From Pseudonocardiales bacterium (lineage in GTDB: Bacteria; Actinomycetota; Actinomycetes; Mycobacteriales; Pseudonocardiaceae): a DNA stretch of 64,000 nt. Position numbers and translations under genes: made by a program. Shown here in pieces: positions 1 to 64,000 of this stretch (the first letter of the stretch is position 1; each line of letters begins with the position of its first letter). The notes below the pieces were generated by a model. That model had not been told where the DNA came from. It saw only the letters and a program-made list of their open reading frames with translations, and ran no database searches. The DNA lies in contig JAFAUB010000022.1 in the NCBI GenBank assembly GCA_019243635.1, positions 1 through 64,000 on the forward strand, given 5' to 3'.

Positions 1-3000
1 CCCACGGTCGCTGGTGTGGCCGCCCGGCTGGCCGACGCCGGCCCGGCCCGGCTGGCGTTGACGCGAGGCGAGCGTCCGGACCCGTTGCCGTTGTCGTTCG
101 CGCAACGCCGGCTGTGGTTCCTGCACCAGATGGAAGGCCCCAGCCCCACCTACAACATCCCGTTGGCGTTACGGCTGCGCGGAGAACTGGACCGCCCAGC
201 GCTGCACGCCGCGCTCGGGGATGTCCTAGCCCGTCACGAGAGCCTACGCACGGTCTTCCCCGACCTCGAGGGCACGCCGTGCCAGCGGGTCCTGCACGCC
301 CAGGCGGCCCGCCCCGCGCTGCCCGTCACCGAGACGACGGCGGCAGCGCTGCCGGAGCTGCTGGCCGCCGCGGCCGGGTATGGGTTCGATCTCGCGACCG
401 AGATACCGGTGCGGGCCGAGCTGTTCGCGCTCGCTCCTGAGGAGCATGTGCTGTCGGTGCTGGTACACCACATCGCCGCTGACGGCGCCTCGATGGCACC
501 GTTGTCACACGACCTGGCGGCCGCGTACGCGGCACGCTGCCGGGGCCAGGCACCCGGGTGGTCACCGCTGCCGGTGCAGTATGCCGACTACACGGTGTGG
601 CAGCGTCGGCTGCTGGGCGACGAAGCTGACCCGGACAGTCTGTTCGCCGCTCAGCTGGCCTACTGGACCGAGGCGCTGGCCGGGCTGCCGGAGCAGCTGG
701 ACCTGCCCACCGACCGGCCGCGTCCACCGGTGGCGTCCTACCGCGGCGGCCTGGTCACGGTGGCCCTGGACGCCGAGCTGCATCGGGGGTTGGCCCGCCT
801 GGCCCGCCGATGCGGAGCCAGCGTCTTCATGGTCCTGCAAGCCGGGCTGGCCGCGCTGCTGAGCCGGTTGGGCGCCGGTGACGATGTCGCGGTGGGCAGC
901 CCCATCGCGGGCCGCACCGACAAAGCGTTGGACGACCTGGTCGGCTTCTTCGTCAACACGCTGGTGTTACGCACCGACACCTCAGGCGATCCCAGCTTCG
1001 TACAGCTGTTGGGGCGGGTGCGGGAGACCGCGCTGGCGGCCTACGTGCATCAGGACATGCCGTTCGAGTATCTGGTCGAGGTGCTCAACCCGACCCGGTC
1101 GTTGAACCGTCATCCGCTGTTCCAGGTGCTGTTGGCGGTGCAGGGCTCCGCCCAGGCCGGGTTCGAGCTGTCCGGGTTGGACACCGGTCTCGTGCCGGTG
1201 CCGACCGGCACCGCCAGGCTCGACCTGTCCTTCATTCTCAGCGAGCACCGTGGTGGGGACGGCACACCGGAGGGGATCGAGGGGGTCGTGGAGTACGCCT
1301 GCGACCTGTTCGACCCGGCTACGGTCGAGACGATGGTGGCGCGATGGGTGCGCCTGTTGGAGGCCGCGGTCGCGGAGCCGGACCGGCCGGTCAGCCGTAT
1401 CGACATCCTGTCCACCCACGAGCGGGTCCGGCTGCTAGCCGACCACGTCGGCACCGCCGCCTCGATCCCTCAGGCCTGTCTGCCCGTGCTGTTCGAAGCT
1501 CAGGTGCACGCCGTCCCGCAGGCTGTCGCGGTGGTCTTCGGCGACGCCAGGATGACCTACGCCGAGCTCAACGCGCACGCGAACCGGCTCGCGCACGCGC
1601 TGATCGATCGGGGTGTGGGTCCCGAGCAGCTGGTGGCGCTGGCCCTGCCCCGCTCCCTCGAGCTGGTGGTGGCGATCCTGGCGGTGCTCAAGGCCGGGGC
1701 GGGCTACCTGCCACTGGATCCGGACTATCCGCCCGCGCGAACCGCCTTCATGCTCCACGACGCGCGACCGGTGCTGCTGCTGGCCGGCGCACAGACGGCG
1801 GCGGGCGTCCCCGAGGGCACCGCCACGCCCCAGTTGGTGATCGACGACCCGGACACCGTCGAGGCGTTGGGTGAGTACCCGGACACCGATCCGACTGACG
1901 CTGACCGCACCGCTTGTCTGAGCCCCCAGCACCCGGCGTATGTGATCTATACCTCGGGCTCGACCGGCCGACCCAAGGGCGTGCTCATCACGCAGCAGAA
2001 TGTGGTGCGCTTGTTCGGCGCTACGCGGGATCTGTTCGGTTTCAACGCCGATGACGTGTGGACGCTGTTTCATTCCTACGCGTTCGACTTCTCCGTCTGG
2101 GAGATGTGGGGTGCGCTACTGCACGGCGGCCGTGTGCTCGTGGTGCCCTATGAGGTCAGCCGCTCGCCGCGACGGTTTCTCCGGTTGCTGGCTCGCGAGG
2201 GTGTGACGGTGCTCAACCAGACTCCGTCCGCGTTCTACCAGCTGATGCGGGCCGATCGGGACGACTCCGCGGTAGGGTGGTCGTCGGCTTTGCGTACCGT
2301 GATCTTCGGTGGCGAGGCGCTGGAGCCCGCCCGTCTCGACGACTGGTATCAGCGCCATCCCGATCATGCACCGACGTTGGTCAACATGTACGGGATCACC
2401 GAGACGACGGTGCATGTCACTCATATCGCGCTGGACCGACACATCGCGCTGGACCGACACGGTGCGCTGGGCTCACACGGTGCCGCGGGCGCGACCAGTG
2501 TGATCGGCACCGGTATCCCCGACCTTCGCACCTACGTGCTGGACGCCGGTGTGCGGTTGGTGCCGCCGGGTGTGGCGGGCGAGTTGTACGTGGCTGGGGC
2601 GGGTTTGGCGCGCGGCTACCTGGGCCGGGCGGGGTTGACCGCTCAACGGTTCGTGGCGGACCCGTACGGCCCACCGGGTGGGCGTATGTACCGGACCGGG
2701 GACCTGGCCCGGTGGCGGCCGGACGGGAGTCTGGAGTTCGCCGGCCGGGCCGACGACCAGGTGAAGATCCGTGGTTTCCGCATCGAGCCGGGCGAGATCG
2801 AGGCGGTGCTGGCGGCGCACCCCGACGTCGCGCAGGCGGCGGTCGCCGCCCGCCAGGACCGTCCCGACGACCAGCGGCTGACCGCCTACGTCGTGCCCGC
2901 CGGCGACGACGGTTGCCGAGTGGACCTGCTGCGGGAGTTTCTGCGTCAGCGGCTGCCCGACTACATGGTGCCGGCCGCGGTGGTGGTGCTCGACGCGCTG

Positions 3001-6000
3001 CCGCTGACACCGAGCGGCAAGCTGGACCGCAAGGCGCTACCCGCACCCGAACCCGGCCGCGCCGGAACCGGCCGGGGACCGAGGACGCCCCAGGAGGAGC
3101 TGCTCGCTGAGCTGTTCGCCGAGGTGCTGGGCGTGGCCTGGGTGGGTGTCGACGATGGTTTCTTCGACCTCGGTGGGCATTCGCTGTTGGCGACTCGTCT
3201 GGTCGCCCGGATACGCGTCACGTTCGGCGTCGAGCTGGAGCTGCGCGCTCTGTTCGAGACCCCCACGGTCGCAGGTGTGGCCGCACGGCTGCACGACGCC
3301 GGACCGGCCAGGCTGGCATTGACGCGCTATGAGCACACCGATGCGGTGCCGTTGTCGTTCGCGCAACGCCGGCTGTGGTTCCTCCACCAGCTGGAGGGCC
3401 CCAGCCGCATCCACAACATCCCCTTGGCGCTACGGCTGTCGGGGGAGGTGGACCGTCAGGCGATGCACGCCGCGCTCGGGGATGTCATAGCCCGCCACGA
3501 GAGCCTACGCACGGTCTTCCCCGAGGCCGAGGGCGCACCCAGCCAGCTGGTCTTGGACGCCCAGGCGGCGCACCCGGCGCTGCGCCTCACCGAGACGACC
3601 GCGGCGGCGCTGCCCGAGGCGCTGGCCGAGGCGGCCCGGCGCGGATTCGATCTTGCTGCCGAGCCACCGGTACGGGCGGAACTGTTCATGCTCGCCTCGG
3701 ATGAGCATGTGCTGTTGCTGGTGGTGCACCATATCGCGGCTGACGGCGCCTCGATGGGTCCGCTGTCACGAGATCTGGCCACCGCTTATGCGGCGCGGTG
3801 CCTGGGCCGGGCGCCGGCGTGGGCACCGCTGCCGGTGCAGTACACCGACTACACCTTGTGGCAGCTCCGACTGCTCGGCGATCCCGCCGACCCGGACAGC
3901 CTGTTCGCCGCCCAGGTCGCCTACTGGACCGAGGCGTTGGCCGAGCTGCCTGAGCAGCTCGACGTGCCCACCGACCGGCCCCGCCCGGCGGTGGCGTCCC
4001 ATCGCGGTGGTCACGTGGCTGTCGCACTGGGCCCGACGCTGCACCAGGGGCTGGTGGGTCTGGCCCGCCGGGGTGGGGCGAGTGTGTTCATGGTCCTGCA
4101 GGCCGGGCTGGCCGCGCTGCTGAGCCGGCTGGGCGCCGGTGAGGACATCGCGGTGGGCAGCCCGATCGCGGGGCGTACCGACCAGGCGTTGGACGAGCTG
4201 GTCGGGTCTTTCATCAACACCCTGGTGCTGCGCATCGACACTTCAGGTAACCCCGGCTTCGGACAGCTGCTGGCCCGGGTACGCCAGACCGCGCTGGCCG
4301 CCTACGCGAACCAGGACGTGCCGTTCGAGTATCTCGTCGAGGTTCTCAACCCGACGCGGTCGTTGGCGCGTCACCCCCTGTTCCAGGTGATGCTGGCGTT
4401 GCAGAGCGCTCCCGAGGTCGCTCTCGAGCTGCCCGGGCTGGACGTCACCGGGGTCCCGGTGGACACCGGCGTCGCCAAGTTCGACCTGTCCTTCGGCTTA
4501 ACGGAGCGGCGTGGCCCAGACGGCAGCCCCGCGGGCATCGACGGGGTCGTGGAGTACGCCGACGACCTGTTCGATGCGGCCACGGTCGAGACGATCGTGG
4601 CGCGGTGGGTGCGGTTGCTGGAGGCGGTGGTCGCCGACCCGGACCGGCCGGTCAGCCGCATCGACATCCTCACCCCCGAGGAACGGGCCCGGTTGCTCCT
4701 CGAGGACAACGACACGGCCGGTGCGGTGTCCCAGGACTGTCTGCCGGTGTTGTTCGAGGCCCGCGTGCGGGCCACACCACAGGCGGCGGCGGTGGTGTTC
4801 GAGGGCACCACACTGACCTACAGCCGGCTCAACTCCCGCGCGAACCGGCTCGCGCGCCGGCTGGTCGCGCTGGGGGTCGGTCCGGAGCGGATCGTGGCGT
4901 TGGTCCTGCCTCGCTCGCCTGCGCTGGTGGTGTCGATCCTGGCGGTGCTCAAGGCCGGGGCGGCCTACCTGTCGCTGGATCCGGACTACCCGGCGGAGCG
5001 GATCGTCTTCATGCTCGGCGACGCGCGACCGGTGTTGCTGCTGACCACTGAGCACACGAGGGCGGATGTGCCCGATGACCTCGCTATCCCCGTTCTGGTC
5101 ATCGACGACCCCGGCGGTGCCGACGTGCTGGGCGAGTACCCGGACACCGACCTCACCGACACCGACCGCGTCGCTCGCCTGCTCCCCCGCCACCCCGCAT
5201 ACGTGATCTACACCTCAGGCTCCACCGGAACGCCTAAAGGTGTGGTGGTCTCTCATGCCGGCGTTCCCAGTCTTGCCGCGGCACAGATCGAGCGTTTCGG
5301 GGTCGATGCCCGCAGTCGAGTGCTGCAGTTCTCCTCGCCCAGTTTCGACGCCTCGGTCATGGAGCTGCTCATGGCGTTCGCGGCCGGGGCCGCTTTGGTG
5401 ATGTCGCCCGCGGGTCCGCTCGCGGGCGAGGCTCTTGTCCGAGTTATGGCTGAGCAGGGTGTCAGTCATGCGTTGGTTCCGCCGGCGGCGTTGGCCGGCG
5501 CGGCGCCGAGCGGCCTGTCGAGTCTCCAGACGTTGGTCGTGGGGGGTGAGGCGTGCCCGCCCGAGCTGGTGGCGACCTGGTCGCCGAGTCGCCGGATGAT
5601 CAACGCCTACGGTCCCACCGAGGTCACGGTCTGCGCCACCATGAGCGGGGCGCTGTCCGGGGCGACGCGGACGCCCCCGCCGATCGGCCGGCCGATCCTC
5701 AACACCCGGGTGTATGTGCTCGACGTCGGTGTGCAGCCGGCCCCTCCTGGCGTGGCTGGGGAGCTGTACATCGCCGGGGCGGGGTTGGCGCGGGGTTACC
5801 TCGGCCGGCCCGGGCTGACCGCGCAGCGGTTCGTGGCCGACCCGTTCGGGCCGCCGGGCGGGCGGATGTACCGGACGGGAGATCTGGTCCGCCGGCGGGT
5901 CGAGGGGGAGCTGGAGTTCGCCGGCCGCGCTGACGACCAGGTCAAGATCCGCGGTTTCCGGATCGAGCCGGGCGAGATCGCGACCGCGCTCACCGCGCAC

Positions 6001-8046
6001 CCCGATGTCGCGCAGGCCGCGGTCATCGCCCGCGAGGACCGACCTGCGGACAAGCGGCTGGTCGCCTATGTCGTGGCTGACGATGATGGACTGCGGCCAG
6101 AGGCGCGGGGTGGGTTGGCGCGGGGTGGGTCGGAGCTGGGTGAGTTTCTGCGTCAGCGTCTTCCCGAGTACATGGTGCCCTCGGCGTTCGTGGTGCTGGA
6201 CGCGCTGCCGTTGACGGCTAACGGCAAGCTGGACCGCGCGGCGTTGCCGGCCCCTGACTTCGCGGTGGCCGGATCGGGGCGGGGTCCACGCACTCCTCGA
6301 GAACAGATCCTGGGTGACCTGTTCGCCGAGGTGTTGGGCCTTGCCCAGGTCGGGATCGATGACGACTTCTTCGCACTGGGTGGCGACAGCATCGTCTCGA
6401 TCCGGTTGGTCAGCCGGGCCCGCGCGGCTGGTGTGATCATCACGGTGCGGGATGTGTTCGAACATCGCACCGTCGCGGGTCTGGCGGGGATCGCCGGTGT
6501 CCTGGGTGAGGCGGTGGCTGAGGGCGCCGGGGCGGGAGTCGGGGTGGTGGCGCCCACTCCGATCATGTGTTGGCTGCGGGAGCTCAGCGGCCGGTTCGAC
6601 CGGTTCCACCAGTCGATGCTGCTGCGGGTTCCCGCCGGCCTGGACGCGGAGCAGGTGACCGCCGCGGTGGGCGCGGTCGTGGATCACCATGATGCGTTGC
6701 GGTCACGGCTGAGGTATCCCGACGGTCGTGGCGGGGAATGGGTGCTGGAGGTCGCACCGGCGGGGACGGTGGCGGCGGGTGGACTGGTGCGCCGGGTCGA
6801 TGTGGCCGCGCTGGACTCTGGCGGGCTGCGGGCGGTGATCAGCGAGGAGGTTGCGGCCGCCGAGGGACGGTTGGCCCCCGCGTCGGGGGTGATGGTTCAA
6901 CTCGTGTGGTTCGACGCCGGGCCGGGCCGGCCGGGCCGGTTACTGTTCATGGTCCATCACCTGGTGGTCGACGGTGTGTCCTGGCGAATCCTGGTGCCGG
7001 ACCTGGTGGCCGCCTGGGAGGCGGCTGCGGCCGGACGCCGACCGCAGTGGGAACCGGTGGGCACCTCGATGCGCCGGTGGTCACAGCAGCTGTCGGCGCA
7101 GGCACAGGACCGGCGGCGGCTGGTGGAGATGCCGCTATGGACGCGGATTCTCAGCGCACCGGATCCCTTGCTGACCGATCGGGCGCTGGACCCCCGTCGG
7201 GATCTGGCCGGGGTGGCGCGGCACCTGACGGTGACCCTGCCGCCGCGGGTCACCACCCCGTTGCTCACCAGTGTGCCGGCGGCGTTCCACGGTGGTGTCG
7301 ACGATGTCTTGTTGACCGCGTTGGCGTTGGCGCTCGCCCAGTGGCGTCGCCGCCACGGGCGTGGTGAGCACAGCGCGGTCCTGGTCGATGTGGAGGGCCA
7401 CGGCCGCGAGGAGATCATCGAGGGGATGGACCTCTCGCGCACAGTGGGCTGGTTCACCTGCCTGTGCCCGGTTCGTCTCGATCCTGGGGCATTGACATGG
7501 GATGAGATCCGCACTGGCGGCCCAGCCCTGGGACAGGCGGTCAGACGCGTCAAAGAACAGTTCCGGGCGCTGCCCGACCACGGGATCGGGTTCGGTCTGC
7601 TGCGGTACCTGAACCCCCGGACCGGCCCCGAGCTGGCCGCTCTGGCCGGTCCTCAGATCGCTTTCAACCATCTGGGTCGCTTCCCCGCTCCGGGAACCGC
7701 GTGGGCAGGGGGGAACACGGAGTGGGCGGTGGCCCCCGAGTCGGATGCTCTGGGTGGGGGCAGTGACCCGGGGATGCCCATGGCCCATGGCCTGGAGGTC
7801 ACCACGCTGGTGCGGGACCACAGTGCGGGGCCGTGGCTGGACGCCACCTGGAGCTGGGCCCCGGACATGTGGTCTGAGAAAGACGTGTGGGAGCTGGCTC
7901 AGCAATGGTTCCAGGTGATGGAAGCACTGGTGGACCATGGCGCTCGACCCGGCGTCGGTGGTCACACTCCCACCGATTTCCCGTTGGCGGCGCTGAGCCA
8001 GAACGAGATCGAACGACTCGAAGCCGAGTGGAGAACGCCGAGATGA
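1..8046 (+). CDS. Non-ribosomal peptide synthetase, C-A-T-C-A-T-E (5' end outside window)
   Basis: This gene makes two consecutive residues of a peptide. The window opens inside the linker after a carrier domain: [10 protein letters not shown] matches the T-C linkers seen later, so at least one module lies upstream. Approximate nucleotide positions are C 76-1410 (HHIAADG), A 1480-3045, T 3090-3290 (DLGGHSLL), C 3330-4670, A 4740-6250, T 6290-6490 (GGDSIV, the form that precedes E domains), and E 6545-7940 (HHLVVDG). The first A pocket reads D-F-W-N-I-G-M-V-H by alignment to GrsA, which is the published threonine code. The second reads D-A-M-L-V-G-A-V-C, a hydrophobic pocket I cannot assign. 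The E domain implies that this second residue is handed on in D form. The stop overlaps the next synthetase start (ATGA), so the two are translationally coupled. A short in-frame tandem repeat sits in the Thr A domain near 2425-2478. Confidence 0.95.
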
Positions 8047-11000
8047 CGCCGTCGGGCTTGGAGGATGTCCTGCCGCTCTCACCGATGCAGGAAGGATTGC
8101 TGTTCCACGCCTTATACGACCAGGCCGGCACCGATGTGTACACGGTGCAGCAGATCTTCGACGTGGACGGCCCGCTGGACGGGCCGGCGTTGCGCGCGGC
8201 GGCGCAGGCCCTGGTGAGCCGGCACGCGAACCTCCGTGCCGGTTTTCGGCAGGTGGACTCGGGTCGGCCGGTGCAGGTCATCCCCCGATACGTCGCGGTG
8301 CCCTGGGAGGAGATCGACCTGTGCGGGCTGGGTCCGGCGCAGGCCGAGGCCGAGGTGGCGCGGCTGGTGGCCGAAGACCGCGCTCGCCGGTTCGTCCTGT
8401 CCTGTCCGCCGCTGCTGCGGTTCACCCTCCTGCGTCGAGGGCCACAGCGCCATCGACTGGTCATGACCATCCATCACGTTCTCTTCGATGGCTGGTCGAT
8501 GCCGGTGATGCTGCGGGAGCTGGCCGCCCTGTACGCCAACGGGGGTGACATCGACGCCCTGCCTGCGGTGACCCCGTACCGGGAGTACCTCGCCTGGCTG
8601 GCCCACCAGGACCAGCCGGCGGCGGAACAGGCCTGGCGGCAGGCGTTGGCCGGGCTGGCACACCCCACCCGTCTCGCGCCGGTCGACCACAGCCGGGCTC
8701 CGATCCTCCCGGAGCGGATGATCATCGAGGTACCCCGGGAGCTCGCCACCGCCCTCAACGAGCTCACTCGCCGTCACGGCGTGACCCTGAACACCGTCAT
8801 GCAGGGCGCCTGGGGTGTCGTCCTGAGCCGGATGAGCGGACACCACGATGTGGTCTTCGGCGCGGTGGTGTCCGGCCGGCCACCACAGATCCCCCGGGTG
8901 GAGACCATGGTGGGGCTGTTCATGAACATGGTGCCGGTCCGGGTGCGGGTGAGTCCGGCGCAGGCGCTGATCGCCATGATGACCCGGCTCCAAGGTGAAC
9001 AGTCCGCACTGACCACGCACCATCATCTGGGGCTGGCTCAGGTTCAGCACGTATCCGGGATGGGCGAGCTGTTCGACACCGCCGTGGTGTTCGAGAACTA
9101 CCCCTGGGACTCCCCCACCCACGGCGCCTTCCTCGGGCCGGATACCGGGCTGCGGATCACCGCCGTCACCAGCCGCGACGCCACCCACTACCCGCTGACC
9201 CTCCTGGTGTCTCCCGGAGAACGACTGTACCTACTGCTGGACTACCGCGGCGACCTGTTCGAGCGGGCCGGTGTGGAGGCGATCGCCGCTCGGCTGAGGC
9301 GCGTGCTGGAGGCGGTGGTCACCGACCCGGACCAGCCCATCGGGCGGGTGGACATTCTCGCTCCCGCCGAACGCCACCAGGTGGTGGAAAGCTGGAACGA
9401 CACCACCCACCCGGTACCGGCCACGACGTTACCGGAGCTGTTCGAGCAGCAGGTGCGGCGGACGCCGCGGGCGACCGCGGTGGTGTTCGAGAACACCGAG
9501 CTGTCCTACGCCCAGCTCAACACCCGGGCCAACCGGCTCGCGCACCGGCTGATCAGCCTGGGGGTGGGTCCTGAGTGGATCGTGGCGTTGGCGTTGCCCC
9601 GCTCGCCCGCGCTGCTCGTGGCGTTGTTGGCGGTGCTCAAGGCGGGGGCGGGCTATCTGCCGCTGGATCCGGACTATCCGCACGCGCGGATCGCCTCCAT
9701 GCTCGACGACGCGAGGCCGGGGTTGCTGCTCACCGACAGAGTGCTCCAGGGCGGGCTGCCGGCCAGTCCCGCGATCCCGCGGTTGACGCTCGACGGTTCT
9801 GACCCGCTCGAGCCGGGGGGCGAGTACCCGGACACCGATCCCACCGACCGCGACCGCACCGCCGCGCTGATGCCGCAGCATCCGGCGTATGTGATCTACA
9901 CCTCAGGATCCACCGGAGTGCCCAAAGGCGTGGTGATGCCCTGCGCCGGCCTGGTGAACCTGTTGTGGTGGCATCACCGCGCCCTCGCGGGCCCTCCGGG
10001 GACCAGGACCGCGCAGTTCACGGCGATCAGCTTCGACGTGTCGGCGCAGGAGATCCTGTCCACGCTGGCCTTCGGCAAGACGCTGGTGATCCCCACCGAG
10101 GAGGTTCGACGCGACGCCGACCGGTTGGTGGGCTGGCTGGATCGGCATCAGGTGCACGAGCTGTTCGCCCCCAACCTGGTCCTCGAGGCGCTTGCGCAGG
10201 CCGCCGTCGAGCAGGGGTGCGAGCTCGCGCGGTTACGTGGTATCGCCCAGGCCGGTGAGGCGCTGACGCTGACTCGCCAGGTCCAACAGTTCTACCGGCG
10301 CCGGCCGCACCGGCGGCTGCACAACCACTACGGTCCGGCCGAGACCCATGTGGCCACCGCGTACAGCCTGCCCGGCGACGTCGAGGACTGGCCACTGCCC
10401 GCGCCGATCGGTCGGCCGATCGCGAACACCCGGGTGTATGTGCTCGACGCCGGCCTGCAGCCGGTGCCCGTTGGGGTGGCGGGTGAGGTGTACATCGCCG
10501 GGGCGGGGGTGGCGCGCGGTTACCTGCACCGGGCGGGGTTGACGGCGGAGCGGTTCGTCGCCGACCCGAACACCCCGGGTGGGCGGATGTACCGCACCGG
10601 CGATCTGGCCCGCCGGCGCGGTGACGGGAACCTGGAGTTCGCCGGCCGGGTCGATGACCAGGTCAAGATCCGCGGGTTCCGCATCGAGCCGGGCGAGATC
10701 GAGTCCGTGCTCGCCGCGCATCCCGATGTCGCGCAGACCGCGGTCATCGCGCGCGAGGACCGGCCCGGGGACAAGCGGCTGGTCGCCTATCTCGTGCCCG
10801 CCGGCGACGGCGGTTGCCGACCGGATGCGCTGCGGGAGTATGTGCGTCAGTGGCTGCCCGACTACATGGTGCCCGCCGCGCTGGTCGTGCTCGACGCGCT
10901 GCCGTTGACGCCCAACGGCAAACTGGACCGGGGCGCGCTGCCCGCACCGGAGCTCGGTCATGCCGGCGCCGGTCGCGTGCCGCGGACACCGCACGAGCAG

Positions 11001-14000
11001 CTGGTGTGCGAGCTGTTCGCCGAGGTGCTGGGACTGCCCGGCGTCGGCGTCGAGGACGACTTCTTCGACCTGGGCGGACACTCGCTGCTCGCGACCCGGC
11101 TAGCCGCCCGGATCCGGGCTACTCTCGACGTCGAGCTGGAGCTGCGCGCCCTGTTCGAGACCCCCACCATCGCCGGGCTGGCCGCCCGTCTGGACAGCGC
11201 CGGGCCGGGCCGGCTGGCGTTGACGCGATATGAGCGCCCCGATGTGGTGCCGTTGTCGTTCGCGCAACGCCGCCTGTGGTTCCTGCACCAGCTCGAAGGC
11301 GCCGGTCCCACCTACAACATCCCGTTGGCGCTGCACCTTCGCGGAGAGGTGGACCGCGAGGCGTTGCGCGCCGCGCTGGGCGATGTGGTGGCCCGCCACG
11401 AGAGTCTGCGCACGATCTTCCCCGCCGGCGCCGGCGTGCCGTGCCAGCTGGTCTTGGACGTCGAAACGGGGTGCCCACCGTTGACGGTGACCGAGACGGC
11501 TGCCACCCGGCTGAGTGAGAGGGTGGCCGCCGCGGCCGGGCACGGGTTCGACATCGCCACCGAGACACCGTTACGGGCGGAGCTGTTCGTGCTCGCTCCC
11601 GATGAGCAGGTACTGCTGCTCGTGATCCACCACATCGCCGGTGACGGCTGGTCCATCGGCCTGTTGTCGGCCGATCTGGCCGCCGCCTACGCCGCCCGCC
11701 GCGAAGGCCGACCACCGGGGTGGGCACCGTTGCCGGTGCAGTACGCCGACTACACCTTGTGGCAGCACCGGCTGCTCGGCGACCACGCCGACCCGGACAG
11801 CCTGTTCGCCGCCCAGGTCGCCTACTGGACCAAGGCGCTGGCCGGGCTGCCCGAACAGCTGACGCTGCCCACCGACCGGCCGCGCCCGCCGGTGGCGTCC
11901 TACCGCGGCGGTGTGGTCGAGGTGAGCGTGGACGCCGGACTGCACCACGGGCTCCGGGAGCTGGCCCGCCGCGGCGGGGCGAGTGTGTTCATGGTCCTGC
12001 AGGCCGGCCTGGCCGCGCTGCTGAGCCGGCTGGGCGCCGGTGAGGACATCGCGGTGGGCAGCCCGATCGCGGGGCGTACCGACCAGGCGTTGGACGAGCT
12101 GGTCGGGTTCTTCGTCAACACCCTGGTGCTGCGCACCGACACCTCGGGAGATCCCAGCTTCGCGCAGCTGCTGGCCCGCGTCCGAGAGACCGCGCTGGCC
12201 GCCTACGCGAACCAGGACGTGCCGTTCGAGTATCTCGTCGAAGCCCTCAACCCCAGCCGCTCGTTGGCCCGTCATCCGCTGTGCCAGGTCATGCTGGCGT
12301 TGCACAACACCCCCGAGGTCGACTGTGAGCTGCCCGGGCTGGACGTCACTCCCGTGGGGGCGCACACCGGTGTCGCCAAGTTCGACCTCTCCCTCAGCCT
12401 GCGGGAGCGGCGCGGTGTGGACGGCGGCTCCGAGGGCATCGACGGGGTCGTGGAGTACGCCGACGACCTGTTCGATGCGGCCACGGTCGAGACGATGGTG
12501 GCGCGGTGGGTGCGGTTGCTGGAGGCGGTGGTCGCCGACCCGGGCCGGCCGGTCAGCCGGATCGACATCCTCACCCCGGAGGAACGGGCCCGGTTGCTCC
12601 TCGAGTACAACGACACGGCCGGTGTGGTGCCCCCGGACTGTCTGCCGGTGTTGTTCGAGGCCCAGGCGCGGGCCACACCACAGGCGGCGGCGGTGGTGTT
12701 CGAGGGCACCACACTGACCTACAGCCGGCTCAACTCCCGCGCGAACCGGCTCGCCCATGCGCTGATCACCCGGGGGCTGGGCCCTGAGCGGACCGTGGCG
12801 TTGGCGCTGCCCCGCTCGCCCGCGCTGGTCGTGGCGGTCATGGCGGTGCTCAAGGCCGGGGCGTGCTACCTGCCACTGGACCCGGACTACCCGCCCGAGC
12901 GGATCGGGCTCATGCTCGACGACGCCCGACCGGCCCTGCTGCTGACCGACGCCCAGACCGCGGCGAGTGTCCCCGACGACGCCGCCACGCCGCGGCTGCT
13001 GATGGACGACCCGGACACCGTCACGGAGCTGGGTGAGCACCCGGACACCGACCCCACCGACGCCGACCGCGCCAGCCGCCTGCTGCCTCAGCATCCGGCG
13101 TATGTGATCTACACCTCGGGCTCCACCGGAGCGCCCAAAGGTGTGGTGGTCTGCCACGCCGGTGTCGCCGGTCTCGCCGCGGCGCAGACCGAACGGTTGG
13201 GGGTCGGTGCGGGCAGCCGGGTGCTGCAGTTCGCCTCCCTCAGCTTCGACGCCTCGTTCTGGGAGCTGTGCATGAGCCTGCTGTCGGGGGCGGCCCTGGT
13301 GGTGGCCCCCGCGCAGCGGCTCCTACCCGGGGCGCCGCTGGCCGCGCTGGCCGCCGACCAGCGGGTGACGCATGTGACGGTGCCGCCCTCGGTACTGGCG
13401 GTGCTGGCGCCCGGGGACGGGTTACCGTCGGCGGCGACGGTGGTCGTGGCCGGTGAGGCGTGCCCGCCCGAGCTGGTGGCGACCTGGTCGCCGGGTCGCC
13501 GGATGATCAACGCCTACGGTCCCACCGAGACCACGGTCTGCGCCACCATGAGCGGCCCGCTGGCGCCGGAGACCCAGACGCCCCCACCGATCGGCGGGCC
13601 GATCACGAACATGCGGGCGTACGTGCTCGACGCCGGCCTGGCGCCGGTGCCCCCAGGGGTAGCCGGCGAGCTGTACATCGCCGGAGCCGGGTTGGCTCGA
13701 GGTTATCTGGGCCGGCCCGGGTTGACCGCGCAGCGGTTCGTGGCGGACCCGTTCGGGCCCCCGGGGGGGCGGATGTACCGCACCGGGGACCTGGTCCGCC
13801 GGCGGGCTGACGGGAACCTGGAGTTCGCCGGTCGCATCGACGACCAGGTCAAGATCCGCGGGTACCGGATCGAGCCGGGCGAGATCGAGACCGTGCTCAC
13901 CGCGCACCCCGAGGTCGCGCAGGCCGCGGTCGTCGCCCGCCACGACCGACCCGGAGACCAGCGGTTAGTCGCCTACGTCGTGTCCGCCGGCCCGCGCTGC

Positions 14001-17000
14001 CGAGGGGAGGTGCTGCGGGCCTACCTGCGCGGGCGGTTGCCCGACTACCTGGTGCCCTCGGCGTTCGTGGTGCTGGACGCGCTGCCACTGACACCCAACG
14101 GCAAACTCGACCGCGGCGCGCTACCCGCTCCCGAGCACGGCTGCGCGGGGACCGGACGGGCGCCCAGGACGCCCCAGGAGCAGCTGCTCGCCGAGCTGTT
14201 CGCCGAGGTTCTGGGCGTCACCCGGGTCAGCGTCGAGGACGACTTCTTCGACCTGGGCGGCCACTCGCTGCTGGCCACCCGACTGGTCTCCCGGATCCGC
14301 GCCACCCTCGGCGTCGAGTTGGGGTTGCGTGCCCTGTTCGAGACCCCGACGGTGGCAGGGGTGGCCCTGCACCTGGATGACGCCGGGCCGGCCAGGCCGG
14401 CGTTGACGCGGCAGGAGCGTCCCGACGTGGTGCCGTTGTCCTTCGCGCAACGCCGGCTGTGGTTCCTGCACCAGATGGAGGGCCCCAGCGCCACCTACAA
14501 CATCCCCCTCGCGCTGCGCCTGTCCGGGGTGGTGGACCGGGCGGCGCTGCAGGCCGCGCTGGGCGACGTGGTGGCCCGCCACGAGAGCCTGCGCACGGTC
14601 TTCCCCCCGCTCGGCGGCGTGCCGTACCAGCGGGTGCTGGACGCGCCGAGCGCCTGCCCGACGCTGCACCTCACTGAGACGACCGAGACGGAGCTGCCGC
14701 GAGCGTTGGCCGCCGCGGCGAGGTACGGGTTCGATCTCAGGGTCGAGCCGCCGGTGCGGGCCGAGCTGTTCACCCTGGCACCGGGTGAGCATGCGCTGGT
14801 GGTGGTGGTCCATCACATCGCTGCTGACGGCTGGTCCATGGGCCCCCTGTCACGGGATCTGGCCGCCGCCTATCAGGCGCGTTCGCGGGGTGAAGCGCCG
14901 GGGTGGTCGCCGCTGCCGGTGCAGTACGCCGACTACACGCTGTGGCAGCACCGGCTGCTCGGCGACCAGACCGACCCGGACAGCCTGTTCGCCGCCCAGC
15001 TGGCCTACTGGACCCACGCGCTGGCCGGGCTGCCCGAATGCCTCGTGCTGCCCGCCGACCGGCCCCGTCCGGCGGTGGCGTCCTACCGCGGCGACCACGT
15101 GCCCGTCCGGCTGGACGCGGCGTTGCACCGAGGGTTGCGTGAGCTCGCCCGCCAAGGCGGGGCCAGCCTGTTCATGGTCCTGCAAGCCGGGTTGGCCGCA
15201 CTGCTGAGCAGGCTGGGCGCGGGCAGTGACATCGCGGTGGGCAGCCCGATCGCGGGGCGTACCGACCAGGCGCTGGACGAGCTGGTCGGGTTCTTCGTCA
15301 ACACGCTGGTGCTGCGCACCGACACCTCCGGTGACCCCACCTTCGCGCAGCTGCTCGCCCGGGTGCGGGAGACCGCGCTGGCCGCCTACGCCCACCAGGA
15401 CGTGCCGTTCGAGTACCTGGTCGAGGTCCTCAACCCGACCCGGTCGCTGGCGCACAACCCGCTGTTCCAGGTGCTGTTGGCGGTGCAGAACGCCCCCACG
15501 GACGACTTCGAGCTGCCCGGGCTGGACACCGGTGTCGTGCCGGCGCCGACCGGGACCGCGAAGTTCGACCTGGGACTGAGCCTATGGGAGCAGCACGGCG
15601 GGGGCGGAGAGCCCGCGGGGATCGACGGCGCGCTGGAGTACGCCGGCGATCTGTTCGACCCCGCGACGGCCGAGGCGATCGTGGCGCGCTGGGTGCGGTT
15701 GCTGGAGGCGGCGGTCGCCGACCCGAACCGCCCACTCAGCCGCGTCGACCTGCTGTCCGCACCGGAGCGCCACCGGTTGCTCCTCGACTACAACGACACC
15801 GCGGCCCCGGTGCCCCAGGCCTGTCTACCGGAGTTGTTCCACATCCGGGCGCAGGCGAGCCCGCAGGCCGCGGCGGTGGTCTTCGGTGCTGTCACGCTGA
15901 CCTACGCCCAGCTCAACGCGCGCGCGAACCGGCTCGCGCAGGCACTGATCGCGCGCGGGGTGGGTCCCGAGCAGATCGTGGCCCTGGCGCTGCCCCGCTC
16001 ACCGGAGCTGGTGGTGGCGATCCTGGCGGTCCTCAAGGCCGGGGCGGCCTACCTGCCGCTGGACCTGGACCATCCGGCCGCGCGGGTCGCCTTCATGCTC
16101 GACGACGCCCGACCGGCGTTGCTGCTGAGCAGCGCGGGACTGCTGGACGAGCTACCGGATCACACGCCGATCCCTCGGTTGGTCGTGGACCACCCTGACC
16201 CGGGTGAGTATCCGGACACCGATCCCACCGACGCTGACCGCACCACCCCCCTGCGGGCTGAGCATCCGGCGTATGTGATCTACACCTCGGGTTCCACCGG
16301 TCAGCCCAAAGGTGTCCTGGTCAGCCACGCCGGCCTGGCCAACCTGGCCGCGGCGCAGAGTGACCGGTTCGGCATCGATGCGCGCAGCCGGGTGCTGCAG
16401 TTCGCCTCACCCAGCTTCGATGCGTCGGTCTCGGAGCTGTGGGTGACCCTGCTGTCCGGCGCGACGCTGGTGCTCGCCCCGCCGGAGCAGCTGCTACCCG
16501 GAACGCCGCTGAGCACGCTGGCCGAAGACCAGCGGGTGACGCATGTGACGATGCCGCCCTCGGCGCTGGCGGTCCTGCCGGCCGAGAACGGTCTACCACC
16601 AGCGGTGACGGTGGTCGTGGCCGGTGAGGCGTGCCCGGCGGAGCTGGTCGCGGCCTGGTCCCCGGGCCGGCGGATGATCAACGCCTACGGTCCCACCGAG
16701 ACCACCGTGTGCGCCACCACGAGCGGTCCGCTGTCAGCTGAGACACAACCTGGGACGCGGATGCCGGTGCCGATCGGCCGGCCGATCGCCAACACCCGGG
16801 TGTATGTGCTCGACGCCGGCCTGCAGCCGGTACCCGCCGGGGTGGCGGGTGAGCTGTACATCGCCGGGGTGGGGCTGGCGCGCGGCTATCTGCGCCGGGC
16901 GGCCCTGACCGCGCAACGGTTCATCGCCGACCCGTTCGGCGCGCCTGGTGGGCGGATGTACCGGAGCGGTGATCTGGTCCGTCGGCGCGGTGACGGGAAT

Positions 17001-20000
17001 CTCGAGTTCGTCGGCCGGGCTGATGACCAGGTCAAGGTCCGCGGTTACCGGATCGAGCCGGGTGAGATCGAGACGGTGCTCGCCGCGCACCCGGGTGTGG
17101 CGCGGGCGGCGGTCATCGCCCGGGCGGACCGGGCCGAGGACACCCGGCTGGTGGGGTACGTCGTGGCTGCCGGCGGCCCCGCCCATGCTCGTGACGAACA
17201 GAGGGAACGAGACCGGGTCGGCGAGTGGCGAGAGCTGTACGAGTCGCTGCACGCCACCTCGGAGATGACAGCGTTCGGGCAGGACTTCGCCGGGTGGAAC
17301 AGCAGCTACGACGGTCAACCGATCCCCCTGGTGCAGATGCGCGAGTGGCGGGAGGAGACCGTCACCCGGATCCTGTCCCTGCGGCCCCGGCGGGTGCTGG
17401 AGATCGGTGTCGGTACGGGGTTGCTGCTGTCCCAGCTCGCACCCGGGTGTGAGACCTACTGGGCGACCGACTTCTCGGCCCCGGCGATCGAGATCCTGTC
17501 GGCCTATCTCGAGCGGTACTCCGACCTGGCGCAGCGGGTGGTGCTCCGCACCCAGGGTGCGCACGACACCCGCGGGCTGCCGGTGGGGTCGTTCGACACC
17601 GTGGTTCTCAACTCTGTCGTCCAGTACTTCCCCAGCAGCGACTATCTGCTCGAGGTGCTCGAGGGGGCGTTGCGTCTGGTCGCCCCCGGCGGCAGGGTGT
17701 TCATCGGTGATGTGCGCAACCTGCGGCTGCTGCGCCCGCTGGCCACCGCCGTGGCGTTGCACCGGGCCGGGGACTCGACCGACACCGCGACACTGCGCCG
17801 CGCGGTCGAACGCGCCATCCGGGCGGAGAAGGAACTGCTGGTCGACCCCGAGCTCTTCACCGCCCTGCACGACCGGCTCGCCGATATCGGCGGGGTGGAC
17901 ATCCGGATCAAACGCGGACGCCACCACAATGAGCTGACCTGCTACCGCTACGACGTCATCCTGCACAAACACCCGGTCACGCCGATATCACTGGGCGGGG
18001 CGCCCCGGCTGGGTTGGGGACAGCAGATCAGCGGACTGTCCGCATTGACCGACCACCTGACCGCCGCGCGCCCGGAGATGCTGCGCCTCACCGGTGTGCC
18101 CAACCACCGCATCACCCACGATGCCGCCGCCGCGCGAGCACTGCACGCCGGTCACCGGCCCGCCGACCTGCGCAAGGGGCGCCCCGACGGCTCCGCTGCC
18201 CTGGACCCCGAGGCGTTGCACGCGCTGGGTGACCGGTGCGGCTACTGGGTGGGCGTCACCTGGTCGACAGGCGTCCCCGACGCCATGGACGTCGTGTTCG
18301 CCCACCCAGCCCGGATGGCATCGGGTGTTCCCGTCGACCTGTACATCCCCGAGCGCGCCGCCCAGCCGCCGCTCTCGTCGTTCACGAACACCCCGAGCAC
18401 CGCGCGGGACACCGGCGCGCTGACCGGCGAGCTACGCGAGTACCTGCGCGAACGTCTGCCCGAGTACATGGTGCCCGCCGCGCTGGTCGTGCTGGATGCG
18501 TTGCCGGTGACGCCCAGCGGCAAACTCGACCGGGGCGCGCTGCCCGCACCCGAGCCCGACCGGGTCGGCGCCGGACGGGGACCCGGCACACCGCAGGAGC
18601 AGTTCTTGTGCGAGCTGTTCGCCGACGTGCTGGGCCGCTCCAACGTCGGTGTCGACGACGACTTCTTCGACCTCGGCGGGCACTCCCTGCTCGCCACCCG
18701 TCTCCTCGCCCGGGTACGCGCCGGCCTCGACGTCGAGCTCGAGCTACGCCACCTGTTCGAGACCCCCACCGTCGCCGGACTGGCCACCCGGCTGCGCGAG
18801 GCCGGCCCGGCCCGGCCGGCGCTCACCCGGTGTGAGCGTCCCGATCCGTTGCCGTTGTCGTTCGCGCAACGCCGGCTGTGGTTCCTCCACCAGATGGAGG
18901 GCCCCCATGCCACCTATCACATGCCGTTGGCGTTGCGCCTGCGCGGAACGCTGGACCGCGAAGCGTTGCAGGCCGCGCTCGGTGACGTCCTGGCCCGTCA
19001 TGAGAGCCTGCGTACGGTCTTCCCGCAGCGTGAGGGCGTGCCATACCAGCACGTCCTGGATGCGCAGACGGCCTGCCCGCAGCTGCGCGTCACCCGGACG
19101 ACCGAGACGGAGCTGCCGGGCAGACTGGCCGCCGCGGCACAGCACGGGTTCGATCTCGCCACCGAGCCACCGGTACGAGCCGAGCTGTTCACTCTAGAAC
19201 CCCACGAGCATGTGCTGCTGGTGCTGGTGCACCACATCGCCGCTGACGGCTGGTCGATGGGCCCGCTGTCACGCGACCTGGCCGCCGCCTACACCGCCCG
19301 CCGCCGAGGCCAGGCGCCGGGGTGGGCGCCGCTGCCGGTGCACTACGCCGACTACACGCTCTGGCAGCACCGGCTGCTCGGTGACCACACCGACCCGAAC
19401 AGCCTGTTCGCCGCCCAACTGGCCTACTGGACCCAGGCGCTGGCCGGGCTGCCCGAACACCTGCGGCTACCCACCGACCGCCCCCGCCCGGCGGTGGCCT
19501 CCTACCGCGGCGACTACCTCACCGTTCGGCTGGCCCCCACGATGCACCATGGGCTGCTGGGCCTGGCGCGCCGAGCCGGAGCCAGCCTGTTCATGGTCCT
19601 GCAAGCCGGGCTCGCGGCGCTGCTGTCCCGACTGGGCGCGGGCGAGGACATTCCGCTGGGCAGCCCGATCGCCGGGCGCACCGACCAGGCTTTGGACGAG
19701 CTGGTCGGGTTCTTCGTCAACACGCTGGTGCTGCGCACCGACACCTCCGGTGACCCCACCTTCGCGCAGCTGCTCGCCCGGGTGCGGGAGACCGCGCTGG
19801 CCGCCTACGCCCATCAGGACGTCCCGTTCGAGTACCTCGTCGAGGTCCTCAACCCCACCCGGTCGCTGGCCCACCACCCGCTGTTCCAGATCATGCTGGC
19901 GCTGCAGAACGCTCCTGAAGCGGACTTCGAGCTACCCGGGCTGGATACCGGCTTCGTACCGGCACCGACCGCCACCGCCAGGTTCGACCTGTCCCTCAGC

Positions 20001-22811
20001 CTGTCCGAACGGCGCGGCCCGGACGGCGGCCCCGAAGGCGTCGACGGGGTCGTCGAGTACGCCACCGACCTGTTCGACCCCGCCACCATCGAGGCACTCC
20101 TCGCGCGCTGGACGCGTCTGTTGGAGGCGGCGGTCGCCGACCCGGACCGGCCGATCAGCCGCATCGACATCCTCGCTCCGACAGAACGCACCCGGCTGCT
20201 CCTCGACTACAACGACACCGCCCACCCGATCCCCGCTGCCGGCCTGCCGGCGTTGTTCGAGACCCGGGTGCGGGCCACACCCGACGCGGTGGCCGTGGTG
20301 TCCGGGAACACCACGCTGACCTACCGCCGGCTCAACGCCAGAGCCAACCGGCTCGCGCATGAGCTGCTCGCCCGGGGGGTGGGCCGGGAGAGCGCGGTGG
20401 CGGTGCTGCTGGAACGGTCCGCTGAGCTGGTGGTGGCGACTCTGGCGGTGGTCAAGGCGGGGGGGACCTATGTGCCGTTGGACCCGCGGTACCCACCGGC
20501 ACGGATGGATCTGGTCATCGCCGAGACCGGAGCGTCGGTTCTGGTCACCGACTCGGGGCCGCGCGGGCGCCGGCTTCCCGACCGCGCGCAGGTCGTCGTC
20601 CTCGACGCGCAGGCACGTGGTGCCGAACCGGATCCCGGTGACCCGGGGATCGCCTGCGATCCCCGGCAGCTCGCCTACATCATGTACACCTCGGGCTCGA
20701 CAGGAGCGCCGAAGGGCGTCGCGATCACCCATCGCGACGTGGCGGAGCTGGCACTGGACCCCTGTTGGCGCGGCGGTGCGCACCAGCGGGTGCTGGTGCA
20801 CTCCCCCTCGGCGTTCGACGCATCGACGTATGAGCTGTGGGTTCCGCTGCTGAACGGCGGACAGGTCGTGGTGGCCCCCGCAGGCGAGCTGGACATCGCC
20901 GTGGTGGAGCGGGTGATCACCGAGAGCCGTGTCACGGGGTTGTGGCTGAGCGCGGGTCTGTTCAGCCTCATGGCCGAGCAGTGCCCCGGCTGCTTCGTCG
21001 GGGTGCGTGAGGTGTGGACCGGGGGTGAGGTGGTGTCGGCCACCGCGGTCGCCCGGGTGCTGGACGCGTGCCCCGCGACCAGGGTGGTCAACGGTTACGG
21101 ACCCACCGAGACCACGACGTTCGTCGCGTGTCATCCGATGCGTGCACCGTATGAGGCCGCACACACCGTGCCGATCGGCCGGCCGATGGCCAACACCCGG
21201 CTGTATGTGCTCGACCCCGGCCTGCGTCCACTGTCCCCGGGTGTGTCGGGGGAGCTGTACATCGGCGGGGCCGGGCTGGCGCGAGGCTACCTGCACCAGC
21301 CCGGTCTGACCGCGCGGCGGTTCGTGGCCGACCCCTACGGCCCGCCGGGTGGGCGCCTGTACCGCACCGGGGATCTGGCCCGCTGGCGCGACGGCAACCT
21401 GGAGTTCGTCGGCCGCGCTGATGAGCAGGTCAAACTTCGCGGGTTCCGCATCGAGCCGGGAGAGATCGAAACGGTGCTCGCCACACACCCCGACGTCGCG
21501 CGCACCGCGGTCATCGTCCGCCAGGAGGGGCCCGAGGACAAGCGGCTCGTCGCCTATGTGGTGCCCGCTCCGGACACCGCGCCGCCACCGGAACCGTTAC
21601 GCGAGTATCTGCGCCGGCGTCTGCCCGACTACATGGTGCCCTCGGCGCTGGTGATGCTCGATGCGCTGCCGTTGACGCCCAACGGCAAACTCGACCGCGA
21701 CGCGCTGCCCACCCCGGAGCTCGACGCGGCCGGCACCGGCCGGGCACCGAGGACACCGCAAGAACAGCTGCTGTGCGAGCTGTTCGCCGAAGCGCTGGGC
21801 CTGACCCAGGTCGATATCGACGACGACTTCTTCGACCTGGGCGGGCACTCGCTGCTCGCCAACCGCCTGGTCGCCCGGGTACGCGCCACCTTCGGCGTCG
21901 AGGTGGGACTTCGCGGTCTGTTCGAAGCCCCGACCGTGGCCGGGCTGGCGGCGCGTTTGGACATGGCGGACCCCCGGGGCGCGTTCGACGTGATACTGCC
22001 CTTGAGAACCCAGGGCCGGCACTCGCCGCTGTTCTGCATACACCCCGGCGGCGGAGTCAGCTGGTCCTACTGCGGGCTGATGAGACATCTTCGCCCGGAC
22101 CATCCGATCTATGGGGTGCAGGCGCGTGGCCTCGCTCGGCCAGAGCCGCTCCCGGCCTCTATCGAGCAGATGGCGGCTGACTACGCCGACCGGATACACA
22201 AGGTCCAGCCGGCCGGGCCGTACTGTCTTCTCGGCTGGTCCTTCGGGGGCATCGTCGCCCACGCCGTCGCGACCGAGCTCCAACAGCGCGGCGAACAGGT
22301 CGCCCTGCTCGGCGTGCTCGACGCTTACCCGGCTTGCGGACTGTACTCGCGCGAGGACACGCCCGCACTCGAGGAGCGGGACATTCTTGCCGCCATGCTC
22401 GGTGCTGACGCGGATGATAGGGAGGGTGAACCGTTGACGTTCGCCAGGGCACTGGAGGTCCTCCGCGGTCAGGACAGGACTTTCGCGGATCTCGACGAGC
22501 GCTACCTCGAGGCTATCATCAAGGTCTGGATCAATAACTACCATATCGCGGTCGACTTCACTCCCGGCGGGTTCCGCGGGAACCTGCTGTTGTTCAGCTC
22601 CACGATCGACCGACCTGAGGACGCGCCCACACCTGACGCGTGGAAGCCATATATCGACGGTGAGATTGAGTCCCACCCTATCGTCAGCACGCACGACCGC
22701 ATGATGACGGAGCCGGCCTCGACGGCCCAGATCGGGCCGATCCTGGCGGCCAGACTCGAAGAAGTCGCTAACCACACATCTACCAACACATCAAGGAGCG
22801 CTGAGCTGTGA
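8043..22811 (+). CDS. Non-ribosomal peptide synthetase, four modules with N-methyltransferase and thioesterase
   Basis: This 4922-residue protein completes and releases the peptide. The ATG at 8043 overlaps the previous stop and starts exactly at the first C domain ([10 protein letters not shown], the type that accepts a D-residue donor after an E domain). Approximate nucleotide positions are C 8060-9380, A 9440-10960, T to 11180; C 11235-12580, A 12640-14140, T to 14360; C 14420-15760, A 15820-18560 with an N-methyltransferase inserted at about 17215-18000 (LEIGVGTG), T to 18790; C 18845-20190, A 20245-21715, T to 21960; TE 21985-22790 (GWSFGG serine). Pocket residues read by eye are D-V-Q-F-A-A-H-V-A (proline-like), D-A-W-T-V-A-A-V-C (Phe), D-A-S-T-V-A-A-V-C (Tyr or beta-hydroxy-Tyr, N-methylated here) and D-A-Y-W-W-G-G-T-F (Val). 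The first assignment is the least certain. The stop overlaps the GTG of the MbtH gene. Confidence 0.96.
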
Positions 22812-23023
22812 CTAATCCTTTCGAAGACCCCGATGGCCGGTACCTCGCGCTGGTGAACGACGAGGGCCAGTACTCCCTATGGCCGGTCTTCGTCGACGTG
22901 CCGGCCGGCTGGACCATCGCCCATCCCGAAGACACCCGCGAGGCCTGCCTGGACTACATCAACGAGCACTGGACCGACATGCGGCCGCAGAGCCTCATCG
23001 ACGCCATGAACGACCAGTCCTAG
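22808..23023 (+). CDS. MbtH-like protein
   Basis: This 71-residue MbtH-family protein is a small chaperone-like partner that binds adenylation domains and supports their folding or activity. It begins [20 protein letters not shown] and carries the conserved Trp-rich signature ([13 protein letters not shown], then [14 protein letters not shown]), at normal family length. The GTG start at 22808 overlaps the synthetase TGA (GTGA), so it is translationally coupled and belongs to this peptide cluster. Confidence 0.96.
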
Positions 23024-23036
23024 GACCGGGACGGCC

Positions 23037-24284
23037 ATGTCCAGCGGCACTGAGCTGCCCGAAGCCGTCGAGAACAACGACGGTGGCTTCGACGAGGTCA
23101 TCCTGGCGTTGGCGACGCCGGAGTGTCGTCAGGACCCCTACCGGCTCTATGCGCGGATGCGCCGCGAGGACCCGGTCTATCGCAGCTCACAGGGGATCTG
23201 GTACCTGACCCGCTACGCCGACGTCGAGGCCGCCCTGCGCGACCTGCGGCTGTCCAACGACGGGGAACGCATGACACGGGCGTTGGCGGCTCGGCAGGGA
23301 GCCCCGCAACGCTTCAGTAGGCTCACGCGACGGCTCGGCCGGGTCATGACGACCACCGACCCGCCCGACCACGCCCGGCTGCGCAGGCTGGTCAGCAAGG
23401 CGTTCACCGCTCGACGGGTCCAGGGCCTTCGGCCGCGGCTCCAGGCGATCGTGGATGGGCTCCTCGACGCCGCGGTCGCGGCCGGGTCCACCATGGATCT
23501 CATCGCGGCGCTGGCCTCCCCGCTGCCGGGCACTGTGATCTGCGAGCTGTTCGGCATTCCGCGCGGCGACACCGAGCGCGTCCGGGCATGGTTTCACCAG
23601 TTGAGGGCGCCGAACACGGTGCAGGGTGTCGAGCGCATCGAGCTGATGGTGGAGCAGTTCGAGGGCTACCTCACCGACCTCATCCGCCGACGGCGGGCCC
23701 GACCGGCCGACGATATCCTCAGCGCGCTGGTCACGGTGGCCGAGCGTGATGACCAGCTCACCGATGAGGAGCTGCTGTCGACCTGCCTCATGCTGGTCAC
23801 CGCCGGGGACCAGGCGACCACCGACCTGATCGGCAACGGCACCCTCGCGCTGCTGCGTCACCCCGACCAGCTGCGCCGACTGCAGCGGGACCCGACGCTG
23901 ATCCGCTCGGCGGTCGACGAGCTGGTGCGCTACGACAGTCCCTCCCAGATCATCATCCGCGTCGTCGCGGAAGCGGTGGAGATCGGCGGACGGACGCTGG
24001 CTGAGGGCGAGCTCGTACATCTCGTGCTGGCCGCCACCAATCGTGACCCAGAGCGTTTCCCGGACCCGGACCAGCTCGACCTGGGCCGCCCCGATAACCG
24101 GCATCTGAGCTTCGGCAACGGGCCGCACTTCTGTCTGGGTGCGCCACTGGCCCGCCTCGCGGGTGAGGTCGCGATCGGCACGCTCATACGGCGTCTGCCG
24201 GGGCTGCGCCTGAGTACCGAGACCGTGCAATGGAAGCCGAACCCGATGCTGCGCGGCCCCGCCTGCCTGCCCGTCGCCTACTGA
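23037..24284 (+). CDS. Cytochrome P450 (NRPS tailoring enzyme)
   Basis: This is a 415-residue soluble bacterial P450. The haem-ligand loop FGNGPHFCLGAPLAR, the K-helix ExxR (ELVRY) and the I-helix AGDQATT are all present. In the I-helix the usual acid/alcohol pair (AGxET or AGHETT) is replaced by D-Q-A-T, which can affect oxygen activation or substrate choice. It starts 13 bases after the MbtH stop, so it is in the synthetase operon. It may hydroxylate a bound or released peptide residue or cross-link aromatic residues, since Phe and N-methyl-Tyr are adjacent in the predicted peptide. Which of these it does is inference; the family assignment is firm. Confidence 0.95.
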   Translation: MSSGTELPEAVENNDGGFDEVILALATPECRQDPYRLYARMRREDPVYRSSQGIWYLTRYADVEAALRDLRLSNDGERMTRALAARQGAPQRFSRLTRRLGRVMTTTDPPDHARLRRLVSKAFTARRVQGLRPRLQAIVDGLLDAAVAAGSTMDLIAALASPLPGTVICELFGIPRGDTERVRAWFHQLRAPNTVQGVERIELMVEQFEGYLTDLIRRRRARPADDILSALVTVAERDDQLTDEELLSTCLMLVTAGDQATTDLIGNGTLALLRHPDQLRRLQRDPTLIRSAVDELVRYDSPSQIIIRVVAEAVEIGGRTLAEGELVHLVLAATNRDPERFPDPDQLDLGRPDNRHLSFGNGPHFCLGAPLARLAGEVAIGTLIRRLPGLRLSTETVQWKPNPMLRGPACLPVAY

Positions 24285-24332
24285 ACAGGTAAGCGACGTC
24301 GGATGACATCGCGAGCAAGGAGTGGTGACACG

Positions 24333-25067
24333 ATGGCTCTGGAGTTCACGATCCGCCGAGAGAACGAGCTGCCGGCCACCCCCGAGCAGGTCTGGGACGC
24401 GGTGGCCACCGGCCCCGGCAACCTGGGATGGCTCTATCCGATGGAGATCGAGCCGCGGGAGGGTGGGGTGGTGTCCCGCGGGCCCTCCACGGTGACCGTC
24501 TGGGATCCGCCGCGGCGGTTCGCCTGCCGCCATGAGAGTGAGGATTCCTCATCCGACCTGGAGTACCTCATCGAAGCGCGCGAGGACGGTGGCACCGTGC
24601 TGCACATCGTGATCCACCGGGTACTCAGCGGCAGCGCCGGTGACGACTGGGCGGCCAAGACCGATGGTGCTGATAAGCATGCGGACTTCTACCACCACAC
24701 CCTCGGGCAGTACCTGCGATACTTCAGCGGCCGTCCCGCGACGTTCGTGCAGGCCCAGGGGCCGGCAGCGGCCACTGAGGCGAATGCGTTCACGGTGCTC
24801 CGCCGAGGGCTCGGGCTCACCGACGACATCGCCGAAGGTGATGCGGTGCGGCTCGCCCCGGTGGGCCTCGACCCTCTGGAGGCGGTGGTGGACTACCTGA
24901 ACCCCCATTTCATCGGCCTGCGCACCGCCGACGGGCTTTACCGCTTCTTCGGCAGGAACGCCTGGGGGATTCCGGTGGGCTTGAGCCACCACCTCTTCGC
25001 CGCCGATGTCGACCAGCAGCAGACCGAGCAGGCGTGGCGTGGGTGGCTGGACAGGGTGTTCGCCTAG
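24333..25067 (+). CDS. SRPBCC (START/AHSA1-like) domain protein
   Basis: This 244-residue protein has an SRPBCC ligand-binding fold in its first half: an N-terminal LEFTIRRENELPATPEQVWDAV, then alternating beta-strands rich in Trp and Phe. Its second half (from about residue 145, LGLTDDIAEGDAVRLAP) looks like a second smaller alpha/beta domain. I chose the ATG at 24333 because AAGGAG lies 10 bases upstream. An upstream in-frame ATG at 24303 lacks a good ribosome site. It is the last gene of the synthetase operon and converges with the minus-strand permease. Homologues may bind hydrophobic ligands or act as cyclases; its role in this pathway is unknown. Confidence 0.8.
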   Translation: MALEFTIRRENELPATPEQVWDAVATGPGNLGWLYPMEIEPREGGVVSRGPSTVTVWDPPRRFACRHESEDSSSDLEYLIEAREDGGTVLHIVIHRVLSGSAGDDWAAKTDGADKHADFYHHTLGQYLRYFSGRPATFVQAQGPAAATEANAFTVLRRGLGLTDDIAEGDAVRLAPVGLDPLEAVVDYLNPHFIGLRTADGLYRFFGRNAWGIPVGLSHHLFAADVDQQQTEQAWRGWLDRVFA

Positions 25068-25086
25068 GACGCGTTACCGGTACGCG

Positions 25087-26307
25087 TTACTGGTATCGGA
25101 GGGCCTCGATGGGTCGTAGCCGGGCGGCGCGGTAGGCCGGGTAGCCGCCGGCGATGAGTCCGATCGCGAGGCTGACCGCGAAGGAGACGACCACCGACGA
25201 GATGCTGATGGTCGGGGCGAACGAGGTGAACAGCGAGCCGAAGGAGGTCACGAGCCTGGCGCTGAGCAGCGCCAGGCCGACCCCGACCACGATGCCGATG
25301 AGCCCACCGAGGCCGGCCAGCACAGTGGACTCGATGAGGAACTGTTCGAGAATCGCGTGGCGGGTGGCGCCGATCGCTTTGCGGACGCCGATCTCCCGGG
25401 TTCGTTCGGTGACGGAGACCAGCATGATGTTCAGAACTCCGATACTGCCGACGACCAGCGAGATCGCCGCGACGGACGCGGTGAACAGGGTGAGGATACG
25501 CAGGAGCTTCTGGAAGGTGTCGAGCTGGCCTCGCAGGGATTGGACCTCGAAGTCCCGCTTCGTGGGGTCCTGGATCCGGTGCCGGTTGTCCAGGATGCGG
25601 ATCACCTCGTCCACCGCGGCGGGCACGGCCGTCGCCCGGGTGGCTTGCACGATCAACTGGTCGACCTTGTCGCCGCCGCCGTAGACGTAGCGGCGCGCGG
25701 TGTTCAGCGGCATGACCGACGCGCTGTCGAGTGGCTCCCCGATGGGCTGCATCACACCGATGATCCTGAAGCTCTGGTGGTTGATCCGGATTGTCCGGCT
25801 CAGCGCTGTCAGGGGACCATCGCCGAAGAGGTTGGTCGCGACGCTGGACCCCAGCACCACCACTCGTGCGGCGGAGCGGACCTGGCCCTCGTCGAAGAAC
25901 GACCCGAGCGCCATATCCTGGCTGTTCACCTCAAGCCACCGTTCGGTGCTGCCGATGACGTTCGTGCGGGACTTGGCGGTCTGCGTCTCGGCCACGGCCT
26001 GCCCGGTGGTGGTCGGGGTGACGGTGGCGACATCGGGTGCCTGCTTCTTCAGCACCGTGATGTCGGCGTCGATCAGTTTCTTCGGCTCGCCGCCGCCGGG
26101 GACGTTGCCGGACGATCTCACAATGGTGATGAGGTTGGCCAGCGGCTCGACACGCGCACTGACCGAGGACTGCACTCCGTTGCCGATCGCGACCAGCAGG
26201 ATCACCGCCGCGACCCCGATGACGATGCCGAGCATGGTCAGCGCGGAACGCAGCCGGTTGACCCGTAATGCCCGCAGCGCGATGCGCGCCGCCTCCCACA
26301 GGTTCAT
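25087..26307 (-). CDS. MacB/FtsX-type ABC transporter permease (orphan)
   Basis: This 406-residue protein has the classic MacB permease layout: an N-terminal helix (LRSALTMLGIVIGVAAVILL), a large extracytoplasmic MacB_PCD domain, and three C-terminal helices. It carries the conserved ERTREIGVRKAIGA loop and ends in ARLRPIEALRYQ. The ATG at 26307 is preceded by GAAGG; an ORF extension to 26433 has no such site. Members normally work with an ATPase and often a membrane-fusion partner, both usually adjacent. Neither is present here, so it is an orphan subunit. It could export the peptide with an ATPase encoded elsewhere or belong to self-resistance. It converges with the SRPBCC gene and is divergent from the SARP gene. 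Confidence 0.9.
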   Translation of the reverse strand: MNLWEAARIALRALRVNRLRSALTMLGIVIGVAAVILLVAIGNGVQSSVSARVEPLANLITIVRSSGNVPGGGEPKKLIDADITVLKKQAPDVATVTPTTTGQAVAETQTAKSRTNVIGSTERWLEVNSQDMALGSFFDEGQVRSAARVVVLGSSVATNLFGDGPLTALSRTIRINHQSFRIIGVMQPIGEPLDSASVMPLNTARRYVYGGGDKVDQLIVQATRATAVPAAVDEVIRILDNRHRIQDPTKRDFEVQSLRGQLDTFQKLLRILTLFTASVAAISLVVGSIGVLNIMLVSVTERTREIGVRKAIGATRHAILEQFLIESTVLAGLGGLIGIVVGVGLALLSARLVTSFGSLFTSFAPTISISSVVVSFAVSLAIGLIAGGYPAYRAARLRPIEALRYQ

Positions 26308-26740
26308 TGTCTGACCTTCGCCCGGTTCCGCAGTACTCGATCGCCGACAACGCGACCGGCATGCGGCCGCTTGACCCTCTCCCTTTCCCGCGAGCCGGCG
26401 GGCGCCGTTAGCCGGACCGGCTGAGGTACCCAATCCTGTTTAATGGCAACCTAGGTATGAGGCGTAAGCAGGACGCAACCGTCACCGTGCGTATTCGTTG
26501 ATCGGCGAACTTTTGTCGTGTCCACTATTGTGTTCCTACCTTCTGTCGACGCGACAGCGCCCCGCGTGGACATGACCCGATAGCAGAGCGTGCGTCAAGT
26601 AGGATCCGGTGCCGCGTTGGGGTGAACTTCCTGGCGCAAGCCGACCGGCCGGTACTAGCGTCAACTAATGGGAGCCGCTTCCTGACGGGTCGAGTTGTGC
26701 GTTCGACTTATCGGAGCGCGGCTAGTCGGGGGGACGGCTA
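26308..26740. other. Divergent intergenic region, permease/SARP regulator
   Basis: No convincing gene lies in this 433-base stretch, which is visibly less GC-rich around 26430-26550 than its surroundings. It should contain the promoters of both the minus-strand permease and the plus-strand SARP-type regulator. The clearest structure is a perfect inverted repeat CTGTCG-ACG-CGACAG at 26543-26557, a possible operator. I did not find convincing SARP heptamer direct repeats by eye. Confidence 0.5.
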
Positions 26741-27592
26741 GTGGACGGTTACAAGCTGAGACGGTTGGTCACGAAGGACGTCGAGTCCGCGATCGTCACC
26801 GGTATTGGTGTGGATTTCAACCTCACGCCGGTGAGGATCCAGCTCACCGGCCGGATAGCGGTGGAGTTCGGTCATACGGTGGTGGATGAGCGGCTGCTTT
26901 ATGGACGTCAAGCCCGGCTCATCTTCGCGATGCTCGTCGTCGAGCGTGATCGCCCGGTCCACCGCGACGAGCTTGCCGAGGTGCTGTGGCCCTATGGGCT
27001 CCCTCGCACCTGGGAGGCCGCCCTACGGGGCATCGTGAGCAAGGTTCGCGCGTTCTTGGGCGCCGCCGGGCTGCCGCAGGGTGCGACGTCCTCCGGAGGC
27101 TCCGGCACCTACCGGCTTCAGCTGCCGCCAGACGTGGTGGTCGATGTCGAGTCGGCCGGCTTCGCCGTGGAGACCGCGGAGCAGGCCCTGCACGAGGACG
27201 ACTCCACCCAGGCGATAGTGCTCGCGGAGTACGCCCGCAAGGTCGTCACACGGCCGTTTCTTCCCGACGCGATGGGGCGATGGGTCGATAATGTCCGCCA
27301 CGGTCTCAGCCGGATACGTCTGTGGGCACTGTGTGTGCTCAGCGAAGGCTACGCCCAGCGGGGCAGGTACCAACTCGCGGCGCGCGCCGCGGAGGATGCG
27401 ATCGCGCTTGAACCGTTTCGGGAACGGACGCATCAGTTGCTCATGCGGGTACACGCGGCGGCAGGAAACCCAGCCGAGGCCTTGCGTGCTTACGACCGCT
27501 GTCGTCGGTTACTGGCCGAAGAGCTGGGCGTCGCCCCCACAGCCGAGACCTCGGCTCTTCACCTCGCGTTGCTCCGGAATGGGGCTCGGTAG
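26741..27592 (+). CDS. SARP/AfsR-type transcriptional activator with BTAD domain
   Basis: This 283-residue pathway-type regulator has an OmpR-like winged helix at about residues 35-110 (QARLIFAMLVVERDRPVHRDELAEVLWP) and a bacterial transcriptional activation domain at about 125-280. The latter has TPR-like helices (RYQLAARAAEDAIALEPFRERTHQLLMRVH) and the C-terminal YDRCRRLLAEELGVAPTAET signature. It has no AfsR-like ATPase domain, so it is the short SARP type that commonly activates antibiotic clusters. The GTG at 26741 is the longest start; a later GTG near 26810 is possible. It is the natural candidate activator of the synthetase operon or the adjacent lasso operon. Its last codons lie in a 21-bp tandem repeat. 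Confidence 0.88.
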   Translation: MDGYKLRRLVTKDVESAIVTGIGVDFNLTPVRIQLTGRIAVEFGHTVVDERLLYGRQARLIFAMLVVERDRPVHRDELAEVLWPYGLPRTWEAALRGIVSKVRAFLGAAGLPQGATSSGGSGTYRLQLPPDVVVDVESAGFAVETAEQALHEDDSTQAIVLAEYARKVVTRPFLPDAMGRWVDNVRHGLSRIRLWALCVLSEGYAQRGRYQLAARAAEDAIALEPFRERTHQLLMRVHAAAGNPAEALRAYDRCRRLLAEELGVAPTAETSALHLALLRNGAR

Positions 27593-27674
27593 CTCCGGGA
27601 TGGGGCTCGGTAGCTCCGAATGGGGCTCGGTAGCTCCGGGAGGGGGCTCGGTAGCGCCGGGAGGGGACTCAGTA
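27571..27674. repeat. Five-copy 21-bp tandem repeat between convergent genes
   Basis: Five head-to-tail units of about 21 bases start at 27571, 27592, 27613 (20 bases), 27633 and 27654. The consensus begins GCTCCGGGATGGGGCTCGGT and ends in A; the last two units have drifted. The array covers the final codons and stop of the SARP gene and touches the last codons of the minus-strand lasso B2 gene. It probably arose by slippage, and its 21-base (seven-codon) period would keep frame in both genes. Confidence 0.85.
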
Positions 27675-28085
27675 GCAAGGGGGAATGACGATGAGGGGGT
27701 GGTAATAGCCAGGGTCCTGCGGCTCGCCGACCAGTCGGCCGTCGGCTTCCACCCAGGCGTGGGCGACGAAGGGAGAGGTGCGCACACCGGTGCACCAGGT
27801 GGGCCACACACCACGGATGCGGCACAGCAGAGTGGTGGCCAAGGACCGTTGCAGACAGTATCGGCCGCCGCAGAGCACGCTGACCGCCAGGACCGCGTCC
27901 ATGGCGTCTTCGACCTGGCGGTATGTCGCCGGTACGGCGCCGCGGCGCAGCGCGGTGAGCACGGCGCGGATGCGTCGTGGTGGCAGGTGGGCGAGCATGC
28001 GGGCGGTACCGACGGCGACCAGGACAGCGGGTCGCCGCCGCAGAGGGAGTCTGCGGCCGCGTGCCACGGTCTGCGGCTGGGTCAT
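27669..28085 (-). CDS. Lasso peptide leader protease (B2, transglutaminase-like)
   Basis: This 138-residue protein is the B2 leader peptidase of a lasso pathway. It removes the leader from the precursor bound by B1. The Cys nucleophile is in GGRYCLQRSLATTLLCR and the His in FVAHAWVEADGRLVGEP, matching the Cys-His-Asp arrangement of the transglutaminase-like lasso proteases, at normal length. Its ATG overlaps the B1 stop (ATGA), so B1 and B2 are coupled. It is the last gene of the A-C-B1-B2 operon and runs into the tandem repeat at its 3' end. Confidence 0.92.
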   Translation of the reverse strand: MTQPQTVARGRRLPLRRRPAVLVAVGTARMLAHLPPRRIRAVLTALRRGAVPATYRQVEDAMDAVLAVSVLCGGRYCLQRSLATTLLCRIRGVWPTWCTGVRTSPFVAHAWVEADGRLVGEPQDPGYYHPLIVIPPCY

Positions 28086-28357
28086 GGGCGGCTCCTGGTG
28101 TCATCGGTCACCAGCCCAGCGGTGCGCAGGTGCCGCAGGAGGGCGGCGACGTCGGCAGCCGCCCGCTCAGTGCCCACCGTGTGCCTCTCGGCCAGGGCCT
28201 GGGCTACCCGGTGGGGGGCGGTGCCCTCGAGCAGCAGCCGGAGGACGAGCGCGCCGGTGGGGTTGAGCTGCCAGTAGCGGCCCGCGCGCTCGTCGAGCAG
28301 GACCGCGCCGTCGTCGGTGTCCGCGGTGGACACGTCGGTCCGCAACCGCACGGTCAT
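28082..28357 (-). CDS. Lasso peptide B1, PqqD-like leader-recognition protein
   Basis: This 91-residue PqqD-like RiPP recognition element binds the precursor leader and presents it to B2 and C. The family pattern is clear: GAVLLDERAGRYWQLNPTGA, then LVLRLLLEG, then RAAADVAALLRHLRTAGLV. The ATG at 28357 is 19 bases after the C-gene stop and sits inside the first copy of a 23-bp direct repeat. It overlaps B2 by four bases. Confidence 0.93.
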   Translation of the reverse strand: MTVRLRTDVSTADTDDGAVLLDERAGRYWQLNPTGALVLRLLLEGTAPHRVAQALAERHTVGTERAAADVAALLRHLRTAGLVTDDTRSRP

Positions 28358-28396
28358 CGGGCTACTCCCGCCACGGTCATGGCGCTACTCCCGCCG
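28351..28396. repeat. 23-bp direct repeat at the lasso C/B1 junction
   Basis: Copy 1 (28351-28373) and copy 2 (28374-28396) share CGGTCAT and GCTACTCCCGCC and differ at only three or four bases near the centre and end. Copy 1 contains the B1 start codon and copy 2 spans the C-gene stop. The duplication therefore created a second ATG-ACG-GTG start-like sequence, which runs only a few codons (MTVAGVAR) before stopping. Confidence 0.8.
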
Positions 28397-30230
28397 TGTC
28401 GCCGAGGGCGGTCGGGGTCTGGGCGCGTAGCCATGCCTCGCAGGCCAGGGTGCGGTCGAGCGCGGGCATCGGCAGGGTGTACGGGTACAAGCCGAGGCAG
28501 ACCGCGCGGAGGGCATCGGCGTCGACGAGCCCCCTCCGGGCCAGCACCAGGTCCTCGAGCAGACCGGCGAGGTGGGCCCTGGCGCCGCGCAGCCCGGTGT
28601 GCCAGTCGGCGCTGAAGTCGCCTTTGGTGGTGCGTTGCAGGACTGCGGCGGGCACCAGATCGCGCATCGCCTCGACGATCAGCGGCTTGAACCGCCACGG
28701 GGTGGCCCGCTCGTGCAGCCGCACCGCCAGGCAGGCTTCGACCACCCGGTCATCGAGGAACGGGCAGGCCAGCGGTAGCCCGGCGCGCGCCATGATCCCG
28801 GCGAGGTGCCGGGTGAGGTAGCCGACGTTGCGGAGGTCCTCGAGGGTGGCGTGCTGGCCGCGAGTGGAGGCCAGCGGCGCCGCGGTGGCGGCTGCCTTGT
28901 GGAGCAGGGCGCGGACGGCGTCGAGGGCTCGCGGGGTGGCCCACGGCGGAACCCGGAACGCGGGCCCCCAGCTGAGATGAGGCATACCGCGATCCGGTGC
29001 GGGAGCGGTGAGATCGTGGCCGGTGGCGGTCAGCCATCGCGGGTAGGAGCGGCGATCGGCCAGCTCCCGCAGGGTGGCCGCCAACGGCCAGCCGCTCACG
29101 GCGCGCCGAGCGCGCAGGTGCCGGGCCGCGATGCGGGGATGGGTCCAGGCAGTGGTGTGCAGGTAGGCGGGCGGGGCGTGCAGGACCTGGTCACCGCCCA
29201 TCCCACCGAGATGCAGTCGGCTTCCGCGCGCCACGAGCAGGCGGGCCATCGAGGTGATGCAGGCATGGTCTCGGACGGTGATGTGTGGCTCGTCGGCTCC
29301 CGCGCCGGCGTTGCCGACATCCGCATACATCCGGGGCAGCCGGCCGGTATCGAGCACGAGATGCTCGAGGCCGCCCAGCTGCCTGGCGGCGCGCCGTGCC
29401 CAGTGGGCGTCGTCGTGGCCCGGGTTGGTCGAGACCTGGGTCACCGCGACCACGTGGCTGGTGCCGCGCGCGGCGAGGAAGCAGATCGAGGTGGAGTCCA
29501 GGCCCCCGGACAGGTCGCAGCTGATCGTCCCGCCCGCCCGGGTACGGGCCTGCACCGCGGCCACCAGTGCTTGCGCCACGACGGGTGCCGCCTGCGCCAA
29601 CGGCATGACCGGCTCCGGTGCTCGCCACCATCGCACCACCCGAGGTGGCCGGTCGGCATCGATGAGGAGGTAACGACCGTTGCCCACGGTCTCTACCCCA
29701 TGCCATAGACACCCGTCGGTCAGTGGGTGCGGCGGGTGCGGGTAGACCAGCTGGGCCGCCAACCGTTGTTCGTCCACGGTGGCACCGGCCAGAGCGGCCG
29801 GCACATCCGCCCGGTCCGCGGCTATCGTCACCTGTCCCACCACGGTATGGAACACCCGCCGCAGACCGGAGACGCTGCCCTGCACCCGGACCTGGCTGTC
29901 GATGGCCGCCACCAGGTGGAAGCTGCCGGTCAGCCCGGTCACCAGCCGATCCAGGTCAGCCAGCGTACGCACCCGCTCGGCCAAGGCCGACAATCCGGTG
30001 GCGGTGATCGGGCAGCACCCGATCACCGCCACCCGCCCCCCGGGCAGCTGCGCTGTCACCAGCTCGGTCGCGGCCCACCGGCCCATCAGCCAGGGTCGTC
30101 CCGAGGCGTGTGGCAGCGCCTGTGGTGCGTGTGGGTCCAAGGCCGCGGCTACGCCGCGGGTGACATCGAGGTCGGGGAGTACCACAAACCACGGCTGGCC
30201 GCGGTCAGGTACACGAAGAGATGCGCCCAC
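28377..30230 (-). CDS. Lasso peptide cyclase (C, asparagine synthetase-like)
   Basis: This 617-residue asparagine-synthetase homologue adenylates the ring Asp side chain and closes the macrolactam with the core's first amine. The C-terminal synthetase domain has the ATP pyrophosphatase loop CDLSGGLDSTS near residue 245 and later LHLGGMGGDQVL and CPFLDDRVVEACL motifs. The N-terminal half has the degenerate glutaminase fold without a catalytic Cys at position 2, as in lasso cyclases. The GTG at 30230 lies 7 bases after the precursor stop, so precursor and cyclase are co-transcribed. Confidence 0.94.
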   Translation of the reverse strand: MGASLRVPDRGQPWFVVLPDLDVTRGVAAALDPHAPQALPHASGRPWLMGRWAATELVTAQLPGGRVAVIGCCPITATGLSALAERVRTLADLDRLVTGLTGSFHLVAAIDSQVRVQGSVSGLRRVFHTVVGQVTIAADRADVPAALAGATVDEQRLAAQLVYPHPPHPLTDGCLWHGVETVGNGRYLLIDADRPPRVVRWWRAPEPVMPLAQAAPVVAQALVAAVQARTRAGGTISCDLSGGLDSTSICFLAARGTSHVVAVTQVSTNPGHDDAHWARRAARQLGGLEHLVLDTGRLPRMYADVGNAGAGADEPHITVRDHACITSMARLLVARGSRLHLGGMGGDQVLHAPPAYLHTTAWTHPRIAARHLRARRAVSGWPLAATLRELADRRSYPRWLTATGHDLTAPAPDRGMPHLSWGPAFRVPPWATPRALDAVRALLHKAAATAAPLASTRGQHATLEDLRNVGYLTRHLAGIMARAGLPLACPFLDDRVVEACLAVRLHERATPWRFKPLIVEAMRDLVPAAVLQRTTKGDFSADWHTGLRGARAHLAGLLEDLVLARRGLVDADALRAVCLGLYPYTLPMPALDRTLACEAWLRAQTPTALGDTAGVAP

Positions 30231-30237
30231 GCCCGCG

Positions 30238-30390
30238 TTAGCTCCGGAACCCGAACCGGTCGAGCGTGCTGCCGGCGGCCTCGAAGCGAGTCAGCGCAGT
30301 GAACCCACCGATCTCGTCGAGCATCGGCGGCTCGTACACCTCCAGCTCTCCGACGTGGATGTCGGTGCCACGCTCTGTGTGAGTCTCCAT
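30238..30390 (-). CDS. Lasso peptide precursor (A)
   Basis: This is a 50-residue precursor read from the ATG at 30390, preceded by AAGG. The leader contains the RRE-binding motif YEPPMLDEIGGF (YxxPxLxxxGx) and ends in TALTR, with Thr at position -2 as the B2 protease requires. The predicted core is FEAAGSTLDRFGFRS: Phe1 amine to Asp9 side chain gives a nine-residue ring, and R10-S15 form a six-residue tail. Phe11, Phe13 or Arg14 are possible steric plugs. Longer in-frame extensions upstream to 30483 lack a ribosome site and cross the upstream gene's stop, so I reject them. It is the first gene of the operon. I do not recognise this core from known lasso peptides. Confidence 0.93.
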   Translation of the reverse strand: METHTERGTDIHVGELEVYEPPMLDEIGGFTALTRFEAAGSTLDRFGFRS

Positions 30391-30479
30391 GTTGCACCTT
30401 GCCCCTCTGAACGCAACGTAGGCGGGGAGCGCAAGTGGGGCGTAAGCGGCGCCTGAGGCGGCAGCGATGACCGCGGCGG

Positions 30480-32513
30480 TCACCAGATCCTGACGCGTTG
30501 GCCGGGGGGGCGGAACAGCTTGTCACCCTGCTTGACGTCGAATGCTGTGTAGTACTCGGGCAGGTTGCTGACGACGCCGTTGGCGCGGAACTCATCCGGG
30601 CTGTGGGGATCACTGAGCAGCTGCACGCGCAGGTCCTCGTTCCGCGTCTTGCCGCGCCACACCTGCGCCCACCCCAGGAAGAAGCGCTGCTCGCCGGTGA
30701 ACCCGTTCATCACGGAGGCTCCTCGGCCGCCGAGCGACAGTCGGTAGGCGCGGAGCGCCACCGTGAGGCCGGACAGGTCGGCTATGTTCTCGCCCAGGGT
30801 CAGCTCGCCGTTGACGTGCTCGCCGGGCAAGGGTTCGTAGGCCGAGTACTGCGCGGCCAGGGCGGTGGTCCGGGCGGTGAACCGCTGCACGTCCTGCGGG
30901 GTCCACCAGTCGCGGAGGTTGCCGGTCCCGTCGTACTTGCGGCCCTGGTCGTCGAAGGCGTGGCTGATCTCATGACCGATCACCGCGCCGATTCCGCCGT
31001 AGTTGACCGCGTCGTCGGCGGTCGGGTCGAAGAACGGCGGCTGCAGGATCGCGGCGGGGAAGGTGATGTCGTTGCGCGTCGGGTTGTAGAAGGCGTTGAC
31101 CGTCTGCGGGGTGGTGAACCACTCAGCGCGGTCCACCGGCTTGCCGAGCCGGTCGAGATCCCGCTGGTACTCGAGCGCGGACGCGCGCACCTCGTTGCCC
31201 ACCAGATCGTCGCGGGCGACCCTGAGCTTCGAGTAGTCCTTCCACTCGCTCGGATAGCCGATCTTCACGTCGAGCTTGCCGAGCTTGTCCTCGGCCTGCG
31301 CCCTGGTCGCGGCGCTCATCCAGTCCAAGCCGTCGATGGACGAGCGGTAGGCGTCGATCAGCCTGCCGACCAGCGCGTCGACTCGCCGTTTGGCATCCGG
31401 CGGGAAGTACCGTTGCACGTATCGCCGGCCGAGCAGATCACCCATCGCGCTGTTGACGGCGGTGACTCCCCTTTTCCAGCGGGGGCTCATCTCCTGCTGC
31501 CCGGCCAGGTCGCGGCCGCGGAACTCGAAGCGCGCCGTGACGAAGTCGTTGCTCAGGTAGGGCGCTAGGTCGTCGATGAGCCTGAACTTCAGGTACGAGC
31601 GCCAGTCCGCCGGTGGCACGGTGGTCAGCGCGGTGCCCAGGGCGGTGAAGAAACCGGGCTCGGCGACGACGAAGTCGGGGGTGTGCACGCCGGCCGCGTC
31701 GAGGTAGGTCTTCCAGTCCAGCCCCGGGGTCCGCGCGGTGGCATCGGCGACGGTGAACTTGTTGTAGGTCGCCGTCGCGTCCCGGTTCTGCACGGCGGTC
31801 CACTGGGCCTCGGCGAGGCGGTTCTCCACGGCGAGCACCTGACCGGCCGCGGCATCCGGAGCAGCGACACCGGCCAGACCCAGCATGCGCGCGACGTAGG
31901 CCCGGAGCTGGTCGCGGATCGTCACGAACTGCGGGTCGGTCTTCAGGTAGTAGTCCCGGTTGGGCAGGGTGAGCCCGCTTTGCGTGACGTCCGGTAGGTA
32001 CGCTGAGGCGTTCTTGGCGTCCTGGTCGACGGACAGCGCGATGGGGCTGGAGCTACCGGTTCTGGCGGTCTCGGCGAAGTATCGGAGGAGGTCCGCGGGG
32101 CTGGTGAGCGCGTCGATGCGGTCCAGTGACGCCTTCAGCGGAGTGATGCCGAGCGCGTCGAGCCGCGCGGTGTCCATGAAGCTCGCGTAGAAGTCGCCGA
32201 TCTGCTGGTCCGGCGAGCCGGCCGCGCCGTGGCGGGCCGCGCTGTCCTGGACGATCGTTCGCAGGTTCTGGTCGGCTTGGTCGGCCACCGCCGTGAACGC
32301 GCTGTAGCTGGCCCGATCGGCCGGGATGGCGGTGGTGCGCAGCCACTGGCCGTTCGCGAACCGGAACAGGTCGTCCTGCACTCGCACCTTTCGGTCGTAC
32401 CCGCTCAGCAGCAGCCCCGACCCCAGCTGCGGCGGCGGGGCGCCCGCGCAGGCCGCCACCACCCCCACCAGCGTCATCGCGAGCACACCGACGCGCCACC
32501 GAGACCGAGTCAC
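30480..32513 (-). CDS. M13 family (neprilysin/PepO-like) zinc metallopeptidase lipoprotein
   Basis: This 677-residue secreted endopeptidase has a lipobox-like signal (LVGVVAAC-AGAP, Cys near residue 22), then a large M13 N-terminal domain and a C-terminal catalytic domain. The zinc motif VIGHEISHAFDDQG and the third ligand ENIADLSG are intact, as is NAFYNPTRNDITFPAAILQPP. The end (PPGQRVRIW) matches the family's conserved C-terminal Trp. It lies 89 bases upstream of the lasso precursor on the same strand, so read-through is possible. M13 enzymes are general peptide degraders and are not a known lasso component; a role in lasso maturation or immunity is only inference. Confidence 0.93.
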   Translation of the reverse strand: MTRSRWRVGVLAMTLVGVVAACAGAPPPQLGSGLLLSGYDRKVRVQDDLFRFANGQWLRTTAIPADRASYSAFTAVADQADQNLRTIVQDSAARHGAAGSPDQQIGDFYASFMDTARLDALGITPLKASLDRIDALTSPADLLRYFAETARTGSSSPIALSVDQDAKNASAYLPDVTQSGLTLPNRDYYLKTDPQFVTIRDQLRAYVARMLGLAGVAAPDAAAGQVLAVENRLAEAQWTAVQNRDATATYNKFTVADATARTPGLDWKTYLDAAGVHTPDFVVAEPGFFTALGTALTTVPPADWRSYLKFRLIDDLAPYLSNDFVTARFEFRGRDLAGQQEMSPRWKRGVTAVNSAMGDLLGRRYVQRYFPPDAKRRVDALVGRLIDAYRSSIDGLDWMSAATRAQAEDKLGKLDVKIGYPSEWKDYSKLRVARDDLVGNEVRASALEYQRDLDRLGKPVDRAEWFTTPQTVNAFYNPTRNDITFPAAILQPPFFDPTADDAVNYGGIGAVIGHEISHAFDDQGRKYDGTGNLRDWWTPQDVQRFTARTTALAAQYSAYEPLPGEHVNGELTLGENIADLSGLTVALRAYRLSLGGRGASVMNGFTGEQRFFLGWAQVWRGKTRNEDLRVQLLSDPHSPDEFRANGVVSNLPEYYTAFDVKQGDKLFRPPGQRVRIW

Positions 32514-32902
32514 CAGATTCCCCCAGAAGAGACGTCCGTCTGATCAGAGTCGACGATAGCGGTCTGCCTGGCGGTGGGCGGCAAGGACATCACCAAGATA
32601 ATTGATTGAGGGGTTCGCGCGGGGATGGACCACTGTCGCCGGGTGCGGGCAGGGGGGTCGGTGTTCCTTGGTGGATCGCGCCCGCCGGGGCGGTATCGGG
32701 GTGTGATCGCCGGAAGTGGCCGTGTACCAGCGCACGGCCACAGCTCACTTCCGGCGATCAAGGTGGGCGAATCGAGTCTTGGCGCAAGCTCCAAATCACT
32801 GATCTTGAAAAGACCGTGCCCGCAGGACAGCCCGCGCCGCAGGATAGCTACTCTCGCCGTCGCAGGCCAGGTCGCATCGACTGTGGATCTTGAGGTCACG
32901 CT
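32514..32902. other. Intergenic region between murJ and M13 peptidase with large palindrome
   Basis: I see no gene here. The main feature is a perfect 14-bp inverted repeat, GATCGCCGGAAGTG at 32705-32718 with its complement at 32746-32759. A second inverted pair inside it (GTGGCCGTG at 32716-32724, CACGGCCAC at 32733-32741) could make a branched or extended hairpin of about 55 bases. It could end the murJ transcript, since both flanking genes are on the minus strand, or be a mobile palindromic element. The M13 promoter should lie just above 32513. Confidence 0.6.
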
Positions 32903-34636
32903 TCAGCGACGGAACAGGCCGGCGGCGCGAGTCAGGACCACCCGGAGCTCGGAGACCCGCAGGGCGCGCAGCATGGCGAGCAGAACGGCGCCGCCCAGGA
33001 CAGTGGCGGCGGCGAGCTCGACGGCCGCGCGCAACGGCGGGAGGGCGTGGGGCATGGCGAGGGGACCCAGGCCCAGGGTGGTCCACCCGGCGGCGGCGGC
33101 GACGGCGGCGGCCACTGTGATGCGCGCCACCGCGCCCGCCACCGACCGGGTCCGGGGCCGGCCGAGCCGGTGCCACAGCCACACCTGGCCGGTGACGGCG
33201 CCGATGACGAAGGAGGCCGAGTTCGCCGCCGCGAGCCCGATGACGACCTGCTGGGGACCCAGCAGGACCGGCGCGGCGAGCGACAGGCCGATCTTTCCGG
33301 CGACCATCAACGCCATGATCACCGTCGGGGTGCGGGCATCGCCCAGCGCGTAGAAGACCCGGAGCTGGAGCAGCACCACGGCGTAGGGCAGCAGCCCGAA
33401 CGCCGACGCGGCCAGGGTATGACCGAGACGGCCGGCCTGGGCGAGGTCGGAATGGCCGTAGGAGAACAGCACGATGGCGATCTGGTCACCGGCCACGGTG
33501 AGCAGGGCGGAGATCGGCAGCAGCAGCAGCGCCGACATCCGGGTACCCAGGGACAGGTCGGCGACCACCTCGTCGATCTTCCCGTCGGCGGTGGCCGCGC
33601 TGATCCGGGGCATCAGCGCGGTCAGCACGGAGTTGCCCAGGACGCCGTAGGGCACGATCAGCAACGTCCAGGCATACGCGTAGGTCGACACGCCGCCGGC
33701 CGCGGTGGCACCGGCGATCCGGTAGGTGATGACCAGCCCGATCTGGCCGGCCAGCACGTAGAGGGCCACCCAGCCGGCCAGCCCACCGAACGACGACAGC
33801 CGCTGGTCCCACCCCCACCGCCAGCGCCACCGAAACCCCGACCGGCGCAGCGCCGGCAGCAGCACCGCCGCCTGCACGACGATCCCCAGCGTGGTGCCCA
33901 CCCCGAGCACCCACAGTTTGGCCTCCCCCATCAGACCGGGGTGCAGGCTGATCCGGCCGGGGGTGATCGTGTACGCTCCGATCACCGCGATGGCCACCAG
34001 GTTGTTGGTCACCGGCGCCCACGCCGGCGGGCCGAACACGCCGCGGCTGTTGAGTACCGCTCCCATCAGTGCGGCCAGCCCGTAGAACAGGATCTCCGGC
34101 AGCAGCAGGTAGGCGAATGCCGTGGCCAGCGCGGGGCTGGCGTGCGGAGAGCTGGTCACCGACAGCCGGGTCAGCAGCGGTGCTGCGGCCACCGCACCCA
34201 TCGTGCCCACCACCAGGGCAACCGTGCCCATCGTGAGCAGCCGCTCGGTATAGGCGCGCCCGCCGTCGGGATCGGTGCGCTGGGCGCGGACCAGCACCGG
34301 GATCGCCACGCTGGACAGCACCCCGCCCAGCAACAGCTCATAGACCATGTTCGGCAACTCGTTGGCGATGTTGTACGAGTCGTTGAGCACCCCGAACCCC
34401 AGCGCCGCGGCCAGCAGCAGTCTGGCCACCAGCCCCGTCACCCGACTGATCACCGTGGCGAGGGCCATCGACCCCGACGCGTGTGCCAATGACTGACCCG
34501 GCAGTGCCGCTGCGGCGGCTGACGGCGGGTTCGCCGGGGACGCGGCCGCCAGGGACGCCGACGGCAGCCCCGGCGCTCGCGGCAGGCGGTCCATCGGCGG
34601 CACGCCGACCAGCACACCATCCCCCCGTCCGATCAC
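32903..34636 (-). CDS. murJ: MurJ/MviN-type lipid II flippase family protein
   Basis: This 577-residue MviN-family membrane protein has about 14 hydrophobic segments. Typical MurJ sequences include VISRVTGLVARLLLAAALGF followed by NDSYNIANELPNMVYELLLGG, VLLQLRVFYALGDARTPTVI and the PGLMGEAKLWVLG region. The family flips lipid-linked peptidoglycan precursors across the membrane. Residues 1-55 form a Pro/Ala-rich non-conserved extension; starts at 34615 (GTG after a G-run) or 34594 (ATG) are equally plausible. The gene is away from the usual chromosomal murJ neighbourhood (near parB/trx genes), so it may be a second copy or a paralogue used for another polyprenyl-linked substrate. Confidence 0.9.
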   Translation of the reverse strand: MIGRGDGVLVGVPPMDRLPRAPGLPSASLAAASPANPPSAAAAALPGQSLAHASGSMALATVISRVTGLVARLLLAAALGFGVLNDSYNIANELPNMVYELLLGGVLSSVAIPVLVRAQRTDPDGGRAYTERLLTMGTVALVVGTMGAVAAAPLLTRLSVTSSPHASPALATAFAYLLLPEILFYGLAALMGAVLNSRGVFGPPAWAPVTNNLVAIAVIGAYTITPGRISLHPGLMGEAKLWVLGVGTTLGIVVQAAVLLPALRRSGFRWRWRWGWDQRLSSFGGLAGWVALYVLAGQIGLVITYRIAGATAAGGVSTYAYAWTLLIVPYGVLGNSVLTALMPRISAATADGKIDEVVADLSLGTRMSALLLLPISALLTVAGDQIAIVLFSYGHSDLAQAGRLGHTLAASAFGLLPYAVVLLQLRVFYALGDARTPTVIMALMVAGKIGLSLAAPVLLGPQQVVIGLAAANSASFVIGAVTGQVWLWHRLGRPRTRSVAGAVARITVAAAVAAAAGWTTLGLGPLAMPHALPPLRAAVELAAATVLGGAVLLAMLRALRVSELRVVLTRAAGLFRR

Positions 34637-34672
34637 CCACGCCGGGGCGGTTCTCAGGTGTCCTCGTGGAAG

Positions 34673-34851
34673 TCAGGTGGCGGGATGGTGTGGTTGTGTC
34701 GGTGTAGCGCGGTGCGCCGCCCAGGGTTCCCAGTCGAGCAGCTGGCAGCCTGAGCTGGTGATGGTGGCCCGGTGCAGCTCGCCGTGCGCGGTGCTCCACG
34801 ACAGCGCGCCGGAATCGGCGGTGACGCCGAACGACGTCGCCGTCGGCGAAC
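34673..34851 (-). pseudogene. Remnant of an aminoglycoside phosphotransferase-like gene
   Basis: Only a C-terminal fragment is recognisable: SWSTAHGELHRATITSSG then CQLLDWEPWAAHR. This resembles the HGDxxxxN...LxDWE catalytic segment of the phosphotransferase (APH/choline kinase) superfamily, but the catalytic-loop Asp is Glu and the Asn is lost. No matching N-terminal lobe is visible upstream in any frame. It abuts another decayed gene, so I treat it as debris rather than a functional enzyme. Confidence 0.45.
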
Positions 34852-35073
34852 TCACCCACCGTACGGCCGTACCGCTCCTTCGCCTGGGCCGGCTGATCGC
34901 TGCGAACTGCTGGTCGTGGTCGTGACCCACCGCTTGCGCCTGACGAAGCTCTCCGTGTACGGGTCGTCGACCAGTGCGTCGTCTCGATTGCTCTCCATCG
35001 CTCACCCGGCGGCGATAATCAGCGCCGTGATTCCCACCCCGGACCCGATGCCCCAGTCGTCGTGCTCGTCCAC
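34852..35073 (-). pseudogene. Decayed N-terminus of a TIGR00027/LCM-type SAM methyltransferase
   Basis: Reading from the GTG at 35073, which has GGGAG six bases upstream, gives DEHDDWGIGSGVGITALIIAAG, a stop at 35002-35004, then AMESNRDDALVDDPYTESFV in the same frame. This matches the start of PF04072 leucine-carboxyl-methyltransferase-like proteins (W-x-SxVGxTA, AARAxES, L-x-DDPYAExFV). The TGA stands where the family has Arg, so a single CGA-to-TGA change explains it. Homology is lost after FVRR. Confidence 0.6.
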
Positions 35074-35120
35074 GTCGTTCTCCCAGATATCCGCTGGGGT
35101 TGCGCGGGCGCCGCTCGGAG

Positions 35121-35414
35121 CTACGCGGCGCGGCTGGCTCCTCTGTCCGGAGTCGCGGCGGCGCGCGGCCGGTCGTCATGGTGGGACTCGGCTGCGCCCT
35201 CGGTGATGTCGAGGATCGCGTTGATCAGTCGTTGCGTGCGGGTCTGGGAGCGCAACCACGACGGCAGATCCAGCAGCGCCATGATCTCGTCGGCGAGCAC
35301 TTCGCCGATCACGTCCGGCCACAGCCGTCTGGCCTTCGCGGCGGCCACCGCGGCCATCCGGTGCGTGGCGTACTGGTCGGCTTCCTGCGCGAGCGCGATG
35401 TTCGGGTCAGGCAT
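35121..35414 (-). CDS. Small protein of unknown function, coupled to upstream small gene
   Basis: This 97-residue protein belongs to no family I recognise. It is predicted helical (PNIALAQEADQYATHRMAAV, then RLWPDVIGEVLADEIMALLD and RTQRLINAILDI) and ends in a charged tail. The ATG at 35414 overlaps the upstream gene's stop by eight bases, which suggests obligate co-translation. The LLDLPSWLRSQTRTQRLINAI portion could pack against a partner. Toxin-antitoxin or mobile-element accessory genes are possible from size and overlap only. Confidence 0.6.
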   Translation of the reverse strand: MPDPNIALAQEADQYATHRMAAVAAAKARRLWPDVIGEVLADEIMALLDLPSWLRSQTRTQRLINAILDITEGAAESHHDDRPRAAATPDRGASRAA

Positions 35415-35556
35415 TGGTGGCCGGCTTGAGTCGGTGGCTGGTGAACGAGGACTCCTCGATCTCCCGCAAGGCCTCGATCTCGGCACGGACCGCCCGCTCC
35501 CGCTCACTGATCCGCCAGGCCTCGCGGCCCAGCTCCACCAGCTCGGTCAGCAACAT
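35407..35556 (-). CDS. 49-residue helical protein of unknown function
   Basis: This short gene starts at the ATG at 35556 (a GTG two codons earlier is possible). The product is one long amphipathic helix rich in Glu and Arg (REAWRISERERAVRAEIEAL, then REIEESS), likely coiled-coil, followed by a short basic tail. It overlaps the next gene by eight bases, so the two form a unit. Neither product has a motif I can name. No strong ribosome site precedes it. Confidence 0.5.
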   Translation of the reverse strand: MLLTELVELGREAWRISERERAVRAEIEALREIEESSFTSHRLKPATNA

Positions 35557-35750
35557 GGACACTGACCGGACCGGCGCGGGGACGGTTATGGCTGGGTCCA
35601 GTCGTGAACAGTGTACGGGCACAGCGCACCTCCGATGGTCTGATCGGTCGTTACCCTGGACGGGCTCACCGTGCCGAGCAGGCTCGGTGATCCCGTTGTG
35701 TGAAAGAGAGCGGGGCCGAGCCACTGATACGTGTGAGGTTGTGACGGCCG

Positions 35751-37226
35751 TTACCGGACGCCGGCCATGAGCCGCCGGATCATCGGGCTGAGCCCGACGA
35801 CGACCAGCCCGACGATGATGGCCGCCGCGCCGAGGATGCCGAAGTAGGGCGCCTCGCGCTGTGGGCTGTAGTGACCGGCGAGCGATCCTGACATCGCCGT
35901 GCCCAGGGCGACGGACAGGAAGTACAGCGCCACCGTCTGGCTGCGGAACGTCCTCGGGGAGATCTTGGTGGCCAGCGAGAGCCCGACCGGTGAGATCAGC
36001 AGCTCCGCGATCGTGAAGACGAGCAGGATGACGGCGAGGGCGAGCAGCGGAGTGGTCGGTCCGACCCCGCCGGCCCACGGCAGGAACAGCAGGAAAGCCA
36101 GGCCCATGATCACGGTGCCGAGCGCGAACTTGATCGGTGTTGACGGCTGGCGGGGCCCGAGTCTGATCCACAGCAGCGCGAACACGGGCGCCAGCAGGAT
36201 GATGAACACCGGGTTGAACGACGTCACCCATTCCGTGGGCATCTGCCAGCCGGACAGGTTCCGGTCCGTCCGTCCATCGCCGTAGATCTCCACCACCGTG
36301 AACTGTTGCTGATACAGCGACCAGAACACCGCGTTGGCGATGAACAAGGGAATGAACGACAACACCCGGCTGCGTTCCGTCGTCGTCACCGTCGGACTGG
36401 CCAGGATGACCGCGAAGTACACCACCGCGGCCACCCCGCACACGATGACCACGACGTCGGCCAGGTTGGTGGCCGTGATCACTCCGCTCAGGACCAGCAG
36501 GACCACCACGGCCGCGACCGCGACGGTGGCGCCGGCGACCATGGTCCACCGGGAGCGGGGTAGCGGGTTGGGGACGACGCCGGCCTCGGTACCGAGGTTG
36601 CGGCGACCGATCATGTACTGGATCAGCCCGGTGGCCATGCCGATGGCGGCCACCCCGAAGGCGTAGTGGAAACCGAGCGTGGTCCGGGTGAGCCCGGTGA
36701 GCAGCGGCCCGGTCAGCGCGCCGACGTTGATCCCCATATAGAAGAGTGAGAAACCGGCGTCCCGGCGCTCGTCGCCCTCCGCGTACAGGGTCCCGATGAC
36801 GGCGCTGGCGTTGCCCTTGACCCCACCGCTGCCCAGGGCGACACACGTCAGGCCGACACCGACGCCCAGGAAGCCCGGCAGCACCGCCAGCGCGAGGTGC
36901 CCGATCATCACCAGAACCGCGCTGGAGAACAGCGTCCGTTCGGCGCTGAGCACCCGGTCGGCGACCCAGCACCCGGCGATGGTCGAGACGTAGACCAACC
37001 CGCCGTAGGCGCCGATCAGGCTGGTGGCAGTGGTCTTGGGCAGCCCGAGCCCGGCGCTGGCGCCCGCCACCGCGTGGTACAGGTACAGCGTCAGCGAGGC
37101 TTGCATCCCGTAGAAGGAGAAGCGTTCCCACATCTCGAGACCGAACAGGTTGGCCAGCCCCCGAGGATGCCCGAAGAACCCTCGCTCCGTACGCAAGCCA
37201 GTAACAGTGCCACTCACCCGCGTCAC
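35751..37226 (-). CDS. POT/PTR2 family proton-dependent oligopeptide transporter
   Basis: This 491-residue inner-membrane symporter imports di- and tripeptides. It shows the family signatures: GLEMWERFSFYGMQASLTLY at the first helix and GDERRDAGFSLFYMGINVGA for the PTR2 motif. There are about 12-14 helices, with ISPVGLSLATKISP near the tenth. The GTG at 37226 is chosen as the longest start with the family's N-terminus (GFFGHPRGLANLF); a GTG three codons on is possible. A perfect 19-bp inverted repeat ends 14 bases upstream of the start, between this gene and the Rpf-like gene. Confidence 0.93.
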   Translation of the reverse strand: MTRVSGTVTGLRTERGFFGHPRGLANLFGLEMWERFSFYGMQASLTLYLYHAVAGASAGLGLPKTTATSLIGAYGGLVYVSTIAGCWVADRVLSAERTLFSSAVLVMIGHLALAVLPGFLGVGVGLTCVALGSGGVKGNASAVIGTLYAEGDERRDAGFSLFYMGINVGALTGPLLTGLTRTTLGFHYAFGVAAIGMATGLIQYMIGRRNLGTEAGVVPNPLPRSRWTMVAGATVAVAAVVVLLVLSGVITATNLADVVVIVCGVAAVVYFAVILASPTVTTTERSRVLSFIPLFIANAVFWSLYQQQFTVVEIYGDGRTDRNLSGWQMPTEWVTSFNPVFIILLAPVFALLWIRLGPRQPSTPIKFALGTVIMGLAFLLFLPWAGGVGPTTPLLALAVILLVFTIAELLISPVGLSLATKISPRTFRSQTVALYFLSVALGTAMSGSLAGHYSPQREAPYFGILGAAAIIVGLVVVGLSPMIRRLMAGVR

Positions 37227-37239
37227 TCTGCCACAAACC

Positions 37240-37301
37240 GCGTTCAGCGGGCTCAGCGTTCCAAAAAGCGGGTGGATTACCCCGCTGAGCCCGCTGAACG
37301 C
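37240..37301 (-). terminator. Perfect 19-bp inverted repeat upstream of the peptide transporter
   Basis: GCGTTCAGCGGGCTCAGCG at 37240-37258 is exactly complementary to 37283-37301, with a 24-base loop. It lies 21 bases after the Rpf-like stop and 14 bases before the transporter start, both on the minus strand. It can end the Rpf-like transcript. Being so close to the next start, it could also act as an attenuator or protein-binding site. There is no clear T-run. Confidence 0.7.
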
Positions 37302-37322
37302 GCTTGAAACGGGGGTCGGTCG

Positions 37323-37661
37323 TCAGAAAATTCCGGCCCTTCTGGAACAGGTTGGCCAGGCCTTCCAACCCTGCGCGCGGAGCACCTTCTCGGCGATGGC
37401 GATCTGCTGCGACCGGCTGGCGTGGTCGGGGGTGCCCGCGTAGGCCCCTCCGCCGTAGGAACGCCACGTCCGGCCGCTGAACTGCAGCCCGCCATAATAC
37501 CCATTGCCGGTGTTGGTGTGCCAGTTACCGCCGCTCTCGCACTGTGCCAGTATGTCCCACCGGTCCTGGCGCGCCTGAGCTGGTGTCGTGAATACCAGGG
37601 AGACCGTCACGGCGGCTGCGACGATACCGATACGTGCGAGTGACTGGGAAGTCCTCGTCAT
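37323..37661 (-). CDS. Resuscitation-promoting-factor/transglycosylase-like secreted protein
   Basis: This 112-residue exported protein carries an Rpf-type lysozyme-like domain that cleaves peptidoglycan glycan strands. A signal peptide (about residues 1-30, ending TTPAQA) precedes WDILAQCESGGNWHTNTGNG, where the Glu in CESGG is the catalytic acid, then YYGGLQFSGRTWRSYGG. The ATG at 37661 has GGAG seven bases upstream; two other ATGs lie just before it. It has no LysM or other cell-wall anchor, so it is a minimal Rpf. Such enzymes promote growth or spore germination. Confidence 0.9.
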   Translation of the reverse strand: MTRTSQSLARIGIVAAAVTVSLVFTTPAQARQDRWDILAQCESGGNWHTNTGNGYYGGLQFSGRTWRSYGGGAYAGTPDHASRSQQIAIAEKVLRAQGWKAWPTCSRRAGIF

Positions 37662-37673
37662 GTCCATCTCCAT

Positions 37674-38350
37674 GAAACGCGCACACGACTGATGGCCTCG
37701 ACAACTCGTGGGACTCGGGTCCCGCGTCAACAGATCGCCGGCCTGCGCCCCTGTCCCGATTCGGGGTGCGGTTGCGGTATCCGGTCCTGAGGGACAGGGC
37801 TCTGCGCGCCAGGTCCGGATTCCCGCACCAAGGTGGCTCCTTCGTGCAGGACGCTATTGACCGTACGGATCACCATGAGTGGCGCAAGGGGGTCGCCGCC
37901 TTGCCAGCCGGGTAGGGGTACGGTGGCCGCACTGTCACTCAACGCAACAGGTTCTGGTGTTTCCCCAGGTCCGACGGTCACAGCTGGTGTTCTTTGCGAA
38001 CGCGATTTGCCGGGTTTGCGAACCGTCCAGGTAGCAGCCGGACCACCCATTCGTGCGCGGCGCAAAGGCCTCTATTCCGCTTTCGGACCCCCTCGGTTCG
38101 CGTTGGTTGTGGGGGATGCGCACTGAGGTGGGTATGGCGGTCTCCAGCATTACGAGCGGATCCACCCGGCATGCCGGGGCGAGGGCGCCATGACGATCGA
38201 GGGGCCTCTTCCCGCCGGCGGCAGCGTCGCCGGGCGACTGTGCGGTACTCGGACCGACCAGCGGCTCGCATTGCTACCCGTCCCGCGCGCCGTGCGCGCC
38301 TGCTCGAATGACGGTAAACCGGCGGTGTACCGTCAGGGCGTGGCCCAAAG
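37674..38350. other. Gene-poor stretch upstream of the Rpf-like gene
   Basis: No ORF here resembles a known family. A 112-codon minus-strand ORF (37727-38065) has a coherent central part (LPGWQGGDPLAPLMVIRTVN) but no ribosome site or family match, so I leave it uncalled. A perfect inverted repeat TGACGGTA/TACCGTCA with an 11-base loop lies at 38309-38335, just upstream of the VapC-like remnant, and could be a former operator. Confidence 0.4.
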
Positions 38351-38515
38351 ATGATCAAAGTGGACGAGCGGGCACACCCGCAGCCGGCCGAGCATGGCCG
38401 ATCTCGACGCCCGGTTCACCAGCCGCCGCGCGCAGCGAAGCACCGCGTGACCGCATCTGCGGTTCGCGGCTATCTACTGGACACCACGGTGTTGACGGCG
38501 CTCACCACGAGTTGA
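38351..38515 (+). pseudogene. Remnant of a VapC-type PIN-domain toxin gene
   Basis: The last 16 codons of this 54-codon ORF read RGYLLDTTVLTALTTS and then stop. This is the hallmark first strand of PIN ribonucleases (YLLDTxVLxxL with the first catalytic Asp), but the rest of the about 130-residue toxin is missing. The preceding codons do not resemble a toxin start. I infer a truncated toxin-antitoxin relic; the match is short. Confidence 0.35.
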
Positions 38516-38562
38516 CAGGTCCGTCCTGACCACCACCGCGCCCCTTTCCTCCCGGCGGGAGG

Positions 38563-39747
38563 CTACGGTTTCAGGAGGATCTTGACGGCTCCGTCGGTCT
38601 TCTTCTGGAACATCTCGTACGCTTCCGGCGCCTTGCTCAACGGTAGCGTGTGGGTGGCGAAACCCTCCGCGCCGAGCGGGTCGGCATCGGTGAGCAACGG
38701 CAGGATGTCGTCGACCCACCGCTTGACGTTGGCCTGTCCCATCCGCAGCTGAATCTGCTTGTCGAAGATCGTCAACATCGGAAGCGGGTCGGTCATACCG
38801 CCGTAGACGCCGATCACCGAGATCGTGCCGCCCCGGCGCACGATGTCGATCGCCAGGTAGAGAGCGTTGAGCCGGTCGACACCGGCCCGCTGCATCAGCG
38901 TCGCCGCTAGGGGATCCGGTAGCGCGCCGGCCACCTGCTGGGCGATCTTCGCGCCGGGAGAGCCGTGCGCCTCCATCCCGACGGCGTCGATGACCGCGTC
39001 CGGTCCACGGCCGCTGGTCATCCCGCGGATCACCTCGGCGAGGTCGTTCTCGTGCTCGCGCAGGTCTAGTGCCTCGACGCCGTGCAGCCGGGCGCGGGCG
39101 AGACGCTCGGGCACCAGGTCGACGCCGATCACCTGCCCGGCACCTCGATGGCGTGCGATCCGCGCGGACATGTCACCGATCGCCCCCAGGCCGAGCACCA
39201 CGACGCTTCCCTCAGGGGGGATCCCGGCGTACTCGACCGCCTGCCATGCCGTGGGCAGCACGTCGGAGAGATAGACGAACCGCTCGTCAGGCGGACCGTC
39301 GGGCACTGTGATCGGCAGCGTGTTGCCGAACGGGACACGTAGGTACTCCGCCTGCCCGCCTGGCACCTGCCCGTAGAGCTTGGTGTAGCCGAACAGCGCA
39401 GCCCCCATGCCCTGGTCGCGGACCTGGGTCGTCTCACACTGCGACTGCAGCCCTTGCTCGCACATGAAGCACGTACCGCAGGAGATGTTGAAGGGGATCA
39501 CCACGCGCTGACCGGGACGGACTGCGGTGACCCCGCGGCCGACCTCCTCGACGATCCCCATCGGCTCGTGGCCCAGAATGTCACCCTCCTCCAGGAACGG
39601 GCCGAGCACCTCGTAAAGGTGCAGGTCGGACCCGCAGATCCCGGTCGTCGTGATGCGTACGATCGCATCAGTCGGATACTCGATCTTCGGATCAGGCACC
39701 GTGTCGACGCGGACGTCGCGCTTGCCGTGCCATGTCACTGCCTTCAT
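38563..39747 (-). CDS. Zinc-dependent alcohol/threonine-type dehydrogenase
   Basis: This 394-residue medium-chain dehydrogenase oxidises an alcohol with NAD(P). It has a catalytic-zinc Cys in GICGSDLHLYE, GHEPMG with the second ligand, and the four-Cys structural-zinc loop CGTCFMCEQGLQSQC. The Rossmann motif is VVLGLGAIGDMSARIA. The central region (AHGSPGAKIAQQVAGAL) is typical of the glutathione-independent formaldehyde dehydrogenase-like branch. The ATG at 39747 has AGGAGG six bases upstream. No pathway is evident from neighbours; aldehyde detoxification is a reasonable guess. Confidence 0.92.
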   Translation of the reverse strand: MKAVTWHGKRDVRVDTVPDPKIEYPTDAIVRITTTGICGSDLHLYEVLGPFLEEGDILGHEPMGIVEEVGRGVTAVRPGQRVVIPFNISCGTCFMCEQGLQSQCETTQVRDQGMGAALFGYTKLYGQVPGGQAEYLRVPFGNTLPITVPDGPPDERFVYLSDVLPTAWQAVEYAGIPPEGSVVVLGLGAIGDMSARIARHRGAGQVIGVDLVPERLARARLHGVEALDLREHENDLAEVIRGMTSGRGPDAVIDAVGMEAHGSPGAKIAQQVAGALPDPLAATLMQRAGVDRLNALYLAIDIVRRGGTISVIGVYGGMTDPLPMLTIFDKQIQLRMGQANVKRWVDDILPLLTDADPLGAEGFATHTLPLSKAPEAYEMFQKKTDGAVKILLKP

Positions 39748-39811
39748 CGTGGCCTCCTGGCGCACCTGGTCGGTGGTGTTGGCGTTCCCTGTGTCGCGGC
39801 TCCTCAGGCGT

Positions 39812-39849
39812 TGAGGGCATACCCCCTGCGGAGCACTGGTATGCCCTCA
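39812..39849 (-). terminator. 12-bp stem-loop at the 3' end of the DUF6328 gene
   Basis: TGAGGGCATACC at 39812-39823 pairs perfectly with 39838-39849 across a 14-base loop. The upper arm overlaps the stop codon of the minus-strand DUF6328 gene. It separates that gene from the dehydrogenase downstream and looks like an intrinsic terminator without a strong U-run. Confidence 0.7.
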
Positions 39850-40335
39850 GTGGGTGGGGGTGAGGCCGCGGTGCTCAGCGGCGATGGCGCGCCGGTGCAG
39901 CGGAAGCGCGAACCACAGCACACCGAACACGACAAAGGTCAGCGCGGTGCTCAGTATCGCGGCCCACCCGCCGAGCACCACGTCGGCCAGCAAGAAGACG
40001 GTCGCGCTCATCGCGAGGGCCAGACTGCCCAACCCGGCGATCGCCAACCTCGTGCCTACCCGCAGGATCGCCGGGCGCTGTCCCTGCCGGAACAGCAGCC
40101 GATGCCACGCCGCTGGGGCGGTTATCAACGCCACCGAGATCACCGCGAACAACACCGCCACCAGGTGCGCGGAGTGCTGCACGCCGGTGGCCCGTCGATA
40201 GGCATCGGTGAAGACGATCGAGAGCAGGAAACCGAACAGGATCTGCACGCCGGACAGCGCCACCCGCAGCTCCTGCAGCAGGTCGTTGATGTTCCGCGCC
40301 AACCGCTGAGGGTCGTCCTCGAGAGAACCGGACAT
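39847..40335 (-). CDS. DUF6328-like four-helix membrane protein
   Basis: This 162-residue protein starts with a charged, amphipathic N-terminus (DDPQRLARNINDLLQELRVAL) followed by four hydrophobic segments. It resembles actinobacterial DUF6328 proteins, whose function is unknown. It is transcribed away from the holin-like/DUF3618 pair, with the promoters of both likely in 40336-40529. These may be co-regulated membrane-stress genes, an inference from position only. Confidence 0.75.
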   Translation of the reverse strand: MSGSLEDDPQRLARNINDLLQELRVALSGVQILFGFLLSIVFTDAYRRATGVQHSAHLVAVLFAVISVALITAPAAWHRLLFRQGQRPAILRVGTRLAIAGLGSLALAMSATVFLLADVVLGGWAAILSTALTFVVFGVLWFALPLHRRAIAAEHRGLTPTH

Positions 40336-40529
40336 ACGCCACCTCCGAGATCTGTGTGAGGATCACCGAACGACCATTTTGTGTGACATCGAGGCGGGTG
40401 ACCACCGCTGGCGAATCGTCGAGCCGTCCTGGGGGCGGGTCCGGAGGAGGCACCGACCAGTACGGATTGAACAGCCTGAACACCGGGTACGTGTCGAACT
40501 GACGAGTATCGGACGCAAGGAGGTAGGGA

Positions 40530-40946
40530 ATGACGATCCGCGAACAGGGGCAGGCCAGCGGCGCTGACGCCTCCGTCGGGCAGCTGGTGGAGCGGTTGTC
40601 CGCCCAGGTGTCCGCGCTGGTGCGGGACGAGATGGCGCTGGCTACCGCCGAGATGAAACGCAAGGGCGCCCAAGCCGGTATCGGGCTCGGGATCGGTGGC
40701 GTCGGGGCGGTGGTGGCGGTGCTGGGGCTCGGCGCGCTGGTCGCGGCGGCGGTGCTGGGGCTGGCGACCGTGTTGGCCGGTTGGCTGGCTGCGCTGGTCA
40801 TCGGTGCGGCCCTGCTGGTGATCGCCGGGGTGATGTCGGCAGCCGGGATCACACAGCTGCGTAACTCGGCACCTCCAGTGCCTGAGCAGGCGGTGCAGAG
40901 CACCAAGCGTGACATCGAGACAGTGAAGGAGAGCGTGCGCCGATGA
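40530..40946 (+). CDS. Phage holin family (Holin-X/PF07332-like) membrane protein
   Basis: This 138-residue protein has an amphipathic N-terminal helix (GQLVERLSAQVSALVRDEMA, then ATAEMKRKG), two Gly/Ala/Val-rich membrane helices in a hairpin, and a hydrophilic C-terminus. This is the usual layout of the actinobacterial Holin-X family, which is chromosomal and not known to lyse cells. AAGGAGG lies six bases before the ATG. It overlaps the DUF3618 gene by ATGA, and the two families often occur together. Confidence 0.88.
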   Translation: MTIREQGQASGADASVGQLVERLSAQVSALVRDEMALATAEMKRKGAQAGIGLGIGGVGAVVAVLGLGALVAAAVLGLATVLAGWLAALVIGAALLVIAGVMSAAGITQLRNSAPPVPEQAVQSTKRDIETVKESVRR

Positions 40947-41347
40947 GCAGCAGCGAGCAGCGACGACTCCAGGAGGAGATCGAGGAGCTGCGTCACGACC
41001 TCGGCGAGACCGTGGAGGCCTTGGCTCATAAGGCCGATGTGCCAGCCCGGGTCAGGGAGCGTGGCCAGGAGGTGAAAGAGGGGGCTATCGAACGCGGCAT
41101 CGAGCTGCGCCGGCAGACGATCTCACGTGGCAGTGAGCTGAGCGATCGGGCGGTCGAATGGGGTGCCAAGGCGAGGGCTCAGGTCGTCGGGCGCGGTGGT
41201 GAGCTGCGTAACCAGGCCTTTGACGCCGCTGAACGGGTTCGTGAGTGGGTCAGTCAGACGCCGACGCAGCGGTGGGCCAAGTTGGCGGGCGCCGGACTCT
41301 CACTGCTCGCCGTGACCGTCATCGTGCGAAGGATGCGCACTGCGTGA
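40943..41347 (+). CDS. DUF3618 domain protein
   Basis: This 134-residue protein has an N-terminal DUF3618 signature (IEELRHDLGETVEALAHKAD), then a long charged helical region with repeated RGxEL-like heptads, and a single C-terminal membrane segment (WAKLAGAGLSLLAVTVIV). It overlaps the holin-like gene by four bases and is followed by a strong terminator. Members are thought to be membrane-anchored helical proteins; no function is established. Confidence 0.88.
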   Translation: MSSSEQRRLQEEIEELRHDLGETVEALAHKADVPARVRERGQEVKEGAIERGIELRRQTISRGSELSDRAVEWGAKARAQVVGRGGELRNQAFDAAERVREWVSQTPTQRWAKLAGAGLSLLAVTVIVRRMRTA

Positions 41348-41363
41348 ACCCTGCTGCGGCACA

Positions 41364-41400
41364 GCCTCGCCCCGCCCCTCAGTTGGGGGCGGGGCGAGGC
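41364..41400 (+). terminator. 15-bp GC-rich stem-loop after the holin/DUF3618 operon
   Basis: GCCTCGCCCCGCCCC at 41364-41378 pairs with 41386-41400 around a seven-base loop, starting 17 bases after the DUF3618 stop. It is a strong intrinsic terminator by stem strength although no T-run follows. It may also serve the minus-strand gene ending at 41430. Confidence 0.85.
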
Positions 41401-41429
41401 CGCATGAAACGCGTCAGGCAGGAGATACC

Positions 41430-41837
41430 TCAGCTACCCTGGTCGCCCGAGTGCATAGCAGGGCTTCCAGCGTCGACGTTCTCCTCACGAGAAATACCGG
41501 TGTCCAGCCGCTCCGAACGGTGCGATGCCTCCGACATCCCGTGCCCCAGTTCTTCTCCTGACGTAGTAGGCGTCTCTCCGACGCCGTGTGGGCCCGAGGG
41601 TGCCATGTCGGTGTCGGACACACCTCCGCGCTCAGCTTCCGAGACCTCCCGCGGACCGGCTTGCGAGCCCGCGCCGCCCCGTTCGCTCACCAACTGGTCA
41701 TGATCTTTGCCAGTCGTCTGACGGTCCTCATATGGAGGCAGTTCGCGGTCGCCACCGGGCTCCTGCTCGCCCCCGGAGTGGACGTTCGGCTCCCGTGGAT
41801 AGGGCGGCTGCGCAACTCCCTGGCCTTGCTCAGTCAT
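41430..41837 (-). CDS. Disordered hydrophilic protein of unknown function
   Basis: This 135-residue product is almost free of hydrophobic stretches and rich in Gly, Glu, Ser, Pro and Asp (for example GGEQEPGGDRELPPYEDRQT). It is probably intrinsically disordered. Two adjacent ATGs are possible; AAGGAG six bases before the one at 41837 favours it. Such proteins in actinomycetes are often stress- or desiccation-related, but nothing in the sequence shows this. Confidence 0.65.
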   Translation of the reverse strand: MTEQGQGVAQPPYPREPNVHSGGEQEPGGDRELPPYEDRQTTGKDHDQLVSERGGAGSQAGPREVSEAERGGVSDTDMAPSGPHGVGETPTTSGEELGHGMSEASHRSERLDTGISREENVDAGSPAMHSGDQGS

Positions 41838-42011
41838 CATTGGCTCCTTCCATCGACACTGGTGGATGTCGAAGCCGCCGGTCGACTTCGCCCTGCCCAC
41901 TACAGTGGCTCGATCTGGTGGGTAGCAGAGGGTTACCCGACCGGCGCCTGTGGCAAACCTCACCCTACCGGCAGCCGCTCGGCTGTGATAGCTGTGGATC
42001 AGCGCTTCACT

Positions 42012-42416
42012 CTACGAAGCAGATCGTTGGGTGAGCGCGGCCGCCGGGACCAGCTGGTCGTCCAAGGTCAGTCGAACGTCGCCGGCGCCGTCGCTGAGGG
42101 GGACCCACACCACGCCGTACCACTCGCCTCGTGAGCCCCGCACCCAGCGCTTCAACATGCCGGGAACGCGGCCGGTGAGAGCGAGACCGTCGGCGACGAC
42201 CCGCCGACGGTGACCGGTCGGCAGCGGGAACACCACGTCGAGGTCTATCCACACCGCTCGGGCGCGCACCACGTGGCCACCGGTGATGCCCTCACCGCCA
42301 TGGGCGCCGATCCACCCGAGCGTCACGCCCCTGCTCCCTAGGTCGACTCGTCGGGGCCGAGCGCGGGGGAGCGCGCCTACGTCACTCAGTATGTTCCGCC
42401 GAACGCGGTGCGGCAA
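42012..42416 (-). CDS. Conserved-looking hypothetical protein
   Basis: This protein is up to 134 residues long. From about residue 28 it reads as a compact beta-rich domain: GVTLGWIGAHGGEGITGGHV, VWIDLDVVFPLPTGHRRRVV, ADGLALTGRVPGMLKRWVRG and a C-terminal RLTLDDQLVPAAAL. The pattern resembles uncharacterised actinobacterial proteins but I cannot attach a function. It begins after, and could be co-transcribed with, the ROK kinase, six bases downstream of that stop. The start codon is uncertain because the first 27 residues are low in pattern. Confidence 0.6.
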   Translation of the reverse strand: MPHRVRRNILSDVGALPRARPRRVDLGSRGVTLGWIGAHGGEGITGGHVVRARAVWIDLDVVFPLPTGHRRRVVADGLALTGRVPGMLKRWVRGSRGEWYGVVWVPLSDGAGDVRLTLDDQLVPAAALTQRSAS

Positions 42417-42422
42417 GCATGC

Positions 42423-43418
42423 CTACGACGTGCGCCGGGCCAGGTCGGCGGCGCCGACGAGGCCGGCCTCGGCGCCCAGTTCCGCGATCCGTAGCTCGGC
42501 CATCGGCCGGTACCTGCGGCCGGTCAAGGATGCGGCGAAGGCAGCCGACGCGGGAGCGCGCAGCACGTCGCCGGCCGCGGACACGCCGCCACCGATGACG
42601 AACAGGGCAGGGTCCAGGATCGCGGCCAGCCCGCCCAGCCCCCGCCCCAGCCACACCCCGACCACCTCGAAGCACCGCAACGCCGCCACGTCGCCGGACT
42701 GAGCGGCCTGGGTGACCATCTCGCCGGTGATGTTCTCGGGCCGGCCGCCGGCGAGCCGCAACAGTTCCCCGGCCATGCCGGGCGAGATGCGAACCAGCTT
42801 GTGGGCCTCCCGCACGAGCGCCCGACCGCTGGCGTACTGCTCCCAGCAGCCCCGTAAACCACATCCGCAGCGCCGCCCGCCCGGGACGACGGTAAGGTGG
42901 CCGATCTCTGCGGCCGCGCCGAACTGACCGCGCAGCAGCTGCCCGTTCACCACGATGCCGCCCCCGATGCCGGTTCCCACCGTGACGGCCACCACGTGGT
43001 CAGCGCCGCGACCAGCGCCGAAGCGGACCTCCGCCCACGCCGCGGCGTTAGCGTCGTTCTCGACCACCACCGGCAGCCCCAGCCGGTGCTGAAGCGACGC
43101 CTGTAGCGGCTCGTCGCGCCAGGCCAGGTTCGGTGCGAACATCACCGTTGACCGCCGCGCGTCGATGAAGCCGGCCGCCCCGATACCGACCGCCTCGACG
43201 TCGTACTTGCTGGTGAGCTCGCCGACTGCGGCGGCGACTGCGTTCTCGATCCGCGACACGTCCTCGGCGGGCGTGCCCCGGTGTGTGGTGGCGACGATCG
43301 TGCCGCGCTCGTCGACGACACCGGCCGCGACCTTCGTGCCACCGATGTCCACACCGATGGTCAGGGCTCCCCGCGTCACGGTTCCCACTGTCACGGTTCC
43401 CCCGGTCGACTCCAGCAT
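42423..43418 (-). CDS. ROK family glucokinase-like sugar kinase
   Basis: This is a 331-residue ROK kinase (phosphorylates glucose or a related sugar with ATP). The phosphate loop TIGVDIGGTKVAAGVVDERG, the sugar-binding ENDANAAAWAE and GTGIGGGIVVNG, the EIGH motif and the zinc-binding CGCGLRGCWEQYAS are present. No DNA-binding domain precedes it, so it is an enzyme rather than a ROK repressor. The ATG at 43418 is favoured; GTG starts up to 13 codons later fit the family N-terminus better. It follows the monooxygenase closely and may share its transcript, although its role there is not obvious. Confidence 0.92.
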   Translation of the reverse strand: MLESTGGTVTVGTVTRGALTIGVDIGGTKVAAGVVDERGTIVATTHRGTPAEDVSRIENAVAAAVGELTSKYDVEAVGIGAAGFIDARRSTVMFAPNLAWRDEPLQASLQHRLGLPVVVENDANAAAWAEVRFGAGRGADHVVAVTVGTGIGGGIVVNGQLLRGQFGAAAEIGHLTVVPGGRRCGCGLRGCWEQYASGRALVREAHKLVRISPGMAGELLRLAGGRPENITGEMVTQAAQSGDVAALRCFEVVGVWLGRGLGGLAAILDPALFVIGGGVSAAGDVLRAPASAAFAASLTGRRYRPMAELRIAELGAEAGLVGAADLARRTS

Positions 43419-43463
43419 GGAGTCCGCCGCACTGGTCCGGCCAGGCGCCGCGCGAACCACTGC

Positions 43464-44759
43464 CTATCGCGTAGCGCGCGTGGCGGGTCGGCGATGCGCG
43501 ACCCGGGCACCGTCATGAGTCTCCGCCGGTCCCCCTTGCCCCGGTTCTTCTCGGCCCGGTTCTCCGCGGCCCGGTTCTCCGCGACGCAGTGCGAGGTACC
43601 GCCGCCGGGCGGTGTGGAACCCCCGCATCGCGGTGCGGACGGTGGGGATCTGGGTGGCGAGGTGCATCTGGTAGCGCCATGGTGGCTGGGCTCCTTGGCG
43701 CGCCGCCATGGAGTAGGCGAAGGCCACCGCGTCCTCCCGGCTGAGGTAGCGGTCAGCGCGCTCGAACCACGCCATGCTGGTGCGTGCTCCGGCCTGGATC
43801 GGCCGCAGCGCCGCGCGGCCTCGCCGGTCATAGTCCGCCAGCGCGGTGGCAGTCTCGTCGTGTTGGTAGAGGCTCTGGGCGAGCATGACCGCGTCGATCA
43901 TCGCTAGCCTGGTGCCGGACCCGAGGGTGAAATGGGTGGTGTGGGCGGCGTCGCCGGCGAGTACCAGGTTGCCGTGGCACCAGGTGTTGTTGGTCACCTG
44001 GGTGAAGCGCAGCCACCGCGCTGGCTCGCCGCGGGACTGGCTGATCAGCGAGTGGCCATCGAGGGCATGGTCGAAGATCTTCTCCAGTAGCTGGACGCCG
44101 TCCTCGCTGCTGAGGGAGTCGAACCCGAGTGTCTCCCAGGTCTGCTGGGCGCATTCCACGATGCAGGTGCTGGTCCCGGCGGACGAGGGGTAGGCGTGGA
44201 ACCAGATCCACCCGGCTGAGGTCTGCTCGAAGGCGAAGGTGAAGCTGTCGAAGACCTTGTCGGTGCCCAGCCACAGGTAGGGGTTCCCGCCGACGTCCAC
44301 CCGGGAGCCGAAGTCCTCGCTGTGGCGGGTCCGCATCCGGCTGTTGGCGCCGTCGCAGATCACCACGAGGTCGGCGTCGGCCAGCGTGGAGAGGTCATCG
44401 ACCTCGTGGCGGTACTGGATGTCGATCCCGAGCTCGGTGGCTCGCTGACCGAGGATGTCGAGCAGGGTCGCGCGGCCCACGCTGAAGCCGTACCCGGGCA
44501 GGTAAGCGGTCTGCTCGCTGCGCAGGATCACCTGTTGTTCCTGCCACAGCACAGATTCCGCGCGTATTGCCCGAGCGCTCTCCGGGTCGTTGCGGAACAA
44601 GATGTCGAGTAGGTCGTCCCAATACACCACGCCCCAGCCGTAGGTGGCTCCGGGGGGATCCCGTTCGATGACGGTGATGTCGTGGCCCGCGTCGCGCCGT
44701 TTCGCCGAGATGGCGAAGTACAGTCCGGCCGGTCCGCCGCCGATGCACACGATTCTCAT
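43464..44759 (-). CDS. FAD-dependent monooxygenase (aromatic hydroxylase type), candidate RiPP-tailoring enzyme
   Basis: This 431-residue flavoprotein hydroxylase belongs to the group A type. The dinucleotide loop IVCIGGGPAGLYFAI is at residue 3 and the FAD-ribityl motif NLVLAGDAAHTTHFTLGSG near 280. The fold-specific GWGVVYWDDLLDILFRND resembles salicyloyl/anthraniloyl-CoA hydroxylases and related tryptophan-modifying enzymes. The C-terminal tail has a low-complexity GEPGR repeat that is probably dispensable. The ATG overlaps the ABC exporter stop (ATGA), so the two are one translational unit. With the Trp-rich peptide just upstream, hydroxylation of peptide aromatic residues is an attractive but unproven role. 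Confidence 0.9.
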   Translation of the reverse strand: MRIVCIGGGPAGLYFAISAKRRDAGHDITVIERDPPGATYGWGVVYWDDLLDILFRNDPESARAIRAESVLWQEQQVILRSEQTAYLPGYGFSVGRATLLDILGQRATELGIDIQYRHEVDDLSTLADADLVVICDGANSRMRTRHSEDFGSRVDVGGNPYLWLGTDKVFDSFTFAFEQTSAGWIWFHAYPSSAGTSTCIVECAQQTWETLGFDSLSSEDGVQLLEKIFDHALDGHSLISQSRGEPARWLRFTQVTNNTWCHGNLVLAGDAAHTTHFTLGSGTRLAMIDAVMLAQSLYQHDETATALADYDRRGRAALRPIQAGARTSMAWFERADRYLSREDAVAFAYSMAARQGAQPPWRYQMHLATQIPTVRTAMRGFHTARRRYLALRRGEPGRGEPGREEPGQGGPAETHDGARVAHRRPATRATR

Positions 44760-46615
44760 GTCACTGCTCCGTTCCCTACGGATGGGGTTGCTGTGCTGGC
44801 GCGTGTTGGGGGGTGGTGCAGATGGTAGAGGTGGGCGTACTGGTTGTTGTTGGTGAGGAGCTGGGTGTGGGTGCCGGTTTCGGTGATGCGGCCGTGGTCG
44901 AGGTAGATGATGTGGTCGGCGTCGGTGACGGTGAGCAGGTTGTGGGAGATGAGGATGGTGGTGCGTCCGGTGATCAGGCGGCGCAGCGGGGTGAGGATGC
45001 GGTCGCTGGTGTGGGCGTCGAGGCTGGTGGTGGGTTCGTCCAGGAGCAGGATGGGGGCATCGCGGATCATGGCGCGGGCGATGGCGATGCGTTGGCGTTG
45101 CCCCCCGGACAGCAGTCGGCCGCGTTGGCCGACCCGGGTGTCGTAGCCGTGGGGCAGGGCGGTGATGAACTCATGGGCCTCGGCGGCCTCGGCGGCGGCC
45201 ACCAGCTCGGCGGTGCCAGCCTGGGGGCGGCCGGCGGTGATGTTCTCGGCGATGGTGCCATCGAGCAGCAGGGTCTCCTGGAGCACGATGGCGATGTTGG
45301 CGCGCAGCTGGGCGGGGTCCAGTTCGCGCAGGTCGACGCCATCCAGGGTGATGCGGCCGGTGGTGGGGTCATAGAAGCGCAGCAGCAGCTTGAGCAGGGT
45401 GGTCTTGCCGGCGCCGCTGGCGCCGACGATGGCGGTGGTCTGCCCGGGCTCGGCGGTGAGGCTGAGACCGCTGAGGACCTCGGTGGTGGTGTCGGGGTAG
45501 GTGAAGCCGACCCCCTCCAGGCGCAGCCGCCCGCGCGCCCGACCCAACGGGCGCGGGTGCGCGGGCGCGCTGACCCGGGGCTGCTCATCGAGCAGCTCCA
45601 GGATCCGTTCTGCGGCCGCGACGGCGCCGAACATCGAGGTGGACAGCGCGCCCAGGCCCTGCACCGGCTGGTAGAGCTGGGCCAGGAACACCAGGAAGGC
45701 CAGCAGCCCACCCAGGGTGATACGCCCCGCGGTCAGCTCCCAGATCCCCACCCCCAGGATGGTCAGCACCCCCAGCACCTGGATCAGGTCGACCACCGGG
45801 GAGAACATCGCCCCCAGCCGGGTGGCGGCCAGCTCGGCGCGCACACTACCCAGGCTCTGCTCCGCGAACCGCTCCACCTCCGCGGCCTGGCGGCCGTAGG
45901 CCTGGATGAGGGCGACGTTACCCAGGCTCTCCTCCGCCACCACACTGATCGACCCCGCCCGACGACGGACCTCCCTGGAGGCGACCTTGATCCGACGGGC
46001 GAACACCCGCGCCGCGGCGGCGAACACCGGCACCGCCACCAACGACGCCAACGCCAGCCGCCAGTCCAGCACGAACACCACACCGCCGAACACCACGACC
46101 TTCACCACGTTGGCGACCAGCCCGACGATCCCGGAGAGCACCACCGTCTCGATCGCGGCCACATCCCCGGTCAACCGGGACAGGATGTCACCCAGCCGAC
46201 GACGGTCGAAAAAACCCACCGACAACGTATGCAGATGCTCGAACACCCTCGTGCGCAACCGGTGCAGGAAGTTCTCCCCCACCCACGCCCCCAGGTACTG
46301 CCCCGCGAAACCCAACCCCCCCACCACCAGAGTGATCCCCACGAACGCCCCCGCCACCGGCACGAACGCCGAGAAGTCCCGCGGCAGCAACACCCGGTCT
46401 ACCAACACCTTGAACAACAACACCGCCCCGGCATCCACCAGGGGGCTCACCACCACCAACACCAGACTCAGCCACAACCACCGCCACAACGGCCGCGCAT
46501 CAGGCGAGAACCGGCGAAACACCTCCCGCAGCCCCGCCGCCGGAGCCACTTCCACCAAACCCCCCACATCACCCCCCGGCCCCACACCCCCCGATGACCG
46601 CAGCACCCCCCACAC
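44756..46615 (-). CDS. ABC exporter (fused membrane and ATPase domains)
   Basis: This 619-residue type IV ABC half-transporter has six helices from about residue 45 to 330, then a nucleotide-binding domain with Walker A VGASGAGKTTL, signature LLSGGQRQRIAIARA, Walker B PILLLDEPT and H-loop ISHN. It has no C39 peptidase domain, so it does not cleave a leader. The GTG at 46615 is the longest start; its ribosome site is poor, and later GTGs in the Gly/Val-rich first 25 residues are possible. It overlaps the monooxygenase gene and lies downstream of the repeat peptide and a hairpin on the same strand, so it is the likely exporter of that peptide. Confidence 0.93.
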   Translation of the reverse strand: MWGVLRSSGGVGPGGDVGGLVEVAPAAGLREVFRRFSPDARPLWRWLWLSLVLVVVSPLVDAGAVLLFKVLVDRVLLPRDFSAFVPVAGAFVGITLVVGGLGFAGQYLGAWVGENFLHRLRTRVFEHLHTLSVGFFDRRRLGDILSRLTGDVAAIETVVLSGIVGLVANVVKVVVFGGVVFVLDWRLALASLVAVPVFAAAARVFARRIKVASREVRRRAGSISVVAEESLGNVALIQAYGRQAAEVERFAEQSLGSVRAELAATRLGAMFSPVVDLIQVLGVLTILGVGIWELTAGRITLGGLLAFLVFLAQLYQPVQGLGALSTSMFGAVAAAERILELLDEQPRVSAPAHPRPLGRARGRLRLEGVGFTYPDTTTEVLSGLSLTAEPGQTTAIVGASGAGKTTLLKLLLRFYDPTTGRITLDGVDLRELDPAQLRANIAIVLQETLLLDGTIAENITAGRPQAGTAELVAAAEAAEAHEFITALPHGYDTRVGQRGRLLSGGQRQRIAIARAMIRDAPILLLDEPTTSLDAHTSDRILTPLRRLITGRTTILISHNLLTVTDADHIIYLDHGRITETGTHTQLLTNNNQYAHLYHLHHPPTRASTATPSVGNGAVT

Positions 46616-46683
46616 AAGGCACCCACTCTCTTATCCAGTCAGCTGGCTCGTCAAGGCTAGCTGTCAGCTGGCTGAAGCTTGAC

Positions 46684-46731
46684 GTGGGCGGTGGCCTCCA
46701 CCCAGCGAACTGGGTGGAGGCCACCGCCCAC
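46684..46731 (-). terminator. Perfect 22-bp hairpin between repeat peptide and exporter
   Basis: Bases 46684-46705 are perfectly complementary to 46710-46731, leaving only a four-base CGAA loop (a stable GNRA-like closing context). The hairpin starts 17 bases after the peptide stop. No T-run follows on the minus strand, so it may terminate only partly, protect the peptide mRNA 3' end, or both. This placement is common where a precursor must be made in excess over its processing genes. Confidence 0.85.
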
Positions 46732-46748
46732 AACTATGGGGTGGCTAC

Positions 46749-46940
46749 TCAGCAGCCACCCCATCCACCCCATCCACTCGAGTATCCCCAGCCGCCCCAG
46801 TGGTGGCCGCCGCCCCAGCCACCCCAGTGGTGGCCGCCGCCCCAGCCACCCCAGCCGTGGCCGCCGCCCCAGCCACCCCAGCTGCTGTAGCCTTCCTTGT
46901 CGCGGTCGTAGCCGCTACGGAAGATTGTCGCGATCTTCAT
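46749..46940 (-). CDS. Trp/Gly/His-repeat peptide, candidate RiPP precursor
   Basis: This 63-residue peptide has a strong ribosome site (GGGAGAGG, just before the ATG at 46940). Residues 1-20 form a leader-like, charged segment (MKIATIFRSGYDRDKEGYSS). Residues 21-63 are four nine-residue units and a partial fifth: WGGWGGGHG, WGGWGGGHH, WGGWGGGHH, WGGWGYSSG, WGGWGGC. This gives ten Trp, five His and a single C-terminal Cys. The underlying DNA has a 27-bp periodicity with synonymous changes between units, so selection on protein is likely. It is followed by a perfect hairpin, an ABC exporter and a flavin monooxygenase, and preceded by an ECF sigma factor. I recognise no family. Alternatives are a metal-binding or self-assembling structural peptide. 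Confidence 0.8.
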   Translation of the reverse strand: MKIATIFRSGYDRDKEGYSSWGGWGGGHGWGGWGGGHHWGGWGGGHHWGGWGYSSGWGGWGGC

Positions 46941-47361
46941 TTCCTCTCCCTCTTCCTTTGTCAGGAACTCCTCTTCTCACGAGGACGTTAGTCGCGGCCC
47001 CACCGTCAGCGGTAAGCAGCCGACCAGGAGACCGGTAAGGTGTGCGACTTCGGCTTGCGGTTATCCTACAGTGACGGTCAGCCCCGGCGGTGCCGGGTCG
47101 CTCCGCGCCGACGACCCCTTAGTCATGGGAACCCCCTGCCCTCCGATGGCTGGCGACCCGCCTGGCTTCGCCCGACAGGCCCTCGGACGAGAGTTCCCCG
47201 GCCGGCCGGTCTGTCGTCATATGCCGCTACTATCGTAACCTTTTTGTTATCTCTTCGTCGACTCCTCGACTAATGAGAGTCTCGGCGCCGCTGCGCTGAT
47301 ACATCATGAACGGAAATCACCCGGTTGGCCGCTGCCGCGTAGCGTCGTGAGCCGCCGGGCC
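46941..47361. other. Long leader/promoter region upstream of the repeat peptide
   Basis: These 421 bases contain no convincing gene on either strand. An A/T-rich pocket at about 47218-47255 (TATCGTAACCTTTTTGTTAT on the plus strand) stands out from the GC-rich surroundings and is the best place for a promoter. Purine-rich sequence just above 46940 is the peptide's ribosome site. I could not identify an ECF-type -35/-10 pair with confidence. Confidence 0.45.
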
Positions 47362-48018
47362 TCATACCGCGCACCGGGTGTGGACGCGGCAGCGGTCGTC
47401 ATCGCTAGTCTGCCGCCCCAGCCCGTGTTCGGTGAGCCTGTCCCGAAGCTGCCGCAAGGCCCGGGCCCGGGTGGGCCCGATCGCACCGGGCGGGATTCCG
47501 GCGGTGCGAGCGACCTCCGCGTAAGGTCGGGGATGGTCGGTGAACAGCACTCGCAGCAGGGTCCGCTGGCGGGGTGACAACTCCTCGACGAGGCTCCACA
47601 GCGTCCGCGCGTCGTCAGCCTCGATGGCCCGCTGCTCTGGGCCCATCGACGGGTCGGCGACGGTGTCGGCCACCGTTTCGATGAGGTCCGAGGTGGGCTT
47701 CGGGTGGCGCAGGATGCGCAGGCACTCATGGCGAGCGGTGGTGACCAGCCATCCACCCAACCGTTCCGGCCACAGCACGCGGCGGGCGTTCTCGGCCAGC
47801 CGCAGCCACGTCGTCTGCACCGCGTCGAACGCGTCGGCGTCCTGTAGCCGAAACGACCGCACCGTCGCCGACACGAGCTTGTCGTACCGGTGCACCACTT
47901 CGTCCCAGGCCACCGGGTCACCGTCGCTCGCGCGTGCCAGCAGCTCGGCGACGTTACCCGCCGCGCCGACGCGGGTGTGGGTTTTCTCCGGGTTCGCGAT
48001 GGTGGCTGTCATTGGCAT
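47362..48018 (-). CDS. ECF-type RNA polymerase sigma factor
   Basis: This 218-residue sigma-70 family protein has region 2 (DEVVHRYDKLVSATVRSFRL, then DAFDAVQTTWLRLAENARR and GWLVTTARHECLRILR) and region 4 (LSPRQRTLLRVLFTDHPRPY, then EVARTAGIPPGAIGPTRARA), typical of SigE-like ECF factors. No anti-sigma gene adjoins. It is transcribed towards the repeat-peptide/ABC/monooxygenase genes, 421 bases away on the same strand, so it may control them; that link is inference from position. Confidence 0.93.
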   Translation of the reverse strand: MPMTATIANPEKTHTRVGAAGNVAELLARASDGDPVAWDEVVHRYDKLVSATVRSFRLQDADAFDAVQTTWLRLAENARRVLWPERLGGWLVTTARHECLRILRHPKPTSDLIETVADTVADPSMGPEQRAIEADDARTLWSLVEELSPRQRTLLRVLFTDHPRPYAEVARTAGIPPGAIGPTRARALRQLRDRLTEHGLGRQTSDDDRCRVHTRCAV

Positions 48019-48040
48019 TGCGGTCCCCCTGCCGGTTGCT

Positions 48041-48223
48041 TCATCCGGCTACGTCGAGCTGATCGGATGAGCGGAGAGCTCGGACACAGCGAGCCATGCC
48101 CGTTGAGGTGACTTTCCCGTTGTTCAACTGTCTCGATTTGCCGTAGGCCGGATTGGTCCATGGTGCCACCGTGATGATGGCGCTGGTGTTACCGGCCTCG
48201 CTCCGGTGAATATCAGGGATCAC
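48041..48223 (-). CDS. Possible small ORF upstream of the ECF sigma gene
   Basis: This is a 60-codon ORF from GTG at 48223 with a protein-like composition (AGNTSAIITVAPWTNPAYGK) but ordinary, not GC-biased, third positions and no good ribosome site. It lies 22 bases before the sigma gene on the same strand. It could be a short co-transcribed peptide or chance. The remaining sequence up to 48448 holds nothing I can support beyond promoter space. Confidence 0.25.
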   Translation of the reverse strand: MIPDIHRSEAGNTSAIITVAPWTNPAYGKSRQLNNGKVTSTGMARCVRALRSSDQLDVAG

Positions 48224-48448
48224 CTTTGTCGTCGTTCGAGGTATGACCCCGCTTGCTGCATCTAAGGATGCCGGACCCTCGGGGGCGGGTCATCACCTTC
48301 ATGGATCATCTTCCGCATACCCCAGGTCATGCTGTCCCCCTACATCAGATGAGGTAGTCCGGGAGGGTTTCTACATCTCAGTCTGGGTCGACCTCGGCAT
48401 GCCGAAACCCGCGCCTTGCTTCCTGAATGGCCCTGGTCGGGTGACGGT

Positions 48449-49180
48449 TCAATGTTTGTGGATGTAAACGGTGACGTTCATGCCGGGCGCGAGGTCGAGG
48501 CCTTGGTGGTTCTCGATCCCGATCTTGACCGGGATGACCTGGGTGATCTTCTGGAAGTTGCCCTGGCTGTTGTTCTGCGGAAACAGGGAGAACTGTGAGG
48601 CGGCTCCTTGGGTGATCTCACGGACGCGGCCGGTGAGCCGGGCATGCGGATAGGCGTCGACGTACATGTCGACCGCCTGACCGATGTGGACCGATTTGAG
48701 GTCGGTTTCGTCGACGTTGGCGGTGACGTAGATCTTGGCCATGTTGTAGGCGACTGCGAGTTGGGTGCCGGCATTGACGAACGCACCCAGCAGACTGTCG
48801 TCCTCGGCCACGGTGCCGTCGGCCGGCGCGCGGATGCTCATGAGAGGTTGGGTGAACCCATTTTGAATCTTGATGCGGCCGACGACCTGGTCCTGGTGCA
48901 GCACGGCGCCCAGGGTGGCGCTCCAGTCCACGAGGGTGCCGCTGGCGGGTGCATTGATCTTGATCTTGTCACCGTCGACCAGGGCGTTGTCGGTGCTGAC
49001 GTAGTTGCGGGCGTTGATGAGGTAGCTTGTGGCGAAGCCGCCGGCGGCGACCAGGGCCAGGATCAGAAGCACGATCAGAGCGATGCGGGTGGAGCGTTTG
49101 AGCTTCCGCCCTCCAGGTGTAGTGGGCGCGGTGCCGTCGCCCTGGTCAGCTGTTTCGGATGGCGCCGTCATGGGTTCCAC
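48449..49180 (-). CDS. HlyD/EmrA-type membrane-fusion protein
   Basis: This 243-residue periplasmic-adaptor-like protein has one N-terminal membrane helix (RIALIVLLILALVAAGGFA), a split lipoyl domain (KINAPASGTLVDWSATLGAV and SIRAPADGTVAEDDSLLGAF), and a beta-barrel part (VDMYVDAYPHARLTGRVREI). It lacks a long coiled coil, as in Gram-positive members. GGGGAGG precedes the GTG at 49180; starts at 49171 or 49219 are alternatives. A 13-bp motif 51 bases upstream recurs before the MFS gene, so the two probably form one efflux system under TetR control. Confidence 0.9.
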   Translation of the reverse strand: MEPMTAPSETADQGDGTAPTTPGGRKLKRSTRIALIVLLILALVAAGGFATSYLINARNYVSTDNALVDGDKIKINAPASGTLVDWSATLGAVLHQDQVVGRIKIQNGFTQPLMSIRAPADGTVAEDDSLLGAFVNAGTQLAVAYNMAKIYVTANVDETDLKSVHIGQAVDMYVDAYPHARLTGRVREITQGAASQFSLFPQNNSQGNFQKITQVIPVKIGIENHQGLDLAPGMNVTVYIHKH

Positions 49181-49230
49181 GCTCACACCTCCCCGTCGAT
49201 GTGGTGGAGCCTCAGTCATAGACTACGCGC

Positions 49231-49243
49231 CGTACCCTAATCT
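49231..49243 (-). promoter_or_regulatory. Shared promoter/operator motif, copy 1 (efflux adaptor)
   Basis: On the minus strand this reads AGATTAGGGTACG, 51 bases upstream of the adaptor's preferred GTG start. It matches copy 2 before the MFS gene at 12 of 13 positions, in the same orientation and at a similar distance to its gene. It could be a TetR operator or a common -10 region (TAGGGT). Confidence 0.55.
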
Positions 49244-49282
49244 TGGGGAGCCTGGTCGCGCGAGCGGATTACCCGCCGAGAG

Positions 49283-49936
49283 TCATGCCCGGACCAGGGG
49301 GAGGACCACCTCGTCGACGATCTCGATCAACGCTTGGTCGGGGATCGGCGAGCGGTGCACCAGGAAATACTGACGGAGCAGGTCAGGACCCACGCTCGCG
49401 ATGCGATGCGTGAGCGCGGTGGCGCGGACCTCACCGCGTCCGACGCCTCGCCGCAGGACGTCGAGAAAGATGTCGACGTTGGGGTCGATGAAGCGGCTCC
49501 GGATGACCTCCCCGAGGTCGGCGTCTCGGATGGTCTCGGCCATCAGGCCGCGGACCGCCTCCCCGGAGGGGCTGTTCAGCAGGTTGGCGAACCCTCGCAG
49601 GCAGCTGAGGATGTCCTCGCGCACGCTCCCGGTGTCGGGCGGCTCGGTGCAGCCGGGAAGGGCGTGGTGGACCGCATCGGCGACCAGCTCGGCGCGGCCG
49701 GACCAACGCCGGTACAGGGATCCCTTGCTGGCCCGGGCCCGGTTGGCCACGTGTTCCATCTTCAGCTCGGCGTAGCCCACCGCGGTCAGCTCGTCAAGGG
49801 TGGCTTCGAAGATCGCCGCGTAGAGCACGTCACCGCGGCGTCGAGACCCCTTGCGGCGGTCGACCACCGCATTCGCGGGCACGCAAGCCTCGCCGACGCC
49901 GCTCAATGTCCGCACCTCTCGTGTTCTAGGGGACAC
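49283..49936 (-). CDS. TetR family transcriptional repressor
   Basis: This 217-residue one-component repressor has a helix-turn-helix at about residues 35-80 (ATLDELTAVGYAELKMEHVA, then NRARASKGSLYRRWSGRAEL). The C-terminal ligand domain has a TetR_C_16-like end (PIPDQALIEIVDEVVLPLVR). GTG at 49936 is the longest start; the first 25 residues are poorly conserved and a later start is likely. It lies between the HlyD-type and MFS genes and is divergent from the latter, the standard layout for a drug-sensing repressor of its own efflux pump. Confidence 0.93.
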   Translation of the reverse strand: MSPRTREVRTLSGVGEACVPANAVVDRRKGSRRRGDVLYAAIFEATLDELTAVGYAELKMEHVANRARASKGSLYRRWSGRAELVADAVHHALPGCTEPPDTGSVREDILSCLRGFANLLNSPSGEAVRGLMAETIRDADLGEVIRSRFIDPNVDIFLDVLRRGVGRGEVRATALTHRIASVGPDLLRQYFLVHRSPIPDQALIEIVDEVVLPLVRA

Positions 49937-49964
49937 CAGATGTGTTGTGCCGAAGCGGGAGACC

Positions 49965-49977
49965 AGACTAGGGTACG
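49965..49977 (+). promoter_or_regulatory. Shared promoter/operator motif, copy 2 (TetR/MFS intergenic)
   Basis: AGACTAGGGTACG lies 43 bases before the MFS ATG and 29 bases before the TetR start on the other strand. It repeats copy 1 upstream of the membrane-fusion gene with one mismatch. A TetR dimer bound here could control both divergent genes. Confidence 0.55.
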
Positions 49978-50019
49978 CGGCGTTTCGATGGCACAGTGGT
50001 ATATGGCTACAGTGGTGTC

Positions 50020-51765
50020 ATGACTCGCCCCGCGATGCCGGAGCCGGAGGTGAGCCCCAACGGGGCGGCCGCCCGACCGGGCGGTGGCGTGTCCGGTTCC
50101 CCAGCGGGCGGTGCGGCGCGGCCCACCGCGGCGGGCTGGGGGTTGCCGCTCGCGGTGCTGATCGCCGGGATGTTCATGTCGGTTCTGGACACCAGCATCG
50201 TCAATGTGGCTCTCCCCGCCATTCAGAAGCAGTTCGGCGTGGGCATCGAGGACTCTCAGTGGGTGACCACGGGGTACCTGCTGATGCTGGGCGTGGTGGT
50301 GCCGGCCAGCCCGTGGTTGAGTGACCGCTTCGGGCTGACCCGGGTCTACAACCTGGCGCTGCTGGCGTTCGCCGCCGGGTCGGCGCTGTGTGGGCTGGCC
50401 TGGGACCTGAACAGCCTGGTGATCTTCCGGATCGTGCAGGCGATCCCGGGCGGCATTCTTCCGGTGATCACACTGTCGATGGTGTTCCGGATCGTGCCGA
50501 GGGAGCGGGTCGGTGCCGCCATGGGCCTGTATGGCCTGGGAATCGTGGTCGCCCCCGCGGTGGGGCCGACCCTGGGCGGGTATCTGGTCGAGTACCACTC
50601 CTGGCCGCTGATCTTCTTCATCAACGTGCCGATCGGGATCCTGGGGGCGGTGGCCTCGGTGCTGGTGCTGCCGGCATTTCCCGGGCGGACCGGGCGGCGG
50701 TTCGACGTGCTGGGTTTCGTCACCGTGGCGGGTGGGTTGTTCACGCTGTTGCTGGCGATGTCCAAGGGCGGCCAGCAGGACTGGGGGTGGCATTCCTACC
50801 GGATCCTGGGGCTCTTCACCGTCAGCGCGCTGAGCTTGGCATTGTTCGTGGTGATCGAGCTAGAGGTCGCCGAACCGATCCTGGATCTCCGAGTGTTCCG
50901 GCACTGGGCGTTCTCCCGCTCGATGTTGCTGATCACGGTGTTGTCGATCGTCCTGTTCGCGACGCTGCTCTACATCCCGCAGTTCCTGCAGGTGGACCAG
51001 GGGTGGGGGGCGTTCGAGGCCGGGCTCGTCCTGCTGCCGCAGGCGTTGGTGATAGCGGTGTTGATGCCCATCACCGGGAGGGTCTACGACCGCATCGGGC
51101 CGCGTTGGCCGGCGACCATCGGCTTGGCGATTATGGCCGTCGGTACCTACGAGCTGCACACGCTCACCATCGACACGCCCCGCGAGCGGGTCATGTGGCT
51201 GTTGGTGGGGCAGGGCGTCGGCCTGGGGATGTGCATGATGTCGATCTTCACCTCGGGTCTCGCGGTCCTCCCGGTGGACCAGGTCAACACCGGCAGTGCG
51301 TTCAACAACATCACGCAGCGGGTCTCGGCCTCATTCGGGATAGCCGTGTTCACCACGTTCACGACCTCCCAGACGGCCCAGCAGATGGCCGGACGCGCCG
51401 CGTTGTTGCACGCGAACACCCCGTTCCCCAACCTCGGCCCGACCGCCCCGTCCGGGGCGGGTCTATACGCCGTCTACAAGATGACGATGAACCAGGCGAC
51501 CATCGGCGCGATGGACGACCAGTTCATGATCGCTGCGGGGCTCTGCGCCCTGGGGGTGCTCATGGCGCTATGGCTGCGGTCCGGGCCCGCTCCCTCGGTG
51601 CCGGACGGCTCCGCCCCGCCCCAGCGGCAGGTGACCTCGCCGACATCCGTCGACGGCGGGCCGGTGGCGGACGGCGCCGTCGAGCGTGACCTCATCCCGT
51701 CCACCACCGCCGCGGGCGACGACCGCCCGGCTCGACGGACCGACGGGCTCGGTCAGACCCGGTGA
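50020..51765 (+). CDS. DHA2 family MFS drug/proton antiporter (EmrB/QacA type)
   Basis: This 581-residue exporter has 14 predicted helices. The first is LAVLIAGMFMSVLDTSIVNV with the conserved D-T-S-I-V-N-V-A-L-P motif; motif A SDRFGLTRVYNLAL and motif C GIVVAPAVGPTLGGYLVEYH follow. A long hydrophilic C-terminus is likely cytoplasmic and disordered. The ATG at 50020 has no clear Shine-Dalgarno sequence, so the transcript may be leaderless. It is divergent from TetR and shares a 13-bp upstream motif with the HlyD-type adaptor, suggesting an EmrAB-like pump. Confidence 0.93.
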   Translation: MTRPAMPEPEVSPNGAAARPGGGVSGSPAGGAARPTAAGWGLPLAVLIAGMFMSVLDTSIVNVALPAIQKQFGVGIEDSQWVTTGYLLMLGVVVPASPWLSDRFGLTRVYNLALLAFAAGSALCGLAWDLNSLVIFRIVQAIPGGILPVITLSMVFRIVPRERVGAAMGLYGLGIVVAPAVGPTLGGYLVEYHSWPLIFFINVPIGILGAVASVLVLPAFPGRTGRRFDVLGFVTVAGGLFTLLLAMSKGGQQDWGWHSYRILGLFTVSALSLALFVVIELEVAEPILDLRVFRHWAFSRSMLLITVLSIVLFATLLYIPQFLQVDQGWGAFEAGLVLLPQALVIAVLMPITGRVYDRIGPRWPATIGLAIMAVGTYELHTLTIDTPRERVMWLLVGQGVGLGMCMMSIFTSGLAVLPVDQVNTGSAFNNITQRVSASFGIAVFTTFTTSQTAQQMAGRAALLHANTPFPNLGPTAPSGAGLYAVYKMTMNQATIGAMDDQFMIAAGLCALGVLMALWLRSGPAPSVPDGSAPPQRQVTSPTSVDGGPVADGAVERDLIPSTTAAGDDRPARRTDGLGQTR

Positions 51766-51781
51766 CGGCGGGAGGAGCGGG

Positions 51782-52402
51782 TCAGCCGGTCCGGTAGAGC
51801 CGAGTGGCGTACTCGGGCCCGTAGTAGCGCCGCAGGTCCTCCAGCGTCTCCTCCGGCCGCTCCAGGCGCTGGACGATCTGCGCGCGGGACGGCGCCGCCT
51901 GCGGGTTCCACGTGGCCGGCTGCCACAGGTTCGAGCGCAAAAACGACTTCGCGCAGTGGTAGAAGACCTGCTCGATCTCGACGATGAGCGCTAACAGCGG
52001 CCGGTGTCCCTTGACTGTCATCTGATCGAAGAAGGGGGCATCGCGCACCAGACGCGCTCTGCCGTTGATCCGCAAGGTGTCGTCTCGGCCGGGGACGAGG
52101 TAGATCAGGCCGACGTGCGGGTTGGTCAGGATGTTCCGGAAGCCGTCGGCGCGGCGGTTGCCTGGTCGCTCAGGGATGGCGATGGTCGTGTCATCGAGCA
52201 CGAGGGTGAAGCCTGGCGGGTCGCCCTTGGGCGAGACGTCGCAGCTGCCGTCCGCACCCGAGGTGGCCACGAGGCAGAACGGAGAGCCGGCGAGCCACTG
52301 CTTGTCGTACTCGTGCAGCACGGGCCGGTCCTTGGCGGCGACCCGGGGGAGCGGCTCGCCGACGAGCTCCCGCAGCTGCGCCTCTGAGGTGATCTCCGTC
52401 AT
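51782..52402 (-). CDS. Pyridoxamine-phosphate-oxidase-like FMN flavoprotein (MSMEG_1061 type)
   Basis: This 206-residue split-barrel flavoprotein carries the family core SPFCLVATSGADGSCDVSPK, IAIPERPGNRRADGFRNILT, and LIYLVPGRDDTLRINGRARL. The C-terminal half has the CAKSFLRSNLW element of the MSMEG_1061 subgroup. The ATG at 52402 starts at the family N-terminus; the ORF runs further upstream without conservation. Substrate is unknown; relatives bind FMN or F420 and reduce small molecules. It converges with the MFS gene. Confidence 0.9.
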   Translation of the reverse strand: MTEITSEAQLRELVGEPLPRVAAKDRPVLHEYDKQWLAGSPFCLVATSGADGSCDVSPKGDPPGFTLVLDDTTIAIPERPGNRRADGFRNILTNPHVGLIYLVPGRDDTLRINGRARLVRDAPFFDQMTVKGHRPLLALIVEIEQVFYHCAKSFLRSNLWQPATWNPQAAPSRAQIVQRLERPEETLEDLRRYYGPEYATRLYRTG

Positions 52403-52545
52403 GCACCCAGTGTTCTCGTCCTGCGGGACACCCGCCAGGCGATGCGCCGGCTCCCGCATCCGGGGACCGCATCGACGGCGTCCGCACCGGTGCTCCCGCC
52501 AAGCCGGGTAAGGACGTCGGCGGATGATTCGACCGAATGCGTCCA

Positions 52546-52648
52546 TGAGATGGAGGCTTATTCAGGGCGGCGCTATCGATCTTGTGAGACACCTGCTGAG
52601 CTGCAACGATCAGCCGCCGATCAAGATCGCTGAATAAGCCTCATCTCA
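52546..52648. mobile_element. 103-bp MITE-like element with terminal inverted repeats
   Basis: Left end 52546-52565 and right end 52630-52648 are inverted copies of TGAGATGAGGCTTATTCAG, with a single extra G in the left copy. Just inside both ends lies CGATCTTG (52577-52584 and, inverted, 52622-52629). There is no coding sequence and no obvious target-site duplication. It looks like a non-autonomous element or the fused ends of an insertion sequence. It lies between the PPOX gene and the secreted hydrolase, where both promoters should be; no gene occupies 52403-52810. Confidence 0.7.
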
Positions 52649-52810
52649 CCGTGTCACTGAGAGGTGACGCTCGGCGGTGGATCGCGATAAGTGACGACGT
52701 TGACAGGTGCCCATTCTACGATCTCTGCGCAACCTGGAATCTCCCTGAAGGTTCCCCGGGAGATCGGCGTATAGCGTAAGAATCGAGACCGGCATCGCGA
52801 TTCAACGGAC

Positions 52811-53806
52811 ATGAAACGTCTGCTGACTCTGGTGATGGCGGTACTACTCTGTGTTGTTGGTGCCGGGTTGGCCTCTGCGGAGGTCGCGCCGACTGTCCAC
52901 CACTCGAGGGCGGCCCGACGCGCGAGGTCGACCCTGCCGGTCGCGCAGGTTTCGCCGGTCGCGCAGGTTCCGCCGGCTGCGCCGGTTCCGCCGGCCGCGC
53001 GGATGACGACGGCCGCTACCCCGGTTCCCTCTCCTGTTACCATTCCAGCCGCCGCCCCGGCTCCCTCCCCTCGGGACCAGCTCATCCCGGCGGCGACGGT
53101 GACGCAGGCGATGCAGGCGGTGCTGCCGAGCGCCGGCATCGGTTTCGAGGTCTTCGACCGGCAGACCGACACGGTCCTCACCGACCAGAACGCCGGCCGG
53201 CAATTCGCCTCCATGTCGGTGGTCAAGCTGCTGATCGCGTTGGACGCATTGGACAGAGACAACTGGAGCGCCCCGGACGATGCGACACAGCAGGAAATAC
53301 GCCAGATGCTCACGACAAGCGATGACGAGACCGCGGACAGTCTGTGGACTGCCGACGGGGGACCCGCCATCGTGACCAGAATGGCCGGCCTGCTCGGGCT
53401 CACCGGCACCCGGCCGCCTGCCGATCCCGGCGAATGGGGCGACACGCTGATCACACCGCGGGACATGGTGACGGTGTATCGTTACATCACCGATCAGCTA
53501 CCCGACCCCGACCGGGGCCTCGTGCTCGGTGCGCTCGCCGCTGCCCCGCGGGTCGCCGCGGATGGCACCGACCAGTACTTCGGCATTCCGGACGGACTGC
53601 CGCACGCCACCTGGGCGATCAAGCAGGGCTGGGGAACCAGCGGCTCGCAGGCCGTGATGAACAGCACCGGCCTGGTCGGGACGGGCTGGCGCTACGTGGT
53701 GGTGCTGCTGGCCTCCGCGCCGGCGGACTCCTACTCCACGCTCCCCGCGGTAGTCACCGCCGGAGCCGCCGCATTGGCGGGCTCGTTCGGCGCGGCTGCG
53801 TCATAG
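52811..53806 (+). CDS. Secreted serine hydrolase, class A beta-lactamase-like fold
   Basis: This 331-residue exported protein has a signal peptide (about residues 1-23, ending GLASA), then a Pro/Ala/Val-rich linker to about residue 90. The hydrolase domain follows, with the SxxK nucleophile motif (FASMSVVKLLIAL), a later DDETADSLW and a C-terminal KQGWGTSGSQAVMNSTG resembling the KTG strand (here K-Q-G). The family includes beta-lactamases and cell-wall peptidase-like proteins. With no clear omega-loop Glu motif, I do not claim antibiotic hydrolysis. Confidence 0.85.
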   Translation: MKRLLTLVMAVLLCVVGAGLASAEVAPTVHHSRAARRARSTLPVAQVSPVAQVPPAAPVPPAARMTTAATPVPSPVTIPAAAPAPSPRDQLIPAATVTQAMQAVLPSAGIGFEVFDRQTDTVLTDQNAGRQFASMSVVKLLIALDALDRDNWSAPDDATQQEIRQMLTTSDDETADSLWTADGGPAIVTRMAGLLGLTGTRPPADPGEWGDTLITPRDMVTVYRYITDQLPDPDRGLVLGALAAAPRVAADGTDQYFGIPDGLPHATWAIKQGWGTSGSQAVMNSTGLVGTGWRYVVVLLASAPADSYSTLPAVVTAGAAALAGSFGAAAS

Positions 53807-53850
53807 ACCACGGATACCGCCGGGCCGAGCTGTGACATCCGCTATGGCGT

Positions 53851-54546
53851 TCACAGCGGGAGCTCTTCGGTGAGCGACCCCAGGACGTGGTCCGCGCCGG
53901 CGTCGCGGAGCGCGTCGGTGGTGTACACGCCGCTGGCGACGCCGACCGCGACAGCACCGGCGCCGTGCGCGGCCGCGATGTCCAGTGGGGTGTCGCCGAG
54001 GACCCAGACCTGGTGGGGATTCACGGTCATGCCGAGCACCGCGCCGGCTCGCTGGATGCCGCGCCGGGTCAGCTCGGCGCGATCCGGTGAGTCCGAGCCG
54101 TACCCGCCGAAGTGAAAGTACTTGTTGAGGTCGCCGCGGGCGAGCTTGATGTGCGCTGCGGACTCGACGAGACCGGTGCTCAGTCCCAGCAGGTAACCCC
54201 GGCGCACCAGCGACGGCAGCAGCTCCGCCACACCCGGCAGCACGCGGTAACCGGTGGACTCGGCCACCGCGGCGGGGAGATGCCCCAGCCGCTTGGCCAT
54301 CAGGGTCACCAGCTCGCGTGGGGTGGGGTCGCGGCCGATCACGGTCGTGAAGGCCAGCCGGCCCACCTCGGGATCGGTCATGCCGGCGTGGGTGATCTCA
54401 CCGACGTTGACGACGATCTCGTAGAGGTCGGCGAACGCCCGGTTCCAGGCGACTGAGCTGGCACCACCGGTGACGATCAGCGTGCCGTCGATGTCGAACA
54501 GGAGCGCCAGGACGGCGTCGCTGTGCCTGGCCGCGCTGGGGGTCAT
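53851..54546 (-). CDS. HAD superfamily hydrolase (phosphatase-like)
   Basis: This 231-residue haloacid-dehalogenase-type phosphatase has motif I LLFDIDGTLIVTGG (nucleophile Asp and acid Asp), motif II LGLSTG and motif IV WVLGDTPLDIAAAHGAG. A helical cap lies between. The subclass resembles phosphoglycolate-phosphatase-like members; substrate unknown. It begins four bases after the secreted protease stop on the same strand, so both share a transcript. Confidence 0.93.
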   Translation of the reverse strand: MTPSAARHSDAVLALLFDIDGTLIVTGGASSVAWNRAFADLYEIVVNVGEITHAGMTDPEVGRLAFTTVIGRDPTPRELVTLMAKRLGHLPAAVAESTGYRVLPGVAELLPSLVRRGYLLGLSTGLVESAAHIKLARGDLNKYFHFGGYGSDSPDRAELTRRGIQRAGAVLGMTVNPHQVWVLGDTPLDIAAAHGAGAVAVGVASGVYTTDALRDAGADHVLGSLTEELPL

Positions 54547-54550
54547 TCGG

Positions 54551-55438
54551 TCATCGTCCGGTCGGGAGCTGAGGGAGGACGGGGTTGAAGGACTCGGTGC
54601 CTAGCGCCAGCGAGACGGCGCCCAGACCGCCGTGGGCGTTGAGGTAGCTCAGCTCGCGGGACAGGTCGCCGACGCCGTTGCTGCCGGCCAGTGGCGCCAC
54701 TGCCAAGCTGGCCAGCACACCCAGTGCCTTGCCGTCCCTGGTCAGCACGGCGCTGCCGGAGTCACCGGGGACGCCGGGTGTGGCGGTGTAGCAGATGTGC
54801 GACCAGCCGTCGCCCTCGTCGCCGAGGCTGATCCCCTCCTTCGGGGACAGCTCCGCGACGCCGGCTCGCAACGGCGAGTTGCCGTAGGTCAGTACTCCGT
54901 CACCCAGGGCGGTCGGGCTCGTGGAGATACCGGTCGGTCCGCCGAAGAAAGGCACACTCGGGTTGACCTTGCCCAGGTCGGCGGGATCGATCTTGACCAG
55001 CGCGAGGTCGTTGAAGTCGCAGGTGTTGGCATCCTTCTCGCCGCGCTGCGCCATGGTGATCCACGAGCTGTACACCAGCGTGCCCGGCTTGCCGGCCCCG
55101 GCGATGGTGACCGGCGTGCCCAGCGGCCTGGTGCCGGCGGTGCAGCCGCTGGTCTCGGTCGGGGCTCCGGTGCCGGCGCAGTGCGCGGCCTGCCCGATGA
55201 ACACGTCAGTGGCGTTGAAGAAGATGAAGTTCGCGGTGCACTCGCCGCCCTGGGTGATGGTCATCACCCCGGGGTGGACGGTGGCCACTGCCGCGGGTGC
55301 CCAGGCCGGACCCGCGGCCGCCGCGGTGCCGGGCACCAGCACGGCGGTCAACGCCACAGCGGCGGCCGAGGCCATGGTGGCTCCCGTCACGACAGCGCGG
55401 ACCGCCCGGCGGGGACCCCTCACGATGCGGTGGTGCAT
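54551..55438 (-). CDS. Secreted trypsin-like serine protease
   Basis: This 295-residue exported protein has a long twin-Arg-like signal (HRIVRGPRRAVRAVVTGATM, then a hydrophobic stretch ending GTAAAA). The S1 chymotrypsin-type triad is visible: His in FIGQAAHC, Asp in CDFNDLALVKIDP, Ser in TPGVPGDSGSAVLTRDG. Four Cys residues could pair in the exported form. GGAGG lies nine bases before the ATG at 55438; the ORF continues upstream without a site. Co-transcribed with the HAD gene. Confidence 0.9.
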   Translation of the reverse strand: MHHRIVRGPRRAVRAVVTGATMASAAAVALTAVLVPGTAAAAGPAWAPAAVATVHPGVMTITQGGECTANFIFFNATDVFIGQAAHCAGTGAPTETSGCTAGTRPLGTPVTIAGAGKPGTLVYSSWITMAQRGEKDANTCDFNDLALVKIDPADLGKVNPSVPFFGGPTGISTSPTALGDGVLTYGNSPLRAGVAELSPKEGISLGDEGDGWSHICYTATPGVPGDSGSAVLTRDGKALGVLASLAVAPLAGSNGVGDLSRELSYLNAHGGLGAVSLALGTESFNPVLPQLPTGR

Positions 55439-55717
55439 TCGAGTCTTCCTCCCATAGTGACGCCGACTCCAGCTCTGACACCCCTCTAGGTCTGGCACCC
55501 GCTGCCCCCCGCCGGCCGGCGCGTCGTCCGTACGCGAGTCGCGAGAGAGGGGGCGAGGGTACACAATGGGCGCGCTCGCCCTGTCTGGCGACCCGCCCCG
55601 TCCCCTGGTTCCGGTACGGATTGACTCTCCGATACGGGTGAGCTTCGAGCGGTGATGTATCTGGGGGATCCTGCTTGCCCTCTACCTTGGCAATGAGCCG
55701 TCGTCGGGGAGGCTGAA

Positions 55718-58700
55718 ATGATCGTTCGTCTGTCGTCACCGGTCGAAGACCTCAAGGATCATTACGAGGTGGTGGTGGTCGGCTCCGGCTACGGCGGGGC
55801 GATCACCGCTTCCCGGCTGGCTCGCGCCGGCAGGCGGGTGTGCCTGCTGGAGCGGGGCAAGGAGCTACGGCCGGGTGAGTACCCGGACACCGGCCCGGAA
55901 GCCCTGACGGAGATCCAGGTCGACTTCCCGGAAGGGCACCTGGGGTCGCGCACCGGCCTGTACGACATGCGGGTCGACGAGGATCTCAATGTCGTCCTGG
56001 GATGTGGGTTGGGGGGCACGTCGCTGATCAACGCCAACGTCAGCCTGCGGGCCGACCAGCGGGTCTTCGACGACCCGCGCTGGCCTGAGGCGCTGCGGTC
56101 CGATCTGGGAACGCTCATGGAGGACGGCTACCAGCGTGCTGAGGAGATGCTCAAACCCACGCCGCTGCCGGACGGCAAGGCGGGTTTGAAGAAACTCCAG
56201 GCCCTTGCCGACTCCTCCGTGGCGCTGCCGGGGCGGTTCTACCGGCCGCCGATCAACGTGACGTTCACCGACCACGTCAACCACGTGGGGGTCGAGCAGA
56301 AGGCGTGCACGCTGTGCGGGGACTGCGTGTCCGGCTGTAACTACGGCGCCAAGAACACCGTGTTGATGAACTACCTGCCCGACGCGCGCAACCACGGCGC
56401 CGAGATCTTCACCCAGGTCGCGGTCCGTTTCGTGCAACGGAGGAACGACCGCTGGCTGGTGCACTACCAGGTTCTGGGCACCGGCGAGGAGCTCTTCGAC
56501 GCTCCGCCGTCGTTCGTGAGCGCCGATGTCGTGGTGCTCGCCGCGGGTACCCTCGGTTCCACCGAGATCCTGCTTCGCTCCGCCGAGAACGGTCTGCCGC
56601 TGTCCGGTCATGTCGGAGAACGGCTGACCGGCAACGGCGACGTGATCGCGTGGAGCTACAACACCGACCACGAGGTGAACGGCGTCGGGTGGGGTCACCG
56701 CGCGGGTAGCGAGGTCGGGCCGTGTATCACCGGCATCATCGACGACCGGGAGCAGCCCGACCTGGAACAGGGGACGGTGATCGAGGAGGGCTCCATTCCC
56801 GGTGCGCTGGCGCGTCAGCTGCCACTGGCCTTCGATGCCGTGGCCCTAGCCAGTGGTATCGACACCGACCGGAGCCTGCAGCACCGCGTTCAGGAGCTTG
56901 CGCGGGAGCAGGAGAGCCTGGTACTCGGACCTCGCCGGGGAGCGGTCCGCAACACCCAGACCTACCTCGTCATGTCGCACGACGACGGGAACGGCCACGC
57001 CGTGCTGGAGCAGGACCGGCTGCGCATCCGCTGGCCCCAGGTGGGTGACCAACCGGTCTTCGAGCGGGTCAGTGAGATGCTGCAGCGCGCCACCGTGGCA
57101 TTGGATGGCACCTACCTGGCCTCGCCGATCTGGAACACGCTGCTGGGCGACCGGCTGGTCACCGTCCATCCGCTGGGTGGTTGCGTGATGGCCGAGGACG
57201 CCGAGCGAGGCGTGGTGAACCACCGGGGCCAGGCCTTCGCGGGGCCGGCGGGCAGCGCCGTCCACGAGGGCCTCTATGTGTCCGACGGCTCTGTGATACC
57301 CCGCCCGCTCGGGGTGAACCCGCTGCTCACGATCTCGGCTCTGGCCGAGCGCTGCTGCGCGCTGCTCGCCCAGGACCGAGACTGGACCATCGACTACACA
57401 CTGCCCTCGGTACCGCTCGCGCCGCCGCCACCGCGAACGCTGGGCATCCAGTTCACCGAGACCATGACGGGCTACATCTCCGCCCAGGGCAGCGGCGACT
57501 ACCAGGCGGCCGCCGCCCTCGGCGAAGCCGACGGCTCGCCCTTCTCCTTCACCCTCACCGTCGTCAGTGAGGACCTCGAGGGCATGCTGACCGACCCGGA
57601 CCACCCGGCGCGCATGATCGGCACCGTGCGGGCCCCGGCGCTCTCACCCGATCCGATCACCGTGACCGAGGGAGTGTTCAACCTGTTCGTCAAGGATCCC
57701 GATCGGATCAACGGGCGTCAGATGCGCTACCGCATGAGGCTGACCACCGAGGAAGGCCGGCATTACCACTTCGTCGGGGTCAAGATCATCAATGATGATC
57801 GAGGCCTGGACATCTGGTCCGACAACACGACTCTCTACGTCACGGTGTACGAGGGCGACACCGAGGCCGGGCGGGTGGTGGCCACGGGAACCCTGACGAT
57901 CAGCCCCGAGGACCTCATGAGACAGCTCACCACGATCAGGGTGCGGGGCGCCACCAGCGTGCGGCAGCGACTAGTGGAGACGGCCCGTTTCGGGGAGTTC
58001 TTCGCCGGCACCCTGTTCGACGTCTACGGCGGCGTGGTCCGCCCGCTCGAGCGGTTCAACGCGGTCGCTCCGGCCCGGAAGAAGCGGCCGCTGAGGGTCT
58101 GCGCACCGGTGATCCATCCGTTCACCACCGACGACGGCGTGGCGCTGCGGCTGACCCGCTACCAGGGCGGCTCGAAGGGCCCGGTCATTCTCGCCCATGG
58201 TCTGGGTGTCTCCAGCCGGATCTTCTCCATCGACACGATCGAGACCAACCTGCTCGAGTTCCTCTACGCCCACGGCTACGACGTCTGGCTGCTCGACTTC
58301 CGGGCCAGCGTCGAGCTGACCGCCTCCGCGCAACGGTTCACCGCCGACGACGTCGCGCAATACGACTACCCAGCTGCGGTCGCCGCAGTGCGCGCGGTCA
58401 CGGCCAGCCCTTCGGTGCAGATGGTGGCGCACTGCTACGGGTCGACGACCTTCTTCATGGCGATGCTGGCCGGTCTGGACGGGGTGCGGTCGGTCGTCTC
58501 CTCGCAGGTCGCCACCCATATCGTGTGCCCTCCCATGACCCGGCTCAAGACAGGCCTGCACCTGCCCGCGTTGCTCGAAAAACTCGGCGTCATATCTCTC
58601 ACCGCATACGCCGACACCAACGCCGACTGGTCCAGCCGGCTATACGATCGGTTCCTCGAGGTCTTCCCCGGCGACAATGAAGGTGACTGCACCAGCGCGG

Positions 58701-59113
58701 TCTGCCATCGGATCAGCTTCATGTACTCTCAGCTCTACGAGCACGGCCAACTGAACAGCCTCACCCACGACGTCCTGCACGAGATGTTCGGGGTAGCCAA
58801 CCTCCACGAGCTGGAGCACCTGGCGGTCATGGTCCGCGCCGGCGCGCTGCGGTCCGCCGACGGGCAGGACATCTACCTTCCCCACCTGGAGCGCCTCTCC
58901 ATCCCGACCACCTTCATCCACGGCGCCGAGAACTCCTGTTTCCTCCCTCAGAGCACGGAGAAGACGATGGAGCTGTTGGCGCAGCGCAACGGTTCGCACC
59001 TGTACCGGCGCCACGTCGTCCCCGGCTACGGCCATATCGACTGCATCTTCGGCAAGCGCGCCGCTCTCGACGTGTACCCACTCATACTCCAGCACCTCGA
59101 AATGACCCCGTAG
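55718..59113 (+). CDS. GMC oxidoreductase (cholesterol oxidase-like) fused to alpha/beta hydrolase
   Basis: This is an 1131-residue fusion. Residues 18-545 form an FAD-dependent GMC oxidoreductase: VVVVGSGYGGAITASRLARA at the N-terminus, LGCGLGGTSLINANV, and the C-terminal VHPLGGCVMAEDAERGVVN then PLGVNPLLTISALAER. A Cys-rich CTLCGDCVSGCNYGAKNT near residue 200 resembles a ferredoxin-like cluster. About residues 555-740 is a beta-rich connector. Residues 800-1130 form an alpha/beta hydrolase whose nucleophile elbow reads AHCYGS, with Cys906 in place of Ser. The acid and His (PGYGHIDCIFG) are present. It may oxidise a sterol-like alcohol and act on its ester; unproven. Confidence 0.92.
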   Translation: MIVRLSSPVEDLKDHYEVVVVGSGYGGAITASRLARAGRRVCLLERGKELRPGEYPDTGPEALTEIQVDFPEGHLGSRTGLYDMRVDEDLNVVLGCGLGGTSLINANVSLRADQRVFDDPRWPEALRSDLGTLMEDGYQRAEEMLKPTPLPDGKAGLKKLQALADSSVALPGRFYRPPINVTFTDHVNHVGVEQKACTLCGDCVSGCNYGAKNTVLMNYLPDARNHGAEIFTQVAVRFVQRRNDRWLVHYQVLGTGEELFDAPPSFVSADVVVLAAGTLGSTEILLRSAENGLPLSGHVGERLTGNGDVIAWSYNTDHEVNGVGWGHRAGSEVGPCITGIIDDREQPDLEQGTVIEEGSIPGALARQLPLAFDAVALASGIDTDRSLQHRVQELAREQESLVLGPRRGAVRNTQTYLVMSHDDGNGHAVLEQDRLRIRWPQVGDQPVFERVSEMLQRATVALDGTYLASPIWNTLLGDRLVTVHPLGGCVMAEDAERGVVNHRGQAFAGPAGSAVHEGLYVSDGSVIPRPLGVNPLLTISALAERCCALLAQDRDWTIDYTLPSVPLAPPPPRTLGIQFTETMTGYISAQGSGDYQAAAALGEADGSPFSFTLTVVSEDLEGMLTDPDHPARMIGTVRAPALSPDPITVTEGVFNLFVKDPDRINGRQMRYRMRLTTEEGRHYHFVGVKIINDDRGLDIWSDNTTLYVTVYEGDTEAGRVVATGTLTISPEDLMRQLTTIRVRGATSVRQRLVETARFGEFFAGTLFDVYGGVVRPLERFNAVAPARKKRPLRVCAPVIHPFTTDDGVALRLTRYQGGSKGPVILAHGLGVSSRIFSIDTIETNLLEFLYAHGYDVWLLDFRASVELTASAQRFTADDVAQYDYPAAVAAVRAVTASPSVQMVAHCYGSTTFFMAMLAGLDGVRSVVSSQVATHIVCPPMTRLKTGLHLPALLEKLGVISLTAYADTNADWSSRLYDRFLEVFPGDNEGDCTSAVCHRISFMYSQLYEHGQLNSLTHDVLHEMFGVANLHELEHLAVMVRAGALRSADGQDIYLPHLERLSIPTTFIHGAENSCFLPQSTEKTMELLAQRNGSHLYRRHVVPGYGHIDCIFGKRAALDVYPLILQHLEMTP

Positions 59114-59167
59114 CGGCACCTCGCCGTTTCAGTAGCCGTCTCCCCGTAGGCGAGCCCTCCCCCGGGG

Positions 59168-59497
59168 TCAGCTCTGACTGCGGGGATCAGCCGATTCGAG
59201 GTGCGCGAGGCGCTGGTGGGCGTCCTCGAGCCGGCGTTCCAGGCTGACGATGCGGATGGCGGCGACCAGCGGCATGTTCAGGTCGAGCAGTGCGCGCACC
59301 CGTAGCGCCAGGGTGAGCTCGGCGCGCGAGTACCGGCGTTGCCCGCCCGCCGAACGATTCGGGGTGAGCAGCCCGGCCGCGTCGAGGCTGCGCAGGAAGG
59401 CAGGCTGAACGCCGAGCAGGTCTGCGGCCCGTCCTATGGTGTAGGCCGGGTAGTCATCGTCGTCGAGCCTGCTCGGTCCACTCCGTGGTCGCGTCAC
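59168..59497 (-). CDS. MerR family regulator, HspR-like
   Basis: This 109-residue regulator has a MerR-type winged helix (YPAYTIGRAADLLGVQPAFL, then RSLDAAGLLTPNRSAGGQRR), followed by a coiled-coil dimer helix (IVSLERRLEDAHQRLAHLES). HspR-type MerR proteins repress heat-shock genes by binding inverted HAIR sites. It is divergent from the Hsp20 gene, with a HAIR-like repeat in between, so it probably represses hsp20 and possibly itself. It has no effector-binding Cys. Confidence 0.9.
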   Translation of the reverse strand: MTRPRSGPSRLDDDDYPAYTIGRAADLLGVQPAFLRSLDAAGLLTPNRSAGGQRRYSRAELTLALRVRALLDLNMPLVAAIRIVSLERRLEDAHQRLAHLESADPRSQS

Positions 59498-59665
59498 CTG
59501 GCCTCCGTGTGCAGAACAGACTAATCTTACAGTGGTCGGCCAGTGTTTTCTATCTCCTGGTTCTCCGGCGTCGTCACTGCTCGGGGCAGGCGGTGCCAGG
59601 GCACCGGAAGCCGGTGAGTCACCTCCACCTGGTGTGGTCCTCGTGGCCAGAGCACCGGCCGAGTT

Positions 59666-59686
59666 CTTGAGCGTCTTACTGTCAAG
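59666..59686. promoter_or_regulatory. HAIR-like inverted repeat upstream of hsp20
   Basis: CTTGAGC at 59666-59672, seven bases, then TGTCAAG at 59680-59686. This matches the published HspR-associated inverted repeat CTTGAGT-N7-ACTCAAG at 11 of 14 defined positions with exact spacing. It lies 88 bases before the Hsp20 start. A wider TTCTTGA/TCAAGAA symmetry surrounds it. A direct test would be binding by the divergent MerR protein. Confidence 0.65.
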
Positions 59687-59773
59687 AAGGCTGCCATGAG
59701 GGGAACACTTTCACCGCTGCTCACGTTGTCAGGAGTGTCACTGCACTGCTACAGCTAGGAGAAAGAGACCACG

Positions 59774-60205
59774 ATGCTGATGCGTACTGACCCGTTCCGG
59801 GAGCTGGACCGGCTGACCCAGGCCCTGTTCGGTATCGACGGCACCACGGCCCACCCAGCGATCATGCCCATGGATGCCTACCGCCAGGAGGGGCAGTTCG
59901 TCGTGCACTTCGACCTGCCCGGGGTGGACCCGTCCTCGATCGACCTCAACGTCGAGCGCAACGTGCTCACCGTCAGGGCCGAGCGCAAGCCGACCTACGG
60001 CGAGGACGTCGAGCTGCAGGCCGCCGAGCGGCCTCGGGGGGTGTTCAGCCGGCAGCTGTTCCTCGGCGACACCCTCGACGCCGACCGCGTCGAGGCGAGC
60101 TATGACGGTGGAGTGCTGACTCTGCGTATCCCCGTCGCCGAGAGGGCCAAGCCCCGCAAGATTGAGATCACCGGGGCCGGCGCGCCCCAGGAGCTCACCG
60201 TCTGA
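59774..60205 (+). CDS. Hsp20/alpha-crystallin family small heat-shock protein
   Basis: This 143-residue ATP-independent holdase chaperone has an alpha-crystallin domain at about residues 35-130: [50 protein letters not shown], then the conserved [11 protein letters not shown] strand. A short N-terminal arm ([15 protein letters not shown]) drives oligomers. AGGAGA lies upstream of the ATG at 59774; an ATG two codons on is an alternative. A HAIR-like operator upstream and a MerR/HspR-like gene divergent from it indicate stress control. Confidence 0.95.
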
Positions 60206-60252
60206 CCTCCCCAGCGCCACGGTCCGCGGCTGCGGACCGGTTCTCTACCCGC

Positions 60253-60290
60253 CGAGGGGCGCCCCATGGACACCAGGGGGGCGCCCCTCG
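60253..60290 (+). terminator. 13-bp stem-loop after hsp20
   Basis: CGAGGGGCGCCCC at 60253-60265 pairs with 60278-60290 around a 12-base loop, 48 bases after the Hsp20 stop. It separates hsp20 from the molybdopterin oxidoreductase and looks like an intrinsic terminator. Confidence 0.85.
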
Positions 60291-60319
60291 ACCTGCTTCG
60301 CGGGGTTTGAGGGCTGCTC

Positions 60320-62790
60320 ATGAGGGTACCCGCGAGCGTGACGTCGCGGGATCGGATTGCCGAGCCGTGGGGGGCGCGTACCCCGTACGGACCGGGTGGG
60401 ACCTGGCCGACGCGGGTCGACACCTACCTGGCCGCCGGGGTGAGCGCCGAGCAGGTCGACCGATGGGTGCAGTCCGCGTCGATCCTGCACTCCAACGGGG
60501 ATGGGCTGGACATCGCGGTGTCCGGCGGTCGAGTCGGGTCGGAGTCCGTGGTCGGGAGGTCGACCGGGTCAACCACGGTCGCCTCGGCCCCAAGGACCTG
60601 TTCGGCTGGCAGGCGAATGCTGCGGCAGACCGACTGACCACCCCCCTGGTCCGGGAGGGCGGCAGGCTGGTGGAGACCGGCTGGGATACCGCGATGGACC
60701 GGGTTGTGCGGCACAGCGTGGAGCTGCTCAGTGAGCAGGGACCGAGTGCGTTGGGTTTCTACACCACCGGGCAGCTGTTCCTGGAGGAGTACTACACCCT
60801 GGCGATGATCGCGCACGGCGCGATCGGCACCAACCACGTCGACGGCAACACCCGGCTGTGCACGGCGACCGCCGCCGCGGCGTTGAAGGAGTCCTTCGGC
60901 TGCGACGGCCAACCCGGCTCCTACAGCGACGTCGACCACGCCGACGTGATCGCGCTTTACGGCCATAACGTGGCCGAGACGCAGACCGTGTTGTGGATGC
61001 GCATGCTGGATCGGCTGGCTGGACCGAACCCACCGAAGCTGATCTGCGTCGACCCGAGGGAGACACCGGCGGCCCGCGTGGCGACGGTACACCTCGCGCC
61101 GCTGCCGGGCACCAACGTCGCACTGATGAACGGGATCCTGCACGAGATCATCCGCAATGACCGGGTGGACCACGACTACGTCGCCGCTCATACGGTCGGC
61201 TACGAAGAGCTGGCCAAGCAGGTCGAGGACTACCCACCGGACCGGGTCGCGGAGATCTGCCAGGTGCCGGCGGAACAGATCCGCGACGCCGCCCGCATCC
61301 TCGGCGCCGCGCGGCGGCTGCTGTCCACGGTGCTGCAGGGCTTCTACCAGTCCCATCAGGCCACCGCGGCGGCCGTCCAGGTCAACAACGTCCACCTCAT
61401 CCGCGGCATGCTCGGCAAGCCGGGCGCGGGCATCCTGCAGATGAACGGGCAGCCCACCGCGCAGAACACCCGCGAGTGCGGCGCCGACGGCGACATGGCC
61501 GGCTTCCGGAACTGGGCCAACGACTCCCACGTCGCCGAGCTGGCCCGGCTCTGGAACGTCGAGCAGACGCAGATCCCGCATTACTCGCCGCCCACGCACC
61601 TGATGCAGATCATGCGGTACGTGGAGCAGGGGACGATCCGGTTCCTGTGGGTGAGTGGCACCAACCCGGCGGTGTCACTGCCGGAGCTGCACCGGATCCG
61701 CTCGATCCTGTCCCAGCGGCGACTGTTCCTGGTGGTGCAGGACCTCTTCCTGACCGAGACGGCCGAGCTTGCCGACGTGGTGTTGCCTGCGGCCACCTGG
61801 GCGGAGAAGACGGGCACCTTCACCAATGCCGACCGCACCGTGCACCTGTCGGAGAAGGCCGTCGAACCACCCGGCCAGGCCCGGCCCGATCTCGACATCT
61901 TCCTCGACTACGCGCGGCGGATGGACTTCCGTGACAAGGACGGTCAGCCGCTGCCGCCGTGGCACGACGCCGAGTCGGCGTTCGAGGCGTGGAAGCGGTG
62001 CAGCGCCGGTCGTCCGTGCGACTACACCGGGCTCAGCTACGCGAAGCTGCGCGGTGGCAGCGGCATCCAGTGGCCCTGCACCGCCGAGCACCCTGAGGGG
62101 ACCGAACGGCTCTACGTCGAGGGTCGGTTCTGGAGCGCACCGGAGTACTGCGAGAGCTACGGCAAGGATCTGGTCACCGGGGCTCCGCTGGAGCCCACCG
62201 AGTACCGGGCTCTGAACCCCGCCGGCAAAGCGGTGATCAAAGCGGCCGAGTACCTGCCGCCGCACGAGCCGTCCAGCGAGGAGTTCCCCCTGCACCTCAT
62301 CACCGGCCGCACGCTGTTCCACTTCCACACCCGAACCAAGACCGGGCGAGCACCGCAGCTGCAGGCGGCGGCGCCTGAGGTGTGGGTGGAGATGTCGGTC
62401 AAAGACGCGGACAACCAGGGCATCGGTGAGGGCGATGTGGTCGAGATCAGCTCCGCCCGCGGCGCGATCCGGGCTCAGGTACGGGTCAGCGGTATCCGAG
62501 AGGGGGTCGTGTTCGTGCCGTTTCACTATGGCTACTGGGACGCCTCCGACGCCGAGCACCAGCGCGCCGCGAACGAGCTCACCATCACCGACTGGGATCC
62601 GGTGTCCAAGCAGCCGATCTTCAAGACGGCTGCGGTATGCGTCAGCCGGGTGGGCGTCGGGGACGGCAACGCCGCGCCGGCCCCGACGAACACCGCATCG
62701 CGGCCCGTGACCGCGGACGCCCCGGCCACCTGCGGCGGTCCCGCCGCCACCGCGGACGAACAGCCGGCCCCTGCCGGAGGCGTGCGGTGA
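60320..62790 (+). CDS. Molybdopterin oxidoreductase (formate dehydrogenase alpha-like), with apparent frameshift
   Basis: This is a molybdenum-cofactor enzyme of the DMSO-reductase superfamily. From about 60545 the frame ending at 62790 encodes the family's catalytic body (VDRVNHGRLGPKDLFGWQAN, ALYGHNVAETQTVLWMRMLD, GFYQSHQATAAAVQVNNVHL, MNGQPTAQNTRECGADGDMA, LADVVLPAATWAEKTGTFTN) and a C-terminal molydopterin-binding barrel. The true N-terminus (TPYGPGGTWPTRVDTYLAAG, then SILHSNGDGLDIAVSGG) is in another frame from ATG 60320. The two join near 60535, where two extra bases (GG) or one missing base break the frame. Fe-S cysteines are absent in the N-terminal segment, as in some actinobacterial relatives. 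The shift may be real decay, a sequencing error, or an alternative internal start. The stop overlaps the next gene (GTGA). Confidence 0.85.
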
Positions 62791-63269
62791 AGCTCGACCT
62801 CGTGCTGCGGGAGCTGCACGCTGCGGAGAGCTCCCTGGCGGACGAGCTGGTGAAGGTGGCCGACCGGCACAAGGTAGATCATGAGATCTATCACGTCGCC
62901 CGCGACCTGGCCCGCTGGTCCCAACAGCACGTGCATGAGCTCACCGAGGTCGGCCGGCACTATGGCCTGAGCCTGAAAGACGAGGCGCAGCCGGACGCCG
63001 GTCTGCTGTCCAGTGTGCGCAACAAAGCCAGCGAGCTGGCCGGTCGTCGCCCGGAGCCGGGTCTGCTGCTGCTGCGCGACCTGCGCCGGCTGCACCGCAT
63101 CGCCGCTGGCGTCTCGCTGGACTGGGAGCTGCTCGCCCAAGGCGCGCAGGCCACCCGGGACTCCGCGCTCCTCGCGCTGGCCAAGCGGTGCCACCCGCAG
63201 TCGCTACGCCAGATGAGATGGGCCAACGCGATGCTCAAGACGATCTCACCTCAGATTCTGGCGAGCTGA
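62787..63269 (+). CDS. Unknown helical protein coupled to molybdopterin oxidoreductase
   Basis: This 160-residue mostly helical protein starts at the GTG at 62787, which overlaps the oxidoreductase stop by four bases (GTGA). Features are KLDLVLRELHAAESSLADEL, then HYVA-like DHEIYHVARDLARWSQQHVH, and a central Leu-rich helix (LLLLRDLRRLHRIAAGVSLD). It resembles uncharacterised four-helix proteins found beside this oxidoreductase type; a ferritin-like fold is possible from HxxE-like spacing but not proven. Its coupling suggests an accessory role for the enzyme. Confidence 0.75.
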   Translation: MKLDLVLRELHAAESSLADELVKVADRHKVDHEIYHVARDLARWSQQHVHELTEVGRHYGLSLKDEAQPDAGLLSSVRNKASELAGRRPEPGLLLLRDLRRLHRIAAGVSLDWELLAQGAQATRDSALLALAKRCHPQSLRQMRWANAMLKTISPQILAS

Positions 63270-63350
63270 GGTCTGTGTCCCTCGGTGTCGAGTGCTCCTC
63301 AGACGGGTACCCCGGGCTGAGCGGCTTATCGTTCACGGGAGGTGAGGCCG

Positions 63351-63770
63351 GTGCCGGCCGAGGACGAACTACCCAGCACGCTGCGGCGCTCCCCGGACAA
63401 GGCGCAGCGGACGTGGTCCAAGGCGCACGACTCCGCCGTCGAGACCTACGGCGAGGGCGAACGGGCGCACCGCACCGCGTTCGCGGCGCTGAAGCACACC
63501 CACCAGAAGGTCGGCGACCACTGGGAGCCGAAGGACACCGCCGGCCCCTCTGACGAGCGCGCGGCCGGCGGTGTCGACCCCGATACCGGGCGCGGACCCA
63601 GCGGCAGGACCGCCGGGGGTGTCAACGCGAACGCGAGCAAGCGGGAGCTCCTGGACCAGGCGCGCAGGCTCGGCGTGCGCGGCCGTTCCTCGATGACCAA
63701 GGACGAGCTGGTGGACGCACTGCGCAAGGCCAGCGACCGGCTGACCCGCCAGGCCCGCGAACGCGGTTGA
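63351..63770 (+). CDS. ChaB-like protein with C-terminal Rho-N/SAP-like segment
   Basis: This 139-residue protein starts at the GTG at 63351, which has GGGAGG eight bases upstream. Residues 1-65 match ChaB (DELPSTLRRSPDKAQRTWSK, then AHDSAVETYGEGERAHRTAF, AALKH). A Gly-rich linker leads to a C-terminal helix-extended-helix (ASKRELLDQARRLGVRGRSS then MTKDELVDALRKAS) typical of nucleic-acid-binding Rho-N/SAP motifs. ChaB itself has no settled function (first tied to cation transport regulation). Confidence 0.88.
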   Translation: MPAEDELPSTLRRSPDKAQRTWSKAHDSAVETYGEGERAHRTAFAALKHTHQKVGDHWEPKDTAGPSDERAAGGVDPDTGRGPSGRTAGGVNANASKRELLDQARRLGVRGRSSMTKDELVDALRKASDRLTRQARERG

Positions 63771-63825
63771 CCCTCTCCGGCCAGAACGGCTCTGCCCAGG
63801 ACGGCTCCGGCTATGACGGCTCCGG

Positions 63826-64000
63826 CTAGGACGGTGGGGATGCGGATTGGCGGGCCGCGGCGGCTTGTTGTTCGTAGTCATCATGCAGGCGATGGGCTTG
63901 GTCGGCGGTGCGGGTGACGCCGGCCGAGCGTAGGTGCCAGGGGATGTCGATGGTGACCACGTCGGGCAGGAACAGCAGACGTGCTCGCAGCCGTAGTGCG
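63826..64000 (-). CDS. C-terminal 57 residues of a gene continuing out of the window
   Basis: The minus-strand frame ending at the TAG at 63826-63828 is open to the window edge, with strong GC third-position bias. It reads ALRLRARLLFLPDVVTIDIP, then WHLRSAGVTRTADQAHRLHD and an Ala/Gln-rich tail. The compact first half looks like a genuine domain end. I do not recognise the family. The 63771-63825 gap holds three imperfect copies of GACGGCTCCGGCT. Confidence 0.65.
   Translation of the reverse strand, partial: ALRLRARLLFLPDVVTIDIPWHLRSAGVTRTADQAHRLHDDYEQQAAAARQSASPPS

Follow-up and report, generated by a model that had tools for sequence, protein, structure and literature searches.

Does the short open reading frame (ORF) at 46749..46940, on the minus strand of the 64,000-nucleotide stretch of actinobacterial DNA analysed here (the window), encode a genuine peptide and, if so, what becomes of that peptide? 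The answer that we favor, with a probability of roughly 0.6, is that the ORF would be the precursor of an exported RiPP-like peptide, whose Trp residues an enzyme would hydroxylate before export.

The repeat peptide and its gene

The ORF specifies 63 amino acids plus a stop and has known relatives. Its product, which starts MKIATIF, consists of MKIATIFRSGYDRDKEGYSS and a core of W/G repeats. Residues 1-20 (46881..46940, minus) form a putative leader segment with the alignment motif M[KR]I..IF..G, the leader/core boundary being our own reading. The core, on the same strand, comprises WGGWGGGHG (unit 1, 46854..46880), WGGWGGGHH twice (unit 2, 46827..46853; unit 3, 46800..46826), the diverged WGGWGYSSG (unit 4, 46773..46799) and a partial WGGWGGC (unit 5, 46752..46772). 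A Shine-Dalgarno-like GGGAGAGG lies 5′ of the ATG, the purine-rich stretch at 46941..46955 (minus) reading GAAGAGGGAGAGGAA.

The preliminary description of this DNA gave the coordinates and the peptide correctly, together with its ten Trp, five His and single terminal Cys, and left unmentioned the strand (minus), the leader and the hairpin, exporter and flavin monooxygenase described below. It counted four exact or near-exact nonapeptides plus a partial fifth; three near-exact units and the fifth stand, but the fourth diverges after WGGWG. Synonymous differences between the units were taken there as a sign of selection on the protein. There are none among the three exact units, whose codons are identical except for the Gly/His of position 9, and such differences are confined to units 4 and 5; the identical codons speak for a recent 27-bp duplication, not for selection on synonymous sites. 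Between the sister peptides of two other loci (L074 and L075) there are two synonymous and two non-synonymous changes, giving a pN/pS of ∼0.22 that is drawn from very few sites. The suggestion that repeat number may vary was borne out, with 10, 9 and 3 core Trp at three sister loci of one genus (L078, L081 and L080, respectively), and it is the encoded peptide, beyond the mere DNA repeat, that recurs in relatives, both as peptides of the window's genus with the same leader and among 100 related loci. To judge from such sequence comparisons, the window peptide is a real gene product and not a chance ORF.

The window peptide has no family match in Pfam, NCBIfam or PADLOC, and PADLOC likewise has none for the window monooxygenase described below. 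When four peptides of the genus, the window's included, were compared with NCBIfam at E 1 there was again no match, and against Pfam two of the four gave chance-level matches only. All Rfam matches were sub-threshold and were dismissed as chance, those of the adjacent hairpin being to miRNA families and those of the repeats to Prion_pknot (20.4 bits versus a cut-off of 39).

The cassette and its hairpin

On the minus strand the gene order is: ECF-type sigma factor – peptide – hairpin – MsbA-like ABC exporter – flavin monooxygenase. The sigma factor gene (47362..48018, minus), upstream of the peptide, has an uncertain link to the cassette; a homologue sits at the corresponding position in one relative (L112) and another (57%) lies on the contig of a Trp-rich peptide without a linked enzyme (L209). 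The exporter (44756..46615, minus) has the Pfam domains ABC_membrane and ABC_tran, and its family suggests that it works in the direction of export; apart from these domains Pfam finds in it only weak P-loop families and no C39 peptidase domain. Its stop is overlapped by the start codon of the monooxygenase (43464..44759, minus), a class A flavin (FAD) enzyme resembling VioD and salicylyl-CoA 5-hydroxylase. After the monooxygenase comes a ROK-family gene, relatives of which lie near the monooxygenase in four other loci of the genus (L112-L115), with none found in L116. The Pfam scan of nine window neighbours revealed no leader-binding domain (RRE). A TetR regulator was considered as a feature common to the window and Streptomyces loci and was rejected: identity is 28% and orthologue-like matches are confined to each group.

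Just 3′ of the peptide stop lies a perfect 22-bp hairpin (46684..46731, minus; shuffle z-score −7.76), a putative terminator or attenuator. Between peptide and exporter, the strongest local structure is a long stem in 28 of the 29 exporter-type loci listed; in the twenty-ninth (L112) a wrong frame left only 21 bases for the test. The stem sequences differ from genus to genus. Under a strict rule (a stem of at least 13, one mismatch; background 0.356 per kb over all loci), a stem lies within 250 nt of the peptide stop in 35 of 56 loci, that is, 22 of 29 with an exporter and 13 of 27 without one. Shuffle z-scores range from −7.76 to −1.56 in 13 of 14 stretches, the remaining one, from Frankia (L121), having no stem and a score of +1.12. 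The stem between peptide and exporter fits a terminator past which a share of the transcripts would extend into the exporter and enzyme genes.

Identity of the monooxygenase

Profile search of the window monooxygenase against solved chains places VioD first (E 4.1e-56), and VioD is also closest to its predicted fold (E 1.1e-32; mean pLDDT 77.8, with residues 398-431 below 50), the top four fold matches all being VioD, followed by kynurenine 3-monooxygenase (KMO). Pfam PF01494 scores 49.4 bits against a cut-off of 22. By modelled fold and sequence profile, then, the enzyme is a class A flavin monooxygenase of the VioD/KMO type. VioD hydroxylates an indole ring. NCBIfam puts salicylyl-CoA 5-hydroxylase (NF006101, PRK08255) at 388.2 bits ahead of VioD (NF053547) at 204.8 bits. 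Both were rejected as equivalogs, the respective cut-offs being 1078 and 620; with both scores so far below, the substrate cannot be read from the sequence and we file the enzyme under neither name. Plasmid relatives of the monooxygenase are less than 60% identical among the best 15 of 99 records, and in the one Pseudonocardia plasmid locus inspected none of the nine annotated features is a repeat peptide.

Trp-rich and Tyr-rich peptides in the window's genus

Of 11 genomes of the genus, the window's included, 10 have an exporter with 77-81% identity to that of the window; the eleventh (G010; 87% complete, 370 contigs) has only distant ABC proteins and no monooxygenase match at E 1e-60. In the 19 regions examined around exporter matches of the genus, the close exporters go with short peptides that have the N-terminal pattern M[KR][IV]xx[IV]F in common and are of two kinds. 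One is Trp-rich (the window, L028, L029, L035 and L032, the last cut by a contig edge) and the other Tyr-rich (L023-L027, L030 and L031; for example, MRVSDVFTPG...YYEDYYDGGGYY...). The monooxygenase adjoins all five Trp loci versus none of the seven Tyr loci; in one of the latter (L025) the sequence stops 291 bases beyond the exporter, which leaves its downstream region unseen. In six aligned peptides of the genus M1, I3, I6, F7 and G10 are invariant and the core is variable. This common N-terminal motif with a variable core is the anatomy of a precursor, and the motif may serve as a recognition leader.

Of 386 genomes of the family, five contained one such Tyr-rich peptide, and each of the five belongs to the window's genus. 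Domain scans of the neighbours were made in three Tyr loci (L027, L030 and L031). Several Tyr loci are flanked by genes of the molybdenum-cofactor type (MoeA, MobA-like, aldehyde ferredoxin oxidoreductase and formate-dehydrogenase-like), and L030 has a mannosyltransferase-type neighbour only. More distant exporters, with 62-65% (L033, L034, L036, L037) or 54-56% identity (L038-L041), are preceded by other low-complexity short ORFs, some charged and MSxRPWDW...-like, others MGDEVVTGYFKSFDRAL...-like.

In two loci (L072 and L073) a Trp peptide directly precedes the monooxygenase with no exporter; their genomes have an exporter at their own Tyr loci (L031 and L030). A search of the 11 genomes with a profile built from six Trp peptides (E 0.01) gave matches in 8 of them and brought to light a further locus (L213), in which a Trp peptide is followed at the contig edge by the start of the monooxygenase. 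Four Trp-repeat peptides of the genus have neither a linked exporter nor a linked monooxygenase: L209 (4551-4805), the degenerate L210 (G005, contig C140), L211 (6995-7246) and the weak L212 (3200-3370, E 0.007), the three other than L210 coming from G010 (C62), G003 (C11) and G006 (C203). The stretches that carry them measure 7.9, 5.8, 16.0 and 6.9 kb, three of these contigs being shorter than 8 kb. These peptides count against a strict coupling of peptide and enzyme.

Recurrence of the pair in actinobacteria

At E 1e-60 the monooxygenase profile finds a match in 285 of the 390 genomes of the family, many of these matches being clearly weaker paralogues. We opened 40 loci from the family and 80 named loci taken as the best of 231 relatives in a single scan of GTDB genomes; with identical enzyme sequences dropped, 100 loci were left, the window's among them. 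Near-relatives were kept, so that the counts are not of independent events. The loci come from Pseudonocardia, Saccharopolyspora, Frankia, Nocardia, Streptomyces, Geodermatophilaceae and others.

An ORF with at least 6 Trp and at least 10 Gly in 40 aa lies within 3.2 kb of the monooxygenase in 56 of the 100 loci (721 kb), or 55 without L185, whose match is an Arg-rich wrong-frame artefact; in L112 the script likewise chose a wrong-frame ORF, there beside the true peptide. The farther flanks, 833 kb in all, hold one such ORF, which is the exporter-linked cassette peptide of L099. Forty loci have an adjacent exporter: 29 pass this criterion, six more have a shorter or Trp-poorer peptide (L080, L108, L142, L168, L186 and L188), four, L115 among them, are cut by the contig end and one (L096, with its exporter in two pieces) has no peptide. 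The 44 loci that fail the criterion include these six and L096, as well as six others where a repeat protein was detected by other means (L099, L118, L135, L127, L150 and L151), the distant L189 and seven explained by contig edges (L082, L091, L115, L172, L149, L157 and L190); L115, the same contig-end locus as L032, still carries a 25-aa Trp/Gly fragment. Ten are peptide-less paralogues that stand apart (92% SH-aLRT) in the enzyme tree (L100, L102-L107, L109-L111), which was midpoint-rooted and used for this grouping only. Three of these (L102, L103 and L107) show neighbouring pairs of the monooxygenase paralogue and no Trp-repeat peptide. The last 13 have no peptide and no such excuse (L076, L088, L089, L090, L093, L095, L132, L134, L159, L165, L180, L184 and L187); several are Saccharopolyspora, and separate inspection of the Streptomyces loci L132, L134 and L187 found no repeat protein.

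Over the 61 usable cores (55 of the 56, plus the six poorer ones of exporter type) Gly makes up 45.2% and Trp 25.5%, both being present in each core, with the Trp mostly 2-4 residues apart. His occurs in 43 of them, and many contain Asp; some Streptomyces partners are Trp-poor and rich in Gly, Asp, His, Tyr and Phe. Clustering of the neighbouring genes in 81 loci gave the enzyme in 69 and the exporter in 34; the next clusters span 11 loci, one of them a short-chain dehydrogenase, and no widely recurring protease or other tailoring gene appeared.

The N-termini of the peptides are of several types. The window's genus and Saccharopolyspora have an MRIKDVF/MQIKDTF-type N-terminus with an exporter, and MKI- or MQIKD-type leaders are found in L112, L178 and L191. 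Pseudonocardia, Actinomycetospora and Geodermatophilaceae have a near-leaderless, MGDHWGG-like start, also with an exporter, and in Streptomyces and Nocardia the starts, judged by eye, are signal-peptide-like (Sec-like) and no exporter is present. Frankia and Parafrankia have MKATYEAPAL-type leaders, and one of three such Frankia-type peptides (L164) passes the NCBIfam lasso-leader model NF033521 with 24.8 bits against a cut-off of 19; among the nine neighbours of L162 and L164 that were scanned there were no lasso maturation domains or genes. For the window peptide a lasso peptide was rejected, as it has no lasso-type leader and no NCBIfam match at E 1. Three Frankia repeat-peptide loci (L121, L137 and L148) have a large oxidoreductase and an aminotransferase as common neighbours; in L121, the only one domain-scanned, the oxidoreductase carries FMN oxidoreductase and pyridine-nucleotide domains. 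The pairing of this monooxygenase subfamily with Trp/Gly repeats is thus recurrent in spite of different N-termini, being found in at least six genera with unrelated ones.

Proposed mechanism and alternatives

In the mechanism that we propose, transcription would yield much peptide and, past the strong hairpin, less of the ABC exporter and flavin monooxygenase. The monooxygenase would hydroxylate the indole rings of the repeated Trp in the cytoplasm and the exporter would afterwards release the peptide, perhaps once an unlinked protease has removed the leader. We infer from the genes that Trp is the substrate, hydroxylation the reaction, export the direction of transport and partial termination the role of the hairpin. 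The enzyme is the one gene found to accompany the Trp/Gly core across the N-terminal types, which makes this core the most economical choice of substrate for it; among residues with a reactive ring, Trp alone occurs in every one of the 61 cores. The 13 unexplained enzyme loci, the four unlinked peptides and the Trp-poor Streptomyces partners weigh against this reading.

The nearest models and structures, salicylyl-CoA hydroxylase, VioD and kynurenine 3-monooxygenase, act on small molecules, and the window enzyme might similarly make or modify a small aromatic compound, for which the Trp/Gly peptide, through Trp stacking, would be a secreted carrier, sponge or scaffold instead of the substrate. 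We consider this unlikely: other than the enzyme and the exporter, no gene cluster spans more than 11 of the 81 loci, and L072 and L073 hold peptide and enzyme without an exporter. A little less probable again is an unmodified structural or antimicrobial Gly/Trp-rich secreted peptide, with the monooxygenase linked for some other reason. The Trp-repeat peptides without a linked enzyme and the 13 unexplained enzyme loci without a peptide would be in keeping with this, but it leaves the recurrence of the pair with unrelated N-termini unaccounted for.

The preliminary description proposed that a Trp pair with His could bind metal, and the copper/zinc-binding octarepeats reported elsewhere (PMC12522110) offer a parallel. 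The window peptide does have five His beside Gly and Trp, and the frequent His and Asp of the other cores could be read in the same way, through His and backbone amides. As a shared function this fails for the 18 of 61 cores without His, others having Asp, Ser, Asn, Lys or Arg instead, and the domains found in the cassette are not metal-handling ones, so that we regard metal binding as very improbable. Assembly and multivalency, which the preliminary description also brought up, may still play a part. We would be still more surprised if the ORF were a leader peptide at whose Trp codons stalled ribosomes control the hairpin and, with it, the exporter and enzyme genes. A trp attenuator has just such an anatomy, a leader peptide with Trp codons and then a hairpin, and the window has a Trp-rich ORF, a strong hairpin and an aromatic-hydroxylase-type gene. 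Nevertheless, the Streptomyces partners are ∼150-300 aa long with, by eye, signal-peptide-like starts, Frankia-type loci have a lasso-type leader, and Gly is as constant as Trp. Moreover, two unlinked peptides with no exporter or enzyme near also have 3′ stems (L209, −35.2, imperfect; L212, −41.4), and the stretch from Frankia L121 has none.

Once hydroxylated and exported, the peptide might act as a bioactive compound or might form extracellular material of a redox-active or adhesive kind. Given how freely both the length of the core and the spacing of its Trp vary, we lean towards a hydroxyindole-rich surface or extracellular material. A bolder and doubtful generalization would be that secreted repeat polymers rich in hydroxytryptophan are a class widespread in actinobacteria and form a redox-active, cross-linkable, indole-based extracellular material, with one flavoenzyme lineage recognising Trp-Gly repeats independently of any leader. 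Such recognition would allow the same core to be combined with a Sec signal, with a leader of the ABC-exporter or lasso type, or with no leader.

Relation to known systems

In its gene layout the cassette resembles RiPP systems: a short precursor with a putative leader and a variable core stands next to an oxidative enzyme and an ABC exporter, and a strong hairpin comes before the downstream genes. It differs in that its exporter has no C39 peptidase domain (which is not required of all RiPPs), its W/G-repeat core is open-ended, the leader is not common across the family and the Streptomyces partner resembles a Sec-secreted protein. VioD, the hydroxylase of the violacein pathway, belongs to the same flavoprotein class and is the nearest solved structure, but the window enzyme reaches 205 bits against the 620 of its cut-off and has a repeat peptide as partner. 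Salicylyl-CoA 5-hydroxylase is the nearest NCBIfam model, matched over residues 1-354, but the window enzyme lacks the second half of this 768-position model. The flavin-dependent halogenases of RiPP pathways (PMC10858898, PMC12518702, PMC10286304) are likewise flavoenzymes that act on peptides, two of them reportedly on peptidyl Trp; their reaction, however, is halogenation, and their titles and abstract openings name no W/G repeats. With lasso peptides the common ground is the single Frankia-type peptide that passes the leader model, as opposed to the scanned L162/L164 neighbours with no maturation domains and a window peptide without such a leader.

No paper on the pairing of a Trp/Gly peptide with a monooxygenase was found in the open-access literature, most subscription journals lying outside that scope. 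The pairing, which occurs in many soil actinobacteria, suggests an apparently undescribed bacterial route for making and releasing modified Trp-rich peptides. If this is true, it would be a flavin hydroxylase system that modifies peptides whose cores draw on very few residues, unnamed by the Pfam, NCBIfam and PADLOC scans. Its enzyme would follow core composition and not the leader, a point of interest for how such enzymes acquire new partners, and simple two-gene constructs could yield hydroxytryptophan-rich peptides.

Other genes in the window

Elsewhere in the window there is an NRPS gene with condensation, adenylation and carrier domains (16-8046), followed by an ORF of 4974 aa (7887-22811). 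A cytochrome P450 is encoded at 23037-24284 and an M13-family metallopeptidase at 30480-32513 on the minus strand.
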